From Marinobacter gelidimuriae (GTDB lineage: Bacteria; Pseudomonadota; Gammaproteobacteria; Pseudomonadales; Oleiphilaceae), in contig NZ_KB889829.1 of assembly GCF_000372805.1 (NCBI RefSeq), positions 180-64,179 on the forward strand: a stretch of 64,000 bases of DNA. Direction: 5' to 3'. The translations under genes and the position numbers were made by a program. Positions 1-64,000 of the stretch are shown piece by piece. The notes below the pieces were generated by a model. That model was not told the DNA's origin. It saw only the letters and a list, made by a program, of their open reading frames with translations, and did not search any database. How positions within the stretch are numbered: the stretch's first letter is position 1; every line of letters starts with the position of its first letter.

Positions 1-6
1 TAGCAC

Positions 7-105
7 ATAACAAGACGTTGAAAACGGAACTAAAACAGTTGGTTAGGTTTCGCTTCGCTACACATTATAACCAACAGTTTTAGTCCGCTTAACGTGGCGT
101 TAGCT
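7..105 (+). repeat. attC-like recombination site 1 of the integron array
   Basis: The segment starts with an inverse core like ATAACAA and ends in GGCGTTAGC. The two halves pair imperfectly: CGGAACTAAAACAGTTGGTTA (minus its last base) on the left matches the complement of TAACCAACAGTTTTAGTCCG on the right, with extra unpaired bases as expected of attC hairpins. The predicted crossover lies between G99 and T100. Integron attC identity is from structure only; no integrase gene is in view. Confidence 0.8.
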
Positions 106-156
106 TTACAGTTGGAAACTTTAGCTACTCAATAACTATTCTCAAGGAGAAGGTAA

Positions 157-402
157 ATGGAAAAAGAACCAAATACTGAAGTGCAAGAGAGTGAGGCAAA
201 AAAGCCAAGTCGTTGGGGATGGATTATTCCAGGGATCATAGGAATGATCTTGGCCAAAACATTGGGGCTGATTGGTGGACTAGTTACCATTGGTTCTTAT
301 TTCTGGCTTCAACCAAAAATTGGCACGCTAGGTTCGATTCTACTATCCGCAGTTTTAGGGGGGGCTTCAGGAATTGGTGCGGCTATGTTGATACTTAATT
401 GA
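157..402 (+). CDS. small two-helix membrane protein, cassette-borne, unknown function
   Basis: An 81-aa protein with a charged N-terminal tail (about residues 1-20, rich in Glu and Lys) followed by two hydrophobic stretches, roughly residues 23-50 and 58-80, both rich in Gly and Ala. It is probably an inner-membrane protein with both helices close together. A good ribosome site (AAGGAGAAGG) precedes the ATG. It is the first gene after an attC-like site and is followed 32 bp later by another gene in the same cassette. I do not recognise the family. Base composition is clearly AT-rich compared with the chromosome after 4.3 kb, as is common for integron cassettes. Confidence 0.7.
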   Translation: MEKEPNTEVQESEAKKPSRWGWIIPGIIGMILAKTLGLIGGLVTIGSYFWLQPKIGTLGSILLSAVLGGASGIGAAMLILN

Positions 403-434
403 ATATAGTAAGTAGACTAAGTTAAGGATTAGCC

Positions 435-1442
435 ATGAAAATTATAATTCGCCAAATTTCAATGATTTTTCTTTTGATTGCATTAACTTCAAATGCATTT
501 GCGGAAATCAAGCTATCAAATGCACTGGCTAAAGATATTGGTCAAGCTTATGGCTTCTACTTAGGTCAAAATTATTCCTTGAGTAAAATTTCCAAGAAAT
601 ATCCATCTATATCAGGGTTGGCGTTCATAGCAGAGAAAGAATTCTCAGCAACTTTCAAATCTTCTATTGACGGTATGGATGCGTTAATGGCGAAATACGC
701 CAAGAACGAATGGGATAAAATAAAGAAACAATTAACCACACAAATTTCTAGTTCTATCAACATTGATAAAATATCAGAAACGCAAGCTCACCAGTTTGTT
801 GAGCTAGTCCGCGAAAGAGTTAAAGGAAATATAGAATCTCCAGTTATTGAGACGCTGCTACTTTTTAAGCCTGGTTATAACAATGATCCAGAGCGTGAAT
901 TTCTTGACGGTTTTAAATATAAGTACTCAACAAATGGTGTTGGAAAAGCAAAGAACGTGGCGTTCTCTATTGAATCCCCAAAAACCTGGGTGGCGAAAGA
1001 AGGTAATCGACCTAATATCGTACAAAAATTTGTTAGTGAGAACGGCAGAGGGCTTGAGTTACTGCTCATCCTAATCAAAGAAGTACCACTTCAGCCCGGA
1101 GAGAAAATAACAGAAAAGGATGTATTGGAAATCTTAAACCCGAAAGACATTCAAGATTTTATACCTGACGGCGGAGTCTATCTTAATAGCGGGAAATTAA
1201 CATTAGAGAGTCTGCCTGGTTTTTGGGTGCATTTCAAAACAAATATGTCGAGGGTGAGGAGTACAGTTGGCATGGAAACGATTATGTATACCATTTTTTA
1301 CGAAAACAAAATGATTCAAATCCAAGGCCAAGTAATGACATCTATAAATGGTGATCCGGCCGATCGAGGTGGGTTTAAAAAATACGAAAAGCTATTTGAT
1401 CTTATGACAAATAGCCTTGTAATTGCCAATATGTATAAATAA
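435..1442 (+). CDS. secreted protein of unknown function, cassette-borne
   Basis: A 335-aa protein with a clear Sec signal peptide: positive start (MKIIIR), hydrophobic core, and a likely cleavage after SNAFA around residue 23. The mature part is hydrophilic and lacks cysteines or recognisable motifs. The start is supported by AAGGATTAGCC before the ATG. It shares its cassette with the upstream 81-aa membrane protein, so the two may work together at the envelope. An attC-like site begins just after the stop. No family recognised. Confidence 0.7.
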   Translation: MKIIIRQISMIFLLIALTSNAFAEIKLSNALAKDIGQAYGFYLGQNYSLSKISKKYPSISGLAFIAEKEFSATFKSSIDGMDALMAKYAKNEWDKIKKQLTTQISSSINIDKISETQAHQFVELVRERVKGNIESPVIETLLLFKPGYNNDPEREFLDGFKYKYSTNGVGKAKNVAFSIESPKTWVAKEGNRPNIVQKFVSENGRGLELLLILIKEVPLQPGEKITEKDVLEILNPKDIQDFIPDGGVYLNSGKLTLESLPGFWVHFKTNMSRVRSTVGMETIMYTIFYENKMIQIQGQVMTSINGDPADRGGFKKYEKLFDLMTNSLVIANMYK

Positions 1443-1546
1443 AAGCTAACAAGTTGCTGCACGCGGATTCCGTAAGCTGTCGCGTTTTTTGTAAAAAAAC
1501 GCAAAAACGCGCGCCAACTTACTCCACCGGTGAGCAAGGCGTTATG
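1443..1546 (+). repeat. attC-like recombination site 2
   Basis: It begins GCTAACAAG and ends AAGGCGTTATG. The outer arms pair as TTGCT-CAC-CGG on the left with the complement of CCGGTGAGCAAG on the right, and the centre holds a second palindrome (CGCGTTTTTTG / CAAAAACGCG). The predicted crossover is between G1541 and T1542. Confidence 0.85.
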
Positions 1547-1563
1547 TTTAAAAGGAGACGGCA

Positions 1564-2559
1564 GTGGAAACATCAATGGAAGAATTGCAACAGCATTATT
1601 CAGGTATGGAAACTTCTGAGCTTACTGAACTGCTTAAATCATCAACATTAACTCAAATAGAAAAACAAGCACTGAAAAAAGAGCTTATATCACGAAACTT
1701 CATCCCAGAAACTTGGATGGACACACCAGATAACATTGATGAAGAGAAAAACATTAAAAATCAAAAAAATGAAAACGACAGCCTTTCCCGATGGTGGATT
1801 CTTTTTCATTTATGGGGAGGGGTTTGTTTAAAGGCTTATTCTGATGTTAGTGGGCTTTCACAACTTTTGCTTGGAAGCCTTAGAGGTTCTGGTCACTCGG
1901 CAGCATCAAGCTACGCAGGAACCGCCGCCATTATTGCAGTTGGTACTGTCGCTCTAGGTTATTTCCTTTCAAAGTTTCTTGTCAACTCGATAAATAGTGG
2001 CAGATTACCAAACAAAGGAAAGCTTATAGTCAAAATATTATTACCTATTGGTTACTTAGCAGGTGCCATTTTCCTTGCTATGGCAACTGCACCGTTATTT
2101 ATTCCTCCAGTTGAAACTTCACAGACATCAGTGCCCAAGTCGCAACCTAAAAAGTCATCCACTATAAAACCAGTCAAGGCTTATACTACAATTCAAAGTG
2201 CAGAGGGGGCAACGGAAGCTGACCTAGATCAAGAGGGTTTAAAGGGGCTTGAAAATTGGATTGTAGAAACGATGCTCAAAAAAGGCAGGAATAACTTTAC
2301 TGCGCTTGGTTATAACCCAAAAGAATTCAAACCAAAATTAGATGCAAATTCGGTATATGTTACTGCCGGAGGAAAGAAGCTTGCCATTGTAAAAATAAAT
2401 ATGGATGACTCAATGCGCTCAGTTACAGTGATGGGTATTATAGGAACTGAACTTCATCGTGTCAGCTGTATACGTAGCTCTAACCACGATATACCTATAT
2501 GGTTAGGACCGTGCGGCGATAAAATTTATGAGGTGTTTGGCGTAAGTGTTCGACCATAA
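1564..2559 (+). CDS. multi-pass membrane protein with periplasmic-type tail, unknown, cassette-borne
   Basis: A 331-aa protein read from GTG (AAGGAGACGGCA lies just before it). Residues 1-70 are hydrophilic, then three hydrophobic segments follow at roughly 76-95, 117-142 and 154-178. After a Pro/Lys/Ser-rich linker (PKSQPKKSS) comes a soluble domain of about 120 residues with three cysteines near the end. The layout suggests a membrane-anchored soluble domain. I do not recognise the family. It is the only gene between two attC-like sites, so it forms a single-gene cassette. Confidence 0.65.
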   Translation: METSMEELQQHYSGMETSELTELLKSSTLTQIEKQALKKELISRNFIPETWMDTPDNIDEEKNIKNQKNENDSLSRWWILFHLWGGVCLKAYSDVSGLSQLLLGSLRGSGHSAASSYAGTAAIIAVGTVALGYFLSKFLVNSINSGRLPNKGKLIVKILLPIGYLAGAIFLAMATAPLFIPPVETSQTSVPKSQPKKSSTIKPVKAYTTIQSAEGATEADLDQEGLKGLENWIVETMLKKGRNNFTALGYNPKEFKPKLDANSVYVTAGGKKLAIVKINMDDSMRSVTVMGIIGTELHRVSCIRSSNHDIPIWLGPCGDKIYEVFGVSVRP

Positions 2560-2560
2560 A

Positions 2561-2656
2561 ACATAACAATTAAAATGTACTCGGAAAGTCAAAAGCTACA
2601 CTCCTCGTACCTCGTCGCTACGCTTTTGCCTTCCGGTAATTTTGGCGTTATACGAA
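2561..2656 (+). repeat. attC-like recombination site 3
   Basis: It begins CATAACAATT and ends TTTGGCGTTATAC. The left arm (AAAATGTACTCGGAA then CAAAAGC) pairs with the complement of the right arm (GCTTTTGCCTTCCGGTAATTTT). The predicted crossover is between G2647 and T2648. Confidence 0.85.
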
Positions 2657-2665
2657 ACGTTCGTC

Positions 2666-2693
2666 TTGACGTACGTACCCAAAGGCGTACACT
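2666..2693 (+). promoter_or_regulatory. promoter of the toxin-antitoxin cassette with internal palindrome
   Basis: TTGACG and TACACT are spaced by 16 bp. The spacer contains GTACGTAC and a further GCGTAC, giving partly symmetric sequence across the promoter, as expected of an autoregulated antitoxin operator. A private promoter lets this cassette be expressed far from the integron promoter. Confidence 0.55.
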
Positions 2694-2724
2694 GGTGAAA
2701 AGTTGAACACATCAGAGGTGCTTC

Positions 2725-2967
2725 ATGACCGGAATTACAGCAACTGAGGCGCGCAGCAACCTTTATCGGTTGATTGACGAAACTGCCGAGTCCCACCAAC
2801 CAATCATCATCATGGGCAAACGGAACAAAGCCGTCTTGGTTTCCGAGGAAGATTGGTCTGCAATTCAGGAAACGCTTTACCTGCTATCTGTACCAAGTAT
2901 GCGCGAGTCTATTCGAGAGGGAATGGATACCCCTGTGGATCAGTGCGATGAGGAGCTGAACTGGTGA
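2725..2967 (+). CDS. yefM: YefM/Phd-family antitoxin
   Basis: An 80-aa protein that starts MTGITATEARSNLYRLIDE, the usual N-terminal DNA-binding segment of YefM/Phd antitoxins, with the conserved GKRNKAVLVSEEDW element at residues 32-45. The acidic C-terminus would wrap the toxin. It should bind its own promoter and neutralise the downstream YoeB-like toxin. Its stop overlaps the toxin start by four bases, so the pair is translationally coupled. It sits in its own integron cassette. Confidence 0.92.
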   Translation: MTGITATEARSNLYRLIDETAESHQPIIIMGKRNKAVLVSEEDWSAIQETLYLLSVPSMRESIREGMDTPVDQCDEELNW

Positions 2968-3227
2968 CATGGAAGTTGGTTTACACCAAACAGGCCCAAA
3001 AAGATGCAAAGAAGTTAGCCTCTAGCAGCCTCAAGCCAAAAGCTCAGGAATTGTTGGCGCTGATTGCGGAAGATCCGTATAGGAGGCCGCCGCCGTTTGA
3101 AAAGCTCATTGGTGATCTTGCTGGAGCATACTCTCGCCGCATCAATATCCAGCATCGTGTTGTTTACCAAGTGCTCGAAGACGAACGAGTGGTAAAAGTT
3201 CTCCGGCTCTGGAGTCACTACGAATAA
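2964..3227 (+). CDS. yoeB: YoeB-family mRNA interferase toxin
   Basis: An 87-aa basic protein of the RelE/YoeB superfamily. Family features visible are MTWKLVYTKQAQKDAKKL at the start, the PPPFEKLIGDLAGAYSRRI core, the conserved Arg of HRVVYQV and the C-terminal SHYE with the catalytic-type His. YoeB toxins cut mRNA at the ribosomal A site. Translation is coupled to the antitoxin. The length is normal and the gene looks intact. Confidence 0.93.
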   Translation: MTWKLVYTKQAQKDAKKLASSSLKPKAQELLALIAEDPYRRPPPFEKLIGDLAGAYSRRINIQHRVVYQVLEDERVVKVLRLWSHYE

Positions 3228-3305
3228 TGCATAACCAGCCGCTGTTGTCGGACCATTTTTCCACCGCTTTGCGGCTCCAAAATTGCCGCAAAGCTTCGCG
3301 TTAAG
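3228..3305 (+). repeat. attC-like recombination site 4 with an internal perfect hairpin
   Basis: GCATAACCAG on the left and TTCGCGTTAAG on the right fit attC ends (crossover predicted between G3300 and T3301). The outer arms pair less well than in the other sites. Inside is a perfect 10-bp inverted repeat, GCTTTGCGGC at 3266-3275 and GCCGCAAAGC at 3285-3294. Confidence 0.6.
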
Positions 3306-3325
3306 AGCTAAAGTCGTATGGCAAT

Positions 3326-3667
3326 ATGGTCATTGTAGATGATCTGTCTGTTCAGCTAGTGAAAACCGAAAACGATAACTATTACCTACGTGTTCATAAC
3401 TACTATCAAAAAGATTGGAAATATTTAGAGAGCATTACGACCCTAGGCAAAGAAACTATTGCGCTCCAAGAAGTAGACCGCAATGTGAGTACATGCACGC
3501 AAATGGCGTGTAATCATACTGAGATTGGATTTGCTCCGTTGTCTAGAACGAGGCATCTAGCAGGAATGAATGACTTCAAGGTTAGAATAAACGGCCGTAG
3601 GCATGGCAGTATGGTAGTTGTGATACCCAAACCTTACATACAGGCATTTATGGAGAGAGCTGAGTAG
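3326..3667 (+). CDS. hypothetical protein of the last cassette
   Basis: A 113-aa soluble protein with no signal peptide or membrane segment, and several Tyr/Asn-rich turns near the N-terminus (NYYLRVHNYY). I recognise no family. It follows the fourth attC-like site on the same strand and no clear attC follows it, so it is probably the final cassette or one whose attC was lost. A short inverted GCCC/GGGC lies just downstream near 3692-3713. Confidence 0.55.
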   Translation: MVIVDDLSVQLVKTENDNYYLRVHNYYQKDWKYLESITTLGKETIALQEVDRNVSTCTQMACNHTEIGFAPLSRTRHLAGMNDFKVRINGRRHGSMVVVIPKPYIQAFMERAE

Positions 3668-3921
3668 GTTCTTGATATGCCAAAAAACAACGCCCTGAAG
3701 CACGAAAAAAGGGCTAATTAACGACCCGCGCGAACCCGGTGGCCGCTTGCTCTTGCTTTGGAGAGTCTTCAGTCGGAGCCAGCTTCCCGATCGGGATGCT
3801 AATCACCGATTTGCTGACAGCCTTGATCACTGAATGCGTATTCGCAGTTGTGGTAAAATAAAATCTTCCAAAAGACTGTTTTGATCCAGTGCTGAATTCA
3901 CCTAAGACTAGGGGTTATATT
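3668..3921. other. array-to-chromosome junction, no clear gene
   Basis: The stretch between the last cassette gene and yehS. On the minus strand about 3721-3862 stays open for some 46 codons (it reads VSKSVISIPIGKLAP in part and stops at TAA) but has no good start or ribosome site. It may be the end of a lost gene. The composition changes here from AT-rich to chromosome-like. Confidence 0.4.
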
Positions 3922-4392
3922 TTGACCAATAACGATGTTTTGCGCCGTGTACGTTATATCTTTGATTTGAATGACAGCACCACGATTGAAATTTTTGCTT
4001 TGGCTGATTTTACCGTAACCGAAGAGCAAGTTTCTGCCTGGCTGAAAAAGGAAGAAGACGATACTTTTCTGAAGCTTAATGACACGGCATTAGCTGTTTT
4101 TCTTAATGGCTTTATTATTTATAAGCGTGGTAAACGCGATGGCGAGCAGCCAGAGCCAGAAACGCAGTTGACCAATAATATTGTATTCCAGAAACTGCGA
4201 ATTGCTTTAAATTTAAAGGCTGATGATATTTTGGCCATTTTTCAGTTGGTAGAATTTCAATTAAGTAACCATGAATTAAGTGCGATTTTCCGTAAGCCAG
4301 GTAATAAGAATTACCGAGAGTGTAAGGATCAAATGCTTCGAAACTTTTTACTAGGCTTGCAGCGCCAGGTACGGCCAAACCATGACGTCTGA
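3922..4392 (+). CDS. yehS: DUF1456 (YehS-like) protein
   Basis: A 156-aa protein made of two repeats of the DUF1456 helical unit: NNDVLRRVRYIFDLND near the start and NNIVFQKLRIALNLK about 85 residues later, each followed by an xWLK/FRK and xFLxG element. Members are cytosolic and of unknown function. I place the start at TTG 3922 because AGGGG lies seven bases before it and homologues begin MTNND. A GTG at 3889 would add 11 unrelated residues. Its end overlaps the next gene by 11 bp. Confidence 0.85.
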   Translation: MTNNDVLRRVRYIFDLNDSTTIEIFALADFTVTEEQVSAWLKKEEDDTFLKLNDTALAVFLNGFIIYKRGKRDGEQPEPETQLTNNIVFQKLRIALNLKADDILAIFQLVEFQLSNHELSAIFRKPGNKNYRECKDQMLRNFLLGLQRQVRPNHDV

Positions 4393-5173
4393 ATCGGATT
4401 CCCTGCTGTTAGTCGATAATACGGACGGCGTAACCACGCTGACGCTGAACAATCCGGCCGGTCGCAACAGTTTGTCGATGGCGATGCTTCAGGCGCTGCA
4501 TGACCAGTTGGTGATATTGGCCGATGACGCCGCCACGCGGGTTGTGGTTTTGGCGGCCAGTGGCAAGGTGTTTTGTGCCGGTCACGATTTGAAAGAGGTG
4601 CAGGGTCAGCTCGGCAGCACGCCGTTTATGCTGTCGCTGTTTGAGTTGTGCAGCAAGGTGATGCAGCAGATTGTGAATTTGCCGAAACCGGTGATCGCCC
4701 GAGTTGATGGCGTAGCCACAGCGGCCGGCTGCCAGCTTGTGGCCAGTTGTGACCTGGCGGTGGCCGGTGAGACGGCGCGTTTCGCGACGCCCGGGGTGAA
4801 TATCGGTTTGTTCTGTTCCACGCCAATGGTGGCGCTGTCCCGTAATGTATCACCCAAACACGCCATGGAAATGTTGCTCACCGGCGAGATGATCAGTGCT
4901 GCCCGGGCCGAGCAGATCGGGCTGGTGAATCGGGTGGTTGCCGATAGCGAGCTGGAGAATGCGGTTGCGCAGTTGGCGAGTACAATCGCCAGTAAATCTG
5001 GCCACACTCTGAAAATTGGCAAACAGGCGTTTTACCGTCAGCTGGAAATGCCCCTGCACGAAGCCTATACCTACACTTCGCAGGTGATGGCGAAGAACCT
5101 GGAAGCTGAGGATGCGGAAGAGGGGATTTGCGCATTTCTGGCGAAGCGGCCGGCTAAGTGGCAGGATCGCTAA
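4382..5173 (+). CDS. enoyl-CoA hydratase/isomerase family protein
   Basis: A 263-aa crotonase-fold protein. The oxyanion-hole segments are visible: FCAGHDLKE near residue 63-71 and AAGCQLVASCDLAV near residue 113-126, followed by FATPGVNIGLFCSTP. The FCAGHDLKE and IGLFCST patterns resemble the ECHDC3-like subgroup. The usual second catalytic glutamate of true hydratases is not obvious, so the exact acyl-CoA reaction is uncertain. It starts inside the end of yehS and ends tail to tail with the DUF192 gene, overlapping its stop. Confidence 0.85.
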   Translation: MTSESDSLLLVDNTDGVTTLTLNNPAGRNSLSMAMLQALHDQLVILADDAATRVVVLAASGKVFCAGHDLKEVQGQLGSTPFMLSLFELCSKVMQQIVNLPKPVIARVDGVATAAGCQLVASCDLAVAGETARFATPGVNIGLFCSTPMVALSRNVSPKHAMEMLLTGEMISAARAEQIGLVNRVVADSELENAVAQLASTIASKSGHTLKIGKQAFYRQLEMPLHEAYTYTSQVMAKNLEAEDAEEGICAFLAKRPAKWQDR

Positions 5174-5682
5174 GATTCATTGGCGCAAAGCGCCGGAGCT
5201 GTCTGTAAGCGATCGCCCAGAGTTAATTGATAACGGCTAAAAAATCCGGCGTTCATCTCTATAGCCTGGACAAATTCGGCGCCCGCCGGGTAGGTCGGGC
5301 AGTTGAACGCCGCAACAGATTCGCAAGGCTCCATCCGATTAATGGCCACAATGCTGCCTTGCGCGTTTACATAGGCAATGTCTAACGCTATCAGCGTGTT
5401 GCGCATCCAGAAGCTGTTTTCGGCAGGCTGAAGGCTGCCGTAGTCAAACAGCATGCCGCTGCGTTCTTCCAGTTTTTCCCGTCCCATCAGGCCGATGCGC
5501 CGCTGTTCTGCTGTTTCGGCCCATTCCAGGCTAACAGAAACGCTCTGTTCTTCACCCACAAAGCACGCTGCTTGCGCCGGCAACACCTGGGACTCAAGGG
5601 CCCGGGCGCCAGTGGTGCAGGCTGCCATCAGCAGCGATGTGCTCAGGGCGATGACCCTTGGCTTCAACGCTACCAGGTTCAT
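5170..5682 (-). CDS. DUF192 lipoprotein
   Basis: A 170-aa protein with an N-terminal signal ending in a lipobox (LLMAAC, about residues 17-22), so it is probably a lipoprotein. The body is DUF192: [19 protein letters not shown] and [21 protein letters not shown], then [12 protein letters not shown] and a terminal [20 protein letters not shown]. Function is unknown. The start overlaps the stop of the ABC permease gene by four bases (ATGA), so it is cotranslated with the exporter operon. Confidence 0.85.
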
Positions 5683-6440
5683 GGGCGCAGCTTATATCCG
5701 GTTTTGAAAATCCAACTGATGGTCACCAAGCAGGCGGTCAGAAAACCCAGTGTCATAAGCAGGCTAATGCCAATGTGGACGTCAGACACGCCGAAAAATG
5801 CCCAGCGAAATCCACTGATCAGGTACACCACGGGATTGAACAGGCTGATGGTTTGCCAGACCTCTGGCAGCATGTCGATGGAATAAAAGGTGCCGCCCAA
5901 AAATACCAGTGGAGTCACAATCATCATCGGAACAACTTGTAGCTTTTCGAAATTGTCAGCCCAAATGCCAATAATAAAGCCGAACAGGCTGAAGGTGACG
6001 GAGGTTAGTACCAGAAAAGACACCATCCAGAACGGGTGCAAAATGCTGTAATCCACAAAAAACTTCGATGTAGCCAGGATGATTAACCCCAGTATCACCG
6101 ATTTTGTGGCCGCAGCACCTACGTAACCCAGTATCACCTCGATATAGGATATAGGCGCCGACAGCACCTCGTAGACGGTGCCTGAAAATTTTGGCATGTA
6201 GATGCCGAAAGATGCGTTGGAAATGCTGTGCATCAGCAGTGACAGCATTACCAACCCGGGGATGATGAATGCGCCATAGGGCACATCGCCAATATCGCCC
6301 ATGCGAGCGCCTATGGCCGAACCGAAAACCACGAAATACAAGCACGTGGAAATCACCGGCGAGAGTATGCTTTGCATAAGGGTCCGCTTCATGCGGGCCA
6401 TTTCAAATTTGTAGATGGCGCTTACGCCGTAAAAATTCAT
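5679..6440 (-). CDS. ABC-2 type exporter permease (YadH-like)
   Basis: A 253-aa membrane protein with six hydrophobic segments, of the ABC-2 transporter family. It begins [20 protein letters not shown], and GGAG lies 6-10 bases before this ATG at 6440. An upstream in-frame extension lacks a ribosome site and was not used. The [20 protein letters not shown] segment matches YadH and similar permeases. It pairs with the ATPase gene just upstream; the substrate is not known. Confidence 0.88.
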
Positions 6441-6459
6441 ACCGTTCTCCGTAGGGTGT

Positions 6460-7380
6460 TTATTGGCGCACCAGCCCAACAAATATGTCTTCGAGGGAGC
6501 TTTCCCGGGTTTTCAAGTCGCGGTATTCAATGCCAAGGTCGCCCAGGGTTCTCAGCAGGCGAGCAATACCGGTCTGCTCGTGTTGGGCATTGAAGGTGTA
6601 AATCAGTTCATGGCCGGACTCTGACAGCTCCAGGGATTCCGCAGCCAATTCGGGGGGTAAGAACTCGAGTTTGTTCTGCAATTGTAGGCGCAGTTCTTTT
6701 TTCCCCAACTTGTTCATCAGCCGGTTTTTGTCTTCCACCAGTATGATTTCACCCTGGCGGATAACCCCGATACGATCCGCCATTTCCTCGGCTTCTTCAA
6801 TGTAGTGGGTGGTCAGAATGATGGTGACGCCACTTTCCCGCAGTTGGCGCACCAGCGCCCACATATCCCGGCGCAGTTCTACGTCTACACCGGCGGTGGG
6901 TTCGTCCAGAAACAGGATGCGTGGCTCGTGAGACAGGGCTTTGGCAATCATCACTCGGCGCTTCATGCCGCCAGACAACGTCATTATGTGGTTGTTGCGT
7001 TTGTCCCACAGCGATAGTGCCTTCAATATTTTTTCAATGTGAGCCGGGTTTGCCGGTTTACCGAACAATCCTCGGCTGAAGGATACAGCGGCCCAAACGG
7101 TTTCAAACGAATCGGTGGCGAGTTCTTGCGGCACCAGACCTATGGCTTGCCGAGCCTTGCGGTAGTCGCGGATGATATCGTTACCCGCCGCCAGAACCTG
7201 ACCCGACGACATATTCACCAGCCCGCAAATAATACTGATCAGCGTGGTTTTGCCCGCGCCGTTGGGGCCTAATAGCGCAAAAATTTCGCCGCGGCTGATG
7301 TCCAGATTGATGTCTTTCAGGGCCTGAAAGCCGTCATCGTAGGATTTGTTGAGATTTTTTACGGAAATTTCCGGTTGCAC
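6460..7380 (-). CDS. ABC transporter ATP-binding protein (YadG-like)
   Basis: A 306-aa ATPase. Walker A is GPNGAGKTT, the signature is LSGGMKRR, Walker B is [12 protein letters not shown] and the H-loop is [13 protein letters not shown]-terminal 80-residue extension is typical of the YadG/CcmA-type group. I start it at GTG 7380 ([14 protein letters not shown]) because AGGA lies at the right distance. The open frame runs further upstream only through a repeat array. It is followed by the permease 19 bp later. Confidence 0.9.
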
Positions 7381-7388
7381 GGCATTAT

Positions 7389-7467
7389 CCTGTTTTAAAA
7401 AAAAGTAAACACTGGCCTGTTTTAAAAAAAGTAAACGATGGTCTTTTTTCAAATAGGTAAACACTGG
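7389..7467. repeat. three tandem 26-27 bp direct repeats before the exporter operon
   Basis: Copies lie at 7389-7415, 7416-7441 and 7442-7467. Copies 1 and 2 read CCTGTTTTAAAAAAA then GTAAACRMTGG; copy 3 is more divergent but ends GGTAAACACTGG. They lie directly upstream of the ATPase start on the minus strand. Evenly spaced copies in a promoter suggest an operator array for an unknown repressor. Confidence 0.8.
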
Positions 7468-7576
7468 CTGGAACGATAGCAAGCGATCATCGATTTTGCG
7501 CCTTCGGTCGCTTTAGAAACCTTTGAATGGGCGGCAGAACTGTCCATAATGCCGATTTCCCCAGCAAGGTGTGCCA

Positions 7577-8047
7577 ATGATACGTGGGATAAAGGTTTCG
7601 AGTTTGAAAATAGGGCTGATTATCGTATTGATTGCCGTCGCTGTTCTGGCGCTGCGCTGGCTGGATAGCTCGAATAGCGAAAAGACCGGGCAGCAGACCA
7701 GCACCTGTAACCTGCAAAAGAGCGACTGTGACTGGCCACAACAGGGCCAGAACTGGCGGGTCAGCCTGTCTGACATCACCAAGAATAACGACACCGAGAA
7801 CAATTACCGCCTCGATATTGTTGCCCCGGGGGCGCCTCAGCCGCTGTTAGTGGTGTTGCGCGGCGAGTCTATGTACATGGGCGAATACCCGGTGCCGCTG
7901 GCGCGCAACGGCAATGACTATTACGCTGAATTTTCCGCGCCTTTTTGTACCACCGGCGACGCTATGAATTGGCGCGTAGACTTGCAAAAAGGCATGACGC
8001 CGCTGGCCGATCAACCGCCGTTCAGGATGGTGTTTCAGGCCGACTGA
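7577..8047 (+). CDS. membrane-anchored protein of unknown function
   Basis: A 156-aa protein. After a short basic start it has one transmembrane segment (about residues 11-28, IGLIIVLIAVAVLALRWL), then a periplasmic-type domain with three Cys and the sequence CNLQKSDCDWPQ near residue 44. It lacks a lipobox. AAGGTG lies just before ATG 7577; a GTG six bases earlier is possible. The gene runs opposite to the ABC operon and its end overlaps the end of selD by 13 bp. Family not recognised. Confidence 0.7.
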   Translation: MIRGIKVSSLKIGLIIVLIAVAVLALRWLDSSNSEKTGQQTSTCNLQKSDCDWPQQGQNWRVSLSDITKNNDTENNYRLDIVAPGAPQPLLVVLRGESMYMGEYPVPLARNGNDYYAEFSAPFCTTGDAMNWRVDLQKGMTPLADQPPFRMVFQAD

Positions 8048-10356
8048 TCTACCAGGGTTATGTCGGCGTTGGCGACATTTTCACCGCCGCTTGCGGGTTT
8101 TTCTACAACCCATTCTGCACCTTCTTTGACGACGCCGACAACCGCGGCGTGAGCATAACCACACTGGCGTAATGCCATTAAACAATCTTCAACATTGTTC
8201 GCAGGTACGCTTGCCAGCAAGCCTCCTGCGGTTTGCGGGTCAAACAGCAGCGGATAAACCGGATGATTTTGCCACTGGCCGACCTGCTCAATACGGCTAG
8301 CTGCGCCGCTGTTGGCCATGTGAAGCGAACTTAGAATGCCCTGGCTGCTGGTTTCTAATGCGCCGCCCAGTAGCGGTATGGCGGCGAGATTGAGCTCCAC
8401 AGTGCAACTCGAGGGGCGCAGCATTTCTGCCAGGTGCCCAAGCAGGCCAAAGCCGGTAACGTCGGTGCAAGCTGTGGCGCCGTGTTGCTGAAAACACTCG
8501 GCAGCGCTGGCACTGGACTGCACCATGCAGCGCAGGGCTGCGTCAATCCAACGGCCTTTGGCAATAAGCTTCGCATGTGCGGCCAGCAGCGTACCGGTGC
8601 CTATGGGCTTGGTGAGAATAATGACGTCACCGGGTTGCATTCCGCCCTTGCTCATCAGCACATCCGGATCAATCAGGCCGTTCACCGCAAACCCCAGAGC
8701 CAGTTCCTGGCCTTCGCCGGTATGCCCGCCCACCAAAGCGCAATCGGCGTTATTCAGCACCGACACAGCACCCGCCATCATCTGGTAGATTTGCTCTTCC
8801 ACTTTGCTTTCGATGCCGTAGGGCACGGTGGCGATAGCCGTAGCGCTTTGCGGTATTGCACCCATGGCAAAAATATCCCCCAGGCTGTGATTGGCGGCAA
8901 TCTGACCAAACAGGTAGGGATCGTCAATAAAGGCACGAAAGAAGTCCACCGTTTGCACAATGGCTTTGCCCGGAGGAATGCGCAATACGGCTGCGTCATC
9001 CGGAGCGTGAAGCCCAACAATTACATCATCGCGGTTCACCGGCTGCAGCTTTGACAACGCGCGGGACAATACCGTGCTACCGACCTTAGCGCCGCAACCT
9101 CCGCAGCGCATGGTGGCCAACGACAGCGCTTGGGCGGCGTCTTCGGTGGAGCGTGCAGCGTCGGTATCCGGTTTAACCAGCTTATCAGGCATGGCCGGCA
9201 GCTCTTTGAATTTCTTCATAAAGCGACGGTCGATTTGGTCTTTCCAACGCCACACCAACGCGCCGGATACGCTCAGCTTTCCGCGCGACGCCACCGCGTA
9301 GCGGTCACCGGTGGAAATCAACGCCAGCCATTTTTTCTGAGGGTGATAGTTCAACGGCGTTTTGCCAAGGGCCATCCGGCGCAGATTATCCGCCAGCGGC
9401 TTGCCTTGGCGTACCGCAAATACCCCGGCTTTTTCCCGCGGGTGGTGAATCATGTTGGCAATATCGCCAACCGCAAAAATGCGATCGTTGTTTTCAACCT
9501 GAAGCGTATCGCGAACTCGAATAAACAAACCGTCGTCCAGTGCCAGCCCGGTTTGGGTCAGCCATTTCGGGCCGCCGGCGCGGGTCACCCAGAGCACTTC
9601 GTCCGCCATTAAGGGCGATTTTTCGCCTTCAATGTGTAAGGTTCGGGCGGTTACTTCGGTTACTGCCACACCCAAATGAACATTCACACCCCGCTCAGCC
9701 AGGGTGCGTTCAAACAGGGTGCGTACTTTTGGGTTGTGGGTGGGCAATATCGTGTCAGCGGCATCCAGTATATGCACATGGAGTTCTACCGCCTGGCTGG
9801 CAATGTTGCGTAGTTCGTTCTGCAAGCGGTATTGCATAGCCAGAACCATTTCAACGCCGCCAGCGCCTGCACCTACCACAGCCAGTGTGAACGGGCCCTG
9901 GTGTTGCTTTATGCGGTCAAGCAAGTCCAGCCAGTGCCGATTAAAGCGGTTAATAGGTTTCACGGGTACTGCGTGTTCGGCGGCACCTTTTACATCGGCA
10001 GTACGTGGTGAAGAACCAATGTTGATAGAGAGCAAATCGTAGCTGACGGGCGGGCGATCACGGCAGATAACCTGCTGGGTGGCAGCATCCAGGCCGATGG
10101 CTTCGTCCCGGTAAAAGCGCGCTCCAGAAAACTCAGCCAGTCGGCTTAAATCGATATGGATGTCGTCATGGCTGTAATGGCCGGCAATGTAACCGGGCAG
10201 CATGCCGGAGTAGGGCGTGTCGGTGTCGCGGCAAATCAGCGTTAAACGCACGCCAGGTACGGGATTCATGGCGAACTGCTGCAGAACCCCGACGTGGCTG
10301 TGCCCGCCTCCAATCAGGACAATGTCCTGTAATACAGGCTGGTCAGGCTTTTGCAT
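8035..10356 (-). CDS. selD: FAD-dependent NADH-dehydrogenase-like domain fused to selenophosphate synthetase (SelD)
   Basis: A 773-aa two-domain protein. Residues about 1-400 are a type II NADH-dehydrogenase-like flavoprotein: VLIGGGHSHVGVL at the N-terminus binds FAD, VVGAGAGGVEM is the second nucleotide motif and FAVGDIANM is the C-terminal FAD motif. Residues about 425-773 are selenide,water dikinase, which makes selenophosphate from selenide and ATP, with the active-site region MRCGGCGAKVG, then HAPDDAAVLRIP and GGHTGEGQEL. The catalytic position is a cysteine, not selenocysteine. This fusion is known in some proteobacteria and cyanobacteria. The start overlaps the stop of the preceding gene (TAATG). 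No selU or selA is in the window. Confidence 0.93.
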   Translation of the reverse strand: MQKPDQPVLQDIVLIGGGHSHVGVLQQFAMNPVPGVRLTLICRDTDTPYSGMLPGYIAGHYSHDDIHIDLSRLAEFSGARFYRDEAIGLDAATQQVICRDRPPVSYDLLSINIGSSPRTADVKGAAEHAVPVKPINRFNRHWLDLLDRIKQHQGPFTLAVVGAGAGGVEMVLAMQYRLQNELRNIASQAVELHVHILDAADTILPTHNPKVRTLFERTLAERGVNVHLGVAVTEVTARTLHIEGEKSPLMADEVLWVTRAGGPKWLTQTGLALDDGLFIRVRDTLQVENNDRIFAVGDIANMIHHPREKAGVFAVRQGKPLADNLRRMALGKTPLNYHPQKKWLALISTGDRYAVASRGKLSVSGALVWRWKDQIDRRFMKKFKELPAMPDKLVKPDTDAARSTEDAAQALSLATMRCGGCGAKVGSTVLSRALSKLQPVNRDDVIVGLHAPDDAAVLRIPPGKAIVQTVDFFRAFIDDPYLFGQIAANHSLGDIFAMGAIPQSATAIATVPYGIESKVEEQIYQMMAGAVSVLNNADCALVGGHTGEGQELALGFAVNGLIDPDVLMSKGGMQPGDVIILTKPIGTGTLLAAHAKLIAKGRWIDAALRCMVQSSASAAECFQQHGATACTDVTGFGLLGHLAEMLRPSSCTVELNLAAIPLLGGALETSSQGILSSLHMANSGAASRIEQVGQWQNHPVYPLLFDPQTAGGLLASVPANNVEDCLMALRQCGYAHAAVVGVVKEGAEWVVEKPASGGENVANADITLVDQSA

Positions 10357-10997
10357 TAAACGATTTTCTTGGCTTCAGCCGCCAGTTGGTCAAAGCCCTT
10401 TATGCTGGTAAACGCTTTCAGCTTTTCCTGGTCTTCGGCGCTGGGATAGGCAATCTGGCCGATAGTGTTCAACCCGGCTTCTTTCATTTTTTTCTGGGTA
10501 GCGGGGCCAATGCCTTTGACTCGGGTCAGGTCGGAGGGATCTGCCAGTTGAGTTGTTTTTGCCTTGGCTTTTTTGGGTGCTTTAGATTTCGGTGCTTTTG
10601 ATTTTGATGGCGCGGATTCCGAGGGTACTACAGACTCAGACTTTGCCTTTTTCTTCTTGGGTACTGCAGGAGTCGGCAACGCCGGTTTCTTGTTGTCCGG
10701 CTTATCTTCGTCTGCGTGTCCAATGCCCAATCGTTCCAGCAGGCTGTTCTGCATCTCTTGAAATTCCTGAAGCCGACGCTCGAATTCGTCGTTGAAGCGC
10801 TTCATTTCGCGATCGCGCAGTTCGTCAATGTCCTTACGCAGCTTGTGCACAGGTTGTTTTATCTGGGTTTGCAGATTGCCGAACTGTTTCAGAGCATCAC
10901 TAAACAGACTTTCAATGTGTGACGTCGTTTTAGCGAACTTCTTGTTTACTTTTTTTACAATTTTTTCGACGTTTTTTGGCTTTTCTTTCTTGGCCAT
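10356..10997 (-). CDS. coiled-coil protein with C-terminal helix-hairpin-helix-like domain
   Basis: A 213-aa protein in three parts. Residues 1-90 are helical and highly charged, phasin-like (RKDIDELRDREMKRFNDEFE). Residues 95-150 are a Lys/Ala/Pro/Ser linker that resembles basic DNA-binding tails. Residues 155-213 form a DUF4332/HhH-type domain (LTRVKGIGPATQKKMKEAGL). It may link a granule or the nucleoid to DNA, which is inference. It overlaps selD by one base pair and so is coupled with it. Confidence 0.7.
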   Translation of the reverse strand: MAKKEKPKNVEKIVKKVNKKFAKTTSHIESLFSDALKQFGNLQTQIKQPVHKLRKDIDELRDREMKRFNDEFERRLQEFQEMQNSLLERLGIGHADEDKPDNKKPALPTPAVPKKKKAKSESVVPSESAPSKSKAPKSKAPKKAKAKTTQLADPSDLTRVKGIGPATQKKMKEAGLNTIGQIAYPSAEDQEKLKAFTSIKGFDQLAAEAKKIV

Positions 10998-11126
10998 GAT
11001 GGTGTCCTCAGGCGGGTTGGGTAATCAATTTGCGATGTGTGGCAGAACTGAGTCGCTATGAATCATTCCGCGAATTGCTACATGAATCAGTGTAGAGCTT
11101 GTTCAGGCCATTTTCTGTAACGCTGC

Positions 11127-11163
11127 TCCCGACCTAATGAACGTGATCGTTATTAGGTCGGGA
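11127..11163. terminator. strong inverted repeat between convergent-like transcripts
   Basis: TCCCGACCTAAT is followed by a short loop and its exact complement ATTAGGTCGGGA, with a further inner ACG/CGT pair. It lies about 40 bp after the stop of the GNAT-nitrilase gene. There is no T run on either side, so it could be a factor-assisted terminator or a protein site. Confidence 0.5.
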
Positions 11164-11205
11164 ATAACGGTGTCGACCGGGTTTTCAAGCCACTGCAAGC
11201 CACTG

Positions 11206-12732
11206 TTAGAATGGACGTGTTTTTAGCTGATAGAGATCAACCCGGCGATCTTTCAGGTTGGTCACCGAACCTTCATTGCGCACCAGCGTCAGCTTTTCCA
11301 GGTCCATATCGGAGAACATGATCATTTCGGTGTTCGGAGTGGTTTCTGCCATCACCGCATCGTGGGGAAAGGCGAAATCTGAGGGCGAGAACACCGAAGA
11401 CTGGGCGTACTGCACATCCAGGTTTTCCACCTTGGGCAAGTTGCCAACGCTGCCGGTGATCACCACATAGCACTCGTTTTCAATAGCACGGGCCTGGGCG
11501 CAGTGGCGTACCCGCAGATAGCTGTTTTTGGTATCAGTCCAGAAGGGTACGCAAATGATGTCTACTTCTTGCTCGGCTGCCATGCGCCCCAGTTCCGGGA
11601 ACTCAATGTCGTAGCAGATCAGAATAGCAACGCGGCCGGCGTCTGTCTCAAATACCTTGAACTCGTTGCCGCCTTCAATCACCCAGTCACGGCGTTCGTG
11701 TGGGGTGATGTGAATTTTTCGTTGTTCATCAACGCGGCCATCGCGGTGGCACAAGTACGAGACGTTGTAGACCCGGTCGTTTTCAAGCAGCGGCATGGAG
11801 CCGGTGATGATATTGATGTTGTAACTGACCGCCATGTCAGACATTTCGTTACGAAACTGCTCGGTAAAGCCCGCAAGGAAACGTGCTGCACGAGTTTGGT
11901 CAACCTGATCCGTCAGGCCCATCAAAGGCGCGTTGAAAAACTCAGGAAATAGGGCGAAGTCGCTTTTGTAATCCGACAAGGCATCAACAAAATACTCAAC
12001 CTGCGTTAACACTTCCTCAACCGATGCGAACTCACGCATCTGCCACTGCACCGCACCCATGCGAACTTGGGTTTTGCGTGTGTTCAGCACCGAGGAGGGG
12101 GGAACATACAGAATGTTCCGCCATTCCAGCAGGGTGGCATAGCCCAGAGATTTTTCATCTTCCGGCAAATATTTGTGTAACAAGCGGGTTACCTGAAACT
12201 CATTGGACAGCTGAAAACTCAGGATCGGGTCATAAATATCTTTACGGCTTACCCGCTCGATGTATTCGGCCGGTGTACAGTGGTCTTTGTATTTATGGTA
12301 AAAAGGAATGCGCCCGCCCGCTAGAATGGCGCGTAAGTTCATGGAGCGGCACAATTCTTTGCGAGCCTCATAAAGCCGTCGGCCCAGGCGATAACCGCGG
12401 TATTCCGGGTGAATGAACACATCCAACCCGTACAAAGAATCGCCTTTTGCATCGTGTCGAAGCTTCTCATCACGCATGATAAGATCGTCATAGGTGTGTG
12501 GATTGCTGAATCTTTCGTACTGCACGGTAACTGTCAGCGCCACGGCTACCAATTCGCCGCTTTCTTCAATGCAGATCTGGCCGTCTGGAAACTGGTCTAC
12601 CAGGGCTTTGATGGTATCGCGGGGCCAGGCTCCGCCAATATCATGGTAAACCCGGTCCATTAGTATTTGCAGCTGGTCGTAATCATCCAACGTCAGGTTG
12701 CGAAGGTTCAAATGCAGTTCTTCATGGGCCAT
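11206..12732 (-). CDS. GNAT acetyltransferase-carbon-nitrogen hydrolase fusion
   Basis: A 508-aa two-domain protein. Residues about 1-205 are a GNAT domain (GLDVFIHPEYRGYRLGRRLYEARK binds acetyl-CoA). Residues about 220-500 are a nitrilase-family domain with Glu in LFPEFF, Lys in RKIHITPHE and Cys in ILICYDIEFPE as the catalytic triad. This two-domain type is widespread in gammaproteobacteria; the substrate is unknown. I use ATG 12732 (MAHEELHL, with GGGAG upstream). A TTG at 12801 is the longer alternative. Confidence 0.9.
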   Translation of the reverse strand: MAHEELHLNLRNLTLDDYDQLQILMDRVYHDIGGAWPRDTIKALVDQFPDGQICIEESGELVAVALTVTVQYERFSNPHTYDDLIMRDEKLRHDAKGDSLYGLDVFIHPEYRGYRLGRRLYEARKELCRSMNLRAILAGGRIPFYHKYKDHCTPAEYIERVSRKDIYDPILSFQLSNEFQVTRLLHKYLPEDEKSLGYATLLEWRNILYVPPSSVLNTRKTQVRMGAVQWQMREFASVEEVLTQVEYFVDALSDYKSDFALFPEFFNAPLMGLTDQVDQTRAARFLAGFTEQFRNEMSDMAVSYNINIITGSMPLLENDRVYNVSYLCHRDGRVDEQRKIHITPHERRDWVIEGGNEFKVFETDAGRVAILICYDIEFPELGRMAAEQEVDIICVPFWTDTKNSYLRVRHCAQARAIENECYVVITGSVGNLPKVENLDVQYAQSSVFSPSDFAFPHDAVMAETTPNTEMIMFSDMDLEKLTLVRNEGSVTNLKDRRVDLYQLKTRPF

Positions 12733-12849
12733 AAACAGCGGCTCCCTTGGGCGTTCAGTCAGTTGGTGGCGCGGTGAAAACACGCGCTCCCAGAGAGTCA
12801 AAGACGATAGAGTTTAACAGAAGCTGAAAATCCAGGCATGACGTTCCGT

Positions 12850-14709
12850 TTAGCTGCGCAAGCTGTTCAGCGTTTGTAAAAACAGATCTCCATACTTTTC
12901 CAGCTTGGCAGCACCCACCCCGCTGACTTCGGCTAGCGCCTCCAGAGTGGCGGGCCGGCGCTCCAGCATGTCGAACAGCGTGGTGTCGTGGAAAATAACG
13001 TAGGGCGGCACACCTTGCTTGTCAGCGAGCTGTTTGCGGCAGGCCCGCAGCGCTTCCCAGCCGTCGTGATCGGTAATCTGCTCCCGTACCGATGCAGCGG
13101 AGCGTGAGCTGCCTTTTGCTGTGCTTTTTGGTGGCTCCGGATCTTTACGTAATTGAACGCTGGCTTCGCCTTTCAATAAGGGGCGGCACTGTTCAGTCAG
13201 TTGCAAAGCACCGTAACCGTCTGGATCTGCTCTCAGATAGCCGTTTGCCACCAGTTGGCGAAACACCGATTTCCACTCGTTGGCGGTCAAGTCTTTACCG
13301 ATTCCGTAAGTGGACACCTGTTGGTGCCCCATCTGAACCAGGCGGTCGTTTTCAGATCCACGCAACACATCAATCAGGTAGGTCACACCAAAACGCTGAC
13401 CGGTGCGAAATACGCAAGACAGAGCCTTTTGTACGGCGACTGTGCCATCCCAGGTCTCCGGCGGTGTCAGGCAGGTATCGCAATTACCGCAGGGTTGGTC
13501 CAGTTCGTCGCCGAAGTAGTTCAGAAGTACCTTGCGCCTGCAACCGGTAACCTCACAAAGGCCCAGCATGGCGTCCAGCTTTTGCCGCTCAACCCGTTTA
13601 AAGTGATCGTTACCCTGGGATGTTTCCAGCATTTGCCGCAGTTTAATCACATCCTGCAAGCCGTAAACCATCCATGCGGTGGAAGGTTTGCCGTCACGTC
13701 CAGCACGGCCGGTTTCCTGATAATACGCTTCCAGGCTTTTTGGTAAATCCAGGTGGGCAACAAAGCGCACATCCGGTTTGTCTATGCCCATACCAAACGC
13801 GATGGTAGCCACAATAATAACGCTGTCTTCACGCAGGAAACGGTCCTGGTTTGATGCCCGCTCATCCGCGGCCAGGCCTGCGTGATAGGGCAAAGCGTTG
13901 TAACCTTTGCTTTGTAATAACTTTGCGGTGGCGTCCACTTTTTTGCGTGAAAGACAGTAAACGATGCCGCAATCGCCTTCATGTTCGGTTTTAATAAAAT
14001 CCAGTAACTGTTTGTTAGCATTTATTTTTGGCGTAATTCTGTACTGAATATTAGGGCGGTCAAAACCGCTGATAAAATGTCGGGCCTGGGTTAACGACAG
14101 GCGCTCGGCAATCTCTTTGCGGGTGCGCTCATCGGCGGTGGCAGTCAAAGCGATACGTGGTATGTCCGGAAAAGTTTGCGCCAGCATGCTCAGCTGCAAG
14201 TAATCCGAACGGAAGTCGTGACCCCATTGGGAAACACAATGAGCCTCGTCGATTGCAAACAGAGCGATGGAGGTATTGTGTAACAGTTCTATAGTGCGGG
14301 GCTGAATCAGCCGCTCCGGGGCGCAATACAGCAAATCCAGCTCACCCGACATCAGAGCGTATTCAGTAGCTCGGGCTTGCTCGAAGTCCATAGTGGAATT
14401 CAAAAAGGCGGCTCGAACTCCCAATTCTTTCAGGGCATTTACCTGGTCTTGCATCAGAGCTATCAACGGCGACACCACGATACCGGTGCCCGGGCGTACC
14501 AGGGCCGGAACCTGATAACACAGGGATTTACCGCCGCCGGTGGGCATAAGCACCAGCGCGTCGCCACCGGCGCACAGTTCTTTTACGATGTCCTCTTGTA
14601 ACGGGCGGAAGCTGTCATAGCCAAACACTTCATGCAACACCTGTTCGGGAGTCTGCACGGCTGTGGGCCGTTCGCTTGAGAGCTGTTCGAAGTCCTGATG
14701 GGAGTACAT
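12850..14709 (-). CDS. recQ: ATP-dependent DNA helicase RecQ
   Basis: A 619-aa superfamily 2 helicase, close to the usual 600-610 residues. Motifs in order: [17 protein letters not shown] (Walker A), [15 protein letters not shown] (DEAH), TATADERT, then [10 protein letters not shown] (motif VI). A zinc-binding region has [13 protein letters not shown] and CGNCDTC. The winged helix and a C-terminal HRDC domain follow ([15 protein letters not shown]). RecQ unwinds DNA at stalled or broken forks. I chose ATG 14709 because homologues begin close to the helicase core; upstream frame codons add 54 unrelated residues. Confidence 0.95.
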
Positions 14710-15031
14710 AATAAACCGGTTTACCCGCAAGCAGCCTGAATGGAGCAGCGCCGACCGAGTGGCACTGTGTATTTCTGCGGCAGAATCATAGCAGATTTCA
14801 GGGTGGGTGTTTTGCCCCGTGGGATTGTCAATACAAGCCTGAGCCCAGTAGTAGTACGTCAGCGTCGTCATTTAAGAGCAAAGGAGCAGTGGAAATTCGT
14901 GCAGCTTCATTAACGTTTAAGGAAAATTGGCTTTTAAAACGATACAATAGTGTTAAAAATTTACTGCCTCTGCAAAAGCGTGTTTCTTACCGAGGCTCGC
15001 GGCTCTCGACTAACACAAGGTTTTACTATTA

Positions 15032-16216
15032 ATGCAGAAATTTGATGCCATCCGTCCTTACTCGGACGAGGAGACTTCCGCCGTAATACAACGATTAGTG
15101 CATGATCGGGAATTTCTGAACTTGATTGGCCGCATCAAATCGCCCGGAGCTGCACGCTGGGCGCCGGCGATGCTGCGGGGGATTGTGAGTTATTGGTTGC
15201 GCCGCCGTTTTGGTGGTTTCACCCGTATCGACGATTTGCAAGCGTCGTTGTCGGGCTATGTTGGCGAACTGGTCGGAAATACCACCACCCGGGTTACCCA
15301 GAGCGGGTTACAGAATCTGGAGCAGGAATCTACCCACCTGTTCATCTGCAATCATCGCGACATTGTTTTTGACCCAATGATTGTCAATTTCTTGTTGTAC
15401 AACCAAGGGCTAAAAACCACTCGCATCGCCATTGGTGACAATTTGCTCGAAAATCGCGTATTTGCTGAAATGATGCGATTAAACAAGAGCTTTGTAGTGC
15501 GGCGTAGCATGACCAGCCCACGGGAAATACGCGACGCCTACCTTATGCTGTCCGATTTTATCAATCACAGCATCGAGACCCACAACGGGGTGTGGATTGC
15601 CCAACGTGAAGGGCGGGCTAAAGACGGTATAGACCGCACAGATCCTGCTATTGTGAAGATGTTCCACATGAGCCCGAAAAAATCCGGACTGGATTTCCAA
15701 ACGGCGATAAACCGGCTGAGTATTGTGCCGGTATCGATTGCCTATGAATTTGACCCCTGTGATCTGGATAAAGCCAATGAGCTGGAAACCCGGGCCCGCA
15801 CCGGTGCTTACCTGAAAGCAGAAGGCGAAGATACCAGCCAGATTATGCGTGGACTAACCGGCTTTAAAGGCCACGTACACGTGCACTTCGGCGCACCCAT
15901 CGAAGACGCAGAAGCCGACCCAAAAGCCTTGGCGGCGCGGATTGACCGGGAAATTCACAGCCATTACCATTTGCACCCATCCAATCTGGTGGCGTATCAG
16001 TTGCGTGAAGCTGCGGCGGGCAGGGGGCCGGTAAAGGCCGGTCTGTTTGCTTCTCTAGCTGCAGCCGCAAGCTGCACGAGCCAGGCTTTGGAAGCCGCTG
16101 AGAACGAGCTGCAGAAACGTCTAAATGTTTGTGAAGCAGCAGCACGGCCCTACCTATTGGACATGTACGCTAACCCGGTAACGAGTGCGCTGAACGCCTT
16201 GAGCACGGATGACTAA
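15032..16216 (+). CDS. PlsC-like glycerol-phosphate acyltransferase family protein
   Basis: A 394-aa protein with the acyltransferase signature as NHRDIVFDP near residue 109 (a variant of NHxxxxD) and a second block IAQREGRAKDGIDRTDPAI near residue 190-208, resembling the EGxR element. It should acylate a glycerophospholipid precursor at the inner membrane; the exact acceptor is unclear because the block order resembles 1-acylglycerol-3-phosphate acyltransferases but the protein is longer. It is a single gene; AAGG lies before the ATG. A hairpin separates it from trkH. Confidence 0.85.
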   Translation: MQKFDAIRPYSDEETSAVIQRLVHDREFLNLIGRIKSPGAARWAPAMLRGIVSYWLRRRFGGFTRIDDLQASLSGYVGELVGNTTTRVTQSGLQNLEQESTHLFICNHRDIVFDPMIVNFLLYNQGLKTTRIAIGDNLLENRVFAEMMRLNKSFVVRRSMTSPREIRDAYLMLSDFINHSIETHNGVWIAQREGRAKDGIDRTDPAIVKMFHMSPKKSGLDFQTAINRLSIVPVSIAYEFDPCDLDKANELETRARTGAYLKAEGEDTSQIMRGLTGFKGHVHVHFGAPIEDAEADPKALAARIDREIHSHYHLHPSNLVAYQLREAAAGRGPVKAGLFASLAAAASCTSQALEAAENELQKRLNVCEAAARPYLLDMYANPVTSALNALSTDD

Positions 16217-16281
16217 ACACTTGACAAGAGTGCTGGAACTTGACGAGAACTTGGCATGAATTGACTGGAAAGAACTGAACC

Positions 16282-16302
16282 GCCGCGCTTGGGCGCGGCA
16301 AG
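16282..16302. terminator. GC-rich hairpin between convergent genes
   Basis: GCCGCGC at 16282-16288 pairs with GCGCGGC at 16293-16299, followed by a short AAGTTT. It lies between the ends of the acyltransferase and trkH genes and could end both transcripts. Confidence 0.6.
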
Positions 16303-16303
16303 T

Positions 16304-17755
16304 TTAACTGCGCCAGAAAGCCGGCGACAGCACCACTACCACGCTCAATATTTCCAGACGTCCCATCAGCATACCTACACCCAACATCCACTTGGCGGCA
16401 TCTGGCAGCGGCCCAAAATTTCCGGCAGGGCCAATGATGTCACCCAAGCCAGGGCCAACGTTGGTTAGAGCCGTCAATGCGCCGGACAAAGAAGTGATGA
16501 AATCCAGCTGCATAGCCGCCAGTGAGACCGTCAAAACCAGCAGGCACAGCAGGAAGATGAAGGTGTAGGCAATCATCGAGGCAATGATCTCGTCGCTGAC
16601 GGCACGACCGTTGTAATTACGGGTTAACACCGCCCGGGGATGAAGCAGGCGCATCAGATTCTCACGGAGAACAATGACTGACAATTGAAAGCGAAATATC
16701 TTCATGCCGCCAGAGGTGGAGCCGGAGCAACCGCCCACAAACATTAAAAAGAAGAACACAACAAAGGCCAACGGGCCCCATGCAGAGTAATCTTCCGACG
16801 CGTAACCGGTGGTGGTGACCACAGAGGTGACATTAAACAGTGTGGATATGTAATTGCTAACCGGATCGAAGGGAACGGCAGATACCGCCCAGCGATACAG
16901 CGTTAACAGCGCGGGTACAATCAGCAGGATGGTTAGGAATAGCCGCACCTGTTGGTCACGGAACAACACGCCACGCTGGCCATGCAATTCCCGCACAAAC
17001 AGAAAGAATGGCACACTGCCTAAAATCATGAAAAACGTAGATTCCAACAGAATCAGGTCGTTGAATTTGCCCATAGATAAATCTGAAGTAGAAAAGCCGC
17101 CGGTGGAGATGCTTGTCAGGCCGTGGTTAAAGGCATCAAATAATGTCATGCCCGACACCCAATAGGTCAGTACTGCGACCACTGAGAAAAATAGGTAAAC
17201 CCCTAATAATCCGCGGCTCAGGGTTTTCATCCGGGGCAGTGCTTTGTCGGTCCACTCTGACGATTCGGTCGCAAACAGGCGCATGCCGCCTACCCGCAAA
17301 AATGGAAGCACAGCAACGAACATACCGATAATGCCAATGCCACCAATCCATTGCAGAATAGAACGCCAAAGCAGCAGGTCGCGGTCCATAGCGTCCAGAC
17401 CGCTGAATACCGTTGCGCCAGTGGTGGTGATGCCAGAGGCGCCCTCAAAAAATGCGTTTGCCGCCGATATGTTGTTGTTGCTCAGGTAAAAAGGCAGCGA
17501 AGAAAACATGGCGATGAAGAACCAGCTCGACACGGTAAGCACGAACATAAAACGCGGTTTCAAGTCTCTGGACTGGCGATAGGTTGCCAGTATACCCAGC
17601 AGCCCCAATACGCACACAATACCCGCCGATTCCATAAACGCAGCACTGTTAGGAGCGTCAGAACCCATCAGAATAAGTGGCGGTAAGATCATGAAAATAC
17701 TCAAAAGTATAAACATGACGCTGATGATAAAGACAACGGGTGTGAGGTTTCTCAA
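16304..17755 (-). CDS. trkH: potassium uptake protein TrkH family
   Basis: A 483-aa polytopic membrane protein, the ion-conducting subunit of the Trk potassium system. The four pore-loop signatures are visible as ASGITTTGATVFSG, GLTSISTGGFSTSD, VTTTGYASEDYSAWG and ALTNVGPGLGDIIGPAG. GGCSGSTSGGMKIFR is the usual inter-pore motif. The regulatory TrkA subunit is not in the window. The start is read as TTG 17755; the ribosome site is weak, and an ATG 14 codons later would cut into the first helix. Confidence 0.92.
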   Translation of the reverse strand: MRNLTPVVFIISVMFILLSIFMILPPLILMGSDAPNSAAFMESAGIVCVLGLLGILATYRQSRDLKPRFMFVLTVSSWFFIAMFSSLPFYLSNNNISAANAFFEGASGITTTGATVFSGLDAMDRDLLLWRSILQWIGGIGIIGMFVAVLPFLRVGGMRLFATESSEWTDKALPRMKTLSRGLLGVYLFFSVVAVLTYWVSGMTLFDAFNHGLTSISTGGFSTSDLSMGKFNDLILLESTFFMILGSVPFFLFVRELHGQRGVLFRDQQVRLFLTILLIVPALLTLYRWAVSAVPFDPVSNYISTLFNVTSVVTTTGYASEDYSAWGPLAFVVFFFLMFVGGCSGSTSGGMKIFRFQLSVIVLRENLMRLLHPRAVLTRNYNGRAVSDEIIASMIAYTFIFLLCLLVLTVSLAAMQLDFITSLSGALTALTNVGPGLGDIIGPAGNFGPLPDAAKWMLGVGMLMGRLEILSVVVVLSPAFWRS

Positions 17756-17977
17756 ACGGCACTCGAATCGAGGTTATACAAAGACGGCCAAGGATACTCC
17801 CGAAGCGCCAGCTCCGCAACTTGGCGGGCCGGGAACAGGGCGGTGCATGGCCCTGATTACCGGTCAATTACATCGCCGTAAAAGCATGATCAGGTGCTTT
17901 TATCATTCTTTATCGGAGGTTATCTTGAGGGCCTTTTACTGCTTGTACACGTTATCTCTCATAAAACAGGACGCATT

Positions 17978-18299
17978 ATGATTCACGCACGTTTCTTGCT
18001 CATCACGGCGCTTGTCGCCGCGCTTTTGTGTGCGCCCCTGGCCAGTGCCCAAGACAAAGCCGATGAGAGCGGTAAACGCCCCGCTGAAACGCTTGGGTTT
18101 GTTTGAGCCGTCGTTTCATGAGCGATGACAACATTCTGGTGGACTCTGCCAACGGTTTTATTGCCGGCAAAGAATGTGAGTTTATCAGCCTGGAAGAAAT
18201 TGCTGAAAACAACAAGGCCGAATCGTAAACCTGCAGCGCGACGGCTGCCGTTACGTTAAAGGGGGCCGTCGCGCGCAAAAATTCTACGACTGCCGATAA
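17978..18299 (+). pseudogene. secreted small protein gene broken by two frameshifts
   Basis: Three open pieces in different frames join into one protein. First is a clean signal peptide (MIHARFLLITALVAALLC to SAQ, with AGGACGCATT before the ATG). Second, the frame reading SRRFMSDDNILVDSANGF begins near 18105. Third, the frame reading IVNLQRDGCRYVKGG starts near 18225 and ends at TAA 18297-18299. The piece ends fit without gaps, so either the gene is decaying or the assembly has two errors. The joined product would be about 105 aa with three Cys. Its end overlaps the end of tus. Confidence 0.6.
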
Positions 18300-19210
18300 A
18301 TGGGCAACAAATCACTCACTTTCTCATAGTGCCCGCGGTCTTTGAGCCGCTGGCGACCGCTTCGCGTTTGCACATCGTAGTTTTTCAAAGCCCCCAGTTT
18401 GACCGGCCGGCCGGGATTCAGGATCAGGATAGGCGTGTGGGCTTCACGCATGTAGGTTTCTGCCGGTTCATCATCAATCCCGTGATAGCGAAGGTTCGCC
18501 AAAGGGCGAACACGAAGCACTCGGCGCGACCGCAGTTGTGCGGATGCTGGCAATGAGCGAATAGACATGATTTCTCGGTCGATCTTGATGTCCCAGGGGA
18601 CGTCATCAATCGTTGAGCGCGGGCGCTGCCGGAATGATTCCAGCCTTTCGCATACCTGATCCGCAGTCATCTTTTTAATCTCTGTTTTTATGCCCCAGGT
18701 AAAGGTGCAGGACTGCAGTGGGGGAGAGCAGGGCAAAACCTGCAAACGTCGGGTAAGTTGGGCCAGAATCAGCCAGGGAAAATGCCTGTGCAGCAGTTCG
18801 AAACGATCATCCCGGTTGCCAAGGCTTGGTATTAGAGCCTCTATGGCGGTCTTGCTGCGATTGATCTCAGCCATTCGATCTAGAACCTGACTTTCATCGA
18901 CGTTGGCTAACACCAACGCACCGGGAACCCGGTTGACAACTTTGGTGCTGTATTGCGGATGGCCGTACCAATCAGTCAGTGCATGAAGAGCCGCATTAAA
19001 GGCTTCTGTTCCAGAAAGATCGATGGGATTTATATTGGTAACAGGCTGGCTCTCGTTTTCACGAACAGTGCGTGGGATTTGATAGACGCGGCACTGAATC
19101 GGGGTGGCTTGCGTCAGCAAGAGTTTGGCGTCGGCACAGAGGCGCTCCAGGCATTCAACCGCCAGAACAATTTTTTGAAGAGTGTCTAGTTGTAAAAGCG
19201 AATAAGCCAT
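18284..19210 (-). CDS. tus: Tus-like DNA replication terminus-binding protein
   Basis: A 308-aa protein, the same length class as E. coli Tus (309). Alignment from memory gives matching blocks: RVPGALVL (Tus RLPGVLCY), INRSKTAIEALI (INKLKTTFEHIV), DRFELLHRHFPWLI (ARFEWVHRHLPGLI), CTFTWGIKTEIKKMTADQV (LRFGWANKHIIKNLHRDEV) and RVLRVRPLANLRYHG (RPVKVQPIARVWYKG). Phe137 and His141 correspond to Tus Phe140 and His144, which hold the flipped cytosine in the fork lock. The following Gly (Tus 149) is Trp146 here. Tus blocks forks in one direction at Ter sites. It is transcribed away from the condensin-like operon. Confidence 0.85.
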   Translation of the reverse strand: MAYSLLQLDTLQKIVLAVECLERLCADAKLLLTQATPIQCRVYQIPRTVRENESQPVTNINPIDLSGTEAFNAALHALTDWYGHPQYSTKVVNRVPGALVLANVDESQVLDRMAEINRSKTAIEALIPSLGNRDDRFELLHRHFPWLILAQLTRRLQVLPCSPPLQSCTFTWGIKTEIKKMTADQVCERLESFRQRPRSTIDDVPWDIKIDREIMSIRSLPASAQLRSRRVLRVRPLANLRYHGIDDEPAETYMREAHTPILILNPGRPVKLGALKNYDVQTRSGRQRLKDRGHYEKVSDLLPIYRQS

Positions 19211-19221
19211 TTACACTCCCT

Positions 19222-19241
19222 GTTTTGTTAAAACTATACCA
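19222..19241 (+). promoter_or_regulatory. candidate Ter-like site in the tus promoter
   Basis: TGTTAAAACTATA at 19226-19238 matches the E. coli Ter core TGTTGTAACTAAA at 10 of 13 positions. It lies just upstream of the tus start, where TerB sits in E. coli and mediates autoregulation. Flanking consensus positions match poorly and the region is AT-rich, so chance similarity is possible. Confidence 0.3.
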
Positions 19242-19472
19242 ACATGCATAAATATAATAAAACATTAGCGTGGCCTCAACATCTAACATTACGCACAGTC
19301 AACAGGTGACCGGACGATACGACGTTGATCAAACCGCTAATAAAGCGCGGTTGACGTCTTGATCGCGGCAGATTGCACAAATTCCTTTCGATTAAGCACG
19401 GGTTTACGCTTAAAACAGGCTAGAATACTCGCCGGAAATCTACTGATCGGGCATTAAAGCAAGGAGAAAACG

Positions 19473-22400
19473 GTGGTTGAAACCAAGCAAGATTATGGGC
19501 TGGAAAGCATTATTCTGCACCACTCATTTACCCAGGTGAAGGGCCGGACCATTCGCATCGACTGCCGCGAGCGCACCCATGTAGGCGGCGTGAACGGCGC
19601 CGGAAAAACCTCGATTCTGTCGCTGATTCCGGCGTTTTATGGCGAAGAACCCGAACGCATTGTCAGCAAGGGTTCCGGCCGCCTGTCGTTTCTGGATTAT
19701 TACTTGCCGAGCCTGCAAAGCCTGGTGATTTTCGAGTACAGCCGCCACCGCGGTACCTGTTGCTCCGTTATGTTTCGGCACCACTCGGGGAAGCTGTGCT
19801 ACCGCTTTGTGGAAGGCTCGGCTGCTGACACTTTCTTTGCGCCAGAAGTCATCGAAATGTTAAAAGCCGGCGCCACCGCCGACGCCGTTTTTGAAAAGCT
19901 TCGCAATTTAAAGCGCAATGTGTCTCGAATAATCGACACCATCACCAATTACCGCGCCATTATCCAGCGCAACCCCCGCCTATTGAAACGTTCCGCCGCC
20001 GATGCGCGCAAACTGCGCGGCCTTGCAGCGGACTTTGGCTTGGGCAGTGCCGACATGCACATGAGCAATATTGAACGCCTGACCCACGTGGTGCTGAATA
20101 AAAACCGTTTGATGTCCAGCTTCAAAGCAATGATTTGCGAAACTCAGTTTGAGAATATTCACATTCATGGTCGGCCCAAAACCATCGATGAAAGCGGCCT
20201 GGTGAGTGACATTCGCAGCATCAAGGCCTTTGAAAAAGAAGAAGCCAAAATTCGCGAGTGCCTGCAGCAAGAAAATGAGCGCCAGGCCATTCTGGCTGCC
20301 AGCCGGCGCACTGTCGCCAGCCTGACGGCGACAGTCGACGAGGCCAATGACAGTAAAGCCGACATTGGCCGCGACATCGCCAAACTGAAAGAACGTATTA
20401 ACGAGGAAAGCGAACAGCAGCGCCAGGCCGACGACGAGATTGCGGGGGTTCTGGCGGATAAAACCTACGAGTTGAAAGTGAAAGAAGGTGACCTTGACGG
20501 CATCTATAAAAAGCGCGAGTACTACGATAGCGAAAGAGCGCCTGAGCTGAGCCAGGATCTGCAGAATATTGGTGAATATCGCCGCCAAAAAGCCGATGCC
20601 GATTCGGATCTGGCTGGCCTGACCAGCAAAGTGACTCAGGTAGAAAGCGAGTTCAGGCACGAGATCAGCGAGCTGAAGAGTGCATTTTCCCGCGAGCAGG
20701 GCGATCGCGAGCGGAAGGTCAGCGACGCGGAGACCGCGCGCAAAGACGCGGCTTACCAACATGACAAAGCCATCAGCGCTCTGGACCACGAGAAAACCCG
20801 TGAACTAGGCCAGCAGCGCGAAGAGCGCAGTCAGGAACGCTCCGCCATTCAAAGCCAGTTGGCCCGCGCCGAAACCCTGCGCGATAACCAAAGTTATAAC
20901 GATGACGAAACCGGCCAGATAGCCGCTGTCGAAGCGGCCGTGCAAAACGCCGAAGAACAGGCGCAGCATGTTTCTGGCGAGCTGATCGACGCTAACCGCA
21001 AAAAAGACCAGGCTCGGGAAGATCGCGATACCGCCCAGAAACACCTTCTCCACGCTCAAGAGCAGATCGATACGCTAACGGCGGCGTTTGAAGATTTACA
21101 GCGGCAGATTTCGCCAGATAACGACACCTGGCTCTGGGCATTGCGCAAACAAGATCCGGAATGGGCCCAAGGCCTGGCAAAAGTCATTCATCCCGACCTG
21201 CTGATGCGCACCGACCTCAACCCGCTAATGCACAGCACCGCAGCTGCTGACCGCCGACAAGTCATGGGCTGGGTACTGAACACCGATGCGATATCCGCCC
21301 CGGAATTTGCGGCCTCAGAAGAAGAGCTGCAAGCGCGTTTGTACAACATTGATCAAAAACGCCAGGCTGCCCGCAAAACCCGTGATGACACAGAAAAAGC
21401 CGCGCGTAATCGGAACGAGGCCTACCAGTCCCGGTGTTCCGCTGTAGAACACATGAACACTGAGAAAAAGCTCACCGATGACTCGCTCATTCGGCAGCGT
21501 GAGTACCTGAAGACCCTGCGGGAGAAAATCCGCCAGGCGCTGAATGAACGCAAGCAAGTCCAAGGCGCAAAAGTGACCGAACTGCAGAGCCTCCTGGAGC
21601 AGTTCAACAAAGACAGTGAAATGGGCGAAACCGCCACCATCAGCCAGTTTGCCAAGCGCTTGATGGATTTGCGCGGCCAGTGGGCCGAGCGCGAATCCCA
21701 GCTGCAGCTAAACATCGACCACGCCCAACAACGGGTTCAGCAAGCCCGTAGCGAACACGAACAACGCCTGGAACTGAAACAAACGGCGTTTAACCAGAAA
21801 CTAGAAGACGAAGGCATAGATCCGAAAGTGGTGCAGCAGGCACGTGCCAAGGCTGAAAGCCTGAAAAACCGGGTGCAGGAAATTGAGCAAGCCGAGCCTT
21901 TAGTGCGCGAATACAAAAACTGGCTCGACAAGGACTGGTCACGTAAAGACGGCCTGACCGGCGACTGCAACCTGCTGGAGAAACAGGTCGCAGACATAAA
22001 AACCCGACGCAGCGAACGTCAGCGCAAGTACCAGGAAAGTGGTAAACAGGTGAATGCGGACATCACTCGGCATCAGCAGAAAATTGGCGCGCTGGCCAAG
22101 CAGATCGAGGAAGCCGAAGGTATTCTGAAGAAGTTCGAAGCCGCCCCCGATGACATGGCGATGCCGGGCAACATGGTTAATCTGACCGGCGAACTGCAGG
22201 ATGCCTACGAGCGTCTGGACAAACTTCGGCGCGAGGTAATGGCTACCTTCAAACGCGCGCTCACAGTGCTGAACCAGTACAACGGCACCCAAATCCAGAG
22301 CGCGTGGCAGAAGCTGAGTGAATTCCGCCGGCAGCGGCTGACAGACCCAGCCCAGGAATACGATGAAGCTTTCCAGCTCATGCAAGTGCAAGACTTGCGT

Positions 22401-23237
22401 TCACTTCTGGACACCGACATTCCGCAGCTGCGTTCTACTTTGGTTGATCAGTTTACCTCTGAAGCCAACACTTTGTGCCGTTACTTCGACAGCCTGGAAA
22501 CCATGGCCCGGGAAGTGAAAGCCGTGTCACGCACTCTGCGCCAGAAAATCAACACCGATCAGCGCATTGAGTCCCTAAGCGATATTCAAGTGGTGCTAAG
22601 GCCGCGTATTGAAGACGACGAAAGCTGGCAGCCACTGAAGAGTTTTGTGGTGCAGTGGCGCGACTGGCACGCAGTGCACCGCCGTGAAATGCCCGATGAC
22701 AGCATCATCATGGCGTTCCAGCTGGTCAGCGACACCCTGAAATCGGCCAGCCTCGGCGAAAGCGTGGAATCCATGGTGGATATGCATTTGACCATGAAAG
22801 AAAACGGTCGCGAAGCGGTGATTCGTAACGACAATGACTTCCTGACCGCCAGTTCCCAAGGCCTGACGTACCTGGCCATTATGGCGGTGTTCATGGGTCT
22901 GACCCGCTACCTGTGCCCAGACAAGAACACCCGCATTACCTGGCCCATAGACGAGTTGGGCACCCTTAGCTCCAATAACATCGCACGCATGGCAGAAATG
23001 TTGGAACACAACAACCTGACCATGATCTCAGCCTGTCCGAAACTGGACCGGCCGCTGCGCAAGTTCTTTGAAAACAAAATCAGCCTGCAGCACGGCCGCG
23101 TACACAACTTTGAAAGCGCCGCACCGAGCGCGCCGAAAAGCGATTTGCTGGCCAGTGTAACCCGCCCGCGGTCGGTAGCTGATGTAACAGACGATCTGTT
23201 TACCAGCGCCACCGAAGGAGGCAACCATGCAAACTAA
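19473..23237 (+). CDS. SMC/MukB-like ATPase (MksB- or DUF3584-type)
   Basis: A 1254-aa protein with the SMC layout. The N-terminal head has Walker A GVNGAGKTS near residue 38-46. Long charged coiled coils occupy about residues 270-600 and 660-960, with a less charged middle near 590-660 (WALRKQDPEWAQGL) as hinge. The C-terminal head has a signature-like TASSQGLTYLAIMAVF and Walker B ITWPIDELGTLSSNN. It should load on DNA and act with the next two proteins. The start is GTG with AAGGAGAAAACG before it. The exact subfamily is unsure; the ratio of parts fits MksBEF or Wadjet-type sets. The stop overlaps the next gene by 11 bp. Confidence 0.8.
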   Translation: MVETKQDYGLESIILHHSFTQVKGRTIRIDCRERTHVGGVNGAGKTSILSLIPAFYGEEPERIVSKGSGRLSFLDYYLPSLQSLVIFEYSRHRGTCCSVMFRHHSGKLCYRFVEGSAADTFFAPEVIEMLKAGATADAVFEKLRNLKRNVSRIIDTITNYRAIIQRNPRLLKRSAADARKLRGLAADFGLGSADMHMSNIERLTHVVLNKNRLMSSFKAMICETQFENIHIHGRPKTIDESGLVSDIRSIKAFEKEEAKIRECLQQENERQAILAASRRTVASLTATVDEANDSKADIGRDIAKLKERINEESEQQRQADDEIAGVLADKTYELKVKEGDLDGIYKKREYYDSERAPELSQDLQNIGEYRRQKADADSDLAGLTSKVTQVESEFRHEISELKSAFSREQGDRERKVSDAETARKDAAYQHDKAISALDHEKTRELGQQREERSQERSAIQSQLARAETLRDNQSYNDDETGQIAAVEAAVQNAEEQAQHVSGELIDANRKKDQAREDRDTAQKHLLHAQEQIDTLTAAFEDLQRQISPDNDTWLWALRKQDPEWAQGLAKVIHPDLLMRTDLNPLMHSTAAADRRQVMGWVLNTDAISAPEFAASEEELQARLYNIDQKRQAARKTRDDTEKAARNRNEAYQSRCSAVEHMNTEKKLTDDSLIRQREYLKTLREKIRQALNERKQVQGAKVTELQSLLEQFNKDSEMGETATISQFAKRLMDLRGQWAERESQLQLNIDHAQQRVQQARSEHEQRLELKQTAFNQKLEDEGIDPKVVQQARAKAESLKNRVQEIEQAEPLVREYKNWLDKDWSRKDGLTGDCNLLEKQVADIKTRRSERQRKYQESGKQVNADITRHQQKIGALAKQIEEAEGILKKFEAAPDDMAMPGNMVNLTGELQDAYERLDKLRREVMATFKRALTVLNQYNGTQIQSAWQKLSEFRRQRLTDPAQEYDEAFQLMQVQDLRSLLDTDIPQLRSTLVDQFTSEANTLCRYFDSLETMAREVKAVSRTLRQKINTDQRIESLSDIQVVLRPRIEDDESWQPLKSFVVQWRDWHAVHRREMPDDSIIMAFQLVSDTLKSASLGESVESMVDMHLTMKENGREAVIRNDNDFLTASSQGLTYLAIMAVFMGLTRYLCPDKNTRITWPIDELGTLSSNNIARMAEMLEHNNLTMISACPKLDRPLRKFFENKISLQHGRVHNFESAAPSAPKSDLLASVTRPRSVADVTDDLFTSATEGGNHAN

Positions 23238-23865
23238 TCCACTGTTCGAACGCACGGTAAGCGCCTTACTGGCCGGTGAAATCATCTGCGAATACAGCCA
23301 CGATGAACTGTATAACTATTTACTGACGCAACCTGTGCAGCAAAAAGTTTCGGATTTCCTACAACAGATGAACCGCACCCTGCGCCAAACCAGCAGCCAC
23401 GATGCCTGGCTATGTTCTTACCAGGATCTGTCACGCCCCGACGCCAAAGACGCCGTGCGCCAGCAATTTCGAGAGGTAGCCAACCACCTGGAAGCCCTGG
23501 TGCAGTTTCTACGGCTGGTGATGATGGTGGAAGCCGCACAACGCCCCATTCCCGCCGGCGAACACCTGCGTGAAGGCAAATTGCTGGAACGCATTTCCAC
23601 CGCGCCGTCGCTGGAAGCCAAACTGCGTTCGCTGTGTGAAAAAGACCTGTTCCGCACCAAGCGCAGCGACAGCGCGGGCCAATTGCGCGTGGTACTGGAG
23701 AACCTGACCAAAGCCGGCTACCTGAAACCCATCGGCACCAGCGGCAGCGTGTTTCTGGCGACGGCAAAATGGAGCTGGTTGTACGACGTGATGACCTTCA
23801 TTCAGACCCATGAAGGCATCCGCGAAGACAGCGCCGAAGACGACCCGCAGCTGAGGATTGTCTGA
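23227..23865 (+). CDS. MksE/JetB-like winged-helix partner of the SMC ATPase
   Basis: A 212-aa protein coded inside a tightly coupled operon: it starts 11 bp before the ATPase stop and its own stop overlaps the next start (TGATG). The C-terminal half has winged-helix character (LREGKLLERISTAPSLEAKL then GQLRVVLENLTKAGYLKP). Size and position match the small KITE-type subunit (MksE, MukE, JetB). The assignment rests on context and fold impression, not on a recognised sequence motif. Confidence 0.6.
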   Translation: MQTNPLFERTVSALLAGEIICEYSHDELYNYLLTQPVQQKVSDFLQQMNRTLRQTSSHDAWLCSYQDLSRPDAKDAVRQQFREVANHLEALVQFLRLVMMVEAAQRPIPAGEHLREGKLLERISTAPSLEAKLRSLCEKDLFRTKRSDSAGQLRVVLENLTKAGYLKPIGTSGSVFLATAKWSWLYDVMTFIQTHEGIREDSAEDDPQLRIV

Positions 23866-25115
23866 TGGCCAGAACCCACGATGCGCAATCCACCCTGCGG
23901 GCGCTGGCCACCTACGGTGACGTGATTCTGGAAGCCCATCTGAACCGTGGCAACCGAATTGCCCTGAACGACGACAACGTTGGCGTACTGGAAACCCTGG
24001 AACACCACCGCTTGGTGTGGCGCCTGGGGGACACCGAAGACCTGCAGCTGAAAAATGTTCTGGTGCGGCTGTTAGACCACATCACCGAATCGGAACGCCG
24101 GCGTTTTGCCAGCGCCCAGGTTGACCGCCTTTGGAGCGATCTGAATCGGCTGTTTGTGGATTATCGCGAAGCCAAAAAGCGCGCAGCGTTTACGGACAAA
24201 TCGCGAATTGAGAGTGAAATCAAAGAATGCCTGTCGGAAATCATTGAAGACATCCGCAACGCCACCGATACCTTCTCGTCTTACATCAGCAGCGGCTTCA
24301 GCTACATCACCGATATGGATCTACGAATTCGCAAGAACCACGAAGTGATTGAGCGGGCAGGGCAACTAAATAGCCTGTTTGAAAGCTTCAACACCCAGGA
24401 CCTGGCCGATCAGGCCGGCAACGATCCGTTCCTGAAACGACTGCTGCTGAAATATCTGCCGGCTGCGTTGGAACAAGGCCAGAAAAACCTCAGCTATGCC
24501 CTTAATCAGCTGCGCCTGACGCTGGTGCGCCTGCGCGAAGATCAGCGCCTGAGTAAATTGGTCGGTGGCTTTGAAAGCTATTTCGCCAACAATCGCGGTT
24601 ACATTCCGTTTATCGATGACCTGGATCTGGGCCACTGCCCGGCGCCGCTGAACAATGTCGTGCCCTTCGCGATCGTCGCTCGTGGTGATATTTATGACCC
24701 GGCAGACGACGCAGACCTGATTACTCTGGCGCAAACCGCCCGCACCTTGGGCACCGACCAGCAAGGCACTGAACCTGCAGCTGCTCTGCAAACCGTCGAA
24801 TTCGACGTTGCCGGAGCCTCTCACCCCGAAGAAGAAGATCCGGTGGACGAGCTGATTGAACAGTTGGTGCAGTTCGTGGTGGATGGCGATATTGGCGACG
24901 GCGAAATTGATGCCTTAGAGGCCCTCAGCGGCAGCGGTCTGGCATTAGATGCGGCCACCTGGCTGTCCACGCTGGAAGCACAGATCGACTCGCTGGCGCC
25001 CAACGACCAGAGCCAGATTACAGTGGAATACAAAAGCCAGCTGGATCCGCTTTACAAAGACAACCTCTACATAACCGGCATGACTTTGCGAAGAAGCAAT
25101 GAAAGCCGAATTTAA
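23865..25115 (+). CDS. MksF/JetA-like kleisin candidate
   Basis: A 416-aa largely helical protein. The N-terminus (about 1-75) is winged-helix-like (NVGVLETLEHHRLVWRL), the middle (about 85-225) is predicted helical (SRIESEIKECLSEIIEDIRN), a Glu/Asp-rich linker lies at about 305-325 and a small C-terminal domain ends TGMTLRRSNES. This is the layout of MukF/MksF kleisins that bridge the SMC heads. In canonical Mks and Jet operons the kleisin comes first; here it comes last. No toprim nuclease (MksG/JetD) follows. Confidence 0.55.
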   Translation: MARTHDAQSTLRALATYGDVILEAHLNRGNRIALNDDNVGVLETLEHHRLVWRLGDTEDLQLKNVLVRLLDHITESERRRFASAQVDRLWSDLNRLFVDYREAKKRAAFTDKSRIESEIKECLSEIIEDIRNATDTFSSYISSGFSYITDMDLRIRKNHEVIERAGQLNSLFESFNTQDLADQAGNDPFLKRLLLKYLPAALEQGQKNLSYALNQLRLTLVRLREDQRLSKLVGGFESYFANNRGYIPFIDDLDLGHCPAPLNNVVPFAIVARGDIYDPADDADLITLAQTARTLGTDQQGTEPAAALQTVEFDVAGASHPEEEDPVDELIEQLVQFVVDGDIGDGEIDALEALSGSGLALDAATWLSTLEAQIDSLAPNDQSQITVEYKSQLDPLYKDNLYITGMTLRRSNESRI

Positions 25116-25385
25116 GGCCATTACCAAGCTGCTGCAGGGAGGGAAACGAGAAATCGCCCGCAGCAGTAACGTCTGGAATTTGTCGCCGCAAGACTGGCCG
25201 GCGCTGGACTGCAGCGCGGCACCTACCGTCAACAACACGCAGAACTCAAAATAGCGCAGGCCGCCGCTGTTACCGACCAGCAGCGCAGTATTCTGGCCTT
25301 CATGGCTGCTCATGAGTGTGCGATCATGCAGAAACATATTACCGCGCGGGCTTTGCCCCTGGTTGCGATTACAGGTTCCAAATAA
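25099..25385 (+). pseudogene. frameshifted small gene after the condensin-like operon
   Basis: An ATG overlapping the kleisin-like gene opens a 51-codon frame (MKAEFKAITKLLQGGKREIA) that stops at a TAG. A second frame continues without a start from about 25202 (GLQRGTYRQQHAELKIAQAA) to TAA 25383-25385 (ARALPLVAITGSK). Joined, the product would be about 94 aa. Its coupling to the operon suggests a fourth component now broken, or a sequencing error. It is far too short for a JetD-type nuclease and I do not recognise it. Confidence 0.5.
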
Positions 25386-25397
25386 ACGAGGTGTAAG

Positions 25398-26054
25398 GTG
25401 CAGGATCTACAGACTATTGAGATTGAAACCCAAGCTAACCCCACGGCTGCCGTTATCTGGCTGCATGGCCTGGGCGCCAATGGACACGATTTTGAATCCG
25501 TAGTACCCGAACTCGGTTTACCAGATGCCGCCGTGCGCTTTATATTCCCACACGCGCCCAATCTGCCGATCACGATCAACGGCGGCATGTCCATGCCGGC
25601 CTGGTACGATATCAAAGCCATGGACCTTGACCGTATTATCGATACCGAGCAACTGATGGCTTCGGCCCGCGCAGTCGGCAAGTTGGTGGATCGGGAGATC
25701 GAACGCGGCATCGCTTCCGAAAACATCGTAATTGCCGGTTTCTCCCAGGGTGGAGCGGTTGCCTATGAATTAGGCCTGACGTATCCGAAGCGTCTTGCCG
25801 GTATTCTGGCGCTTTCAACCTATTTTGCCACCGCAAAGTCGGTGAAGCCTTCACAGGCCAACGCCGGTATTCCAATCAATATCTATCACGGAACTTCTGA
25901 CCCGATGGTTCCGGAAGTGCTGGGCCTTCGCAGTTTGGAAGCACTCAAGGAAATGGGCTATCAGCCGGCCTATATGACCTTTCCTATGGAACACAGCGTG
26001 TGCCTTGAGGAAATTAAGGAAGTCGGACAGTTCATTCGCAAATACGCACTGTAA
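25398..26054 (+). CDS. carboxylesterase/acyl-protein thioesterase-like hydrolase
   Basis: A 218-aa alpha/beta hydrolase. The nucleophile elbow is GFSQGG (Ser near residue 115), the Asp is in HGTSDPMV and the His in PMEHSVC. IWLHGLGANGHDFE forms the oxyanion region. The length and motifs match the small carboxylesterase (EstB/APT) family, which cuts short-chain esters or thioesters. The start is GTG with GAGG upstream; 57 bp separate it from the acpH-like gene. Confidence 0.9.
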   Translation: MQDLQTIEIETQANPTAAVIWLHGLGANGHDFESVVPELGLPDAAVRFIFPHAPNLPITINGGMSMPAWYDIKAMDLDRIIDTEQLMASARAVGKLVDREIERGIASENIVIAGFSQGGAVAYELGLTYPKRLAGILALSTYFATAKSVKPSQANAGIPINIYHGTSDPMVPEVLGLRSLEALKEMGYQPAYMTFPMEHSVCLEEIKEVGQFIRKYAL

Positions 26055-26111
26055 TGGCCGGTTGCAGTCTTAGAGGCATACATTGATAAATAACCCGACA
26101 GGACGCTTTCC

Positions 26112-26684
26112 TTGAATCATCTTGCCCACGTTTTTCTGGCCCCGGATTCTGCCGAATGTCGTGTTGGTAGCATTCTGGGCGACTTCAGCCGCGGCGTTGA
26201 CCTATCTGCGTTACCGGGCAAAGTGCAGGAAGGTGTTCGCCATCATATAGCCGTTGACGTGTTCACGGACAGCCACGCCGAGGTGCTAGCCAGCAAACGT
26301 TTGTTTTCGCCCCAACGCAGGCGCTTTGCCGGGGTAGCCCTGGACGTACTTTACGATCATTACCTGCTGCGCCACTGGCAGAGTTTTAGCCCGGCGTCCC
26401 GCGATGCGTTTGTACACCGCGTGTATCAGGAGCTTCAGCATAACGAACACCTGATGCCAGCGCCCATGGTGAGGGTGACACGCCACATGGTGCGCCATGA
26501 CTGGTTTGGTGCTTACCAGAATCTGGGCAGTATTGGCGACGCCCTGGACAGGGTGGCCGAGCGCATTCGTTTCCCCAATCAGTTTGCCGGCATTATTGAT
26601 GAGATTCGCGCTAACGACGTTCAGCTGGAACAGCATTTTCTGAACTTTTTCCAAGAACTACAAAGATTTGCTAAGCAAACCTAA
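26112..26684 (+). CDS. acpH: ACP phosphodiesterase (AcpH, DUF479)
   Basis: A 190-aa protein with the family start MNHLAHVFLA and the metal-binding motifs GSILGDFSRG, HHIAVDVFTDSH and DVLYDHYLL, which supply conserved His and Asp of an HD-like fold. AcpH removes 4'-phosphopantetheine from acyl carrier protein. The start is TTG with AGGA nine bases upstream. The length is normal. Confidence 0.88.
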   Translation: MNHLAHVFLAPDSAECRVGSILGDFSRGVDLSALPGKVQEGVRHHIAVDVFTDSHAEVLASKRLFSPQRRRFAGVALDVLYDHYLLRHWQSFSPASRDAFVHRVYQELQHNEHLMPAPMVRVTRHMVRHDWFGAYQNLGSIGDALDRVAERIRFPNQFAGIIDEIRANDVQLEQHFLNFFQELQRFAKQT

Positions 26685-26720
26685 TGTAGCTTCAACTCCT
26701 AGAATTGGATTCCCACCGCA

Positions 26721-27899
26721 ATGAGCAGACTCGAAACCCGGCAAGCGGTACTCTCGTTTATCGGTCTGCTGCTGGTCGCCCTTAACCTGCGCCCAGCCCT
26801 GAGCAGTATCGGCCCTATGCTGCGCACGATCGGCGACAGTTTTACCTTGTCGTCTTCAGCACTGGGTATTCTGACGACTCTTCCAGTACTTTTTTTGGGA
26901 CTGGCTGCACCGCTGGCGCCAAAGCTGACAAGCCGCCTGGGTATTGAAAGAACGGTTCTGGTTGTTCTGGTTATGTTGGCGCTTGCGCTGCTCGTGCGGC
27001 CCTATTCTGGCTTAGCGGGGCTGTTTACCGGTACAGCCATAGCCGGGGGCTGCATCGGTATTATTGGTGTGTTACTGCCGGGTATTGTGAAACGGGATTT
27101 CCCCAACCATGCGAGTTTAATGACTGGCATCTATACCGCGGCACTCTGCTCAGGTGCAGCCATTGCGGCGGGCACAACCGAACCCCTGCGGGAGCTGTTT
27201 CATCAGCAATGGCGTCCGGCACTGGCTTTCTGGCTGGTGCCCGCTGTTATTGCGTTTGTGGCCTGGTGGGTTCAGTTAAGTGATAAAAAGCTGGGCGTCA
27301 AACCGGGGAAAACCCGTGGAAAATCCATATACCGTGATCGACTGGCGTGGCAAATAGCTTTGTATATGGGTTTACAGTCGTCATTGGCGTATACCGTATT
27401 CGGCTGGCTGCCAACCATTTTACAAGACCGCGGCATCAGCGCCGTTGAAGCCGGCCTGGCGCTGTCTGTGTCTATTTTAGTGCAAGTGGTTAGCGCCATC
27501 GCAGCGCCTTTAATTGCCAGCCAAATGCGCGATCAGCGGGCGATGATTTCTCTGGTGATGTTGCTGGTTATCGCGGGCCTCGCCGGCTGTATTTACGGGC
27601 CAATGGATCAGATGTGGTTGTGGGTTGTGCTGTTGGGTCTTGGTCAGGGCGGCAGTTTTAGCCTGGCGCTTACCTTACTGGCGGTGCGAGCACGGGACGC
27701 AGAAGGCGCGGGGCGCCTTTCCGGCATGGCTCAAAGCCTTGGGTATATCATGGCGGCCTTTGGGCCACTGTTGGTTGGCGTGCTGCGCGATCTGTTCGGC
27801 GGCTGGCAGGCCGCCGGCGGATTTCTCATTGCGATCGGCATAGGTGCAGCGCTGGCAGGTCTGAAAGCCGGCCGCAATGCGTATGTTTTGGACGATTAG
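26721..27899 (+). CDS. MFS transporter, CynX/NimT family
   Basis: A 392-aa protein with 12 hydrophobic segments. The N-terminus (LVALNLRPALSSIGPML) and the following GILTTLPVLFLGLAAP are hallmarks of the CynX/NimT group, whose members move cyanate, nitroimidazoles or other small anions. The substrate here is not known. The stop codon TAG is the last sequence before the left terminal repeat of the decayed transposon, so the gene's end may have been set by that insertion, although the length is normal. Confidence 0.88.
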   Translation: MSRLETRQAVLSFIGLLLVALNLRPALSSIGPMLRTIGDSFTLSSSALGILTTLPVLFLGLAAPLAPKLTSRLGIERTVLVVLVMLALALLVRPYSGLAGLFTGTAIAGGCIGIIGVLLPGIVKRDFPNHASLMTGIYTAALCSGAAIAAGTTEPLRELFHQQWRPALAFWLVPAVIAFVAWWVQLSDKKLGVKPGKTRGKSIYRDRLAWQIALYMGLQSSLAYTVFGWLPTILQDRGISAVEAGLALSVSILVQVVSAIAAPLIASQMRDQRAMISLVMLLVIAGLAGCIYGPMDQMWLWVVLLGLGQGGSFSLALTLLAVRARDAEGAGRLSGMAQSLGYIMAAFGPLLVGVLRDLFGGWQAAGGFLIAIGIGAALAGLKAGRNAYVLDD

Positions 27900-27938
27900 G
27901 AGGGTTGGCAAACAAACGTGAAAAATCCCCCAAAAACA
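27900..27938 (+). repeat. left terminal inverted repeat of the Tn3-like element
   Basis: GAGGGTTGGCA then ACAAACGTGAAAAAT then CCCC, matching the right end after complementing. A short hairpin CAGCCGTAAGCGGCTG follows at 27938-27953. Confidence 0.8.
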
Positions 27939-27990
27939 GCCGTAAGCGGCTGAAATAAATGGTTTATAACACCTTTTTTGCTTCCAGTTG

Positions 27991-28806
27991 GAGTGCGTAG
28001 GTTGGCAGGATGCCCAGACGGCCTTGCGATACATTGAAGCCAAGTCACCGTTCGAGCAGGCACTGATGCAAATTCCAACCGAGGTCGCGCCTGCTGTCGG
28101 TCAACCACGCCTTGCGAGCACATCCGAACCGCGCCACCGGGCATTGACCGTTCAGCTAACCTTAGAGCCGCAACGTCCTCGCAGCCGGAAACACCACCAG
28201 GCCCGCACGGTGATCGAAACCCACTGCCTGAAACCGTTCGAGGTGCAACATCAAAACAATGGAAACTACCACATCCAGGTTCCTGCGACGTCGGATGACC
28301 AGCTGGACGAAATGATGGACGATTTGATTGATGAGATACACCGTATTGCGTCCGACAAAGCATGCTGGGTGGAGACACTGATCACGGACACGGCCTACCC
28401 ACGGTTTCGGACGGATATCCCGCAACACGAACTTGATGCGGTTTACACGCCCACACCCAACGAGCAACGCTGGGCTCGTCGATGTGCCAAGCAACTTCAA
28501 CATCGCTTCTTTTTACTATTGCACCTGAAGGCCTATCAGAAACAAGGCTTCTTCTCCGCAACGGTTGATTTGCCGTCCGATATCATCAATATCCTTCTGG
28601 AGGAGTTGGTGCGTCAGCGAACTCGCCGACGAAGCAAAAGCACTGATCAATGCTTTGCTGGTATCACCGCCGGGGATCGCACTTAGCGGCTGGCAACGTC
28701 TGAAGCGTGAAATTCGCAAGCCGACAAACAAGGAAATTCGATCTTACCTGCAACATCTCAGGTGGTTGAAGGGCATGGTCGAGCAATTGCCAGAGGTCAA
28801 ATCAAT
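27991..28806 (+). pseudogene. tyrosine recombinase C-terminus joined to unidentified and Tn3-transposase fragments
   Basis: An open frame to 28683 starts in the typical end of a phage-type integrase (GWQDAQTALRYI, just before the expected catalytic-Tyr region) and carries on into sequence I cannot place (DDQLDEMMDDLIDEIHRI). It then reads a piece like the N-terminal DUF4158 part of Tn3 transposases (LKAYQKQGFFSATVDLPSD). From about 28613 another frame continues as transposase (WQRLKREIRKPTNKEIRSYL). The join of unrelated parts shows deletion and frameshift. Confidence 0.6.
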
Positions 28807-28850
28807 CCCGGCAACTTGAAACCACTGCCCAGCAAAATCTCCTGACCTAT

Positions 28851-29403
28851 CAAATGGAACAGACTCAGCGCACAGATCGACTGGTGTCCTGCTTTAAAGA
28901 CGTGTTGACTGCAATGGAGGCCGAGCCAAATCCCTGGCAATCGCTTCAGGCCGTTGTCGGAGACAATCGCCAGGGGTGGCTGGACGAATGCGAGGAGCAT
29001 CTGGCCTATGCGGGCAACAACTATCTGCCTTTTATGTTGCGACCGTTTCGCTCCAAACGCAGCCTGCTGTACAACTGCCGAGGGCATCATTACGGCCAAC
29101 CTCCGGCACGAGCAGCAAAAGGTGGTGAAGTACAATCACCTGGTGGCGAACATGCTGATCTTACACAACGTCGAAGCCCTCAGCCGGGTGTTGCGCGAAA
29201 TGGCAGCGGAAGGAATCGCCATCACGGAGGATGTCCTGAAAGCACTATCGCCGTACCGAACCCGCCATATCAATCGTTTCGGAGATTACACGTTGGACTT
29301 TAGACGCCCGGTAGGGCAACAGCTATTTGATTTGAAACTTGCTGAGCTTGCCCCTCAAGGAAAGCCCAAGGATCGGGCGAGGCCCGAAGATGAATCAGGA
29401 TAA
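28851..29403 (+). pseudogene. Tn3-family transposase C-terminal remnant, frameshifted
   Basis: One frame reads ECEEHLAYAGNNYLPFMLRP, a block found in Tn3-type transposases before the catalytic core. The frame then shifts near 29080 to read NLRHEQQKVVKYNHLVANML and KALSPYRTRHINRFGDYTLD, which correspond to the C-terminal end of Tn3 transposases (LSPLGWEHINLTGDY in Tn3). The DDE core between them is missing. The encoded fragment ends near the right terminal repeat. Confidence 0.75.
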
Positions 29404-29444
29404 AAACCGTGGTCCAAAAATTTATATTTCAATAGGTTGGGAGC

Positions 29445-29482
29445 GTTTCTGGGGAATTTTTCACGTTTGTCTGCCAACCCTC
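29445..29482 (-). repeat. right terminal inverted repeat of the Tn3-like element
   Basis: Read on the minus strand it begins GAGGGTTGGCAG then ACAAACGTGAAAAAT and CCCC, the complement of the left end with few changes. Confidence 0.8.
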
Positions 29483-29599
29483 ATTAACGCTCGGAGATTA
29501 TCCAAATCTTGCAAGCATTGCAAAGGTCGATCCAATTTCTGGTCAATGACTGTTGTGCAGGCCACCCGCAGGTCTGTGAGCCGCTGACATCCTCGCTGA

Positions 29600-29810
29600 T
29601 CGCTTGCCCCGCCCAGTTGGAAGAATCGGCGCCAGTAATTTCTTCGAGCTGGCCGTGGCGGTCGCCATTGCGCTGTTTGGTTTGCAGTCCGGAGCGGCGC
29701 TGGCAACGGTGGTGGGTGTGCTGGTAGAGGTGCCCGTTATGCTGGCTCTGGTGCGCTTTGCCAACGCCACCCGCGGCCACTTTCCGGTGGCGCAAGAGGC
29801 TTCCCGTTAA
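29600..29810 (+). pseudogene. C-terminal fragment of an ACR3-type arsenite efflux protein
   Basis: About 65 codons read [19 protein letters not shown] and [17 protein letters not shown], which is the conserved last part of ACR3-family arsenite transporters (usually about 350 aa). The other 80 percent of the gene is absent. It lies 120 bp after the right end of the transposon remnant, so insertion and deletion probably removed an arsenic-resistance operon. No arsR or arsC is seen nearby. Confidence 0.75.
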
Positions 29811-29879
29811 GCCCTTGGTCATCAATGTGGTCGTCAAAAATACGGTGTGACGGAGCTGCAACTGCGTCTGCATTCCATG

Positions 29880-32105
29880 TCAGTAAACATCTTCCAGGTA
29901 GCGCCCTTCGGCTCTCAGCTCATCGACATCCATGTGCAAGGGTTTGAGGATGGAGTCAAACACCTGACCTACACCAGAAGCCATATCCCGGCCACCACAT
30001 ACCAGCACCTGGGCGCCTTTCTCAATCAATTGCCGCAACGCGGTTTCATCAGCCATGATGGCATCCTGAACATAGGCTTTTTCTGCTGATCGTGAAAACG
30101 CCGTATTCAGTCCGGTAAGACGGTGGTCATCCAGATAACCACCAAGTTCCGGCTGATAGAGAAAATCCGATTGCGGATTGCGTCCACCCCAGTATAGGTA
30201 CATCGGACTAAGGTCAGTATTTTTTCGGATAAAGCCTGCCAGTGGGCCTATTCCTGCGCCGGCGCCCACGAGAATTATGGGCGTTGCACCGCCCGCCGGA
30301 CGAAAGCCTGGGTTTTGCTGGATAAACCCGGTAATACGATCTCCCGGTTTGAGGCTGTGCAGATACCCTGAACACAGGCCATTGGTCTGTTTCCGGACGC
30401 AGATTTCCAACTGCCCATCCGAGGCCGAAGACGCCAGCGAATACAATCGGGCCGTGTTATCTCCGGGTGGCGCAACGCCAAACAAGTCACCCGCCTCGAA
30501 ACTCGGCAGATGTGACCGGCTTCTGAAAGACAACACCTGCCATACATTTCTGCGATCTTGTACCGGCCTGAAACGCAATATGCTGGTAGGCGCGTTTACC
30601 GCAACGCCATAGTCTACGCGCTCAACAAGCTCGAATTCCGCAGTGGCGGCTGGCGCGGGATTATGGGTCAGCGCCAATGAGATGCCCATGTGCTCGCCGA
30701 TAGCCTCGCCCCATTCACGAAACTGCATGGCGGAGCCGCGATCGATTCGTGTAACAAGGTCCATTTGCTGCAGGCCTTTACTACTGAGGGCAGCGTCTAC
30801 ATCCAGCGCATACTGACAGAATTTTGGGAACTGTTGGTCACCAAACCCGAGAACCACAAACTCCAATCCGTCATTCGCCTGAAAGTGTTCAAGTCGAGTC
30901 ATGAACTGACTGGCGGAGGAGGGCGCGTCACCGTCACCGTAGGTTGATGTCAGAACAAAAAGCACCGAGGCCTGCGGGTAGCGTTTTGCCAGGTCATTCA
31001 TCGGCGCGCAATGTACTTTCTTGCCGGCCTGATTGAGTTTGTTTTGAAGATCCCTGGCAAAACCCCAGGTGGTGTTGCCTTCCGAGCCCACCAGAATAAC
31101 CACATCAGCCGATTCGATGCTGGCGCCTTTAGCGGGTCGCACGGATGATGAGCGTCGCTGCCACCAGATCTGCACTCCGGTAAACGACAGCGCGGGCACG
31201 GTCAACGCAGCTGCTCCGAGAACCAGCCCTAACCACCACAGGCCTTCACCCGTATGTAGACGAATCATCCAGTGCTGGAAATGGTTACCGGTCGGGCGGG
31301 GCTGGTACTGCAACAGTTCTCCGGTTGACTGATCAACGAACCCGGCACCTTGGGTGGTGTTCAGAGAGTAGACATCACTGGGGTCATCCGGATAAGGGAA
31401 TACCAGCTCACGGAGCTCATTGGCATCCACGTTTTTTAGCGCGATCAAAGAGCTCACCGGTACCGGCGTGCCGCCTGAGACCTCCGCCGGATACGATGGC
31501 TCCGCATTGGCAGCCTCCGGCAGCAGGCCAAACCGCACCGCAGACATGTAGCTGCCGGTCAGTGCCGACAGCAACAAACCAATCACCGCAAACCGTGCCA
31601 GCTCGGCGTGAATCCGCGGGCTACCGGAACCTGCAATCGGCTTTAAAATGGCTTTCCAACCCCCCATACGTCGAGCCAGCAGAAACATGCCGGATAGGCA
31701 GATCAGCAGCATCATTACCGCCAAGCCGCCTGCAAGCAGTCGGCCTGCATCATCCAATAGAAATGAGCGGTGCAGGTTCTTTACCCAGCGCAAAAAGGCT
31801 GAGGGCTGATAAGGGGCAATACTCTCACCGGTCAGGGGGTTAACCAGGTCCGCGCCTGGCTGGCCGTCTCGGCTGTAATAGACGACAACTTCGCCTGAAA
31901 GAGAGCGTTGTATCTGCTCGGTGCCCGGATAATGCGCCACTACACGCTCAGACAGGTCAGCAACGCTGATTTCACCGGTCGGCGGGATGGCTGCGCCCGC
32001 CCGTTCAATGGCGGGTACAACGGACAAAACAACGCCCGTGGTCGCCAGCACCAAAAGCAGCAGTGCGGCGACCAATCCGGGCCAACCATGAAGCTTGCGT
32101 AGCAT
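29880..32105 (-). CDS. PepSY-TM / flavodoxin / ferredoxin-reductase-like multidomain protein
   Basis: A 741-aa inner-membrane flavoprotein. Residues about 1-340 are PepSY-TM with four hydrophobic helices (first MLRKLHGWPGLVAALLLLVL) and conserved His residues in NLHRSFLLDD and RLHTGEGLWW. Residues about 350-480 are a flavodoxin domain (VVILVGSEGNTTWGFA, STYGDGDAPS). Residues about 500-741 are FAD/NADPH reductase (RLYSLASS, PIILVGAGAGIGPLAGF). It should pass electrons from NAD(P)H through FAD and FMN across the membrane. It lies in one operon with the DUF2271 and PepSY genes. Confidence 0.88.
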   Translation of the reverse strand: MLRKLHGWPGLVAALLLLVLATTGVVLSVVPAIERAGAAIPPTGEISVADLSERVVAHYPGTEQIQRSLSGEVVVYYSRDGQPGADLVNPLTGESIAPYQPSAFLRWVKNLHRSFLLDDAGRLLAGGLAVMMLLICLSGMFLLARRMGGWKAILKPIAGSGSPRIHAELARFAVIGLLLSALTGSYMSAVRFGLLPEAANAEPSYPAEVSGGTPVPVSSLIALKNVDANELRELVFPYPDDPSDVYSLNTTQGAGFVDQSTGELLQYQPRPTGNHFQHWMIRLHTGEGLWWLGLVLGAAALTVPALSFTGVQIWWQRRSSSVRPAKGASIESADVVILVGSEGNTTWGFARDLQNKLNQAGKKVHCAPMNDLAKRYPQASVLFVLTSTYGDGDAPSSASQFMTRLEHFQANDGLEFVVLGFGDQQFPKFCQYALDVDAALSSKGLQQMDLVTRIDRGSAMQFREWGEAIGEHMGISLALTHNPAPAATAEFELVERVDYGVAVNAPTSILRFRPVQDRRNVWQVLSFRSRSHLPSFEAGDLFGVAPPGDNTARLYSLASSASDGQLEICVRKQTNGLCSGYLHSLKPGDRITGFIQQNPGFRPAGGATPIILVGAGAGIGPLAGFIRKNTDLSPMYLYWGGRNPQSDFLYQPELGGYLDDHRLTGLNTAFSRSAEKAYVQDAIMADETALRQLIEKGAQVLVCGGRDMASGVGQVFDSILKPLHMDVDELRAEGRYLEDVY

Positions 32106-32123
32106 GAAGCTGGCTCCCGTCAG

Positions 32124-32597
32124 TTACTTGAGGTTATAAACAAAAGACTGGACGTAGCCACGGCCAGAAACCGACTTGCCAGAACCTTCCGTGGTCAGCG
32201 GGGCCACCACGTCTGAACGGTTGTCACGCATATCTTCAACGGCGGTATCTACACGAACCTGGTAACCGGAGTCGATGAGTGCGTCGTCAAGTTCCAGCGT
32301 CACGTTCAGGGAGCGCCCACTGGTCACACTGGCACCGGTCAGGCCATCGTATTCAGCCTGGCTCTCACCACTGCCCCGAGCCCAGTCACGCAGATGCTTG
32401 TAATACTTACTCTTCTGGCCAGCAATCCAGAGAGTCCCTTGGTATTGGCCATCCGCATCGGTGAGGTAGAGCGCAAGATAAGCTCCATCACCGCCGTAAT
32501 TGCTCAGTTGTGTGGTGAAGGTGACTTCCCGGGCCTGTGCATATGCCGGCAGTGCCATGGCAGTCGCAAGCCCGAGTGCAAACAGAATGTTCTTCAT
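32124..32597 (-). CDS. secreted DUF2271 protein
   Basis: A 157-aa protein with a signal peptide (MKNILFALGLATAMALPAYA, cleavage after AYAQA). The mature part is DUF2271: APYLALYLTD-like (AYLALYLTDADG), LWIAGQKSKYYKHLRDW and DGLTGASVTSGRS. DUF2271 proteins often sit beside PepSY-TM reductases and are periplasmic; function unknown. GGAG precedes ATG 32597. It follows the PepSY protein and precedes the big flavoprotein gene by 18 bp. Confidence 0.88.
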   Translation of the reverse strand: MKNILFALGLATAMALPAYAQAREVTFTTQLSNYGGDGAYLALYLTDADGQYQGTLWIAGQKSKYYKHLRDWARGSGESQAEYDGLTGASVTSGRSLNVTLELDDALIDSGYQVRVDTAVEDMRDNRSDVVAPLTTEGSGKSVSGRGYVQSFVYNLK

Positions 32598-32614
32598 GAT
32601 GTAATCTCCTTTCA

Positions 32615-33007
32615 CTATTCAACAGTCACTGTGGGTCGGCCTGTGATGATGCCCTTACGCGGAGCCTGCTCTTTGTTTATCGATTTGCTATCGTTCCCGG
32701 ACTTGCCACGATAGTCGTCATCGTCATCGTCATCGTCATCGTCTTCCAGCTCCATTTCCCTCAGCTCAAAGGTCGCTGGCGAGTACTCGGCCTCCGCACG
32801 ACGACCCTCCGGGTCCCGTCCTTTAACCTCGTAACAGCCGTCATCTACCTTAATGCGGAACACCTTCCAACCTTCCGCCTCAAGCTTCTGTCGCAGGTTC
32901 TCCCGTGGCTGCCATCCGGCAACCGGGTCATCGCAATCGTCGTCGGCCAAGGCGCTGCCGCTCATTAGCAGCAACGAAAAGGTGATAACAATGGGTTTTA
33001 TATTCAT
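32615..33007 (-). CDS. secreted PepSY-domain protein with poly-Asp tail
   Basis: A 130-aa protein with signal peptide (about residues 1-21, SGSALA). The PepSY part spans LRQKLEAEGWKVFRIKVDDGCYEVKG (residues 38-64), and a run of ten Asp (residues 89-98) follows. The acidic stretch may bind metal, which is inference. It is the promoter-proximal gene of the operon and diverges from the response-regulator gene across a 140-bp space. Confidence 0.85.
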   Translation of the reverse strand: MNIKPIVITFSLLLMSGSALADDDCDDPVAGWQPRENLRQKLEAEGWKVFRIKVDDGCYEVKGRDPEGRRAEAEYSPATFELREMELEDDDDDDDDDDYRGKSGNDSKSINKEQAPRKGIITGRPTVTVE

Positions 33008-33147
33008 GGCATGTCTCCCGTTGAGTCCGTTGAAGCCATCTTAAAGTTGCTACCTGACACTGGCCTGAACGGTAACAATGCTGCTTCAGGCTGCGGTCAG
33101 GTAACGGCTGTAGTATCTTTTGATCACGATCGAGGAAAGGGTGAAAT

Positions 33148-33813
33148 ATGCGGGTGCTTTTGGTTGAGGATACAATCGGGTTGGGGGAGGCCGTGCGGGA
33201 TCAGATCAGCGACGATGGCCATGCCGTGGACTGGGTTCAGAGCCTCGGTTTTGCAGAGACGAGCGTGAAGACCACCTCCTATAATCTGATTTTGCTCGAC
33301 CTGATGCTGCCAGACGGTCACGGTTTTGATTTTTTGAAAAAACTGAGGGCAACCGGTGACACAACCCCCGTGATCATTCTGACCGCCAGGGACCAAGTGT
33401 CAGACCGCATTGCAGGGCTGAATGCCGGTGCCGACGACTATCTGGTGAAGCCCTTTGACTTATCAGAGTTGTCTGCCCGGGTGGCCGCCGTGGCACGTCG
33501 TTATCGTGGTAACCCGAATCCTCTGGTGCGTGTTGGCAACCTTGAAGTGGATCTGGGTGACCACCGCATCAACCGCAACGGCCAGCCAGTAGAGCTTACT
33601 GCCCGTGAATGGGCGCTGTTTGAGGGGTTTTTGCAACGCCCGGGAATACTGCTATCGCGGGCTCAGCTTGAAGACCGGCTGTACGAATTCGGGGCTGAAA
33701 TTGAAAGCAACACCATAGAGGTTTATATCAGCCGTATGCGCAAAAAACTGGGGCACGATGCCATAGTGACCGTCAGAGGGATGGGTTACAGGCTGGAACC
33801 AAATGAGCACTAA
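33148..33813 (+). CDS. OmpR-family response regulator (QseB/PmrA-like)
   Basis: A 221-aa regulator. The receiver has acidic pocket VEDT, phospho-acceptor Asp51 in LLDLMLPDG, Thr in ILTARD and Lys in YLVKPFD. The C-terminal winged helix includes ELTAREWALFEGFLQRPG and IEVYISRMRKKLG. It probably controls the divergent PepSY operon and the downstream reductase gene. GAGGAAAGGG precedes the start. Its end overlaps the kinase gene by 11 bp. Confidence 0.93.
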   Translation: MRVLLVEDTIGLGEAVRDQISDDGHAVDWVQSLGFAETSVKTTSYNLILLDLMLPDGHGFDFLKKLRATGDTTPVIILTARDQVSDRIAGLNAGADDYLVKPFDLSELSARVAAVARRYRGNPNPLVRVGNLEVDLGDHRINRNGQPVELTAREWALFEGFLQRPGILLSRAQLEDRLYEFGAEIESNTIEVYISRMRKKLGHDAIVTVRGMGYRLEPNEH

Positions 33814-35131
33814 AACCAGCTTACACAAAACCCTCGGCACCTGGCTTACCCTTGGCGTAACCTTGCTCTGGCTGTTGGGTGTTATCGCGTCAGGCGTGGT
33901 GGCCCGGCACGAAATGAACGAGGTGTTCGACAGTGCATTGGAGGAAACAGCGCAGCGTATCCTGCCATTGGCGGTGACCGACATACTGAATCGTGAAGGG
34001 GACCCGGGTCTGGAGCGGGTATTGGCCCTGAAAGAGCACAGCGAGTATCTCACCTACCTGATTCGTAACAAGTCAGGCAAGTTGCTGCTGCAATCCCACG
34101 ACGCGGACCCAAAAATTTTCGGCGCCATTCCGCGAGAAGGCTTCTCCCAAACGCTAACTCACCGGATATACGGGGAGTCAGCCATCAGCGAAACCCTGTA
34201 CATTGAGGTTGCCGAACCTTTGGCTCACAGACGCGTAGCAGTGCTGGAAACGAGCCTTGCATTGCTCCTGCCCCTCATATTCTTAATTCCCATCAGCCTG
34301 GTCGGGGTGTGGTGGGTGATAAAACGTTCGCTTCGTCCGGTTGTACTATTGCAGCAGTCGATAGAAGTCCGTGGTGGTGGCGATCTTTCTCCCGTCGCAG
34401 TCGAGCGTTTGCCGGAAGAGTTTGAACCCATCATGATCTCGGTGAACCGGTTACTGGACCGCTTGCGCCGCGCCCTTGAAGCAGAGCGCAGTTTTACCGC
34501 CAACAGCGCCCATGAATTGCGAACCCCACTGGCAACGGCGCTGGCCAAGCTCCAGCGGTTAAAAACGGAAACGCAGGATGCAGGAGTTAAGGCACGAGCC
34601 AGCGAGATTGAAGAGTCTCTTCGCACGCTCTCCAGACTGTCAGAGAAGCTGCTGGAACTGGCGAAGGCTGAGGGTGGCAGTGCCCTATCGGAACAGGGTA
34701 ATAACCTTGTGCCCATACTGCGGATGGTCGCCAGCGATTATGACCACCAGGCGCCCGGCCGACTCCTGCTCAACCTGCCTGATGATGACGTTACGTCATT
34801 ACTCGACCTTGATGCCTTCGCCATTCTGGTTCGGAATCTGATCGAAAATGCCCTCAGGCATGGCGCGGCCGATCAACCAGTGAATATCAGCCTGACAGAT
34901 GACGGTATCCTGCGAGTGGTCAATCGCGGTGAGGTTGTATCGCCGGAGAAGCTCTCCTTGTTGCGTAATCGCTTTGTCCGCTCCAACACAAAAGCAGTGG
35001 GCTCGGGCATCGGGCTTGCGATTGTTGAAGCCATCGCCAGCGGCGCGGGTATAACCCTGAACCTGCGGTCACCAGCCTCGGGCCAGAGCGACGGTTTTGA
35101 AGCCGAACTCAATATTGTTGTGGTCGAATGA
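33803..35131 (+). CDS. sensor histidine kinase (QseC-like)
   Basis: A 442-aa membrane kinase: helix 1 at about 14-34, a periplasmic domain of about 120 residues, helix 2 at about 153-175, HAMP-like region, then the H-box SAHELRTPLATALAKLQ (His near 237) and ATPase motifs (NLIENALRHG, GSGIGLAIVEAI). The two-helix layout and sequence match QseC/PmrB-type kinases. The signal is unknown; neighbours suggest metal or redox status. Confidence 0.92.
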   Translation: MSTKTSLHKTLGTWLTLGVTLLWLLGVIASGVVARHEMNEVFDSALEETAQRILPLAVTDILNREGDPGLERVLALKEHSEYLTYLIRNKSGKLLLQSHDADPKIFGAIPREGFSQTLTHRIYGESAISETLYIEVAEPLAHRRVAVLETSLALLLPLIFLIPISLVGVWWVIKRSLRPVVLLQQSIEVRGGGDLSPVAVERLPEEFEPIMISVNRLLDRLRRALEAERSFTANSAHELRTPLATALAKLQRLKTETQDAGVKARASEIEESLRTLSRLSEKLLELAKAEGGSALSEQGNNLVPILRMVASDYDHQAPGRLLLNLPDDDVTSLLDLDAFAILVRNLIENALRHGAADQPVNISLTDDGILRVVNRGEVVSPEKLSLLRNRFVRSNTKAVGSGIGLAIVEAIASGAGITLNLRSPASGQSDGFEAELNIVVVE

Positions 35132-35201
35132 AAGCCGGACGTTTAAGGCTGGTGTCAGGTTAACCCTGCACAATTCAAACAAACCCAGACGGAGTTTGTT
35201 T

Positions 35202-36488
35202 GTGCCCAACCTGCGTACCAGTATCGTCCTTTTTCTGCTTTTAGCGGTTCAGTTGAGTTTCTGGACTCCTGGGTTGAGTTATGAGCAATTTCTGACACTC
35301 AGTGGATACCTTGCCATCAACTTCATGTCCATCACTATGCTGCTGGCTACCCGCCCTGGGTGGCTGGAATCCCCGTTGGGTGGTCTGGACAGAATGTATC
35401 AGTTGCATAAATGGACCGGCATTCTGGCCGTCAGTTTTGCCCTGGCGCACTGGCTGATCGAAATGGCGGATGATGCTCTTGAAGCCCTGTTTGGCTCGGA
35501 TCGCAGTTTGAAGGAAGCACACTTTTCGGGCTTGCTGGACAGTCTGCAGGATGGCGCTGAAGATCTGGGCGAACCCGGCCTGTATCTGCTGGTGTTTCTG
35601 GTTGTTATTACCCTGATTCGCTGGGTGCCCTACGGTTACTGGCGTTACCTGCACCGGGTGATGCCACTGATTTATCTGGCACTGGCCGCCCATGCACTAT
35701 TGTTGGCTCCGCTGCTGTGGTGGCAACAACCCACCGGCTGGCTGATGGCGCTGTTAATAGTCGGTGGTGCCACCGCGAGCCTGCAATCACTGACTGGAAA
35801 AATCGGCAGGAGTCGCCGCTACAAGGGGCTGGTTCAGGCGGTCAAGCAGACCTCAGCGAACATCACGGAAGTTGTCTGTGACATGGGCAAGCGGTGGCCC
35901 GGGCATCGCGCCGGGCAATTCGCCCTGGTGACATTCGACCGGGTCGAAGGGGCACATCCTTTCAGCCTGTCTTGTGCTGACAATGCCACCGGTCAGCTCA
36001 GCTTTCAGATCAAGGCGTTAGGAGACTACACCCGCAAAATTCCGCAGCAGCTACACAGTGGCCAGGCGGTGACGCTCGAAGGCCCTTATGGTCGTTTTGA
36101 TCTCGACAGCGGCAGAAAAAGCGCCCAGCAGATCTGGGTGGCGGGCGGCATCGGCATCACACCGTTTCTGGCAGTACTGGACAACCGACTGATAAATAAA
36201 GAAAAGAGACATCCAGCGGTGACACTCCACTACTGCACCGCCGGAGCCGTGAATGACCCAATGGTGACTCGTCTGCAACAACTGACAGAGCAACTTCCGG
36301 AAATATCACTGCACATCTACGACAGCCTGCAGGGGCAGCGATTGACCGCAAGCCAACTGCTGATCCATGCCCCCAAAGTGGACGTCTGGTTTTGCGGGCC
36401 GCAAGGCCTGGCAAAAGCCCTGCGAAGCGGACTCCAGCAACAGTCCGTGTCGGTACGCTTTCATCAGGAAATTTTTGAGTTTCGCTGA
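35202..36488 (+). CDS. ferric-reductase-like membrane flavoprotein
   Basis: A 428-aa protein. Residues about 1-210 have six hydrophobic helices with heme-type His residues (LHKWTGILAVSFALAHWLIE; LHRVMPLIYLALAAHALLL). Residues about 220-428 are a ferredoxin-reductase unit (HRAGQFALVTF, HPFSLSC, GPYGRFDL, IWVAGGIGITPFLAV, WFCGPQGLA). It moves electrons from NAD(P)H to heme and across the membrane. I use GTG 35202 with GGAG seven bases before; the open frame extends 35 codons upstream into the kinase gene. Confidence 0.9.
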   Translation: MPNLRTSIVLFLLLAVQLSFWTPGLSYEQFLTLSGYLAINFMSITMLLATRPGWLESPLGGLDRMYQLHKWTGILAVSFALAHWLIEMADDALEALFGSDRSLKEAHFSGLLDSLQDGAEDLGEPGLYLLVFLVVITLIRWVPYGYWRYLHRVMPLIYLALAAHALLLAPLLWWQQPTGWLMALLIVGGATASLQSLTGKIGRSRRYKGLVQAVKQTSANITEVVCDMGKRWPGHRAGQFALVTFDRVEGAHPFSLSCADNATGQLSFQIKALGDYTRKIPQQLHSGQAVTLEGPYGRFDLDSGRKSAQQIWVAGGIGITPFLAVLDNRLINKEKRHPAVTLHYCTAGAVNDPMVTRLQQLTEQLPEISLHIYDSLQGQRLTASQLLIHAPKVDVWFCGPQGLAKALRSGLQQQSVSVRFHQEIFEFR

Positions 36489-36622
36489 AATAGAGTTCGT
36501 CTTTCAGCCCCGGTCACTGAAGGGCTGATGGTGTTTGGCAACGCACAGGCCGGCGTCGCGTGTAGGCGCAGTCTGATAAATTATAAATTGGCGGAAACCC
36601 TGCCAGCAATGAGTGGACTAAA

Positions 36623-36961
36623 ATGAGTCATTATCGTGGAACACAATTTTTTAGCATTGCCTTGTTCAGCCTTTTGCTGTTGACGGCTTGCAACAAGCCC
36701 CCTGGAAACTTCGAAGGTATACAGCAGAATATCTCGAACGCCGTCAACGTAGCGGATGCCGACGTGACGAAAAATGTCAAGATGGCGCTCGATGGTGATA
36801 TTGCTATTAATGGCTTTGATATTAGCGTGACCACGCGGAAGGGTGATGTGCGCCTGGTGGGTGTCGTTGACACGCAGACGCAAATCGATGCTGCTGTGAA
36901 GCTGGCGCAGGGGGCGGACGGCGCCCACACCATCAATAATGAATTGACCGTCAAGAATTGA
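36623..36961 (+). CDS. BON-domain lipoprotein
   Basis: A 112-aa protein with a lipoprotein signal (SLLLLTACNK, Cys near residue 22). The mature part is one BON domain (VKMALDGDIAINGFDISVTTRKGDVRLVGVVDTQ shortened here; key glycines in RKGDVRLVGVV). BON proteins attach to phospholipid or envelope surfaces and often respond to osmotic stress. Stand-alone gene. Confidence 0.85.
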   Translation: MSHYRGTQFFSIALFSLLLLTACNKPPGNFEGIQQNISNAVNVADADVTKNVKMALDGDIAINGFDISVTTRKGDVRLVGVVDTQTQIDAAVKLAQGADGAHTINNELTVKN

Positions 36962-37037
36962 GCCTGCTGCGGACTATTCTCTTTAAAGGAATTGTCTACA
37001 GCGTCGTTCTCTATAACCTGAGTGATTGGTGAAGCCT

Positions 37038-37274
37038 ATGAGCCATATTGAAATCCATCGATTACATCGCGTAGGTTGGCTACGCGCTGCAGTCCTCGGT
37101 GCCAACGACGGAATAGTGTCTACAGCGAGCCTTATTATTGGTGTTGCTGCGGCCAGCAGCGCTCATGAAGGTATTCTGCTAGCAGGACTTGCTGGTTTAG
37201 TTGCAGGCGCTATGTCTATGGCTGCGGGTGAGTACGTGTCCGTCAGCTCTCAGTCTGATACTGGAGTTGCATGA
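37038..37274 (+). pseudogene. truncated VIT1/CCC1-family iron/manganese transporter
   Basis: 78 codons read [20 protein letters not shown] and [20 protein letters not shown], the first third of VIT-family proteins (usually about 230 aa), then stop after SQSDTGVA. The downstream sequence to 37461 shows no continuation in any frame. The remaining membrane helices are missing, so the product is unlikely to transport iron. Confidence 0.8.
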
Positions 37275-37461
37275 GGCCTCAGGGAAGATGGCTGCGGATC
37301 ATCAAACATCCCAGTTTAAAAAATCTTCTGAGATAGACCGCAATCTGTCAAGTTTTGACATTTTCCTGATGAAACCTCCACAAAGCCATGACATGGGGTG
37401 GGCTATCGTAGGCTCTCAATGTCAGGTCGACTTTTTTAGTCGCCAAAGTGGTGGTTTCATC

Positions 37462-37851
37462 ATGAGTATATCTTTACCTCGCCAACTGCAAGGTTTCATA
37501 ACGGCCGGCGGCCTTGCCACGCTTTTTCACTGGCTTGTTATGGCTGCGCTGATCGCCGCCGGGCTTGATCCAGTGCTGGCAACCGCAAGCGGAAGCGTAT
37601 CTGGAGCGGTATTAAACTACGGTTTACAGCGGCGTCTTGCGTTTCGTAATGCCGGTCCTCATAAGTTCACTCTATGGCGCTATGTCGGCGCCTGTTTTGT
37701 CGCCTGGCTCTGTAATCTCGTTTTTTTCTTCCTGCTCAATAACGTTCTGACACTTCCTGTCACGCTTTCACAAGTCGTTACTACAGGCCTTGTTGCCGCA
37801 CTGAATTACATCGTCTACCAAAGGCTGGTTTTCCATGAACAAACGCTTTGA
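37462..37851 (+). CDS. GtrA-family membrane protein
   Basis: A 129-aa protein with four hydrophobic helices. The family signature is visible as FITAGGLATLFHWLVM, GSVSGAVLNYGLQRRLAF (the N-Y-xxxR-xxxF element) and VAALNYIVYQRLVF. GtrA proteins are thought to move undecaprenyl-linked sugars across the membrane. It overlaps the following glycosyltransferase gene by 17 bp, as in O-antigen or lipid A modification clusters. Confidence 0.88.
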   Translation: MSISLPRQLQGFITAGGLATLFHWLVMAALIAAGLDPVLATASGSVSGAVLNYGLQRRLAFRNAGPHKFTLWRYVGACFVAWLCNLVFFFLLNNVLTLPVTLSQVVTTGLVAALNYIVYQRLVFHEQTL

Positions 37852-38875
37852 ATTCAACGCTTTACCGTTTGATGGTCCGTTTGACAAGCAGCTGCTATCA
37901 CTGGTGGTGCCGCTATTCAATGAGCGCCCGATGCTGCCCATCTTCTTTGACCGGGTTCTAACAGTGCTTGCCACACTGGACCTGCGCTGGGAAATCGTGC
38001 TGGTTGATGACGGCAGTGACGATGGCAGTGCCCAGTACATTCGCAGTGTTATCGATCGAACGCCGGGCGTCCGTCTGATCAAACTAAGCCGCAATTTTGG
38101 CAAGGAAGCTGCGATGACGGCGGGGCTGGAACACGCCAGGGGCGATGCGGTGATCGTGCTGGACGCTGATCTGCAAGATCCGCCGGAGCAAATTCCGGCT
38201 ATGGTCGAATGCTGGCAATCTGGTGTTGACGTTGTTCTGATGCAGCGTCGTTCACGGGCAGGCGAAACCGTGTTCAAACGCTGGAGTGCACATCTTTTTT
38301 ACCGTTTGCTGAACCGAACCAGTCGGACGAATATTCCAGTGGATACCGGCGATTTCCGATTGATGAGCCGCAAAGCCGTTAGCGCTCTGTTGGTGCTGAC
38401 GGAGCGCAATCGTTATATGAAAGGGTTGTTTGCCTGGATTGGCATGCCCACTCAGGTGATCCAGTACGACCGTGAACCGCGAGTGGCCGGGGAGACGAAG
38501 TGGGATTACCCCGGGCTGGTAGGCCTGGCTCTTGAAGGGCTGACCTCGTTTTCTATTTCACCATTGCGCTGGGCGACCGTGATCGGGCTCATTGCCGCCA
38601 GTATGGGCGCGGTCTTCGGACTGTGGATCGTGGTTAAGGCCATCATGCTGGGCGATGCGACCAGCGGTTACCCCTCGCTTGTGGCGCTCATCAGCTTTTT
38701 GGGGGGCATTCAGCTGATGAGCGTAGGCATCGTGGGCGAATACGTCGGCAAGACCTATATGGAGTCAAAGCAGCGACCGATTTACCTGACCGAAGACGTG
38801 GTCGAAAGCCGCGATGGTCTGCGACAACAGGCTAAGCAAAAAATGACGGAGACGCGTCATGTCAAAGCGGTTTAA
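37835..38875 (+). CDS. family 2 glycosyltransferase (GtrB/ArnC-like)
   Basis: A 346-aa protein. The cytosolic GT-A domain has SLVVPLFNER, LVDDGSDDGS (nucleotide-binding Asp), LDADLQDPPE (DxD-type) and GETKWDYPGL. Two C-terminal helices (about 245-270 and 280-305) anchor it. Such enzymes load a sugar onto undecaprenyl phosphate. It works with the GtrA-like flippase upstream and the ArnT-like transferase downstream, whose start overlaps its end by 17 bp. Confidence 0.92.
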   Translation: MNKRFEFNALPFDGPFDKQLLSLVVPLFNERPMLPIFFDRVLTVLATLDLRWEIVLVDDGSDDGSAQYIRSVIDRTPGVRLIKLSRNFGKEAAMTAGLEHARGDAVIVLDADLQDPPEQIPAMVECWQSGVDVVLMQRRSRAGETVFKRWSAHLFYRLLNRTSRTNIPVDTGDFRLMSRKAVSALLVLTERNRYMKGLFAWIGMPTQVIQYDREPRVAGETKWDYPGLVGLALEGLTSFSISPLRWATVIGLIAASMGAVFGLWIVVKAIMLGDATSGYPSLVALISFLGGIQLMSVGIVGEYVGKTYMESKQRPIYLTEDVVESRDGLRQQAKQKMTETRHVKAV

Positions 38876-40358
38876 CGTTTGGCTGCTGATACTGGCTGCA
38901 ATAATGGTCAGTCGCTTCATCGGCATGGCGCTGTTTCCCTTTGCCGACACCACCGAGCCCCGTTACGCCGAGATTGCCCGCCTGATGGCCGAAACCGGTG
39001 ATTGGATTACACCCTGGTTTGAGCCCGGCGTTCCTTTTTGGGGTAAGCCGCCTTTGTCATTCTGGGCTCAGGCGGCGGCCATCAAGGTGTTTGGTGTGTC
39101 GGAGTTTTCGCTGCGCTTTCCCTCCTGGCTGGCAACGCTTGCCATGGTCTGGCTGGTCTGGCGACTGGCGCGGCAACTTTGGAGTGTTCAGGTGGCTCAA
39201 TGGAGCAGTCTGGTCTTTGCCACCATGGCCCTGACTTACATCAGCGCCGGCGCGGTGATGACAGACGCCTTTCTAGCCCTGGGCACAACCCTCACGTTAG
39301 TCAGTTTCTGTTTGGTGATGATGGGGGAAAGCGATCGGTGGCGCTGGATTTTCTTTGTTGGCTTGGTGATCGGGCTGCTGTCCAAGGGGCCTTTGGCCGT
39401 GGTGCTGATCGGAATTCCCATCGTGCTGTGGTTGCTGCTCTCATGGCGCGAAGCCGCCAACAATCTGAGGCGACTGCCCTGGTTGCGAGGAACACTGATG
39501 ACGGTCGTGCTGGTCTGCCCGTGGTACATACTGGCTGAGTTAAAGACGCCCGGATTTATGGATTACTTTATCATTGGGGAACATATTCGTCGGTTTCTGG
39601 ATCCGGGGTGGGCGGGTGACCTTTACGGTAGCGCCCATAATCAGCCAAAAGGCATGATCTGGATGTTCTGGTTGTGGGCCTCGTTCCCCTGGGGCATAGT
39701 TGCGGTGCTGAGCTTGGCACTGGCGTGGTTCAGGGGCAAAAGACACGGCATCGTAAGCAAGATACTATCGAACCCGGGCGTTAGCTTTTTGCTGGTAAGC
39801 GCACTGGCACCGATGCTATTTTTCACGCTCGCAGGTAATACACTCTGGACTTATATCCTGCCTTCGCTGCCGTTTACCGCCATTTTGATCGGCCGCTGGG
39901 TGTCAGAATGTAAGCCTTTCTGGTTATCTTCCGTGCGTGGTGGCTTGGTCGCGCTTGTGCCTGTCTTACTGACCGGATTTGTGTGTGCCGCCGTCGTGGG
40001 CTGGACACCGCTCAAAACAGAGAAGGAACTGGTAAGCTATTATCAGGAAATCAGGGAAGCCGATGACAGTCCGCTGATCTATCTGAATGACCTGCCATTT
40101 TCAGCCAGATTTTACTCAGGTGGAACGGCTCTGGAAGTCACGAGGGACGGTTTGGATAACTTGCCCGGCACTCGTGCATTTCAAAATCTGTATATTGCTG
40201 TGCCCCGAAAATGGTCAAGCGACAAAGTGGCTGGTTTATTACCGTCCGCTAGAAAGGTTATGGAAAATTTTCGCTATCAACTGTTGGTCGTTGAGGGATT
40301 ATCCAGTGATCAACAACCGGTGTCTGACACCAACGGAGTTCGCTCGAATGACATCTAG
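38859..40358 (+). CDS. ArnT-like glycosyltransferase (GT39/GT83)
   Basis: A 499-aa protein with about 11 hydrophobic helices. The first loop has TTEPRYAEIARLMAETGDW, the conserved acidic loop of ArnT/PMT transferases, followed by FWGKPPLSFWAQA. These enzymes transfer a sugar from a lipid carrier to lipid A or protein in the periplasm. With the two genes upstream it should form a three-step lipid-linked sugar pathway. The product could modify lipid A and change response to cationic peptides, which is inference. Confidence 0.9.
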   Translation: MSKRFNVWLLILAAIMVSRFIGMALFPFADTTEPRYAEIARLMAETGDWITPWFEPGVPFWGKPPLSFWAQAAAIKVFGVSEFSLRFPSWLATLAMVWLVWRLARQLWSVQVAQWSSLVFATMALTYISAGAVMTDAFLALGTTLTLVSFCLVMMGESDRWRWIFFVGLVIGLLSKGPLAVVLIGIPIVLWLLLSWREAANNLRRLPWLRGTLMTVVLVCPWYILAELKTPGFMDYFIIGEHIRRFLDPGWAGDLYGSAHNQPKGMIWMFWLWASFPWGIVAVLSLALAWFRGKRHGIVSKILSNPGVSFLLVSALAPMLFFTLAGNTLWTYILPSLPFTAILIGRWVSECKPFWLSSVRGGLVALVPVLLTGFVCAAVVGWTPLKTEKELVSYYQEIREADDSPLIYLNDLPFSARFYSGGTALEVTRDGLDNLPGTRAFQNLYIAVPRKWSSDKVAGLLPSARKVMENFRYQLLVVEGLSSDQQPVSDTNGVRSNDI

Positions 40359-41091
40359 CCAGGTCTCTCTCAAACCCCCTTTCCAATCCCCTCTCAGACT
40401 ATTGGTTGTGGAAGATCAGGTGGATCTTGCAGAAAACCTGTTCGAGTTTTTGGGCGAAGACCGCTATACCCTGGACTTCGCCGCTGACGGTTTGACGGCA
40501 TTGCATCTGCTGGCCACGCAAAGTTATGACGTTATCGTACTCGACCTGATGCTACCCGGCGTCAACGGTTATGATATTTGCCGGCGTATCCGTCAAGACC
40601 TGCAGTGCCAGACCCCAGTCATTTTGATGACGGCACTCAGCGCCCTTAGCGACAAGGAAAAAGGGTTTGATTGCGGTGCCGACGATTACCTGGTGAAACC
40701 GTTTGAATTGCGCGAGTTACAGCTAAGAATTGAAGCTCTGCATCGACGCCATTCGCCGCAAAGGCCGGTTTTAACGGCCGGCGATATAAGGTTCGATCCA
40801 GGTACGCTGGAAGTGGAGCTGCGCGGATCAAAAACGACTTTGTCTGGCACACCAGCCCGTCTGTTTGAATTGCTGGTGCGGGCGTACCCGAGCTTTCTCA
40901 GTCACGAGGCGTTAACCGATGCGGTATGGGGCGCTCATCATGGAGAAACCGAAGGCAACAGTCTTCGCACTCATATCTATACGCTTCGAAAATCCTTGCA
41001 GTCAGGCTTGGGCAATGGGCTGGTAAAAACAATTCATGGGCGGGGGTACAGCCTGGAAGTGCCAGCAACAGGGAATCCTGAGACGCCATGA
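40348..41091 (+). CDS. OmpR-family response regulator
   Basis: A 247-aa regulator with VVEDQ, phospho-acceptor Asp66 in VLDLMLPGV, DDYLVKPFE and a winged helix (LSGTPARLFELLVRAYP, LRTHIYTLRKSLQSG, HGRGYSLE). I start it at ATG 40348 with GGAG upstream, overlapping the ArnT-like gene by 11 bp, so it belongs to the glycosyltransferase operon. The open frame extends upstream without a site. It probably regulates this cluster, in the way PmrA regulates arn genes. Confidence 0.9.
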   Translation: MTSSQVSLKPPFQSPLRLLVVEDQVDLAENLFEFLGEDRYTLDFAADGLTALHLLATQSYDVIVLDLMLPGVNGYDICRRIRQDLQCQTPVILMTALSALSDKEKGFDCGADDYLVKPFELRELQLRIEALHRRHSPQRPVLTAGDIRFDPGTLEVELRGSKTTLSGTPARLFELLVRAYPSFLSHEALTDAVWGAHHGETEGNSLRTHIYTLRKSLQSGLGNGLVKTIHGRGYSLEVPATGNPETP

Positions 41092-42377
41092 AGTCGTCTT
41101 TGACCGCACGCCTGGCGCGAACGCTTTTTTTTCTGATTGCCGCCACCACAGCGACGTCGATGTTTATTGTCGAACTGTTTGTTAATGACGTTGAGGACAC
41201 CATTCTGGGTTTGGAGCTCAAGGCTGAAGCCGAGTATTTCACGGAGCAACTTCAGCAAGGGCGTTTTCAGACCATTAAAACGGCGCAGCTTGTGGCCGTT
41301 TTTCTACCAGAAGGCCAGGCAGACGCAGTGATGCCGGAATATTTCCGGAGCCTTTCCTTGCCGTTTTCCCAAGAAATCGAAGTAGGGCAGACAACTCTGC
41401 TGATTTACGGCCGGCAGCTTGAAGCGCCTTCAGGCAAGCTCTTTCTGGCCAAAGATATCACCATCATGGAGAATCGTGAGAGTTTGGTTCTGCTGGTCCT
41501 GGTGGGTGTGGCGGGTTTAATGCTCCTTATCGGCTTTTTCGTTGCCCGCACAGGAGCGCAGTACCTGATACGTCCTTTCAGAAAGTTAACCCACGAAGTA
41601 CTGAACACAGTGCCCGGATCCTCGATGGAGCAAATCGCCACGGATTACCGTGATCAGGAGTTTTGCGATATTGCCGAGGCGTTTAACCGTTTTCTATCTG
41701 CGCTTGAACATCATATCGAGCGGGAAAAATCTTTTGTGAAGCTGGCCAGCCATGAACTGCGTACGCCTCTGGCGGTGATGAGCGGTGCCTTGAATGTATT
41801 GGAACAACGCCAAAGCTTGTCGGCGCCTGATCAGAAAACCCTTGCCCGTATTCGTCGAGCCATGCAAACCATGCGCGACGATACCGACGTACTGCTTGAG
41901 CTTGCCCGCAGTGAGGCGTCCGAAGGCGACGCCAGAACCATTGTGCTGCAGGACATCATTCAAAGCACCATTGATGACCTGGAACATGGAAATCCGGCTC
42001 ACGCCGGGCGAATCACTGTCTGCAACAATAACCTTGACCTGAGAGTCAAAACCCATCCCGCTCTGGTGCGAATGTTGGTCCGTAACCTGTTGCAGAATGC
42101 GCTAAGGCACACTCATGCCGGGGTGGAGGTTCGCATGATCGAAAACAGAATCTCGGTGCGAGACTTCGGCCCCGGGCTTCCTAGTAAAATAACGGAGCAC
42201 TTGAGCGCTACCGGAGCTCCCAGTGCCATTACCTCCACGGCCGAAGAGTTCAGTAACACAACCTTTGGGTTGCTGATCGTGCGGTTGGTTTGTGAACGAC
42301 TGGGCTGGAATCTGGAGATCGCACAGTCAGACAACAAGGGAACGGAGTTCCTGATACACGTTCACAATCGTGCCTGA
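41088..42377 (+). CDS. sensor histidine kinase
   Basis: A 429-aa kinase, coupled to the regulator by a four-base overlap. Helix 1 is at about 9-29 and helix 2 at about 133-155, with a sensor domain of about 100 residues between. The H-box is KLASHELRTPLAVMSGAL, and the ATPase has NLLQNALRHTHAG and VRDFGPGLP. The last box (TTFGLLIVRLVCERLGW) lacks the usual GxGxG pattern, so ATP-lid detail is unusual. The signal is unknown. Confidence 0.88.
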   Translation: MKSSLTARLARTLFFLIAATTATSMFIVELFVNDVEDTILGLELKAEAEYFTEQLQQGRFQTIKTAQLVAVFLPEGQADAVMPEYFRSLSLPFSQEIEVGQTTLLIYGRQLEAPSGKLFLAKDITIMENRESLVLLVLVGVAGLMLLIGFFVARTGAQYLIRPFRKLTHEVLNTVPGSSMEQIATDYRDQEFCDIAEAFNRFLSALEHHIEREKSFVKLASHELRTPLAVMSGALNVLEQRQSLSAPDQKTLARIRRAMQTMRDDTDVLLELARSEASEGDARTIVLQDIIQSTIDDLEHGNPAHAGRITVCNNNLDLRVKTHPALVRMLVRNLLQNALRHTHAGVEVRMIENRISVRDFGPGLPSKITEHLSATGAPSAITSTAEEFSNTTFGLLIVRLVCERLGWNLEIAQSDNKGTEFLIHVHNRA

Positions 42378-42410
42378 CAGGCACGGCTCGCTGCACAGTA
42401 ATCCATTAAT

Positions 42411-43711
42411 CTAGCGGCCCGGGTCAGGCTGGCCAGGTAGCCCATAGGCCTTCTCCTGATACAGTTCCAGAGGAAGAAGTGCGTGGGCCAACGCTTTTCT
42501 TACGGCAATTTCTTCGGGTGCATCTTCCAGATATTGGGTGCTCCTGGCTTCCCGTGAATAGATTCCTGCCAACGGCTTTTGATCGGGGCGTAATACTGTC
42601 ACGTTGTAGCGGTCGTCCATCCACGCGTAATAATCGTTGAATTGCATCACCGCCCGACCGGGCTGGTCTGAACGGACCTTGTGCCAGTTGCGTATAAATT
42701 CTCGAACCACCAACCGGATTCTTTCAAGGCTTCCAGGCGAGGAGTAACCGGAGTGCCACCAAGCGATTCAACAAAGGTCGCACCCAGGCTTTCCTCAAGA
42801 ACGATCACTAAATTAAGAGGGCGCGGTTTCTGTTGCACAGGGGTTTGATGGTGCAGGGTCGGAAACTGACGGGAGGTAAAGTCTGAGCCACTGAGCCAGG
42901 GCGCGCTCTTGACCTCTGCCAGCATGTCAGCCATTTCCATATCGCCATAACGGGCACTCGCGTCTGCTTCATGCTTGAGGTTGTAGATCGCAAACGCCAC
43001 GGACCAGGTAGAGTTGATAATCAGCGAGTTCACGAGTGCGTCGGAGGTCAACGCAAACATCGCCGGATTGGCAGGGCGGTGGCCAGTGGTGGAGCGAATG
43101 CTCATAAATACGGCGAGAACGACGATTGGCCATACCAGAATCGCTCTGCCATAGCGGCCTGGCGTGGCCTCTCGTAACCAAGGCCGCATTAACCAGGCGA
43201 AAACAGCGGTCAGTGAAACGCAAAGAAAGACACCCGTGGCCACGGTTGGCAAATAGCCTTCCCAAAGCATGCTCAGCACTTCCTTGGGATAATTCAGATA
43301 TTCGATAAACAGACGGTTGGGCCGAGTATCGTATTCAGTGATGAAGGTTGGCGTTGACAGCTCCATGAACAGAAACCCGAAAATGACAACCAGCGCCCAC
43401 AGCCCTGTCACACGCTTCCAGGCAGTCCAGCTGAAACGATGGCCCAGAATCGGCAGGAGCAAAACCAGCGGTGCTACGGCCATGCCAGCCATGATCAGGT
43501 CGACCCTTAAGCCATGGAAAAATATGCTGGGCCATACGGACGTCTCCACAACCCGGTCAAACTGCCACGCCACCAACAACGCCCGGGAAAGACCTCCGAT
43601 CAACAGTATTGCGAAAAACAGCATTAATATCGGAGCGTAGGCACCGGCCCAGCTGAAACAGCGATACGCGCGGTCGGGCATTGAGTGATTTTTGGAGGAA
43701 ACAGAGACCAT
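42411..43711 (-). pseudogene. LtaS/EptA-type sulfatase-fold transferase with the catalytic core deleted
   Basis: The N-terminal piece (43711 to about 42655) has five hydrophobic helices and the beginning of the periplasmic domain (LVIVLEESLGATFVESLGG, ENLYATGTRSV), then runs out of frame. The C-terminal piece (about 42660 to 42411) reads GRAVMQFNDYYAWMDDRYNV and IAVRKALAHALLPLELYQE, the usual last 90 residues. About 200 residues between, including the metal-binding part of the active site, are missing. Intact members are about 600-650 aa. The gene is therefore dead. Confidence 0.8.
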
Positions 43712-43814
43712 GACCGTACTCTCATTGGTGAATCTCGCTCAGGCAGCTGGAACGGTTGCACAAGGCGACAGATTAACGGGAGTACAGAATAGGGAAGGTG
43801 TCTGCTTGAAAAGT

Positions 43815-44141
43815 TCAATGTATAGGTCTGACCCCAATATTTCGCTGATGAGCCTTGACGTAACTGCCGTCAATGAACATCCACTCCGTATCAGGATCAG
43901 AAGTCAGGCTCTGAAACAGCTTTAGCCATATGCCATTTTTAGACCACTGATTGAACTTCTTATAAACCGAATTCCATTTACCGAACGCCTCTGGAAGGTC
44001 TCTCCATGGGCATCCAACCCGAATCCTGAAGAGTACGCCTTCGACCGCCATTCTCAGGCCAGGCTTGTCATATATAGTAAACTGACGCATTATTTCTCTG
44101 TGTTTCGACCAGAGCTCGTCACTGAGCATTGTTCGGGGCAT
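43815..44141 (-). mobile_element. IS5-family transposase N-terminal remnant
   Basis: A 108-aa frame reads LRMAVEGVLFRIRVGCPWRD, LPEAFGKWNSVYKKFNQW and WMFIDGSYVKAHQ, the DUF4096-type start of IS5-group transposases, including the first catalytic Asp (IDGS). It stops before the rest of the DDE domain. It lies between the broken sulfatase gene and the Fe-S island and may mark how the island arrived. Confidence 0.85.
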
Positions 44142-44428
44142 TGTAGGCTCGTGTATTGTTTTGTTGGAAATTCAGTATACGAGCTTACATCATTAAATAC
44201 ATGGGCTTACGCTATCTTCGCCAGATTCTTTCAGCAATTGTCAACAGGCCCTAGGGTTTCGATGTTTTTTATTGTCTGTGAAGCCGTACCCCGGGTCGTG
44301 CCATGGAAAGTGTCGAAGGCGGATGGCGTTCGCGATACGCCCCAAGTGATAGACCAAATCTGCGATCGCACGACTGTCTATATTCAACCCCTTTCGTTAT
44401 GTTTTGAAAGTCGCGTTTTTAAACTATC
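44142..44428. other. intergenic stretch before the left Fe-S operon
   Basis: About 290 bp with no convincing gene. A 110-codon open frame on the plus strand (44100-44432) has no ribosome site and no recognisable protein. The last 16 bp (from 44413) belong to the 64-bp promoter module shared with the other end of the island. Confidence 0.5.
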
Positions 44429-44476
44429 TTGACAATATTATAGTTTCGGAACGATACTATAATCCTGCCGTATTGG
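44413..44476 (+). promoter_or_regulatory. promoter module of the left Fe-S operon
   Basis: TTGACA at 44429-44434 is followed by a 19-bp palindrome at 44441-44459 (TAGTTTCGGAACGATACTA) and by GATACTATAAT, where the -10 lies: GATACT gives an 18-bp spacer, TATAAT one of 23 bp. The 64-bp module matches 62214-62277 on the opposite strand at 51 of 64 positions without gaps. The operator lies between -35 and -10, so a repressor there would block RNA polymerase. Confidence 0.75.
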
Positions 44477-44515
44477 TGAAGGTCATGAGGCCTTGGTAAC
44501 CCTTGGGAGGACAGA

Positions 44516-44764
44516 ATGCTGACAGCGAATAATTTAAGAGACTACATCATGAGTGGCCTGACCTGCGATCATGTGGAAGTGCAGGGCGACGACGGCCAGC
44601 ACTTCGAAGCGGTCATCGTGAGCCAGCAATTTGCCGGGAAAAATAAGATACAGCAGCATCAACTGGTTTATCTGGCACTCGGAGATCGGATGCGCTCGGA
44701 GATTCACGCGCTGGCCATGCGCACTTTTACGCCCCAAGCCTGGGCGCGACCAGCCACCAAATAA
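44516..44764 (+). CDS. BolA/IbaG-family protein
   Basis: An 82-aa BolA-fold protein. The conserved helix-strand part is DHVEVQGDDGQHFEAVIVSQ, then KIQQHQLVYLALGDRM with the His that ligates a shared [2Fe-2S] cluster. BolA-type proteins pair with CGFS glutaredoxins in Fe-S delivery, and such a glutaredoxin is the next gene. It is the first gene of the left operon. GGGAGGACAGA precedes the start. It is closer to IbaG than to BolA itself in length and sequence. Confidence 0.9.
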   Translation: MLTANNLRDYIMSGLTCDHVEVQGDDGQHFEAVIVSQQFAGKNKIQQHQLVYLALGDRMRSEIHALAMRTFTPQAWARPATK

Positions 44765-44781
44765 CGTCGGAGAAATGAAAA

Positions 44782-45099
44782 ATGAACGTACAGGAAAAAA
44801 TTCTCAGTCAGGTCACAACTGATACCGTTGTGCTCTACATGAAAGGCAACCCCCAGTCTCCGCTGTGTGGTTTTTCTGATACGACTGTGCAGGTATTAAA
44901 TGCTTGCGGCGTGCAGGATTTTGCTGCTGTCGATGTGCTAGCCGATCCGGAAATCCGCGATGGCATCAAGGTGTACAGCAACTGGCCGACCATTCCTCAG
45001 CTTTACATCAAGGGCGAGTTTGTCGGTGGTGCCGATATTGTGCGTGAAATGTATGAGCAAGGTGAACTGCAGAAATTGCTCCAATCAGCGCTGGATTGA
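44782..45099 (+). CDS. grxD: monothiol CGFS glutaredoxin (Grx4)
   Basis: A 105-aa thioredoxin-fold protein with the CGFS active site in SPLCGFSD, the Trp-Pro motif [15 protein letters not shown] and the glutathione-binding [13 protein letters not shown] glutaredoxins bridge a [2Fe-2S] cluster with glutathione or a BolA partner, which lies 17 bp upstream. The length and motifs are normal. A second partial copy of the same C-terminal block occurs beyond the MarR gene. Confidence 0.95.
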
Positions 45100-45381
45100 T
45101 GACATTGAAACCGGTGAGGGGCGGGCTTCCAACGATGCAAAGCTTGACTGCACCAGAACTGGGCGCATGGTTTTAACCACGTTAGCAACCTTACAGGTGG
45201 CGTTCATGCTTGGGCTCTGCAAATCGACGGCACGATGCCGACCTATTGAGTTTCAGGTTTATCGACTTTCGCAAAAATGATGATAGGCAATAAGCGTATG
45301 AATTGGGATTGGTTGTTATTTTGGCGGCAGAGATCAAAGCCAATTTCTCCCCCGTTAATTGAAAATACAAGGAACTTAACC
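45100..45381. other. 282-bp gap between glutaredoxin and Mrp genes
   Basis: I see no gene with a start and ribosome site and no operator palindrome. An in-frame extension of the Mrp gene to 45277 is open but begins in AT-rich, non-conserved sequence. AAGGAACTTAACC before ATG 45382 is the translation signal. Confidence 0.5.
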
Positions 45382-46629
45382 ATGCAGACCACTGACCATA
45401 ATCAATCTCACGCGCCTGACGCGTCATCCCGGTCGGCCGTTAGCGCCGATAAACTGCCGGGGATACGTCATATCATCGCCGTCGGAAGTGGCAAGGGTGG
45501 CGTCGGAAAATCTACGGTGAGTGTGAATTTAGCCCTGGCACTGCAGCGGCTAGGCGCGCGCGTCGGTATCGTCGACGCCGACATTCTTGGCCCCAGTATC
45601 CCCGGCATGCTCGGCATCCCAACCGGTGAGCGGCCAGCGACGACCCCGGAGGGAAAAATGATTCCGGCGGAACAGCACGGCCTGAAGGTGGTGTCGATGG
45701 GCATGCTCACCGGAGACGACGAGCCGGCTGTCTTACGCGGGCCAATGGTGGGAAAATACTTAAAAATGTTCGTCGACGGCGTGCAATGGGGATCGCTGGA
45801 CTACCTGATTATTGACCTGCCACCCGGCACAGGCGACGTCCAATTAACGCTTGCACAGAGTATGCCGCTGTCGGGCGTGGTGATCGTAACGACGCCACAG
45901 ACCGTGAGCCTCAAGATCGCCCGCCGAGGTTTGCGGATGTTTGAGAAGGTGCAGGTCAAGATTCTTGGGCTTGTCGAGAACATGCGCACCTTCACTTGTC
46001 CTCACTGCGGCGAGAACACGGATATCTTTCGTCACGGCGGCGGCGAGCAGATGAGCGAGGAGCTTGGCGTCCCGTTTCTGGGCGCCTTACCTCTCGATGC
46101 CGATGTCGTTACCAGCGGTGATGAAGGTCGGCCGATCGTGGCGGGACAGCCAACATCGGTCAGCGCCAAGGTGTATGCCTCCATCGCAACGGCGCTTGTG
46201 GAGCAGCTTCACGCGATGGTTACAGTGTTAAAACCCTTTGTCTGGACGTGGGACAGTAACGAGGGGGCACCTGACTGGGCGGAGGGTGCGGCGCGGCCTG
46301 CTGGATCGCAGAACACCCCAATCGGTTTACTGCGTCGCGATCCGCGCACTTTATCCATTCTCTGGGAGGACGGTCATCGCGACGACTTCGACGTCCGCGA
46401 TCTGCGCCTGGCATGTCATTGTGCCCTTTGTGTCGAGGAGATGAGCGGACGCAAGCTGCTCGATCCAAAGACGATACGGCCTGATGTGGCTCCGCAACAG
46501 ATCGTGAGCATTGGTAACTACGCGGTCAAATTCGATTGGAACGACGGCCATAGCAGCGGAATATATTCGTTTAACAACCTACGTGCCTTGGGTGCGAGCG
46601 CTGCAGCGGGCGATGTTGAAAATGTCTGA
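45382..46629 (+). CDS. mrp: Mrp/ApbC Fe-S carrier with C-terminal DUF971 domain
   Basis: A 415-aa P-loop NTPase. The deviant Walker A is GSGKGGVGKST, followed by VDADILGPSIPGMLG and DLPPGTGDVQLT, and the cluster-binding pair is in FTCPHCGEN. Residues about 315-405 are DUF971 (LRLACHCALCVEEMSGR, VGNYAVKFDW-like block). The N-terminal DUF59 domain of many Mrp proteins is absent. DUF971 at the C-terminus recalls plastid HCF101, which delivers [4Fe-4S] clusters. Its stop overlaps the Nfu start by 8 bp. Confidence 0.92.
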   Translation: MQTTDHNQSHAPDASSRSAVSADKLPGIRHIIAVGSGKGGVGKSTVSVNLALALQRLGARVGIVDADILGPSIPGMLGIPTGERPATTPEGKMIPAEQHGLKVVSMGMLTGDDEPAVLRGPMVGKYLKMFVDGVQWGSLDYLIIDLPPGTGDVQLTLAQSMPLSGVVIVTTPQTVSLKIARRGLRMFEKVQVKILGLVENMRTFTCPHCGENTDIFRHGGGEQMSEELGVPFLGALPLDADVVTSGDEGRPIVAGQPTSVSAKVYASIATALVEQLHAMVTVLKPFVWTWDSNEGAPDWAEGAARPAGSQNTPIGLLRRDPRTLSILWEDGHRDDFDVRDLRLACHCALCVEEMSGRKLLDPKTIRPDVAPQQIVSIGNYAVKFDWNDGHSSGIYSFNNLRALGASAAAGDVENV

Positions 46630-47257
46630 TTTCCTGCTTGCGGATCAGCCGGTCAGTATTCGTGCCGAGTTTTCGCTCGCCGACCCCGACACGTGTAAGT
46701 TCATCGTCAGCCGTACCTTGCATCCTGGCGGCCCGTTCTTTTTTGGCAACAAAGAACGAGCCGTTGGTTCGCCGCTCGGAGAGCAACTGTTCGCACTCCC
46801 TGGCGTGGCTAACTTGCTCATTGCCGATAGCGTGGTGACCGTCTGCAAAGAGCCGGCCGCCTCTTGGTCAGGGCTGAAAGCAGGTATCGGAATGGCCATC
46901 CGTACGCAGCTGCGTAGTGGCGTGCCGGCGATCCTGGAGATGCCTGTTCATAACTGCAGGCAAGGAAAAACCGATGCAGAGCTCACTACGGCTGTTCAGG
47001 AGCTCCTGGACAAAGAGGTCAATCGTTCAATCGCTAACCACGGCGGAAAAATTTCTATTGTGGGGGTCCGGCAAGGGAAGCTTTCTATCACCATGAGCGG
47101 AGGCTGCCAGGGATGCGCTTCCTCTCAGGTAACGCTGAGGCAGGGATTCGAAGTCATGCTCAAAAGAGTCGCCCCAGAAATCGAGGAGATTATTGATGTG
47201 ACCGACCACGCAGCAGGAACGCAACCTTTCTACCCGCGCCATAAGGCGTCATTGTGA
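46622..47257 (+). CDS. Nfu-type Fe-S scaffold with Nfu_N domain
   Basis: A 211-aa protein. Residues about 15-100 form the Nfu_N domain known from eukaryotic NFU1 and some bacteria ([33 protein letters not shown]). Residues about 125-195 form the NifU C-terminal domain with the cluster-binding CQGCASS. This architecture differs from E. coli NfuA, whose N-domain is A-type-like. It should hold and deliver [4Fe-4S] clusters. Coupled to Mrp and to SelO (its stop overlaps the SelO GTG). Confidence 0.92.
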
Positions 47258-49002
47258 TAAAGCGACCGCCCCAGAAAGCCGCCCCTATTGTGTCGACCCT
47301 CGACGATCTTGCAACGTTGGCAAACTATTCGCTCATGGATTCCCTCAACTGCGACCCTGACGCGAAAGTAAATGGACGCGACCACGCCCCACGACAAGTC
47401 TTCACGGGCCACTATGTTCCCGTCAATCCCACGCCAATCGAAAACCCGGAGTACGTCGCGCACAGCAAAAACCTGTTTCGCGAACTGGGCTTCGCCGACA
47501 AAATGGCGCAGTCGGCCGACTTCATCCGCGTGTTCTCCGGCAACATCGCGTTCGTTCCGGAGCCGATGCGCCAGGTCGGTTGGGCGTGTGGCTATGCACT
47601 TTCCATCTTCGGCACCGAATACAATCAACAGTGCCCATTCCAAACCGGCAACGGATACGGCGACGGTCGCGCAATTTCAGTGCTTGAGGCCGTCATTAAC
47701 GGTCACCGCTGGGAGATGCAGTTAAAAGGTGGCGGCCGGACACCATACTGCCGCGGTGCGGACGGTCGGGCCGTCCTGCGGTCGAGTGTCCGGGAATTTC
47801 TGGCGCAGGAGCACATGCACGCGCTTGGGGTGCCAACGTCACGTTCGCTGAGTTTGTACGTGTCGAAAACGGAGAAGGTCAAGCGGCCGTGGTATTCGGA
47901 GGGCTCACGCTCGATAGATCCAGACACGCTTGTATCGGAGCCAGTCGCCATCTCGACGCGGGTTGCACCTTCGTTTATTCGGGTTGGTCAACTGGAGCTC
48001 TTCGGTCGCCGTGCTCGCAAGAAAGAACACCCACAAGCGGTGGAAGAGCTTGAGAAGATTGTGTTGCACCTGATCGACCGTGAATACGGTGACGTCATCG
48101 ATCAGAACCTGGCAACCACCGAAAAAGTGGTGTTGCTTGCGCGGGAGTTCCGCGGCCGACTCACATCGCTTGTGGCGAACTGGATTCGTGTCGGCTACTG
48201 CCAGGGAAACTTCAACAGTGACAACTGTGCGGCCGGCGGCTTCACACTCGACTACGGCCCCTTCGGATTCTGCGATGTATTTAATCCGCAGTTCCAGCCA
48301 TGGACGGGTGGCGGACATCACTTCTCGTTTCTGAATCAGCCAGAAGCCGCCGAACGCAACTTCCACATGTTTTGTTCGGCGTTGCGCCCGTTGCTGACGG
48401 CGCATCAGGACTGTCTGCTTGAGCTCGACGAGATTCAAAGTGATTTCCCGAAAGCGATGCAAACACAAATGGAGAAGATGTGGGCTGCCAAACTTGGACT
48501 CGCCACCTTTCACGAGGCCTTGTTCAGTGAGCTCGCCACGCTGATGGTGCAAACGCCTGTTGATTACACCATTTTCTTTCGCCAGCTCTCGACGGTGCCC
48601 GACGACATTGGCCTACTCAAAAAAAGCTTTTACAAGGGCTCAGCTTTTGAAACAGACCTCGAAGGCATGGACAAGCGTTGGGCAGAGTGGCTCACAAAAT
48701 GGAAAATGCATGTCGGCATTCTCAGCACAACCGACGCAACTACAACTGCGCCGCGCGCTCGTGAGGAACTCTCTCAACAGATGAAACTCGTCAACCCGAA
48801 ATACAGTTTGCGGGAGTGGTTCGTTGTGCCTGCGTATCAGCAAGCAGCTGCCGGTAACTACTCTCTAGTGCGAGAACTGCAGGACGTCATGACGCAGCCA
48901 TACGCCGAGCAATCGAAAGACGTAGAGGAAAAATACTATCGGCTGAAGCCGCTGGAGCTCTTCGACGTTGGCGGCTCGTCGTATTATAGCTGCTCATCGT
49001 GA
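47254..49002 (+). CDS. selO: SelO protein adenylyltransferase, long form
   Basis: A 582-aa pseudokinase that AMPylates proteins. Motifs are [20 protein letters not shown] (ATP-phosphate region), [22 protein letters not shown] (metal-binding Asn and DYG) and the C-terminal CSS that takes the place of the selenocysteine tail of animal SelO. The insert-rich middle makes it longer than the bacterial form of about 480 aa and more like the eukaryotic one. SelO controls redox proteins by AMPylation, e.g. of glutaredoxin. GTG start coupled to Nfu. A second SelO lies at 60.5 kb. Confidence 0.92.
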
Positions 49003-49089
49003 CCCAAAAAGTAACGGAAAAGTTGATCGAAAACCACCTGAGCGTAGACGCTATGAGGCGTGACGAAAAGATCGATAGGAGCCATGGGC

Positions 49090-49440
49090 ATGGCTGATCA
49101 ACTTAACGAAAAAAAAGCATTTTTGACATGGGAAGAATCGGTGGTGGCCTTACAAACCGATGCTGGACAGGGCTCCGCCCGTGCGCAACGTTTATTGGCG
49201 ATGCGATACTTGCGCGGCCGTGGAGTGCCTAAAGATGAGGCCATCGCTTTTTATTGGATGCAGCTCGCCGCACAACAAAATTTTGCCTTGGCACACCGCA
49301 GTCTGGGCGAGCTTTACGAAAATGGCTCGGGTATCGCGCAGGATATTACCCTGGCGGCTCATTGGTATCGTCTTGCAGCACAGCAAGGCGACCCCATCGC
49401 TAAAAAACATTTGCAACGCTTAGCACAGCCAAACACGTGA
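49090..49440 (+). CDS. Sel1-repeat protein
   Basis: A 116-aa cytosolic protein with two clear Sel1-like repeats: ARAQRLLAMRYLRGRGVPKD and FALAHRSLGELYENGSGIAQ, each ending in a W/YxxLAAQQ helix. Sel1 repeats are protein-binding surfaces. I begin at ATG 49090 since AGGAG is eight bases upstream. It lies between selO and the ErpA gene in the Fe-S operon, so it may be an adaptor for one of these proteins. Confidence 0.8.
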   Translation: MADQLNEKKAFLTWEESVVALQTDAGQGSARAQRLLAMRYLRGRGVPKDEAIAFYWMQLAAQQNFALAHRSLGELYENGSGIAQDITLAAHWYRLAAQQGDPIAKKHLQRLAQPNT

Positions 49441-49552
49441 TGTAAAAAGCAGTCAATTCACCCAACAAGGCCCTATGACGACTGGCTAGGGAACCGTTTA
49501 TGGTTTTAGTCAGAAATTCAACAGTCAAATATCAAAGTACCCGGAGGCAATT

Positions 49553-49906
49553 TTGAGCATAGTCCAGGAACACACCATAACCCCGCTGTTTCTCAGTGAA
49601 AGTGCGGTGTCCAAAGTACGTGAATTAGCCGAAGAAGAAGGCAACGAGAACCTGAAGCTTCGGGTGTTCGTAACCGGGGGCGGCTGTTCTGGATTTCAGT
49701 ACGGCTTCTCGTTCGATAAGGTGCAAGATGATGAAGACGCGGTGATTCAAAAAGACGGCATGAGTATGCTGGTCGACCCGATGAGCTATCAGTATCTTGT
49801 GGGCGCAATGGTCGATTATCAGGAGGGGCTACAAGGAGCCCAATTTGTCGTGCAGAACCCGAACGCCAGCTCAACCTGTGGTTGCGGCAGTTCGTTCACT
49901 ATCTAG
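49553..49906 (+). CDS. erpA: A-type Fe-S carrier, ErpA-like
   Basis: A 117-aa protein with the three cluster-binding cysteines in [13 protein letters not shown] and TCGCGSSF. Length and the NASSTCGCG ending fit ErpA, which gives clusters to essential enzymes, IspG/IspH among them in E. coli. The start is TTG with GGAGG upstream. It is the last gene on the plus strand of this operon; a 110-bp space with no visible operator precedes it. Confidence 0.93.
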
Positions 49907-49972
49907 TGTCGATACGAAAACCAGTGATTTCCAGCACCACCCCTGATCGTACTTTATCCAGTCGGGTGGTGG

Positions 49973-50194
49973 TCATTTACTCAAACCATCGGCGGCCCCG
50001 CACTCGCCGACTGCCCGAAGCGCTTCCTCGACGGAAAGGCGCTTTTGCAGGGTTTCCTTCGGATAATCGATCTTGCCGCAACCGGCGCACGCGAGATTGC
50101 ACTGGAAAAGAGGCTCCAGCATCAATACCAGCGGAAAACGCTTTTCTCCGGAAAGCTTCGGATTGCGGCCCTCGCCGCTAAGCATCAGCCCCAC
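49973..50194 (-). pseudogene. hpnH: N-terminal fragment of hopanoid radical SAM enzyme HpnH
   Basis: The frame reads [21 protein letters not shown] and [22 protein letters not shown], the start of HpnH with its CxxxCxxC cluster motif (CNLACAGC). HpnH is about 340 aa and adds adenosine to hopene. Only about 60 residues remain and the frame then stops. Its beginning overlaps the end of idi. It is a relic of a hopanoid gene that probably travelled with the mevalonate genes. Confidence 0.85.
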
Positions 50195-50765
50195 GTTCGC
50201 GCAGTGCGTCGATATGGTTGCGCCCCTGGTCCATCAGTGCCTTCCACTCCATCTTGAACCAGGGTGTGTACCCGGATGGCGCGTCTTCGAGTTCGCGAGT
50301 CACTTCTTCCATGGGCACCCAGCGCCAGTCGGTAATTTCGGCCGGGTGCACCCGGGCCTCGCCGCCCGATGCGCCGATGTATACGTGGCACAATTCGTGC
50401 TCTGCACCACGATCACCGAAATCGGCTTGGTAGATGAACTTGTAAACGAATTTCAGCGACGCTTCCAGCCCCAGTTCTTCCCGCAGACGGCGGTGAAGCG
50501 CCTGGTCCATCGTCTCGCCGCGTCGGGGGTGCGAACAGCAGCTGTTGGACCAGTACAGCGGCCAGAGCGGTTTGCCCGCAGCACGCTGCTGCAGCAGCAC
50601 CCGGCCCTGCTTGTCGAACAGGAAAATCGAGAACGCCCGGTGCAGCGTTCCATGGCCCTCGTGGCAGTCGCCCTTTGAGCGATAGCCAACCTCGTTGTCA
50701 TCTTCATCAACGAGTATCAGGGGCTCGTCATCGAACGATACTTTTTCGCGCATATCCTCAACCAT
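50178..50765 (-). CDS. idi: isopentenyl-diphosphate delta-isomerase type 1
   Basis: A 195-aa Nudix-fold enzyme that interconverts IPP and DMAPP. The catalytic Cys is in [12 protein letters not shown] (near residue 75) and the metal/catalytic Glu in AEHELCHVY (near residue 122-130). W in the terminal ITDWRWV block is also conserved. A mevalonate pathway makes only IPP, so an isomerase is needed; it is the last gene of the mevalonate set and starts 8 bp inside the HMG-CoA reductase-mevalonate kinase gene. Confidence 0.95.
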
Positions 50766-53037
50766 TTTTCGGCTTACCTCCTACTGTAACCTGAATCGCC
50801 TGATAGCCGGCTTCACGGATACCCGATTCAATGCGATCGGCAGCGCCGGGTTCCGGCGGACACAGGGCAATGATGGAACCACCGCCACCGCCACCGGTGA
50901 GCTTTGCCCCGAGAGCGCCGTGGCGGCGGGCAATCTGGATCATTTCCTCCAGTTCCCAGCTCGACACCTGCATCGCGTTGAGCAGGCCCTGGCAAATGTT
51001 CATCAGCTCTCCCAGCGTTTCGAGCTTGTGCCCGACCAGCGCATCCACGCCCTCGATCACCAGCGAATCGATCTGGTTAAAGATATTCTCGTACAGTTCG
51101 GGGTGCGCTTCGCGTGCCTTGCGAACACGCGCGACTGTCGCCGCGGTCAGGCTCTCGATACCGCTGATACCGACGACCAGCTGCACGGCTTGATCGATCT
51201 CGATCACCTTGCGCAGCGGCGATTCACCGGAACGGAAGAGCATGGTCTGGCCATAGGTCGAGAGCGTGTTATCGATACCCGATGGCGTACCGTGCGCGAT
51301 CTTTTCGCACTCGAACGCCAGCTCGTTGACGCGCTCGTCGTCCAGGCCGAGTTCGAAACAGCGGTCTAGCGCGCGAATGGTGGCCACCGCGATCGCCGCC
51401 GACCCGCCCAGCCCCATGGCTCGCGGTACGTTGGGGAAGATTTCCACGCGCATGCTCTCGCGTTCGAGTCCGAGCGTCTTGAAGATAATCGCCAAGGATT
51501 TCTCGTAAGAATGCTGCTTTTCCGCGCTTCGGTGCAATCGCTGCTCCACGCCCCAGCGCGGAATGATCAGTTGCACGCCGTCCCCGCCGCGCTGCACGTG
51601 CGCCTGTATGGCCAGCGGTACCGGCGTCGCGATCGCGTGCCGCCCATAAACAACTGCGTGTTCGCCCAGCAGGATGATCTTGCCGTGTCCGCCGGATATG
51701 TTAGGTTCCTCGGCAGCGGTTTCGGACTGCGGCTGCTCCTCAGCGGCCTCCACGCGAGGGTTGACGACCTGCTCGATCAACTCGCGCGCCTTCCAGATCT
51801 TGATCTCGCCGGATTCGATCAGCCGGTCGACGACGGTTTCGAAGATTTTGGGTGTTGCACCGGCCGCGGCTACCACGCTTCGGGCGTGCAGCGTCATGTG
51901 GCCTTGCTGGATGCCTTCGGTCACGAGCGCGCGGATTGCCGAAAAGTTCTGCGCAAGACCCACCGCGCCCATCACTTCGGCCAGCTCGCGCGCCGAACTC
52001 ACGCCCAGAAGCCTGAGGTTCATTCCCGCCGTGGGATTGGACTGCAGCGGACCCCCGACAATACCGACCTTGATCGGAATCTCGAGCTGGCCTACCAACG
52101 AGCCGTCTTCGCCCTGCGTCCACTGGGTCAGCGACGTGTAGTGGGACCCGCGCGCAGCCCAGGCGTGGGCGCCCGTCTCGATGGCGCGCCAGTCGTTGCC
52201 TGTGGCCAGCGCCACGGCATCGATTCCGTTCATGATGCCCTTGTTATGGGTCGCTGCACGGTAGGGGTCGATCGAGGCAAATTCGTTGGCCAGGATGATT
52301 CCGTCGCGCACCTGCTCACCATCGAAGCCGCGGCCGGCCAGCGCGTCCAGCGGAATCGAGACCCGGGCCTTGACCAGGGCTCGATCGGTCAGATTTGAAA
52401 GAATCCGCAGGAACACCTTGCCTTCGGCGATATTCTCGACCAGCGAGGCAACGCCTTCGCACATTGTGTTGACGAGGTTCGCGCCCATCGCGTCGCACGT
52501 ATCCACTAGCAGGTGAGCGACGACCATGTCACCGCGCTGGCCCGACGATGGGTGAATCAGCACTTGGAGGTCCTTGGCCCCGCCGCCGCGGGCCACCATG
52601 TTCGGGTGCAGGCTGTTGGCAAGGTTCAGGATTTCGCTTTTGCGCTGCAGCAGTGCCGCCTTGGCGCGCTGCGGATGCGGTACGTCGACGACCTGGATCT
52701 GGCCAATCAAAATCGGCTCGGAGCTTTCCACCCGGAAGCCGCCGCCGGCCCGTGCGATCTTGGCCGCAGAGCTCAGCGCCGCAACGATCGAAGGCTCCTC
52801 CACGACCAGTGGAATGGCGTATGCCTTGTCGTTGATCAGGAAATTCAGGCCCAGCGCCAACGGCAGCCCCATGACGCCGATGACGTTTTCGATCATCTTG
52901 TCGGCCGACTGGATCGAGAGCGTGTGATCGCCGCTGGCCAGCGCCTGGTAATCCTGGCTCGAAAGCAGGCCCTGCTTGCGAACTTCGCGAACCCGCTGCG
53001 AAACCGAAAGTTTGTAGAACTCGGGAATTCTTGCCAT
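50758..53037 (-). CDS. fusion of class II HMG-CoA reductase and mevalonate kinase
   Basis: A 759-aa two-enzyme protein. Residues 1-426 are class II HMG-CoA reductase: ENVIGVMGLPLALGLNF, Glu81 in VVEEPS, DTCDAMGANLVN, Lys266 in THNKGIMNG, Asp282 in GNDWRA and His380 in QGHMTLHARS fit the catalytic residues of Pseudomonas mevalonii. A Glu/Pro/Ala linker of about 20 residues follows. Residues 447-759 are mevalonate kinase: GKIILLGEHAVVYGRHAI, the P-loop PRAMGLGGSAAIA (538-550), Asp589 in GTPSGIDN and GAKLTGGGGGGSI. One protein thus makes mevalonate and phosphorylates it. GC is higher than in the flanking suf genes. Confidence 0.95.
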   Translation of the reverse strand: MARIPEFYKLSVSQRVREVRKQGLLSSQDYQALASGDHTLSIQSADKMIENVIGVMGLPLALGLNFLINDKAYAIPLVVEEPSIVAALSSAAKIARAGGGFRVESSEPILIGQIQVVDVPHPQRAKAALLQRKSEILNLANSLHPNMVARGGGAKDLQVLIHPSSGQRGDMVVAHLLVDTCDAMGANLVNTMCEGVASLVENIAEGKVFLRILSNLTDRALVKARVSIPLDALAGRGFDGEQVRDGIILANEFASIDPYRAATHNKGIMNGIDAVALATGNDWRAIETGAHAWAARGSHYTSLTQWTQGEDGSLVGQLEIPIKVGIVGGPLQSNPTAGMNLRLLGVSSARELAEVMGAVGLAQNFSAIRALVTEGIQQGHMTLHARSVVAAAGATPKIFETVVDRLIESGEIKIWKARELIEQVVNPRVEAAEEQPQSETAAEEPNISGGHGKIILLGEHAVVYGRHAIATPVPLAIQAHVQRGGDGVQLIIPRWGVEQRLHRSAEKQHSYEKSLAIIFKTLGLERESMRVEIFPNVPRAMGLGGSAAIAVATIRALDRCFELGLDDERVNELAFECEKIAHGTPSGIDNTLSTYGQTMLFRSGESPLRKVIEIDQAVQLVVGISGIESLTAATVARVRKAREAHPELYENIFNQIDSLVIEGVDALVGHKLETLGELMNICQGLLNAMQVSSWELEEMIQIARRHGALGAKLTGGGGGGSIIALCPPEPGAADRIESGIREAGYQAIQVTVGGKPKNG

Positions 53038-53046
53038 GCTCGTTCC

Positions 53047-54135
53047 TTATGAGTGTTCTCTGCCCGATTCGGGCACCTGGCGCCGCACAGCCTCTGCGCC
53101 AAATTCTGACATTGCCAAGTTTAATGGAACCCCGCCACAATCTGAGACGCCGAGCTCGAATGCCCGGAGTCTCTCCGGGTCACGCGCCAGGGCAATTCCA
53201 AGGTCGCCACCACCGGCGCCACAACTCTTGTAGACCACGCCGCACTCGTGTCCATGCTCGGCCAGCCGTCGATGGGGGGCGGTCATGACCTCCTTGCCCA
53301 TGGCATCGCCCAGCGCAACCATCTCAACGGCGTATGCGGCGCAGGCATCGAACAGCACAGCCCCGTCGTGCGCGTTGGCCACGGCGTGGCGCGCAATATC
53401 GTCCAGGCGGGACCGGATCCGGCCTGCACCAACAGGATCAGCCAGCTTCCAGGTATCGAACGCACCGACAAAATCCGTGGTCTGGGCAGCCTGACGGGTC
53501 CAGATTGCGCGCCAATACAGGTCTTCCGGCCAGTTCGCCGGCGTGCAGATCGCGGATTCGCCGGTGGATCGAAATTCGCTGATACCACCGCAAAACGCCG
53601 CGGCCAGGTCTGCGCCACTGGCACGGGCGCCCAGTGATTCGCGATAGACCGGCAACCATCGACGCAGACGCTCGCGCGGATCCGACGGACCTGCCGACCC
53701 CGCGAACCATTCGGTCAACGCCACCGCCAATGCTGCGCAGACGGCCGCACTGGAACCCAGGCCCAGCTTTACCAACCGTCTGCGGTCGGATTCGAAAAGG
53801 GCCCCAGAATCGATCTCGATGTTTATTGTCATGATCTCGCCGGGTGACCGACCCAGCGCCCGCATGATGCCCGGTATCAACCGCCCGGTCAGGCCCAGCA
53901 CGTAGGAATCCGCGCCATCGCAGCGCAGCGTCTCGCCCTCGACCCGCATGGCCGCCCGCTCGAACCCGAGCTGGACGGCACTCAACCAGCCCGTACCGCT
54001 CGATGCCCGCTGCAACCTGACTTTCACCCGCCGATCCACCGCCATCACCAGCGCCGGTGCCCCGTCGAGCACGGCATATTCGCCAATCAACAGCAGTTTG
54101 CCCGGCGCAGAGGCCTGGACGCAGTTCACGTTCAC
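53047..54135 (-). CDS. mvaK2: phosphomevalonate kinase (GHMP family)
   Basis: A 362-aa GHMP kinase. Motif 1 is APGKLLLIGEYAVLDGAPAL, motif 2 is KLGLGSSAAVCAALAVAL and motif 3 is KSCGAGGGDLGIAL. The order and the GEYAVLDG form point to phosphomevalonate kinase rather than mevalonate kinase. It converts mevalonate 5-phosphate to the diphosphate. Its start overlaps the decarboxylase stop by four bases, and the next gene begins nine bases after its stop. Confidence 0.92.
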   Translation of the reverse strand: MNVNCVQASAPGKLLLIGEYAVLDGAPALVMAVDRRVKVRLQRASSGTGWLSAVQLGFERAAMRVEGETLRCDGADSYVLGLTGRLIPGIMRALGRSPGEIMTINIEIDSGALFESDRRRLVKLGLGSSAAVCAALAVALTEWFAGSAGPSDPRERLRRWLPVYRESLGARASGADLAAAFCGGISEFRSTGESAICTPANWPEDLYWRAIWTRQAAQTTDFVGAFDTWKLADPVGAGRIRSRLDDIARHAVANAHDGAVLFDACAAYAVEMVALGDAMGKEVMTAPHRRLAEHGHECGVVYKSCGAGGGDLGIALARDPERLRAFELGVSDCGGVPLNLAMSEFGAEAVRRQVPESGREHS

Positions 54136-55139
54136 GTCTGACCGTCGTCCATGCTCACCGCACCGCAGCCCAGCCCAGCACGCAGAACCTCAGTTACGCC
54201 GGCCACATCCTCGAGCGCGGCGGCCACCGTATCTGCCGCTTCCGGTGCACATATCGCCTTGACCTGCGGGCCGGCATCGACGGTAAAAAACACCGCAACG
54301 CCCCGGCCGCGCAACCCGCGTATGCGATGCAGGCATTCCATGGTAGTTGCATTGAAATACAGAAGACCAGGCCGGGCCGACATGGCCAGGCCGTGCAGGG
54401 CCAGTGCGCTCGCTTCGGAAACGTGCGCCAGCGCATCGAAATCACGAGCCGCGATAGCCGTTCGCGCCAGCGCCAGGTCGTCGGGCTGATTGTTTACCCA
54501 GGCCGAATAGAACGGTGACGTTTGTGCGGTCCGCTGCATGCCTTCGGTGGATCCCACCGACTTGCGGCCGCGGTCGCTGACCGCGATCACGACCTCCAGC
54601 GGCCAGTCCGCCGCCGCGGCCAACGGTTCGGCAACGCTGTCGCTGCCGTCGGGGAGTTCGCCGCGGTGCATCTCCACGTATCCGCCAAAAATCGAGCGCG
54701 CGGCGGACCCGGACCCGATCCGCGCAAGCTCCGAAAGCCTGGAGGGAGAAAGAACCAACCCATAGGCGCGATCCGCCGCAGTCACCAGCGCGGCGAAACC
54801 CGACGCCGACGAGGCCAGACCAGCACCGGTAGGAAAATTGTTTCGGCTAAAAACCCGGGACCGGGTTTTACTTCCACCGATGGAGCGCATGCGCTCTAGC
54901 AGTGCCGTCACGCGCCCCGAACCGTGGGCCTCAATCTGACCATCGAGCTCGAAGCTGTCCCGCTCCAGTGCCGGATCCAGTTCCACCCGGGTGCGGGTCC
55001 ACAACGCGTCAAGCGTGATCGAGATCGACCCGACGTCCGGCAGGTTCAAGTCCGCATCACGTTTGCCCCAATACTTGACAAGGGCAAAATTGGCATAAGC
55101 GATGGCCTGGGCCCGGCCCGGCGAGTGTGGGGTGTCCAT
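54132..55139 (-). CDS. mvaD: diphosphomevalonate decarboxylase
   Basis: A 335-aa GHMP-fold enzyme that makes IPP from mevalonate diphosphate. The signature YANFALVKYWGKRDADLNLP, then SISITLD, is typical; the P-loop is FPTGAGLASSASGFAA; RSIFGGYVE and the Asp of FTVDAGPQ complete the active site. ATG 55139 is the likely start, although no good ribosome site is seen; ATG-type codons up to 55199 would add 20 residues. First of the GC-rich mevalonate genes. Confidence 0.94.
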   Translation of the reverse strand: MDTPHSPGRAQAIAYANFALVKYWGKRDADLNLPDVGSISITLDALWTRTRVELDPALERDSFELDGQIEAHGSGRVTALLERMRSIGGSKTRSRVFSRNNFPTGAGLASSASGFAALVTAADRAYGLVLSPSRLSELARIGSGSAARSIFGGYVEMHRGELPDGSDSVAEPLAAAADWPLEVVIAVSDRGRKSVGSTEGMQRTAQTSPFYSAWVNNQPDDLALARTAIAARDFDALAHVSEASALALHGLAMSARPGLLYFNATTMECLHRIRGLRGRGVAVFFTVDAGPQVKAICAPEAADTVAAALEDVAGVTEVLRAGLGCGAVSMDDGQT

Positions 55140-55290
55140 GAGATTTGCGACAGATCCGGCTCGTTTGTGGGTGGTACGGTCATTTCTGGCGGTCCGCATC
55201 AGTTTGGCTTCATCGGTCAGTATGTTGTTGCTCCAAGGCGGGATCTGAGTAGGCCAGAAATTCCACTTGTTTCTGATGGTCGCCTGCCTG

Positions 55291-55314
55291 GCCAGTACTG
55301 GTCACGATACTGGC
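55291..55314 (-). terminator. hairpin directly after the sufT-like stop
   Basis: GCCAGTA at 55291-55297 and TACTGGC at 55308-55314 form a 7-bp stem with a 10-nt loop at once after the stop. No U run follows on the transcript. It may stabilise or process the mRNA or cut down transcription into the mevalonate genes. Confidence 0.4.
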
Positions 55315-56157
55315 TCAGATCAGCCCTAACTCCAGCCGCGCTTCCTCCTCCAGGTTGTCGTAGCTCCAAGGCGGATCAAACACCACATCCACCTTGGCGT
55401 CTTTGACATTCGGAACCTGCAATAACTTGTCTTTTACGTCGCCGCCAATAATGGCGCCCATTCCACAACCCGCCGACGTCAGGGTCATTTCAACAAATAC
55501 AAAATACTTGTCCTGGTCAATATCCAGTTTATAGATGAGACCCAGACCGACAACATTCACCGGAATTTCCGGGTCATAGACCAGTCGCATCGCATCCCAG
55601 CATTGCTGTTCACTGATTTGCCCATCCTCAGGGTGTTCGAACACGATGGCGTCTGACTGAAAGCCCAGCTCCTGGGTAACTTCTGGGGACAGTCGATACA
55701 GATTGCCCTGGTAGTTAACGGTGAAACTGCCGCCGAGCGCCTGGGTTATCGAGACAGACGCTCCCTGCGTCAGCGTGACAGACTCACCGGAAGGTACCTT
55801 TAGGGCACTACAGTCTTCTGGCAAAACGAATGTCTTGGGCGGCTTGGGCGGCTTTTTCAAGTTCGGTGCCTTGATCGTCGGGGTCTGAAGGCCACCCTCT
55901 TCCTCAAGGCCGATCTGCATGTCCTGGAGATAGGGCAGGCTCGCCGCTTCGAAATAGAAGATCAGGTCATCAAACTCTTTCCTGACATCCTTGGCTGCCT
56001 CTTCGCCGCGTGGGCAGAAGGCGAGGCAGGTCTCGGCCTTCTCAGTGCCACCCTTCTCCACATAAACACGTACCGCCATTCCAGGCACTTCCTGCTTTGC
56101 AAGCAAGGACATCAGGAAGTCATGGGCTTCTGGTGTTACTTCAGCATTAATGTTCAC
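55315..56157 (-). CDS. sufT: NfuA N-domain fused to SufT (DUF59/MIP18)
   Basis: A 280-aa protein of two domains. Residues 1-105 resemble the degenerate A-type N-domain of NfuA: TPEAHDFLMSLLAKQEVPGM, the C-x3-C pair in ETCLAFCP, LPYLQDMQIGLEE and IKAPNLKK. Residues about 110-280 are SufT: KVPSGESVTLTQGASVSITQ, LGGSFTVNYQGNLYRL, then MIP18 with DPEIPVNVVGLGLIY, Cys231 in TSAGCGMG and FDPPW. SufT helps mature [4Fe-4S] proteins. The GTG start overlaps the stop of the 47-aa gene (GTGA). Confidence 0.88.
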   Translation of the reverse strand: MNINAEVTPEAHDFLMSLLAKQEVPGMAVRVYVEKGGTEKAETCLAFCPRGEEAAKDVRKEFDDLIFYFEAASLPYLQDMQIGLEEEGGLQTPTIKAPNLKKPPKPPKTFVLPEDCSALKVPSGESVTLTQGASVSITQALGGSFTVNYQGNLYRLSPEVTQELGFQSDAIVFEHPEDGQISEQQCWDAMRLVYDPEIPVNVVGLGLIYKLDIDQDKYFVFVEMTLTSAGCGMGAIIGGDVKDKLLQVPNVKDAKVDVVFDPPWSYDNLEEEARLELGLI

Positions 56158-56297
56158 GAGCTATACCCGCCGTGTTCTGTGTTTTCACGCCTGCGCTTGA
56201 GCTGGTTGGTTTTACACTCTTTGCTTACAAGATCCAGCCACCTCAAGTGCTGATCCCAGCTCTCGTCTTTACTATGCTCGGGCATGTTGCAAGTCAT
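56154..56297 (-). CDS. 47-aa protein of unknown function in the suf operon
   Basis: A short gene with a very good ribosome site (GAGGAGGTAACG before ATG 56297) and a stop that overlaps the sufT-like start by GTGA. The product is charged (MTCNMPEHSKDESWDQHLRW at the start, KRRRE later), with two Cys and several His, and no membrane segment. I do not recognise it. The strong signal and the coupling show that it is probably expressed. Confidence 0.7.
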   Translation of the reverse strand: MTCNMPEHSKDESWDQHLRWLDLVSKECKTNQLKRRRENTEHGGYSS

Positions 56298-56431
56298 CGT
56301 TACCTCCTCAGGCACTGTGAAAATGAGGGAAGCTCTTGACACACTGTCAGCATCGGTCGAGCGTCTACCTCGCGTTTGGTCAGGACCACTTCACGTTCTT
56401 GCATGCCTTATCGGGCCTTGTTTGATGTCAA

Positions 56432-56785
56432 TCAAGAGACGGTGAAACTTTCCCCGCAACCGCACTCAGCGGTGGCATTCGGATTGCGGAACAGGAACAC
56501 GGAGTTCACGCCTTCCGTCACGAAATCGATTTCGATACCGTTGACCAGCGCCAGGTGCTCCTCTTTGACGTAAACATCGACACCGTCAATGTGGAAGATT
56601 TTGTCGTCCGCTGCGACATCTTCGGCCCATTGGGTTTCGTATTTGAACCCGGAGCAACCGCTCTTCCGAATGGTCAGGCGGATGCCTTTGGCTTGCGTGT
56701 GCCTGTCCACTTGTTTACGCACATGTTTGACCGCGCTTGGCGTCATTGTGACGGCAACGGTTGGTGTGAATACTTCGGTTGTCAT
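56432..56785 (-). CDS. sufA: A-type Fe-S carrier (SufA/IscA-like)
   Basis: A 117-aa protein with the cluster-binding cysteines in KSGCSGFKYE and AECGCGESF. The overall sequence resembles SufA/IscA and is clearly distinct from the ErpA-like copy at 49.6 kb. It should carry clusters from SufBCD to targets. Position after sufD instead of first in the operon is unusual compared with E. coli sufABCDSE. Confidence 0.92.
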   Translation of the reverse strand: MTTEVFTPTVAVTMTPSAVKHVRKQVDRHTQAKGIRLTIRKSGCSGFKYETQWAEDVAADDKIFHIDGVDVYVKEEHLALVNGIEIDFVTEGVNSVFLFRNPNATAECGCGESFTVS

Positions 56786-56844
56786 GGTTCCACCTCCATC
56801 AGGCGAAAAGACGTTGGATTTTCTGCAGGGCCGTGAATAACGGC

Positions 56845-58131
56845 TCAGGCCTCCTGAAACGTTTGATTGAAAAAGTCATTCAGCCGAAGCTGCATGGCTT
56901 CTCGAACTGCCTCGACGGGGATCTGTTCAACCAGCTCGTTGATAAATGCGATGGTCAGCAGCGTGTTGGCTTCGCGACGACCAACACCACGGGAAACCAG
57001 ATAGAACAACGAGGTTTTATTGAGCTGGCCAATGGTGGCGCCGTGGGCGCATTTTACGTCGTCGGCGTAAATTTCAAGCTCGGGCTTGGTGTCGATTTCT
57101 GCGCCGGTTGAGAGCAACAGATTCTTGTTGTTCATATTGGCGTTGGATTTCTGGGCATCCTGATGAATATGGATGCGCCCATTGAAAATCGCATGAGACT
57201 GGCCAGCAGCGATGTTGCGATAGGTTTCTTCGCTGTCGCAATGGGCTGCTATGTGCTCGATTGACGTATGGTTGTCATAGTGCTGCTTGCCCTGAGTGAC
57301 CACGACACCGTTCAGTTTGCACTCGGCGCCTTCACCTTCAAGACGTACCTGCAGATCGTGCCGACGCAGCGGGCCGCCAAAGCCAACGCAGTGGCTTTCA
57401 AAACGCGAGGCGGTCGCCTGGCGAACACCCGTTGCACCGATGTGCTGAACGCTTTCGCCTTCCAGAGTAAGCCTCACGCCGGTTATCCGGGCACCTTCCG
57501 CCAGAACAAATTCAGTGACCGTGTTGACCATCACCGGCTCACTACCGCTGGAAATATACTCTTCTACCAGCGTCATCTGGCTATGCCTTGCCGCATCGAC
57601 GTAAATCCGCGGATAGGCGGAACCTACCGACGAAGCGGTGACTTCATGGATGATGAACAGCGGCTGGTCGAGAACGGCTTCTTTGTCCAGCTGGATAAAC
57701 AGGCCATCCTCAAATCGGGCGGAGTTCAGCCGGGCCATCTGCACGGTTTGGCTGTCCAACGTGTTGTCCAGGCGTTCTGCCAGCACAGCGACGTCCTGGT
57801 CGTCAAGGTCGCAGAACCGCTGAATACGAATGCCGGTAAGATCCGGAAAGTCGCTGGCTTCCGGAACCATAACGCCGTTGCGAAAAACCACGCGGTATCC
57901 AGCCATGGACAGGCTGGTGCCTTCCTTACCAGGGGAGGGGAGGGCAACGGCAAGCTCATCCGACAGCTTTAGGTGGCGGCTGGAATACTTCCAGTTCTCG
58001 GTTTTACGGGTCGGCAATGGCATATCCACCAAAGCCATACCCTTTTGTTTGCGCAATTCGAGCAAAGGCCCGGGCAGGTAGTTGCCGGCTGGCTCAAGAA
58101 AGACGCTGGAAAGCGTTGGTGCTGACTTCAT
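56845..58131 (-). CDS. sufD: SufD, Fe-S scaffold complex subunit
   Basis: A 428-aa protein with beta-helix core, partner of SufB. Family features: TRKTENWKYSS near the N-terminus, QHYDNHTSIEHIAAHCDSEE, AIFNGRIHIHQDAQKSNA and a C-terminal helix DDVKCAHGATIGQLN, then ARRxANTLL-like GRREANTLLTIAF. SufD is needed for iron entry to SufB2C2 or SufBC2D. It starts 12 bp after sufC. Confidence 0.95.
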   Translation of the reverse strand: MKSAPTLSSVFLEPAGNYLPGPLLELRKQKGMALVDMPLPTRKTENWKYSSRHLKLSDELAVALPSPGKEGTSLSMAGYRVVFRNGVMVPEASDFPDLTGIRIQRFCDLDDQDVAVLAERLDNTLDSQTVQMARLNSARFEDGLFIQLDKEAVLDQPLFIIHEVTASSVGSAYPRIYVDAARHSQMTLVEEYISSGSEPVMVNTVTEFVLAEGARITGVRLTLEGESVQHIGATGVRQATASRFESHCVGFGGPLRRHDLQVRLEGEGAECKLNGVVVTQGKQHYDNHTSIEHIAAHCDSEETYRNIAAGQSHAIFNGRIHIHQDAQKSNANMNNKNLLLSTGAEIDTKPELEIYADDVKCAHGATIGQLNKTSLFYLVSRGVGRREANTLLTIAFINELVEQIPVEAVREAMQLRLNDFFNQTFQEA

Positions 58132-58143
58132 TCGGTGGCCTCC

Positions 58144-58908
58144 TTAGCTGGCTGTGGCTTCTTTGTCTTTCACGTTGAGCCAGCCGTAACCGCGCTCTTC
58201 AAGCTCATAGGCCAGCTCGCGCCCGCCGGATTTGACAATTTTGCCATCGGCCAGAACGTGAACATAGTCCGGCACAATGTGGTTCAGCAGGCGCTGGTAG
58301 TGAGTCACCATCAAGATGGCCCGATCTTTAGCGCGCAGGGCGTTCACACCGTCGGAAACCACGTGCAGCGCATCAATGTCCAACCCGGAATCGGTTTCGT
58401 CCAGAATGGCCAGCTTGGGTTGAAGCAGCAGCGCCTGCAGAATCTCGTTGCGCTTCTTCTCGCCACCGGAGAAGCCCTCGTTTACGCCGCGCTTAAGGAA
58501 GGCCGGGTCCAGATCGACTTGCATGGACACTTCCCTCGCATGCTTCATAAACTCAGCCGCGTTCATCTCCGGCTCGCCACGGTGGCCGCGCATGGAATTG
58601 ACGGCGGTACGCAAGAACTGCAGGTTGCTGACGCCTGGAATCTCTACCGGGTACTGAAACGCCAGGAAAACGCCTTCACGGGCCCGTTCTTCGGTTTCTA
58701 GGTCCAGCAGGTTTTCACCGTTGAACGTGACTTCACCCTCGGTGACTTCAAAGGTTTCACTGCCTGCCAGCACCTGTGACAGGGTGCTTTTACCTGAGCC
58801 ATTGGGGCCCATAATGGCGTGAATTTCCCCGGCTTTAATTTCCAGGTTGATGCCCTTGAGGATTTCTTCGCCCCCAACGGACGCGTGCAGATTTTTGATG
58901 TTCAGCAT
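58144..58908 (-). CDS. sufC: SufC, ATPase of the Fe-S assembly complex
   Basis: A 254-aa ABC-type ATPase. Walker A GPNGSGKSTL, the SufC-specific signature EGFSGGEKKRNE, and Walker B LAILDETDSGLDID are all present. ATP hydrolysis drives the shape change of SufBD. Gene order sufBCD is kept. The spacing to sufB is 35 bp. Confidence 0.97.
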   Translation of the reverse strand: MLNIKNLHASVGGEEILKGINLEIKAGEIHAIMGPNGSGKSTLSQVLAGSETFEVTEGEVTFNGENLLDLETEERAREGVFLAFQYPVEIPGVSNLQFLRTAVNSMRGHRGEPEMNAAEFMKHAREVSMQVDLDPAFLKRGVNEGFSGGEKKRNEILQALLLQPKLAILDETDSGLDIDALHVVSDGVNALRAKDRAILMVTHYQRLLNHIVPDYVHVLADGKIVKSGGRELAYELEERGYGWLNVKDKEATAS

Positions 58909-58943
58909 GTATTGGTTTCTCTCTGTAATCTGAAATTCTGTAT

Positions 58944-60392
58944 TTAACCGACAGAGCCTTCAAGGCTCACCTCAAGCAATTTGCCAGCTTCAACGGCGAA
59001 CTCCATCGGCAGTTCCTTGAACACCTCTTTACAGAAGCCGTTCACAATCATCGAAACGGCCTGTTCAGGGTTGATACCGCGCTGGCGACAAAGGAACATC
59101 TGTTCGTCGCTGACTTTGGAGGTAGTGGCTTCATGCTCGATGATGCCCGATTTATTTTTGCTCTCGATGTACGGAAAGGTATGCGCACCGCAGCGGTCGC
59201 CAATCAGCAGCGAATCGCACTGGGTGAAGTTGCGTGCGCCCTCTGCGCCTGGGCCAAACTTCACCAGGCCACGGTAGGCGTTCGAGCCGTTGCTGGCGGA
59301 AATCCCTTTGGAGATGATGGTGCTGGACGTGTTTCTGCCCAGGTGGATCATTTTGGTGCCAGTGTCGGCCTGCTGGTAATTGTTGGTCAGCGCCACGGAG
59401 TAGAATTCGCCAACGCTGTTATCGCCCCTAAGAATAACGCTGGGATACTTCCAGGTAACGGCAGAGCCGGTTTCGACCTGAGTCCAGGAAATCTTGGAGT
59501 TTTTGCCGATGGCAGCACCACGTTTGGTGACGAAGTTGAAGATGCCGCCTTTGCCGTTTTCATCGCCCGGATACCAGTTCTGGACGGTGGAGTACTTGAT
59601 CTGGGCGTCGTCCAGGGCCACCAGTTCAACCACAGCGGCGTGGAGCTGATTTTCATCCCGCATAGGAGCGGTGCAGCCTTCCAGATAGCTGACGTAGCTG
59701 CTGTCTTCGGCGATGATCAGGGTGCGTTCAAACTGCCCGGTGTTGGCTGCGTTGATGCGAAAATACGTAGACAGCTCCATGGGGCAACGCACGCCTTTCG
59801 GTATGTACACGAAGGTGCCGTCGGAGAAGACCGCAGAGTTCAAACCTGCAAAGAAGTTGTCACCAGACGGGACGACAGAGCCCAGATATTTTTTGACGAG
59901 CTCCGGGTGATCCTGAATGGCTTCGGACATGGAGCAGAAAATCACGCCCGCTTTAGCGAGTGGTTCTTTGAACGTTGTCGCTATTGAAACTGAGTCAAAC
60001 ACGGCATCGACTGCCACGCCTGCCATCTGTTCACGCTCGTGCAGGGGGATGCCCAGTTTTTCGTAGGTTTTGAGTAGCTCCGGGTCCACTTCGTCCAGGC
60101 TCTGGAGCATGTCTTCTTTGCGCTTGGGCGCGGAATAATAGGAAATTGAGTTGTAATCAATTTTTGGGTAACCCACTTGCGCCCAATTCGGCTCATCCAT
60201 TTCCAGCCAGCGACGATAGGCCTTCAGCCGCCACTCAAGCATCCATTCCGGCTCTTTCTTGATACCGGAAAGACGAGCAATCACGTCTTCGTTCAGTCCA
60301 GGTTCGAAAGTGTCGGATTCAATATCAGTCACGAAACCGTGCTCGTATTCCTGCTTGACCAGCTCGTTCACTTCTTTATCGGTGGTCGCCAT
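58944..60392 (-). CDS. sufB: SufB, Fe-S scaffold
   Basis: A 482-aa protein on which the cluster is built. Landmarks are [40 protein letters not shown] and [20 protein letters not shown], which contain the conserved Cys for sulfur transfer and cluster binding. I start at ATG 60392 (MATTDKEV) with AAGGAG upstream. It is separated from the short selO by 140 bp; I see no separate promoter there. No sufS or sufE is present in the window. Confidence 0.96.
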
Positions 60393-60532
60393 GATCGTCA
60401 CTCCTTATCTTTCATTGAAGACTCTAAGAGTCTTAGCTTTTTTGCGGTTTTCATTTAATACCCAAGATTACCAGCGCTTTAACCCTATAAACCGGAGACA
60501 ACACTCCCTCTCGGGCCCACGAATAAACCGTC

Positions 60533-62053
60533 TCAAGTGCCACAAAGCGTGCTGCGTAAAACCTCCTCCGGCTTCGGTGGCTGCAGATACCGAGCGTCTG
60601 CCGGCATCTCGAACGGCCGGGTGACAGCCTCCAGAAGTTGGTGGAACTCACTGAAATCTCCCTCGTGAGCCCGCCGGATGGCGTGTTCTACCAGATGATT
60701 GCGTGGTATAACCACAGGATTTGCAGTAGCCATAGCATCCGCACACTGGCGAGAGCTGCGGCCGGTCAGTGTCAGCCTGAGATGCCAACGCCGGTACCAG
60801 TTCAGATAATCACCGGCATCAGCACCGAAAAGCCCCGCAGTGATACCGCCGCCCTCCACATCCTCTGCCAGTTTCAGGAAAAAAGTGTGGTAATCCACTT
60901 TCTGCAGAACCAACAGCTGCCGCAGATCCTGAACCAGCTGACGGTCCGCCGGCATCACAGCCTCCAGGCCAAGGCGGGCCCGCATCAGGTTCAGCAGATG
61001 TTCTTCGTACATTGGCCAAAACTCCTGCACCGCCCGCGAGGTCCGGGCCACGGCCTGGGATTCTGGCCCCTCGAAAAGTGCAAGCAGAGCCTCGGCCAGG
61101 CGAGCAAGGTTCCATTGCGCCGCGAAACCCTGGCTGTTGTATGCGTACCGGCCGGTGATGTCGATCGAGCTGAACACCGCATCGGGGTCGTAATGGTCAA
61201 GGAAGGCGCAGGAGCTATAATCCAGGGTTTCACCGGCCAGAGACATGTTGTCGGTGTTCATCACCCCATGAACAAACCCCAGACTCACCCAGTGTGCGAC
61301 CAGCTTTGCCTGCCGCGCTACCATCAGGCGCAACAGAGCGAGATACGGATCGGGGTCGACCATCAATTCGGGGGCCATGCGGGCAATGCTGTAATCAGCC
61401 AGCTGCCTTAATGGCTGCCACTGTTGACGCCGGGCAAAATACTCAAAAGTACCTACCCGAATATGGCAGCTGGCCACTCTTGCCAGCACGGCTGCCGCCT
61501 CCGTACCCTGGCGGTATATTTTTTCACCGGTTGTCGTCAACGCCAGTGCCCGGGTAGTGGGAACACCCAGCGCATGCATCGCCTCACTCACCAGATATTC
61601 ACGTAGTGCCGGTCCTAGCGGCGAACGGCCATCTCCACTCCTTGCAAACGGTGTCCGACCTGCGCCCTTCAGTTGCAGGTCACGGCGCTGTTGGCAGCGG
61701 TCGATAACCTCACCCAGAAGAATCGCCCGGTCGTCTCCCAGTTGCGGCACAAACTGGCCAAACTGGTGCCCGGCATAGGCCATGGCCAGTGGCTGTGCAT
61801 CCATCGGCAACCGGTTACCGGCAAACAGTTGCGTTAAGTGATCGCTATTTGCCATCAAGTCTGAATCATCCATCCCCAGCTCCCCGGCCAGGGGTTTGTT
61901 CAGTACGAGCAATTCTGGTGCCGCCACTGGCAGGGGCTCACAGTGTTGATAAAAGGCGCCGGGCAGGCGGGCATAGCTGTTATCGAAGCACATTCCCGTC
62001 ATCATCCGCGACGGCCCTAAGCTTTCTTCCTGATGTCTGGTAAGCGCGCCCAT
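60533..62053 (-). CDS. selO: SelO protein adenylyltransferase, short form
   Basis: A 506-aa SelO of normal bacterial length. LQLKGAGRTPFARSGDGRSP is the phosphate region, FVHGVMNTDNMSL the metal-binding Asn part. The DYG of most SelO proteins is LDYSSCAFLD here: the Asp remains but Gly-Pro became Ser-Ser. A Cys is near the C-terminus (STLCGT). It is the first gene of the right operon, directly after the operator-covered promoter. It is a distant paralogue of the long SelO at 47.3 kb. ATG 62053 has AAGGA upstream. Confidence 0.92.
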   Translation of the reverse strand: MGALTRHQEESLGPSRMMTGMCFDNSYARLPGAFYQHCEPLPVAAPELLVLNKPLAGELGMDDSDLMANSDHLTQLFAGNRLPMDAQPLAMAYAGHQFGQFVPQLGDDRAILLGEVIDRCQQRRDLQLKGAGRTPFARSGDGRSPLGPALREYLVSEAMHALGVPTTRALALTTTGEKIYRQGTEAAAVLARVASCHIRVGTFEYFARRQQWQPLRQLADYSIARMAPELMVDPDPYLALLRLMVARQAKLVAHWVSLGFVHGVMNTDNMSLAGETLDYSSCAFLDHYDPDAVFSSIDITGRYAYNSQGFAAQWNLARLAEALLALFEGPESQAVARTSRAVQEFWPMYEEHLLNLMRARLGLEAVMPADRQLVQDLRQLLVLQKVDYHTFFLKLAEDVEGGGITAGLFGADAGDYLNWYRRWHLRLTLTGRSSRQCADAMATANPVVIPRNHLVEHAIRRAHEGDFSEFHQLLEAVTRPFEMPADARYLQPPKPEEVLRSTLCGT

Positions 62054-62071
62054 ATCGCTTTTTTCCTTAAT

Positions 62072-62090
62072 TAGTGTCGAAACGATACTA
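62072..62090. promoter_or_regulatory. 19-bp operator palindrome over the suf/mevalonate -10
   Basis: TAGTGTCGAAACGATACTA, with arms of 8 bp matching at 7 of 8. On the minus strand it carries the -10 element TAGTAT, so a bound protein would stop transcription. Confidence 0.75.
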
Positions 62091-62113
62091 AATGAGGATA
62101 ACGAATTTGTCAA
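62085..62113 (-). promoter_or_regulatory. promoter of the selO-suf-mevalonate operon
   Basis: On the minus strand TTGACA (62113-62108) and TAGTAT (62090-62085) are spaced by 17 bp, a near-consensus sigma-70 promoter. The -10 lies inside one operator palindrome and the next one touches the -35. The start would fall about 25 bp before the selO ATG. Confidence 0.75.
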
Positions 62114-62115
62114 TA

Positions 62116-62134
62116 TAGTATCGAAACGCTATCG
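62116..62134. promoter_or_regulatory. operator-like half-palindrome next to the -35
   Basis: TAGTATCGAAACGCTATCG: one perfect arm (TAGTATCG) and one weak arm. It lies just upstream of TTGACA of the right operon. Confidence 0.5.
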
Positions 62135-62213
62135 TATTGGCCGTGATCCCATTACGGTCTAAATATTGAAGAGGTGACCTATCAAAGGTGTTCAGGGCCT
62201 CACACCCTTCACG

Positions 62214-62277
62214 AATACGACAATATTATGGTTTCGCTCCGAAACTACAATCTTGTTAAGATAGTTCTTAAACGCTA
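62214..62277 (-). promoter_or_regulatory. second copy of the 64-bp promoter module, inverted
   Basis: Read on the minus strand it matches 44413-44476 at 51 of 64 positions. It keeps the CTATCTTrACAA block, the palindrome (62229-62247, TGGTTTCGCTCCGAAACTA on plus) and CATAAT. It could serve as an upstream promoter of the right operon. On the plus strand it overlaps the marR promoter. Confidence 0.7.
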
Positions 62278-62281
62278 TTAT
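62253..62281 (+). promoter_or_regulatory. promoter of the MarR-family gene
   Basis: TTGTTA (62253-62258) and TATTAT (62276-62281) are 17 bp apart. A degenerate operator copy (62262-62280, TAGTTCTTAAACGCTATTA) covers the spacer and -10, and a good one lies just upstream, so autoregulation is likely. Confidence 0.6.
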
Positions 62282-62345
62282 GTAAGAATGATCTAGGAGC
62301 TTGAAATTAGACGCCACCAAATTAAGTATGATCGAGGAGCTGGAA

Positions 62346-62954
62346 ATGAACGGTCGCGCTAACGCGGAGTTGGTCTTTCACTTGGGACGCATAGCGTCCG
62401 GCGAGGGTCTCGCGGAGGGGCTGACGGCAGCCCAATGGGCGGCGCTCAGATACTTCGCACAGGCCAACCGTTTCTCGCAAACGCCGTCCGCCTTCGCCGC
62501 GTTCCATGCCACAACCCGGGGTACGGCGTCACAGACAATCAAAAGCCTCGAAACCCAAGGCTATTTAACACGCATGCGGTCAGAGGACGACAGGCGCAGT
62601 GTCCGGCTAGTTCTGACCGAGAAAGCCCGGGGCATTCTCGCGAATGACCCCTTCGAATCCCTGGTCCGTGCCGCGGAATCCCTACCCCCCAGTGTTCAAG
62701 GCCACTTCGCCAGTGCCTTGCAACGCTTGCTCGATCAGGTGACGCAAGAGAGATGCAAACCTCGCTTCGGCGTCTGCACGTCGTGTCAACATCTGGAAAG
62801 CGACGGCTGCAGCCGGGACGGACAAGCGCCCTATGCGTGCGGGTTCATGAGCGAGCCCCTGTTTTTGGAAGAACTCGACGGAGTCTGCATCAACTTCATC
62901 CAGAGCAAACCCGTAACGGTGAAGGGTTCTGTCACCAGAGCCGAACAGCGATGA
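62346..62954 (+). CDS. MarR-family regulator with a six-cysteine C-terminus
   Basis: A 202-aa regulator. Residues 1-130 form a MarR winged helix: LTAAQWAALRYFAQ, TRGTASQTIKSLETQGYL (recognition helix) and RMRSEDDRRSVRLVLT (wing). Residues 137-181 add Cys137, 144, 147, 155, 165 and 181, as in GVCTSCQHLE, DGC, YACGF and GVCINF. This is beyond a usual MarR (about 140-150 aa) and looks like a metal or Fe-S site. I choose ATG 62346 with GAGGAG upstream; TTG 62301 and ATG 62328 are also in frame. It probably binds the 19-bp palindromes nearby. Confidence 0.85.
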   Translation: MNGRANAELVFHLGRIASGEGLAEGLTAAQWAALRYFAQANRFSQTPSAFAAFHATTRGTASQTIKSLETQGYLTRMRSEDDRRSVRLVLTEKARGILANDPFESLVRAAESLPPSVQGHFASALQRLLDQVTQERCKPRFGVCTSCQHLESDGCSRDGQAPYACGFMSEPLFLEELDGVCINFIQSKPVTVKGSVTRAEQR

Positions 62955-62970
62955 GTCCTGTTCCGCATCA

Positions 62971-63117
62971 GCGATCACTATCGCAGACGGCGGGATTACC
63001 CTCGATGCCGAGCTACTCGCGACCAAGCTCGGCCGGTCGGCCAACACCGATCACCTTGTACGTCGGCGGGCAGTTCGCCGGGGGTTGCGACATCGTCCGC
63101 GAGGCTATCGAGCAGCA
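62971..63117 (+). pseudogene. mosaic of a DUF6522-like start and a CGFS glutaredoxin end
   Basis: One frame at 62971-63045 reads ITIADGGITLDAELLATKLG, like the N-terminus of DUF6522 proteins. Another frame from 63047 reads PITLYVGGQFAGGCDIVREA, the glutathione-binding C-terminal block of CGFS glutaredoxins. The two lie in different frames and neither gene is complete. It shows a deletion joining two genes of the same functional theme. Confidence 0.55.
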
Positions 63118-63244
63118 GATCCCCAATTCACGGGCCGCCGTCGACAGTCTGAAGACTCAACCGCCTGCTCGTCTTGAGCCGGGTTTTGCGGGCCATGGTT
63201 GGCCCCCCCGCTTTTGAGATACAACAAACTATGAGCGTCCGGAC

Positions 63245-64000
63245 ATGAATTCTTCGCCGATTCCGAATACGGCTCCGTTCGCCGAAGAGGAGATCGAGAT
63301 TCTCAACCGCGTGGTGGGGCCTGCAAGCCCCACCCAACGCGCGTGGCTTGCGGGATTTCTTGCCGGAGTGGACGCCTCCACGACGGCGCTGCAGCCGGTG
63401 GGCGGCGCGCAACCCGCCGAACCGCTGACCATCCTCTACGCCACCGAATCCGGAAACTCTGAGCGGCTAGCGTTGGACATAGCCAAGGCGGCACGCAAGA
63501 TGGGGTTGAAGCCTTCGGTCGTCGACATGGCTGATCTCGATGTGGCGACGCTCGCATCGGTACGGCGTCTTGTTGTCATCGCCGCGACCTGGGGTGAAGG
63601 TGATCCGCCCGCGCGGGCCATGCGCGCTTACGCTGAACTCATGGGTGAGGGCGCGCCGCACCTCGATGGCACCGAGTTCGGCGTTCTTGCGCTCGGCGAC
63701 ACCGCCTATACCGAGTTCTGCGCGATTGGTAAAGCGTTGGACGCAAGACTTGCGGCGCTTGGCGGCAAGCGCGTCGCCGAGCGCGTCGATTGCGATCTCG
63801 ATTTTGCGGAGCCCGCCGGGCACTGGATCGAGACGGCGCTGAAGGCGCTGGCGCCAGTTGAGGAAGCCGGTCGCCGCGTTATTGCGGTCGATTTTGGCGC
63901 GAAGGCGGCGAGCAGCTCTGGTCTTGGTCCGGTCGAGGCCGAGATCACCGAGCTTATCCAGCTCAATTCATCGCAGTCGGAAAAGGTAACGATCCATCTC
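63245..64000 (+). CDS. cysJ: CysJ-like sulfite reductase flavoprotein, incomplete at window end
   Basis: 252 residues are visible and the frame is open at the end. Residues about 60-215 form a flavodoxin domain: LTILYATESGNSERLA, ATWGEGDPPARAM and FGVLALGDTAYTEFC bind FMN. A linker then leads into the start of the FAD/NADPH reductase part. CysJ gives electrons from NADPH to sulfite reductase, a siroheme-[4Fe-4S] enzyme. The N-terminal helix (EEEIEILNRVVGPASPTQRAW) is typical of CysJ. A supply of reducing power or sulfide would fit the Fe-S island. Confidence 0.88.
   Translation, partial: MNSSPIPNTAPFAEEEIEILNRVVGPASPTQRAWLAGFLAGVDASTTALQPVGGAQPAEPLTILYATESGNSERLALDIAKAARKMGLKPSVVDMADLDVATLASVRRLVVIAATWGEGDPPARAMRAYAELMGEGAPHLDGTEFGVLALGDTAYTEFCAIGKALDARLAALGGKRVAERVDCDLDFAEPAGHWIETALKALAPVEEAGRRVIAVDFGAKAASSSGLGPVEAEITELIQLNSSQSEKVTIHL

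Follow-up and report, generated by a model that had tools for sequence, protein, structure and literature searches.

The window, by which we mean the whole stretch of 64,000 nt analysed here, carries several copies of a palindrome close to a gene for a MarR-type regulator, which raises the question of whether these copies are operators of that regulator and, if so, which genes they govern and which signal they serve.

Five sites at three candidate promoters

The operator core is a 19-bp palindrome, TAGTWTCGAnTCGAWACTA. An earlier note on this DNA listed five copies, at 44441-44459, 62072-62090, 62116-62134, 62229-62247 and 62262-62280, and all five sequences are present as it gave them. Its distinction between three good and two weaker copies is borne out as well: compared with TAGTnTCGnnnCGAnACTA, the copies at 44441-44459 and 62072-62090 have no mismatch and 62229-62247 has one, whereas 62116 has 4 and 62262 has 5 (counted by hand), and these two are too weak to be detected by the TAGTnTCGnnnCGAnACTA pattern. 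At up to 3 mismatches this pattern matches six times in the window, compared with a mean of 1.15 and a maximum of 4 in 100 shuffles. An independent matrix, described below, was run over 63,982 window positions and places the five sites at ranks 1, 2, 3, 4 and 6, with rank 5 (58295, 10.8 bits) falling inside sufC.

Operator 1, 44441..44459: covers spacer and -10 at the bolA-grx4-mrp-nfu-selO2-sel1-erpA promoter; 0 mismatches, 24.6 bits, rank 1
Operator 2a, 62072..62090: covers the -10 at the minus-strand selO-suf-mevalonate promoter; 0 mismatches, 24.1 bits, rank 2
Operator 2b (weak), 62116..62134: just upstream of the selO-suf -35, 44 bp from 2a; 16.3 bits, rank 4
Operator 3a, 62229..62247: just upstream of the marR -35; 1 mismatch, 20.6 bits, rank 3
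Operator 3b (weak), 62262..62280: covers spacer and -10 at the marR promoter, 33 bp from 3a; 9.4 bits, rank 6
Candidate promoter of the bolA operon, 44429..44458, plus strand: TTGACA-N18-GATACT, consensus match
Candidate promoter of the selO-suf-mevalonate operon, 62085..62113, minus strand: TTGACA-N17-TAGTAT, consensus match
Candidate promoter of marR, 62253..62281, plus strand: TTGTTA-N17-TATTAT, consensus match

The earlier note had all sites overlapping the -10 or spacer regions of these promoters. This holds for 44441-44459 (spacer and -10), for 62072-62090 (-10) and for 62262-62280 (spacer and five of the six bases of the -10), but not for 62116 and 62229, which lie just upstream of a -35. 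The promoters are consensus matches only, and their numbers are not far above those in shuffles (three in the selO/marR intergenic region vs 0.8, sd 1.0; one in the bolA region vs 0.5, sd 0.7); a further consensus match at 62107-62135 (plus, TTGTCA-N17-TATCGT) was set aside. At the selO-suf promoter the strong site lies on the -10 and the weak one upstream of the -35, and at the marR promoter the order is reversed. This arrangement suggests that the suf genes would be repressed tightly and marR itself loosely.

Across four aligned genomes, 70 of 76 operator columns are identical, compared with 159 of 216 other intergenic columns (62072: 18/19, with the one change at a free position; 62116: 19/19; 62229: 17/19; 62262: 16/19). 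For the bolA operator at 44441, all 19 columns are identical in the four genomes, vs 98 of 122 around it. The homologous counterpart of operator 3b in genome G026 reaches 15.3 bits. On the minus strand at 44249-44387, divergent from bolA, we observed the remnant of a second marR-4C gene (76% identity over 29 aa and 57% over 21 aa), and the stretch around the operator at 44441 resembles 62214-62250 by eye. The operator at 44441 was probably once part of a divergent marR/bolA operator. Since the look-alike stretches and the remnant suggest a duplication, sites 44441 and 62229 are not independent of each other.

Copies in genomes and co-occurrence with the gene

The earlier note had named many random copies in the genome as a point against its proposal. 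Searching the whole genome (3.63 Mb) at up to 1 mismatch, we found three strong copies only, and none with a reversed-pattern control. Two further copies, with 2 mismatches, lie on contigs C77 and C104. At up to 3 mismatches the motif (55 matches) is rarer than its reversed control (169), so that loose matches carry no meaning and near-exact copies alone do.

The marR-4C gene is found at 94% identity or more in three of 58 close genomes, the source genome included, and a fourth carries it at 35%. In the class it occurs in 28 of 369 genomes (E <=1e-15). A near-consensus operator (TAGTATCGNNTCGATACTA, at most 1 mismatch) is present in 12 of the 369, nine of them with the gene; thus 9/28 genomes with the gene (source genome included) carry it vs 3/341 without (p = 4e-9). 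All five class genomes with reversed-pattern matches are without the gene. Within the genus, operators were counted in 61 genomes and the gene was searched in the 58 close genomes only. The three genomes with a close gene carry three operators each, and five of the remaining 58 have one single copy of differing sequence; the reversed pattern occurs at up to 1 mismatch in 27 of the 61 (hand count).

Ten genomes named by their loci give a more varied picture. The four that carry the island have three copies apiece (at most 1 mismatch), in the same places; the six others with the gene have 1, 0, 1, 0, 2 and 1 copies, with a reversed-control match in one. MOLA814 and Eilatimonas have the gene and no genome-wide copy at up to 1 mismatch, and in Glaciecola pallidula reversed-control matches equal operator matches in number. 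Among 30 class-genome loci, 12 are without a copy at up to 2 mismatches, including the strong hits L055, L059, L062 and L063 (L055 and L063 being incomplete loci). These copy numbers indicate that only some clades have the strict consensus and that a matrix is the fairer test.

An independent matrix from upstream regions of homologues

The matrix (symmetric, 19 bp, 20.7 bits of information) was derived from the upstream regions of homologues outside the genus of the window. It started from 105 regions, 78 of them from the 80 named loci, 10 from plasmid loci and 17 from class-genome loci; removing near copies by shared 12-mers left 85, and the window and close relatives were excluded. Not used were L074 (same genus), L084 (no upstream DNA) and the incomplete loci L047 and L051; also left out were L019/L035, L041 and L042 (the last two without Cys4), L044, L055, L062, L063, L066-L071 and L073. 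At up to 4 mismatches, no operator copy was found in L055, L059 and L063, nor in the weak hits L066-L068 and L073 (E 6.7e-23 to 3.2e-16), and L062 and L069-L071 have a copy at 4 mismatches only. As alignment A1 was too diverse for a pattern scan, the closer set A2 was used, and hence the 80 named loci (the best 80 of 336) are biased towards relatives of the window protein.

Of the 85 non-redundant upstream regions, 80 have a site of at least 9 bits, compared with 6 of 1367 control blocks from these loci; for this count the matrix was refined on the same regions and the control blocks were left unmasked for other target promoters. With a leave-one-out matrix, 79 of the 85 regions have a site. 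A cruder mismatch count gives 47 of 78 named loci (from the best 80 of 336) vs 11 of 2129 control windows. The operator upstream of the homologous gene (80/85), its co-occurrence with the gene (9/28 vs 3/341) and the three sites on -10 or spacer all fit the proposal of the earlier note, namely repression by the nearby MarR protein with autoregulation. On this sequence evidence we are nearly certain that MarR-4C, encoded next to them, is the protein for which these sites serve as operators.

The sites also tend to come in pairs. In 56 of the 79 regions with a primary site of at least 12 bits, a second site (at least 6 bits) lies 19-70 bp away, compared with 0.8% for shuffled flanks. Spacings of 21-22 bp (5), 32-33 bp (16), 43-47 bp (24) and 54-58 bp (7) account for 52 of the 56, the other four being 28, 38, 39 and 64 bp. 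They thus lie near multiples of 11 bp, with a best period of 11.45; none of 2000 random sets was as sharp, in a test that presumes even spacing chances and rests on counts in partly related loci (distinct spacings alone give R = 0.40). Many of the second copies end in CGCTA(C/T)(T/C)A; in the window, 62262 ends in CGCTATTA and 62116 in CGCTATCG. Both window pairs, 62072/62116 (44 bp) and 62229/62262 (33 bp), fall within the favoured spacings. The fit in spacing together with the pattern of second copies makes the weak sites probable true partner sites on the same helix face. Operator 1 has no partner site within the 15 top matrix scores of the window.

The Fe-S island and its operons

The three promoters head three transcription units, which were inferred from spacing and direction.

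Operon 1, 44516..49906, plus strand: bolA 44516, grx4 44782, mrp 45379, nfu 46610, selO2 47254, sel1-repeat 49060, erpA-like A-type carrier 49553
Operon 2, 50178..62053, minus strand: selO, sufB, sufC, sufD, sufA, sufT-like, MVD, GHMP kinase, HMGR-MVK fusion, idi
Operon 3, from marR at 62346 onward, plus strand: marR-cysJ-cysI-gltB-gltD-acn, with cysJ-like 63245..64000 in the window and cysI to acn beyond its end (locus L025:1204-11648)

The genes sufB, sufC, sufD and idi were named by sight of their translations, and the GHMP kinase is called PMK by its position. The gene order of operon 1 is kept in genomes G004 and G026 and operon 2 is kept in G026; selO and sufA were not found in the available stretch of G004. 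In both genomes marR is followed by gltB-gltD-acn, without cysJI. Marinobacter sp. ELB17, whose 98% match points to Marinobacter as the genus of the window, keeps the block with cysJI over the extent of the available loci. We call the island mobile because it is missing from most genomes of the genus, has relatives on plasmids and is followed, beyond the aconitase gene, by a gene of phage-integrase type. This recombinase (L025:13103-14578) lies just past aconitase and is a possible mover of the island, and a short transposase-like ORF (43815-44141; IS5 type by eye) marks the left edge.

Several further features of the island deserve mention. An HMG-CoA reductase and a GHMP (mevalonate) kinase are fused in a single ORF (50758-53037), and there are two genes for SelO, a protein adenylyltransferase, one in each of two operons (47254-49002 and 60533-62053). 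Between marR and cysJ, at about 63050-63150, the DNA looks by eye like the last part of a Grx4 gene (YVGGQFAGGCDIVREAIE) when set beside the intact grx4 at 44782. Since IspH is encoded elsewhere in the source genome, the mevalonate set is an alternative route; a search of this genome for HMG-CoA synthase gave none over the cut-off, so the route may be otherwise fed or incomplete. A second GltD (39%) is encoded elsewhere in the genome. For sulfite reductase we rejected a reading as a spare copy, there being no second CysI in the genome at E <=1e-20.

The MarR-4C protein

MarR-4C, 62346..62954, plus strand: MarR-fold regulator with a C-terminal Cys4 domain

The ATG at 62346 is a likelier start than the TTG at 62301, since GAGGAG precedes it and several homologues start there. 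The protein has a MarR winged-helix domain (PF12802, MarR_2, 40.7 bits with a cut-off of 27; PF01047, 37.3 bits with a cut-off of 24.6); at E <=0.01 Pfam gives MarR_2, MarR, HTH_27 and Staph_reg_Sar_Rot only, and no Rrf2 domain. On the window protein, all NCBIfam models stay below their cut-offs. An AlphaFold2 model (pLDDT 88.9) has the MarR fold, and Foldseek places MarR proteins first (E 5.0e-06; VIA-align Z 13.3, rmsd 4.5, 133 aligned, covering about residues 1-137 only); searches with the whole model likewise give MarR proteins and barely probe the C-terminal part. Modelled alone, the C-terminal domain reached a pLDDT of 64, judged too poor for a fold search. Sequence searches of this domain gave no convincing Pfam or PDB match, the weak single-member hits going to zinc and Fe-S families alike. 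The palindromic site at the gene's own promoter, read from the sequence, is in keeping with the MarR family.

The four cysteines of this domain (Cys159, 162, 180 and 196, numbered from the TTG at 62301; FGxC-x2-C ... C ... C) are invariant in 77 of 77 aligned sequences, the window included (relatives from the best 80 of 336). The protein thereby has conserved C-terminal cysteines behind its wHTH, a SufR/ArnR-like feature. A fifth cysteine, Cys170, occurs in 38 of the 77. The count excludes L081, L101 and L106 (stop 4-7 residues after the start of the match) and the truncated L147. By a crude frame test, which gave no frame for nine of 30 class loci and was not used for counts, the Cys4 motif was not detected in L064, a locus with two operators. 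Among viral contigs, eight stretches matched a pattern and none encodes a relative; a blastn search of complete E. coli genomes gave no match to the DNA of the Enterobacter gene.

Gene neighbourhoods in other bacteria

The proposal of the earlier note was too modest: the sites belong to a widespread family, heading a whole Fe-S regulon. Elsewhere, operators precede erpA, grx4, suf, aconitase, fdxA and sigma-factor genes. The Polaromonas plasmid pE3SP1 carries aconitase, marR and an NDH-2-type dehydrogenase, and also a suf-bolA-grxD-nifU-folE-fdxA-lipA run with an operator before it. On an Octadecabacter plasmid we found fdxA, sdhB, aconitase, marR, Mrp, an Nfu-DUF6522 fusion and a sigma factor; there, the aconitase and sigma genes are preceded by operators. 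Bradyrhizobium has an rpoH-like sigma gene divergent from marR, together with fdxA and, in two loci, nuoB. In Gammaproteobacteria the set is grx4 or an A-type carrier, marR and erpA, and separate operators stand before erpA in L109, L112, L116, L118, L120, L124 and L149. In distant relatives (Enterobacter, Lelliottia, Phaeobacter, Ruegeria) the operator is kept and the neighbours are glutaredoxin-like, MOSC or unknown genes; the neighbours in Enterobacter and in Phaeobacter/Ruegeria indicate that the signal may be broader than Fe-S. Several hosts of the gene set have names and sources that point to polar or marine sites.

Among the 80 named loci (the best 80 of 336), assembly or carrier genes occur in 42, genes for Fe-S enzymes or ferredoxins in 19, at least one of the two kinds in 54, and sigma-factor genes in 25. 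Of the 26 without a recognised Fe-S gene, 24 have a DUF6522 or sigma-factor gene and two have neither. These counts use hand-named references with a 30% identity floor (50% for SufC), include near-identical copies (several from Bradyrhizobium) and cover many loci with short flanks. By the same rule none of nine control blocks has an Fe-S gene, a small control of 8-15 kb per block from three genomes of the window's genus that omits the part of G004 adjoining the island, which has a nuoB-like gene and weak aconitase-like matches.

Three observations concern particular neighbours. DUF6522-like ORFs adjoin marR-4C in 26 of the 80 loci (best 80 of 336), and in Octadecabacter (L023:9783-11042) Nfu_N, NifU and DUF6522 are fused beside Mrp and marR; the fusion and the neighbourhood suggest that DUF6522 is part of Fe-S handling. 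RpoH-like or sigma-70 genes lie near marR-4C in L022, L024 and 25 of the 80 loci L074-L153 (best 80 of 336), mostly divergent with operators between, and Bradyrhizobium erythrophlei has five marR-4C loci among the best 80 of 336, four with rpoH detected. Strong operator pairs, 44 bp apart, stand before an ORF at L105:6800/6844 and L111:6723/6767; we take this ORF to resemble an NAD-dependent formate dehydrogenase, possibly another cluster-free stand-in.

Proposed mechanism and alternatives

We consider it likely that MarR-4C is an autoregulated repressor of an Fe-S supply regulon acting through these operators, with its Cys4 site most likely holding an Fe-S cluster. The operator, its link to the protein family, the overlap with consensus promoters, the phasing and the content of the regulon were computed; we infer that the protein binds as a dimer, that it represses and does not activate, that the Cys4 site carries Fe-S and not zinc, and which way the response runs. 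A MarR-4C dimer would bind the 19-bp palindrome, in phased pairs at the two divergent promoters of the window, and would repress three operons of one mobile Fe-S island, including its own gene. With clusters in good supply, the C-terminal Cys4 site would hold a cluster and the holo form would repress; once the cluster is lost or damaged, repression would end and SUF, carrier proteins and added Fe-S enzymes would be made. Some hosts may also make Fe-S-free stand-ins, the mevalonate pathway for IspG/IspH and NDH-2 for complex I. The position of the operators argues for repression; the invariant Cys4, the content of the regulon and the parallel with SufR and ArnR (PMC12343034) argue for cluster sensing, which probably goes through the Cys4 domain. 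The wider reading, to which we give an even chance, is that MarR-4C is a new Fe-S sensor family commanding a mobile 'Fe-S failure' regulon that is freed as a unit when the cluster is lost: added assembly machinery and Fe-S enzymes, cluster-free enzymes (mevalonate pathway, NDH-2) and, in alphaproteobacteria, a dedicated sigma factor. This set would spread on plasmids and islands across beta-, gamma- and alphaproteobacteria.

The same operator and repressor might instead serve another signal (oxidant, NO, a metabolite or thiol state), with Cys4 as a structural zinc site. The arrangement of a C-x2-C, two distant cysteines and a variable loop is suitable for zinc as well, no Fe-S or zinc family gives a convincing match to the C-terminal domain, some relatives lie beside glutaredoxin-like, protoglobin or MOSC genes, and L064 may, by the crude frame test, keep operators without Cys4. 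However, the regulon of the larger groups is Fe-S supply itself, and the wHTH proteins with C-terminal cysteines, SufR and ArnR, are described as [4Fe-4S] proteins (PMC12343034), so that we regard this reading as unlikely. We find it improbable that MarR-4C is an activator or represses in its apo form: sites 62116 and 62229, just upstream of -35 boxes, are in a possible activator position, but at two promoters it is the strongest site, and at the third the weaker one, that lies over -10 or spacer, as fits repression.

Two further explanations take the sites away from MarR-4C. IscR (Rrf2 family) controls suf and isc Fe-S assembly genes elsewhere and is also encoded in the source genome. IscR-like proteins, however, occur in 335 of 369 class genomes (E <=0.001; 118 over the cut-off) and the operator is found in 12, of which nine have MarR-4C; across classes the operator tracks the marR-4C promoter. 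On this distribution we rejected IscR as the owner, and hold ownership by it or another such factor to be very improbable. The chance that the palindromes are accidental is practically nil. The motif is rarer than its reversed control at 3 mismatches and the reversed pattern is frequent in the genus at up to 1 mismatch, both of which would suit an accident; the shuffle test, the number of genome copies, the ranks given by the independent matrix, the homologous upstream regions and the conservation of columns make this untenable.

Relation to known systems and significance

Winged-helix repressors that sense Fe-S clusters, SufR and ArnR, are already known. SufR is, as proposed for MarR-4C, a repressor tied to suf genes, in cyanobacteria and mycobacteria (PMC6034842), and is described as a [4Fe-4S] wHTH regulator reminiscent of the MarR/ArsR type (PMC12343034). 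The two are likened here by description; no SufR model is among the 16 NCBIfam families to which 58 MarR-4C members match, in a library that may or may not contain one. ArnR of Corynebacterium likewise joins a MarR/ArsR-like wHTH to a C-terminal domain in which conserved cysteines hold a [4Fe-4S] cluster, and its Cys variants lose both cluster and DNA binding (PMC12343034). It differs in having three cysteines (179, 193 and 223), in being nearly confined to Actinobacteria and in controlling narKGHJI and hmp (PMC12343034). TamR of Streptomyces is also a MarR-family regulator of an aconitase gene, but it is tied to citric acid cycle genes, citrate and trans-aconitate, and the accessible part of its account mentions no Fe-S site for it (PMC5487221). 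From IscR, MarR-4C differs in its MarR domain and the lack of an Rrf2 match, and both proteins are encoded in the source genome.

The Polaromonas plasmids pE3SP1, pE5SP1 and pE10SP1 have been reported to carry suf genes, glutaredoxins and lipA, with aconitase on two of them, and their glutaredoxins and aconitase were likened to those of Marinobacter psychrophilus (PMC6015842). In contrast to our analysis, the word 'MarR' is absent from the main text of that account, which in its accessible part proposes no operator or regulon (PMC6015842). Searches of the open-access literature yielded no report of the MarR-4C family, its operator or an Fe-S supply regulon under it. The present analysis thus gives an operator, a matrix and a regulon to a widespread family that the plasmid records covered here label simply as a MarR family or helix-turn-helix regulator. 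Should the Cys4 site carry a cluster, this would be a further form of Fe-S sensing, built on a MarR fold and present beside IscR in the same cell. The question that can then be put to the test is whether such islands and plasmids are transferable kits for replacing or bypassing Fe-S proteins when clusters fail, as they may under oxidants, metals or cold with high oxygen.
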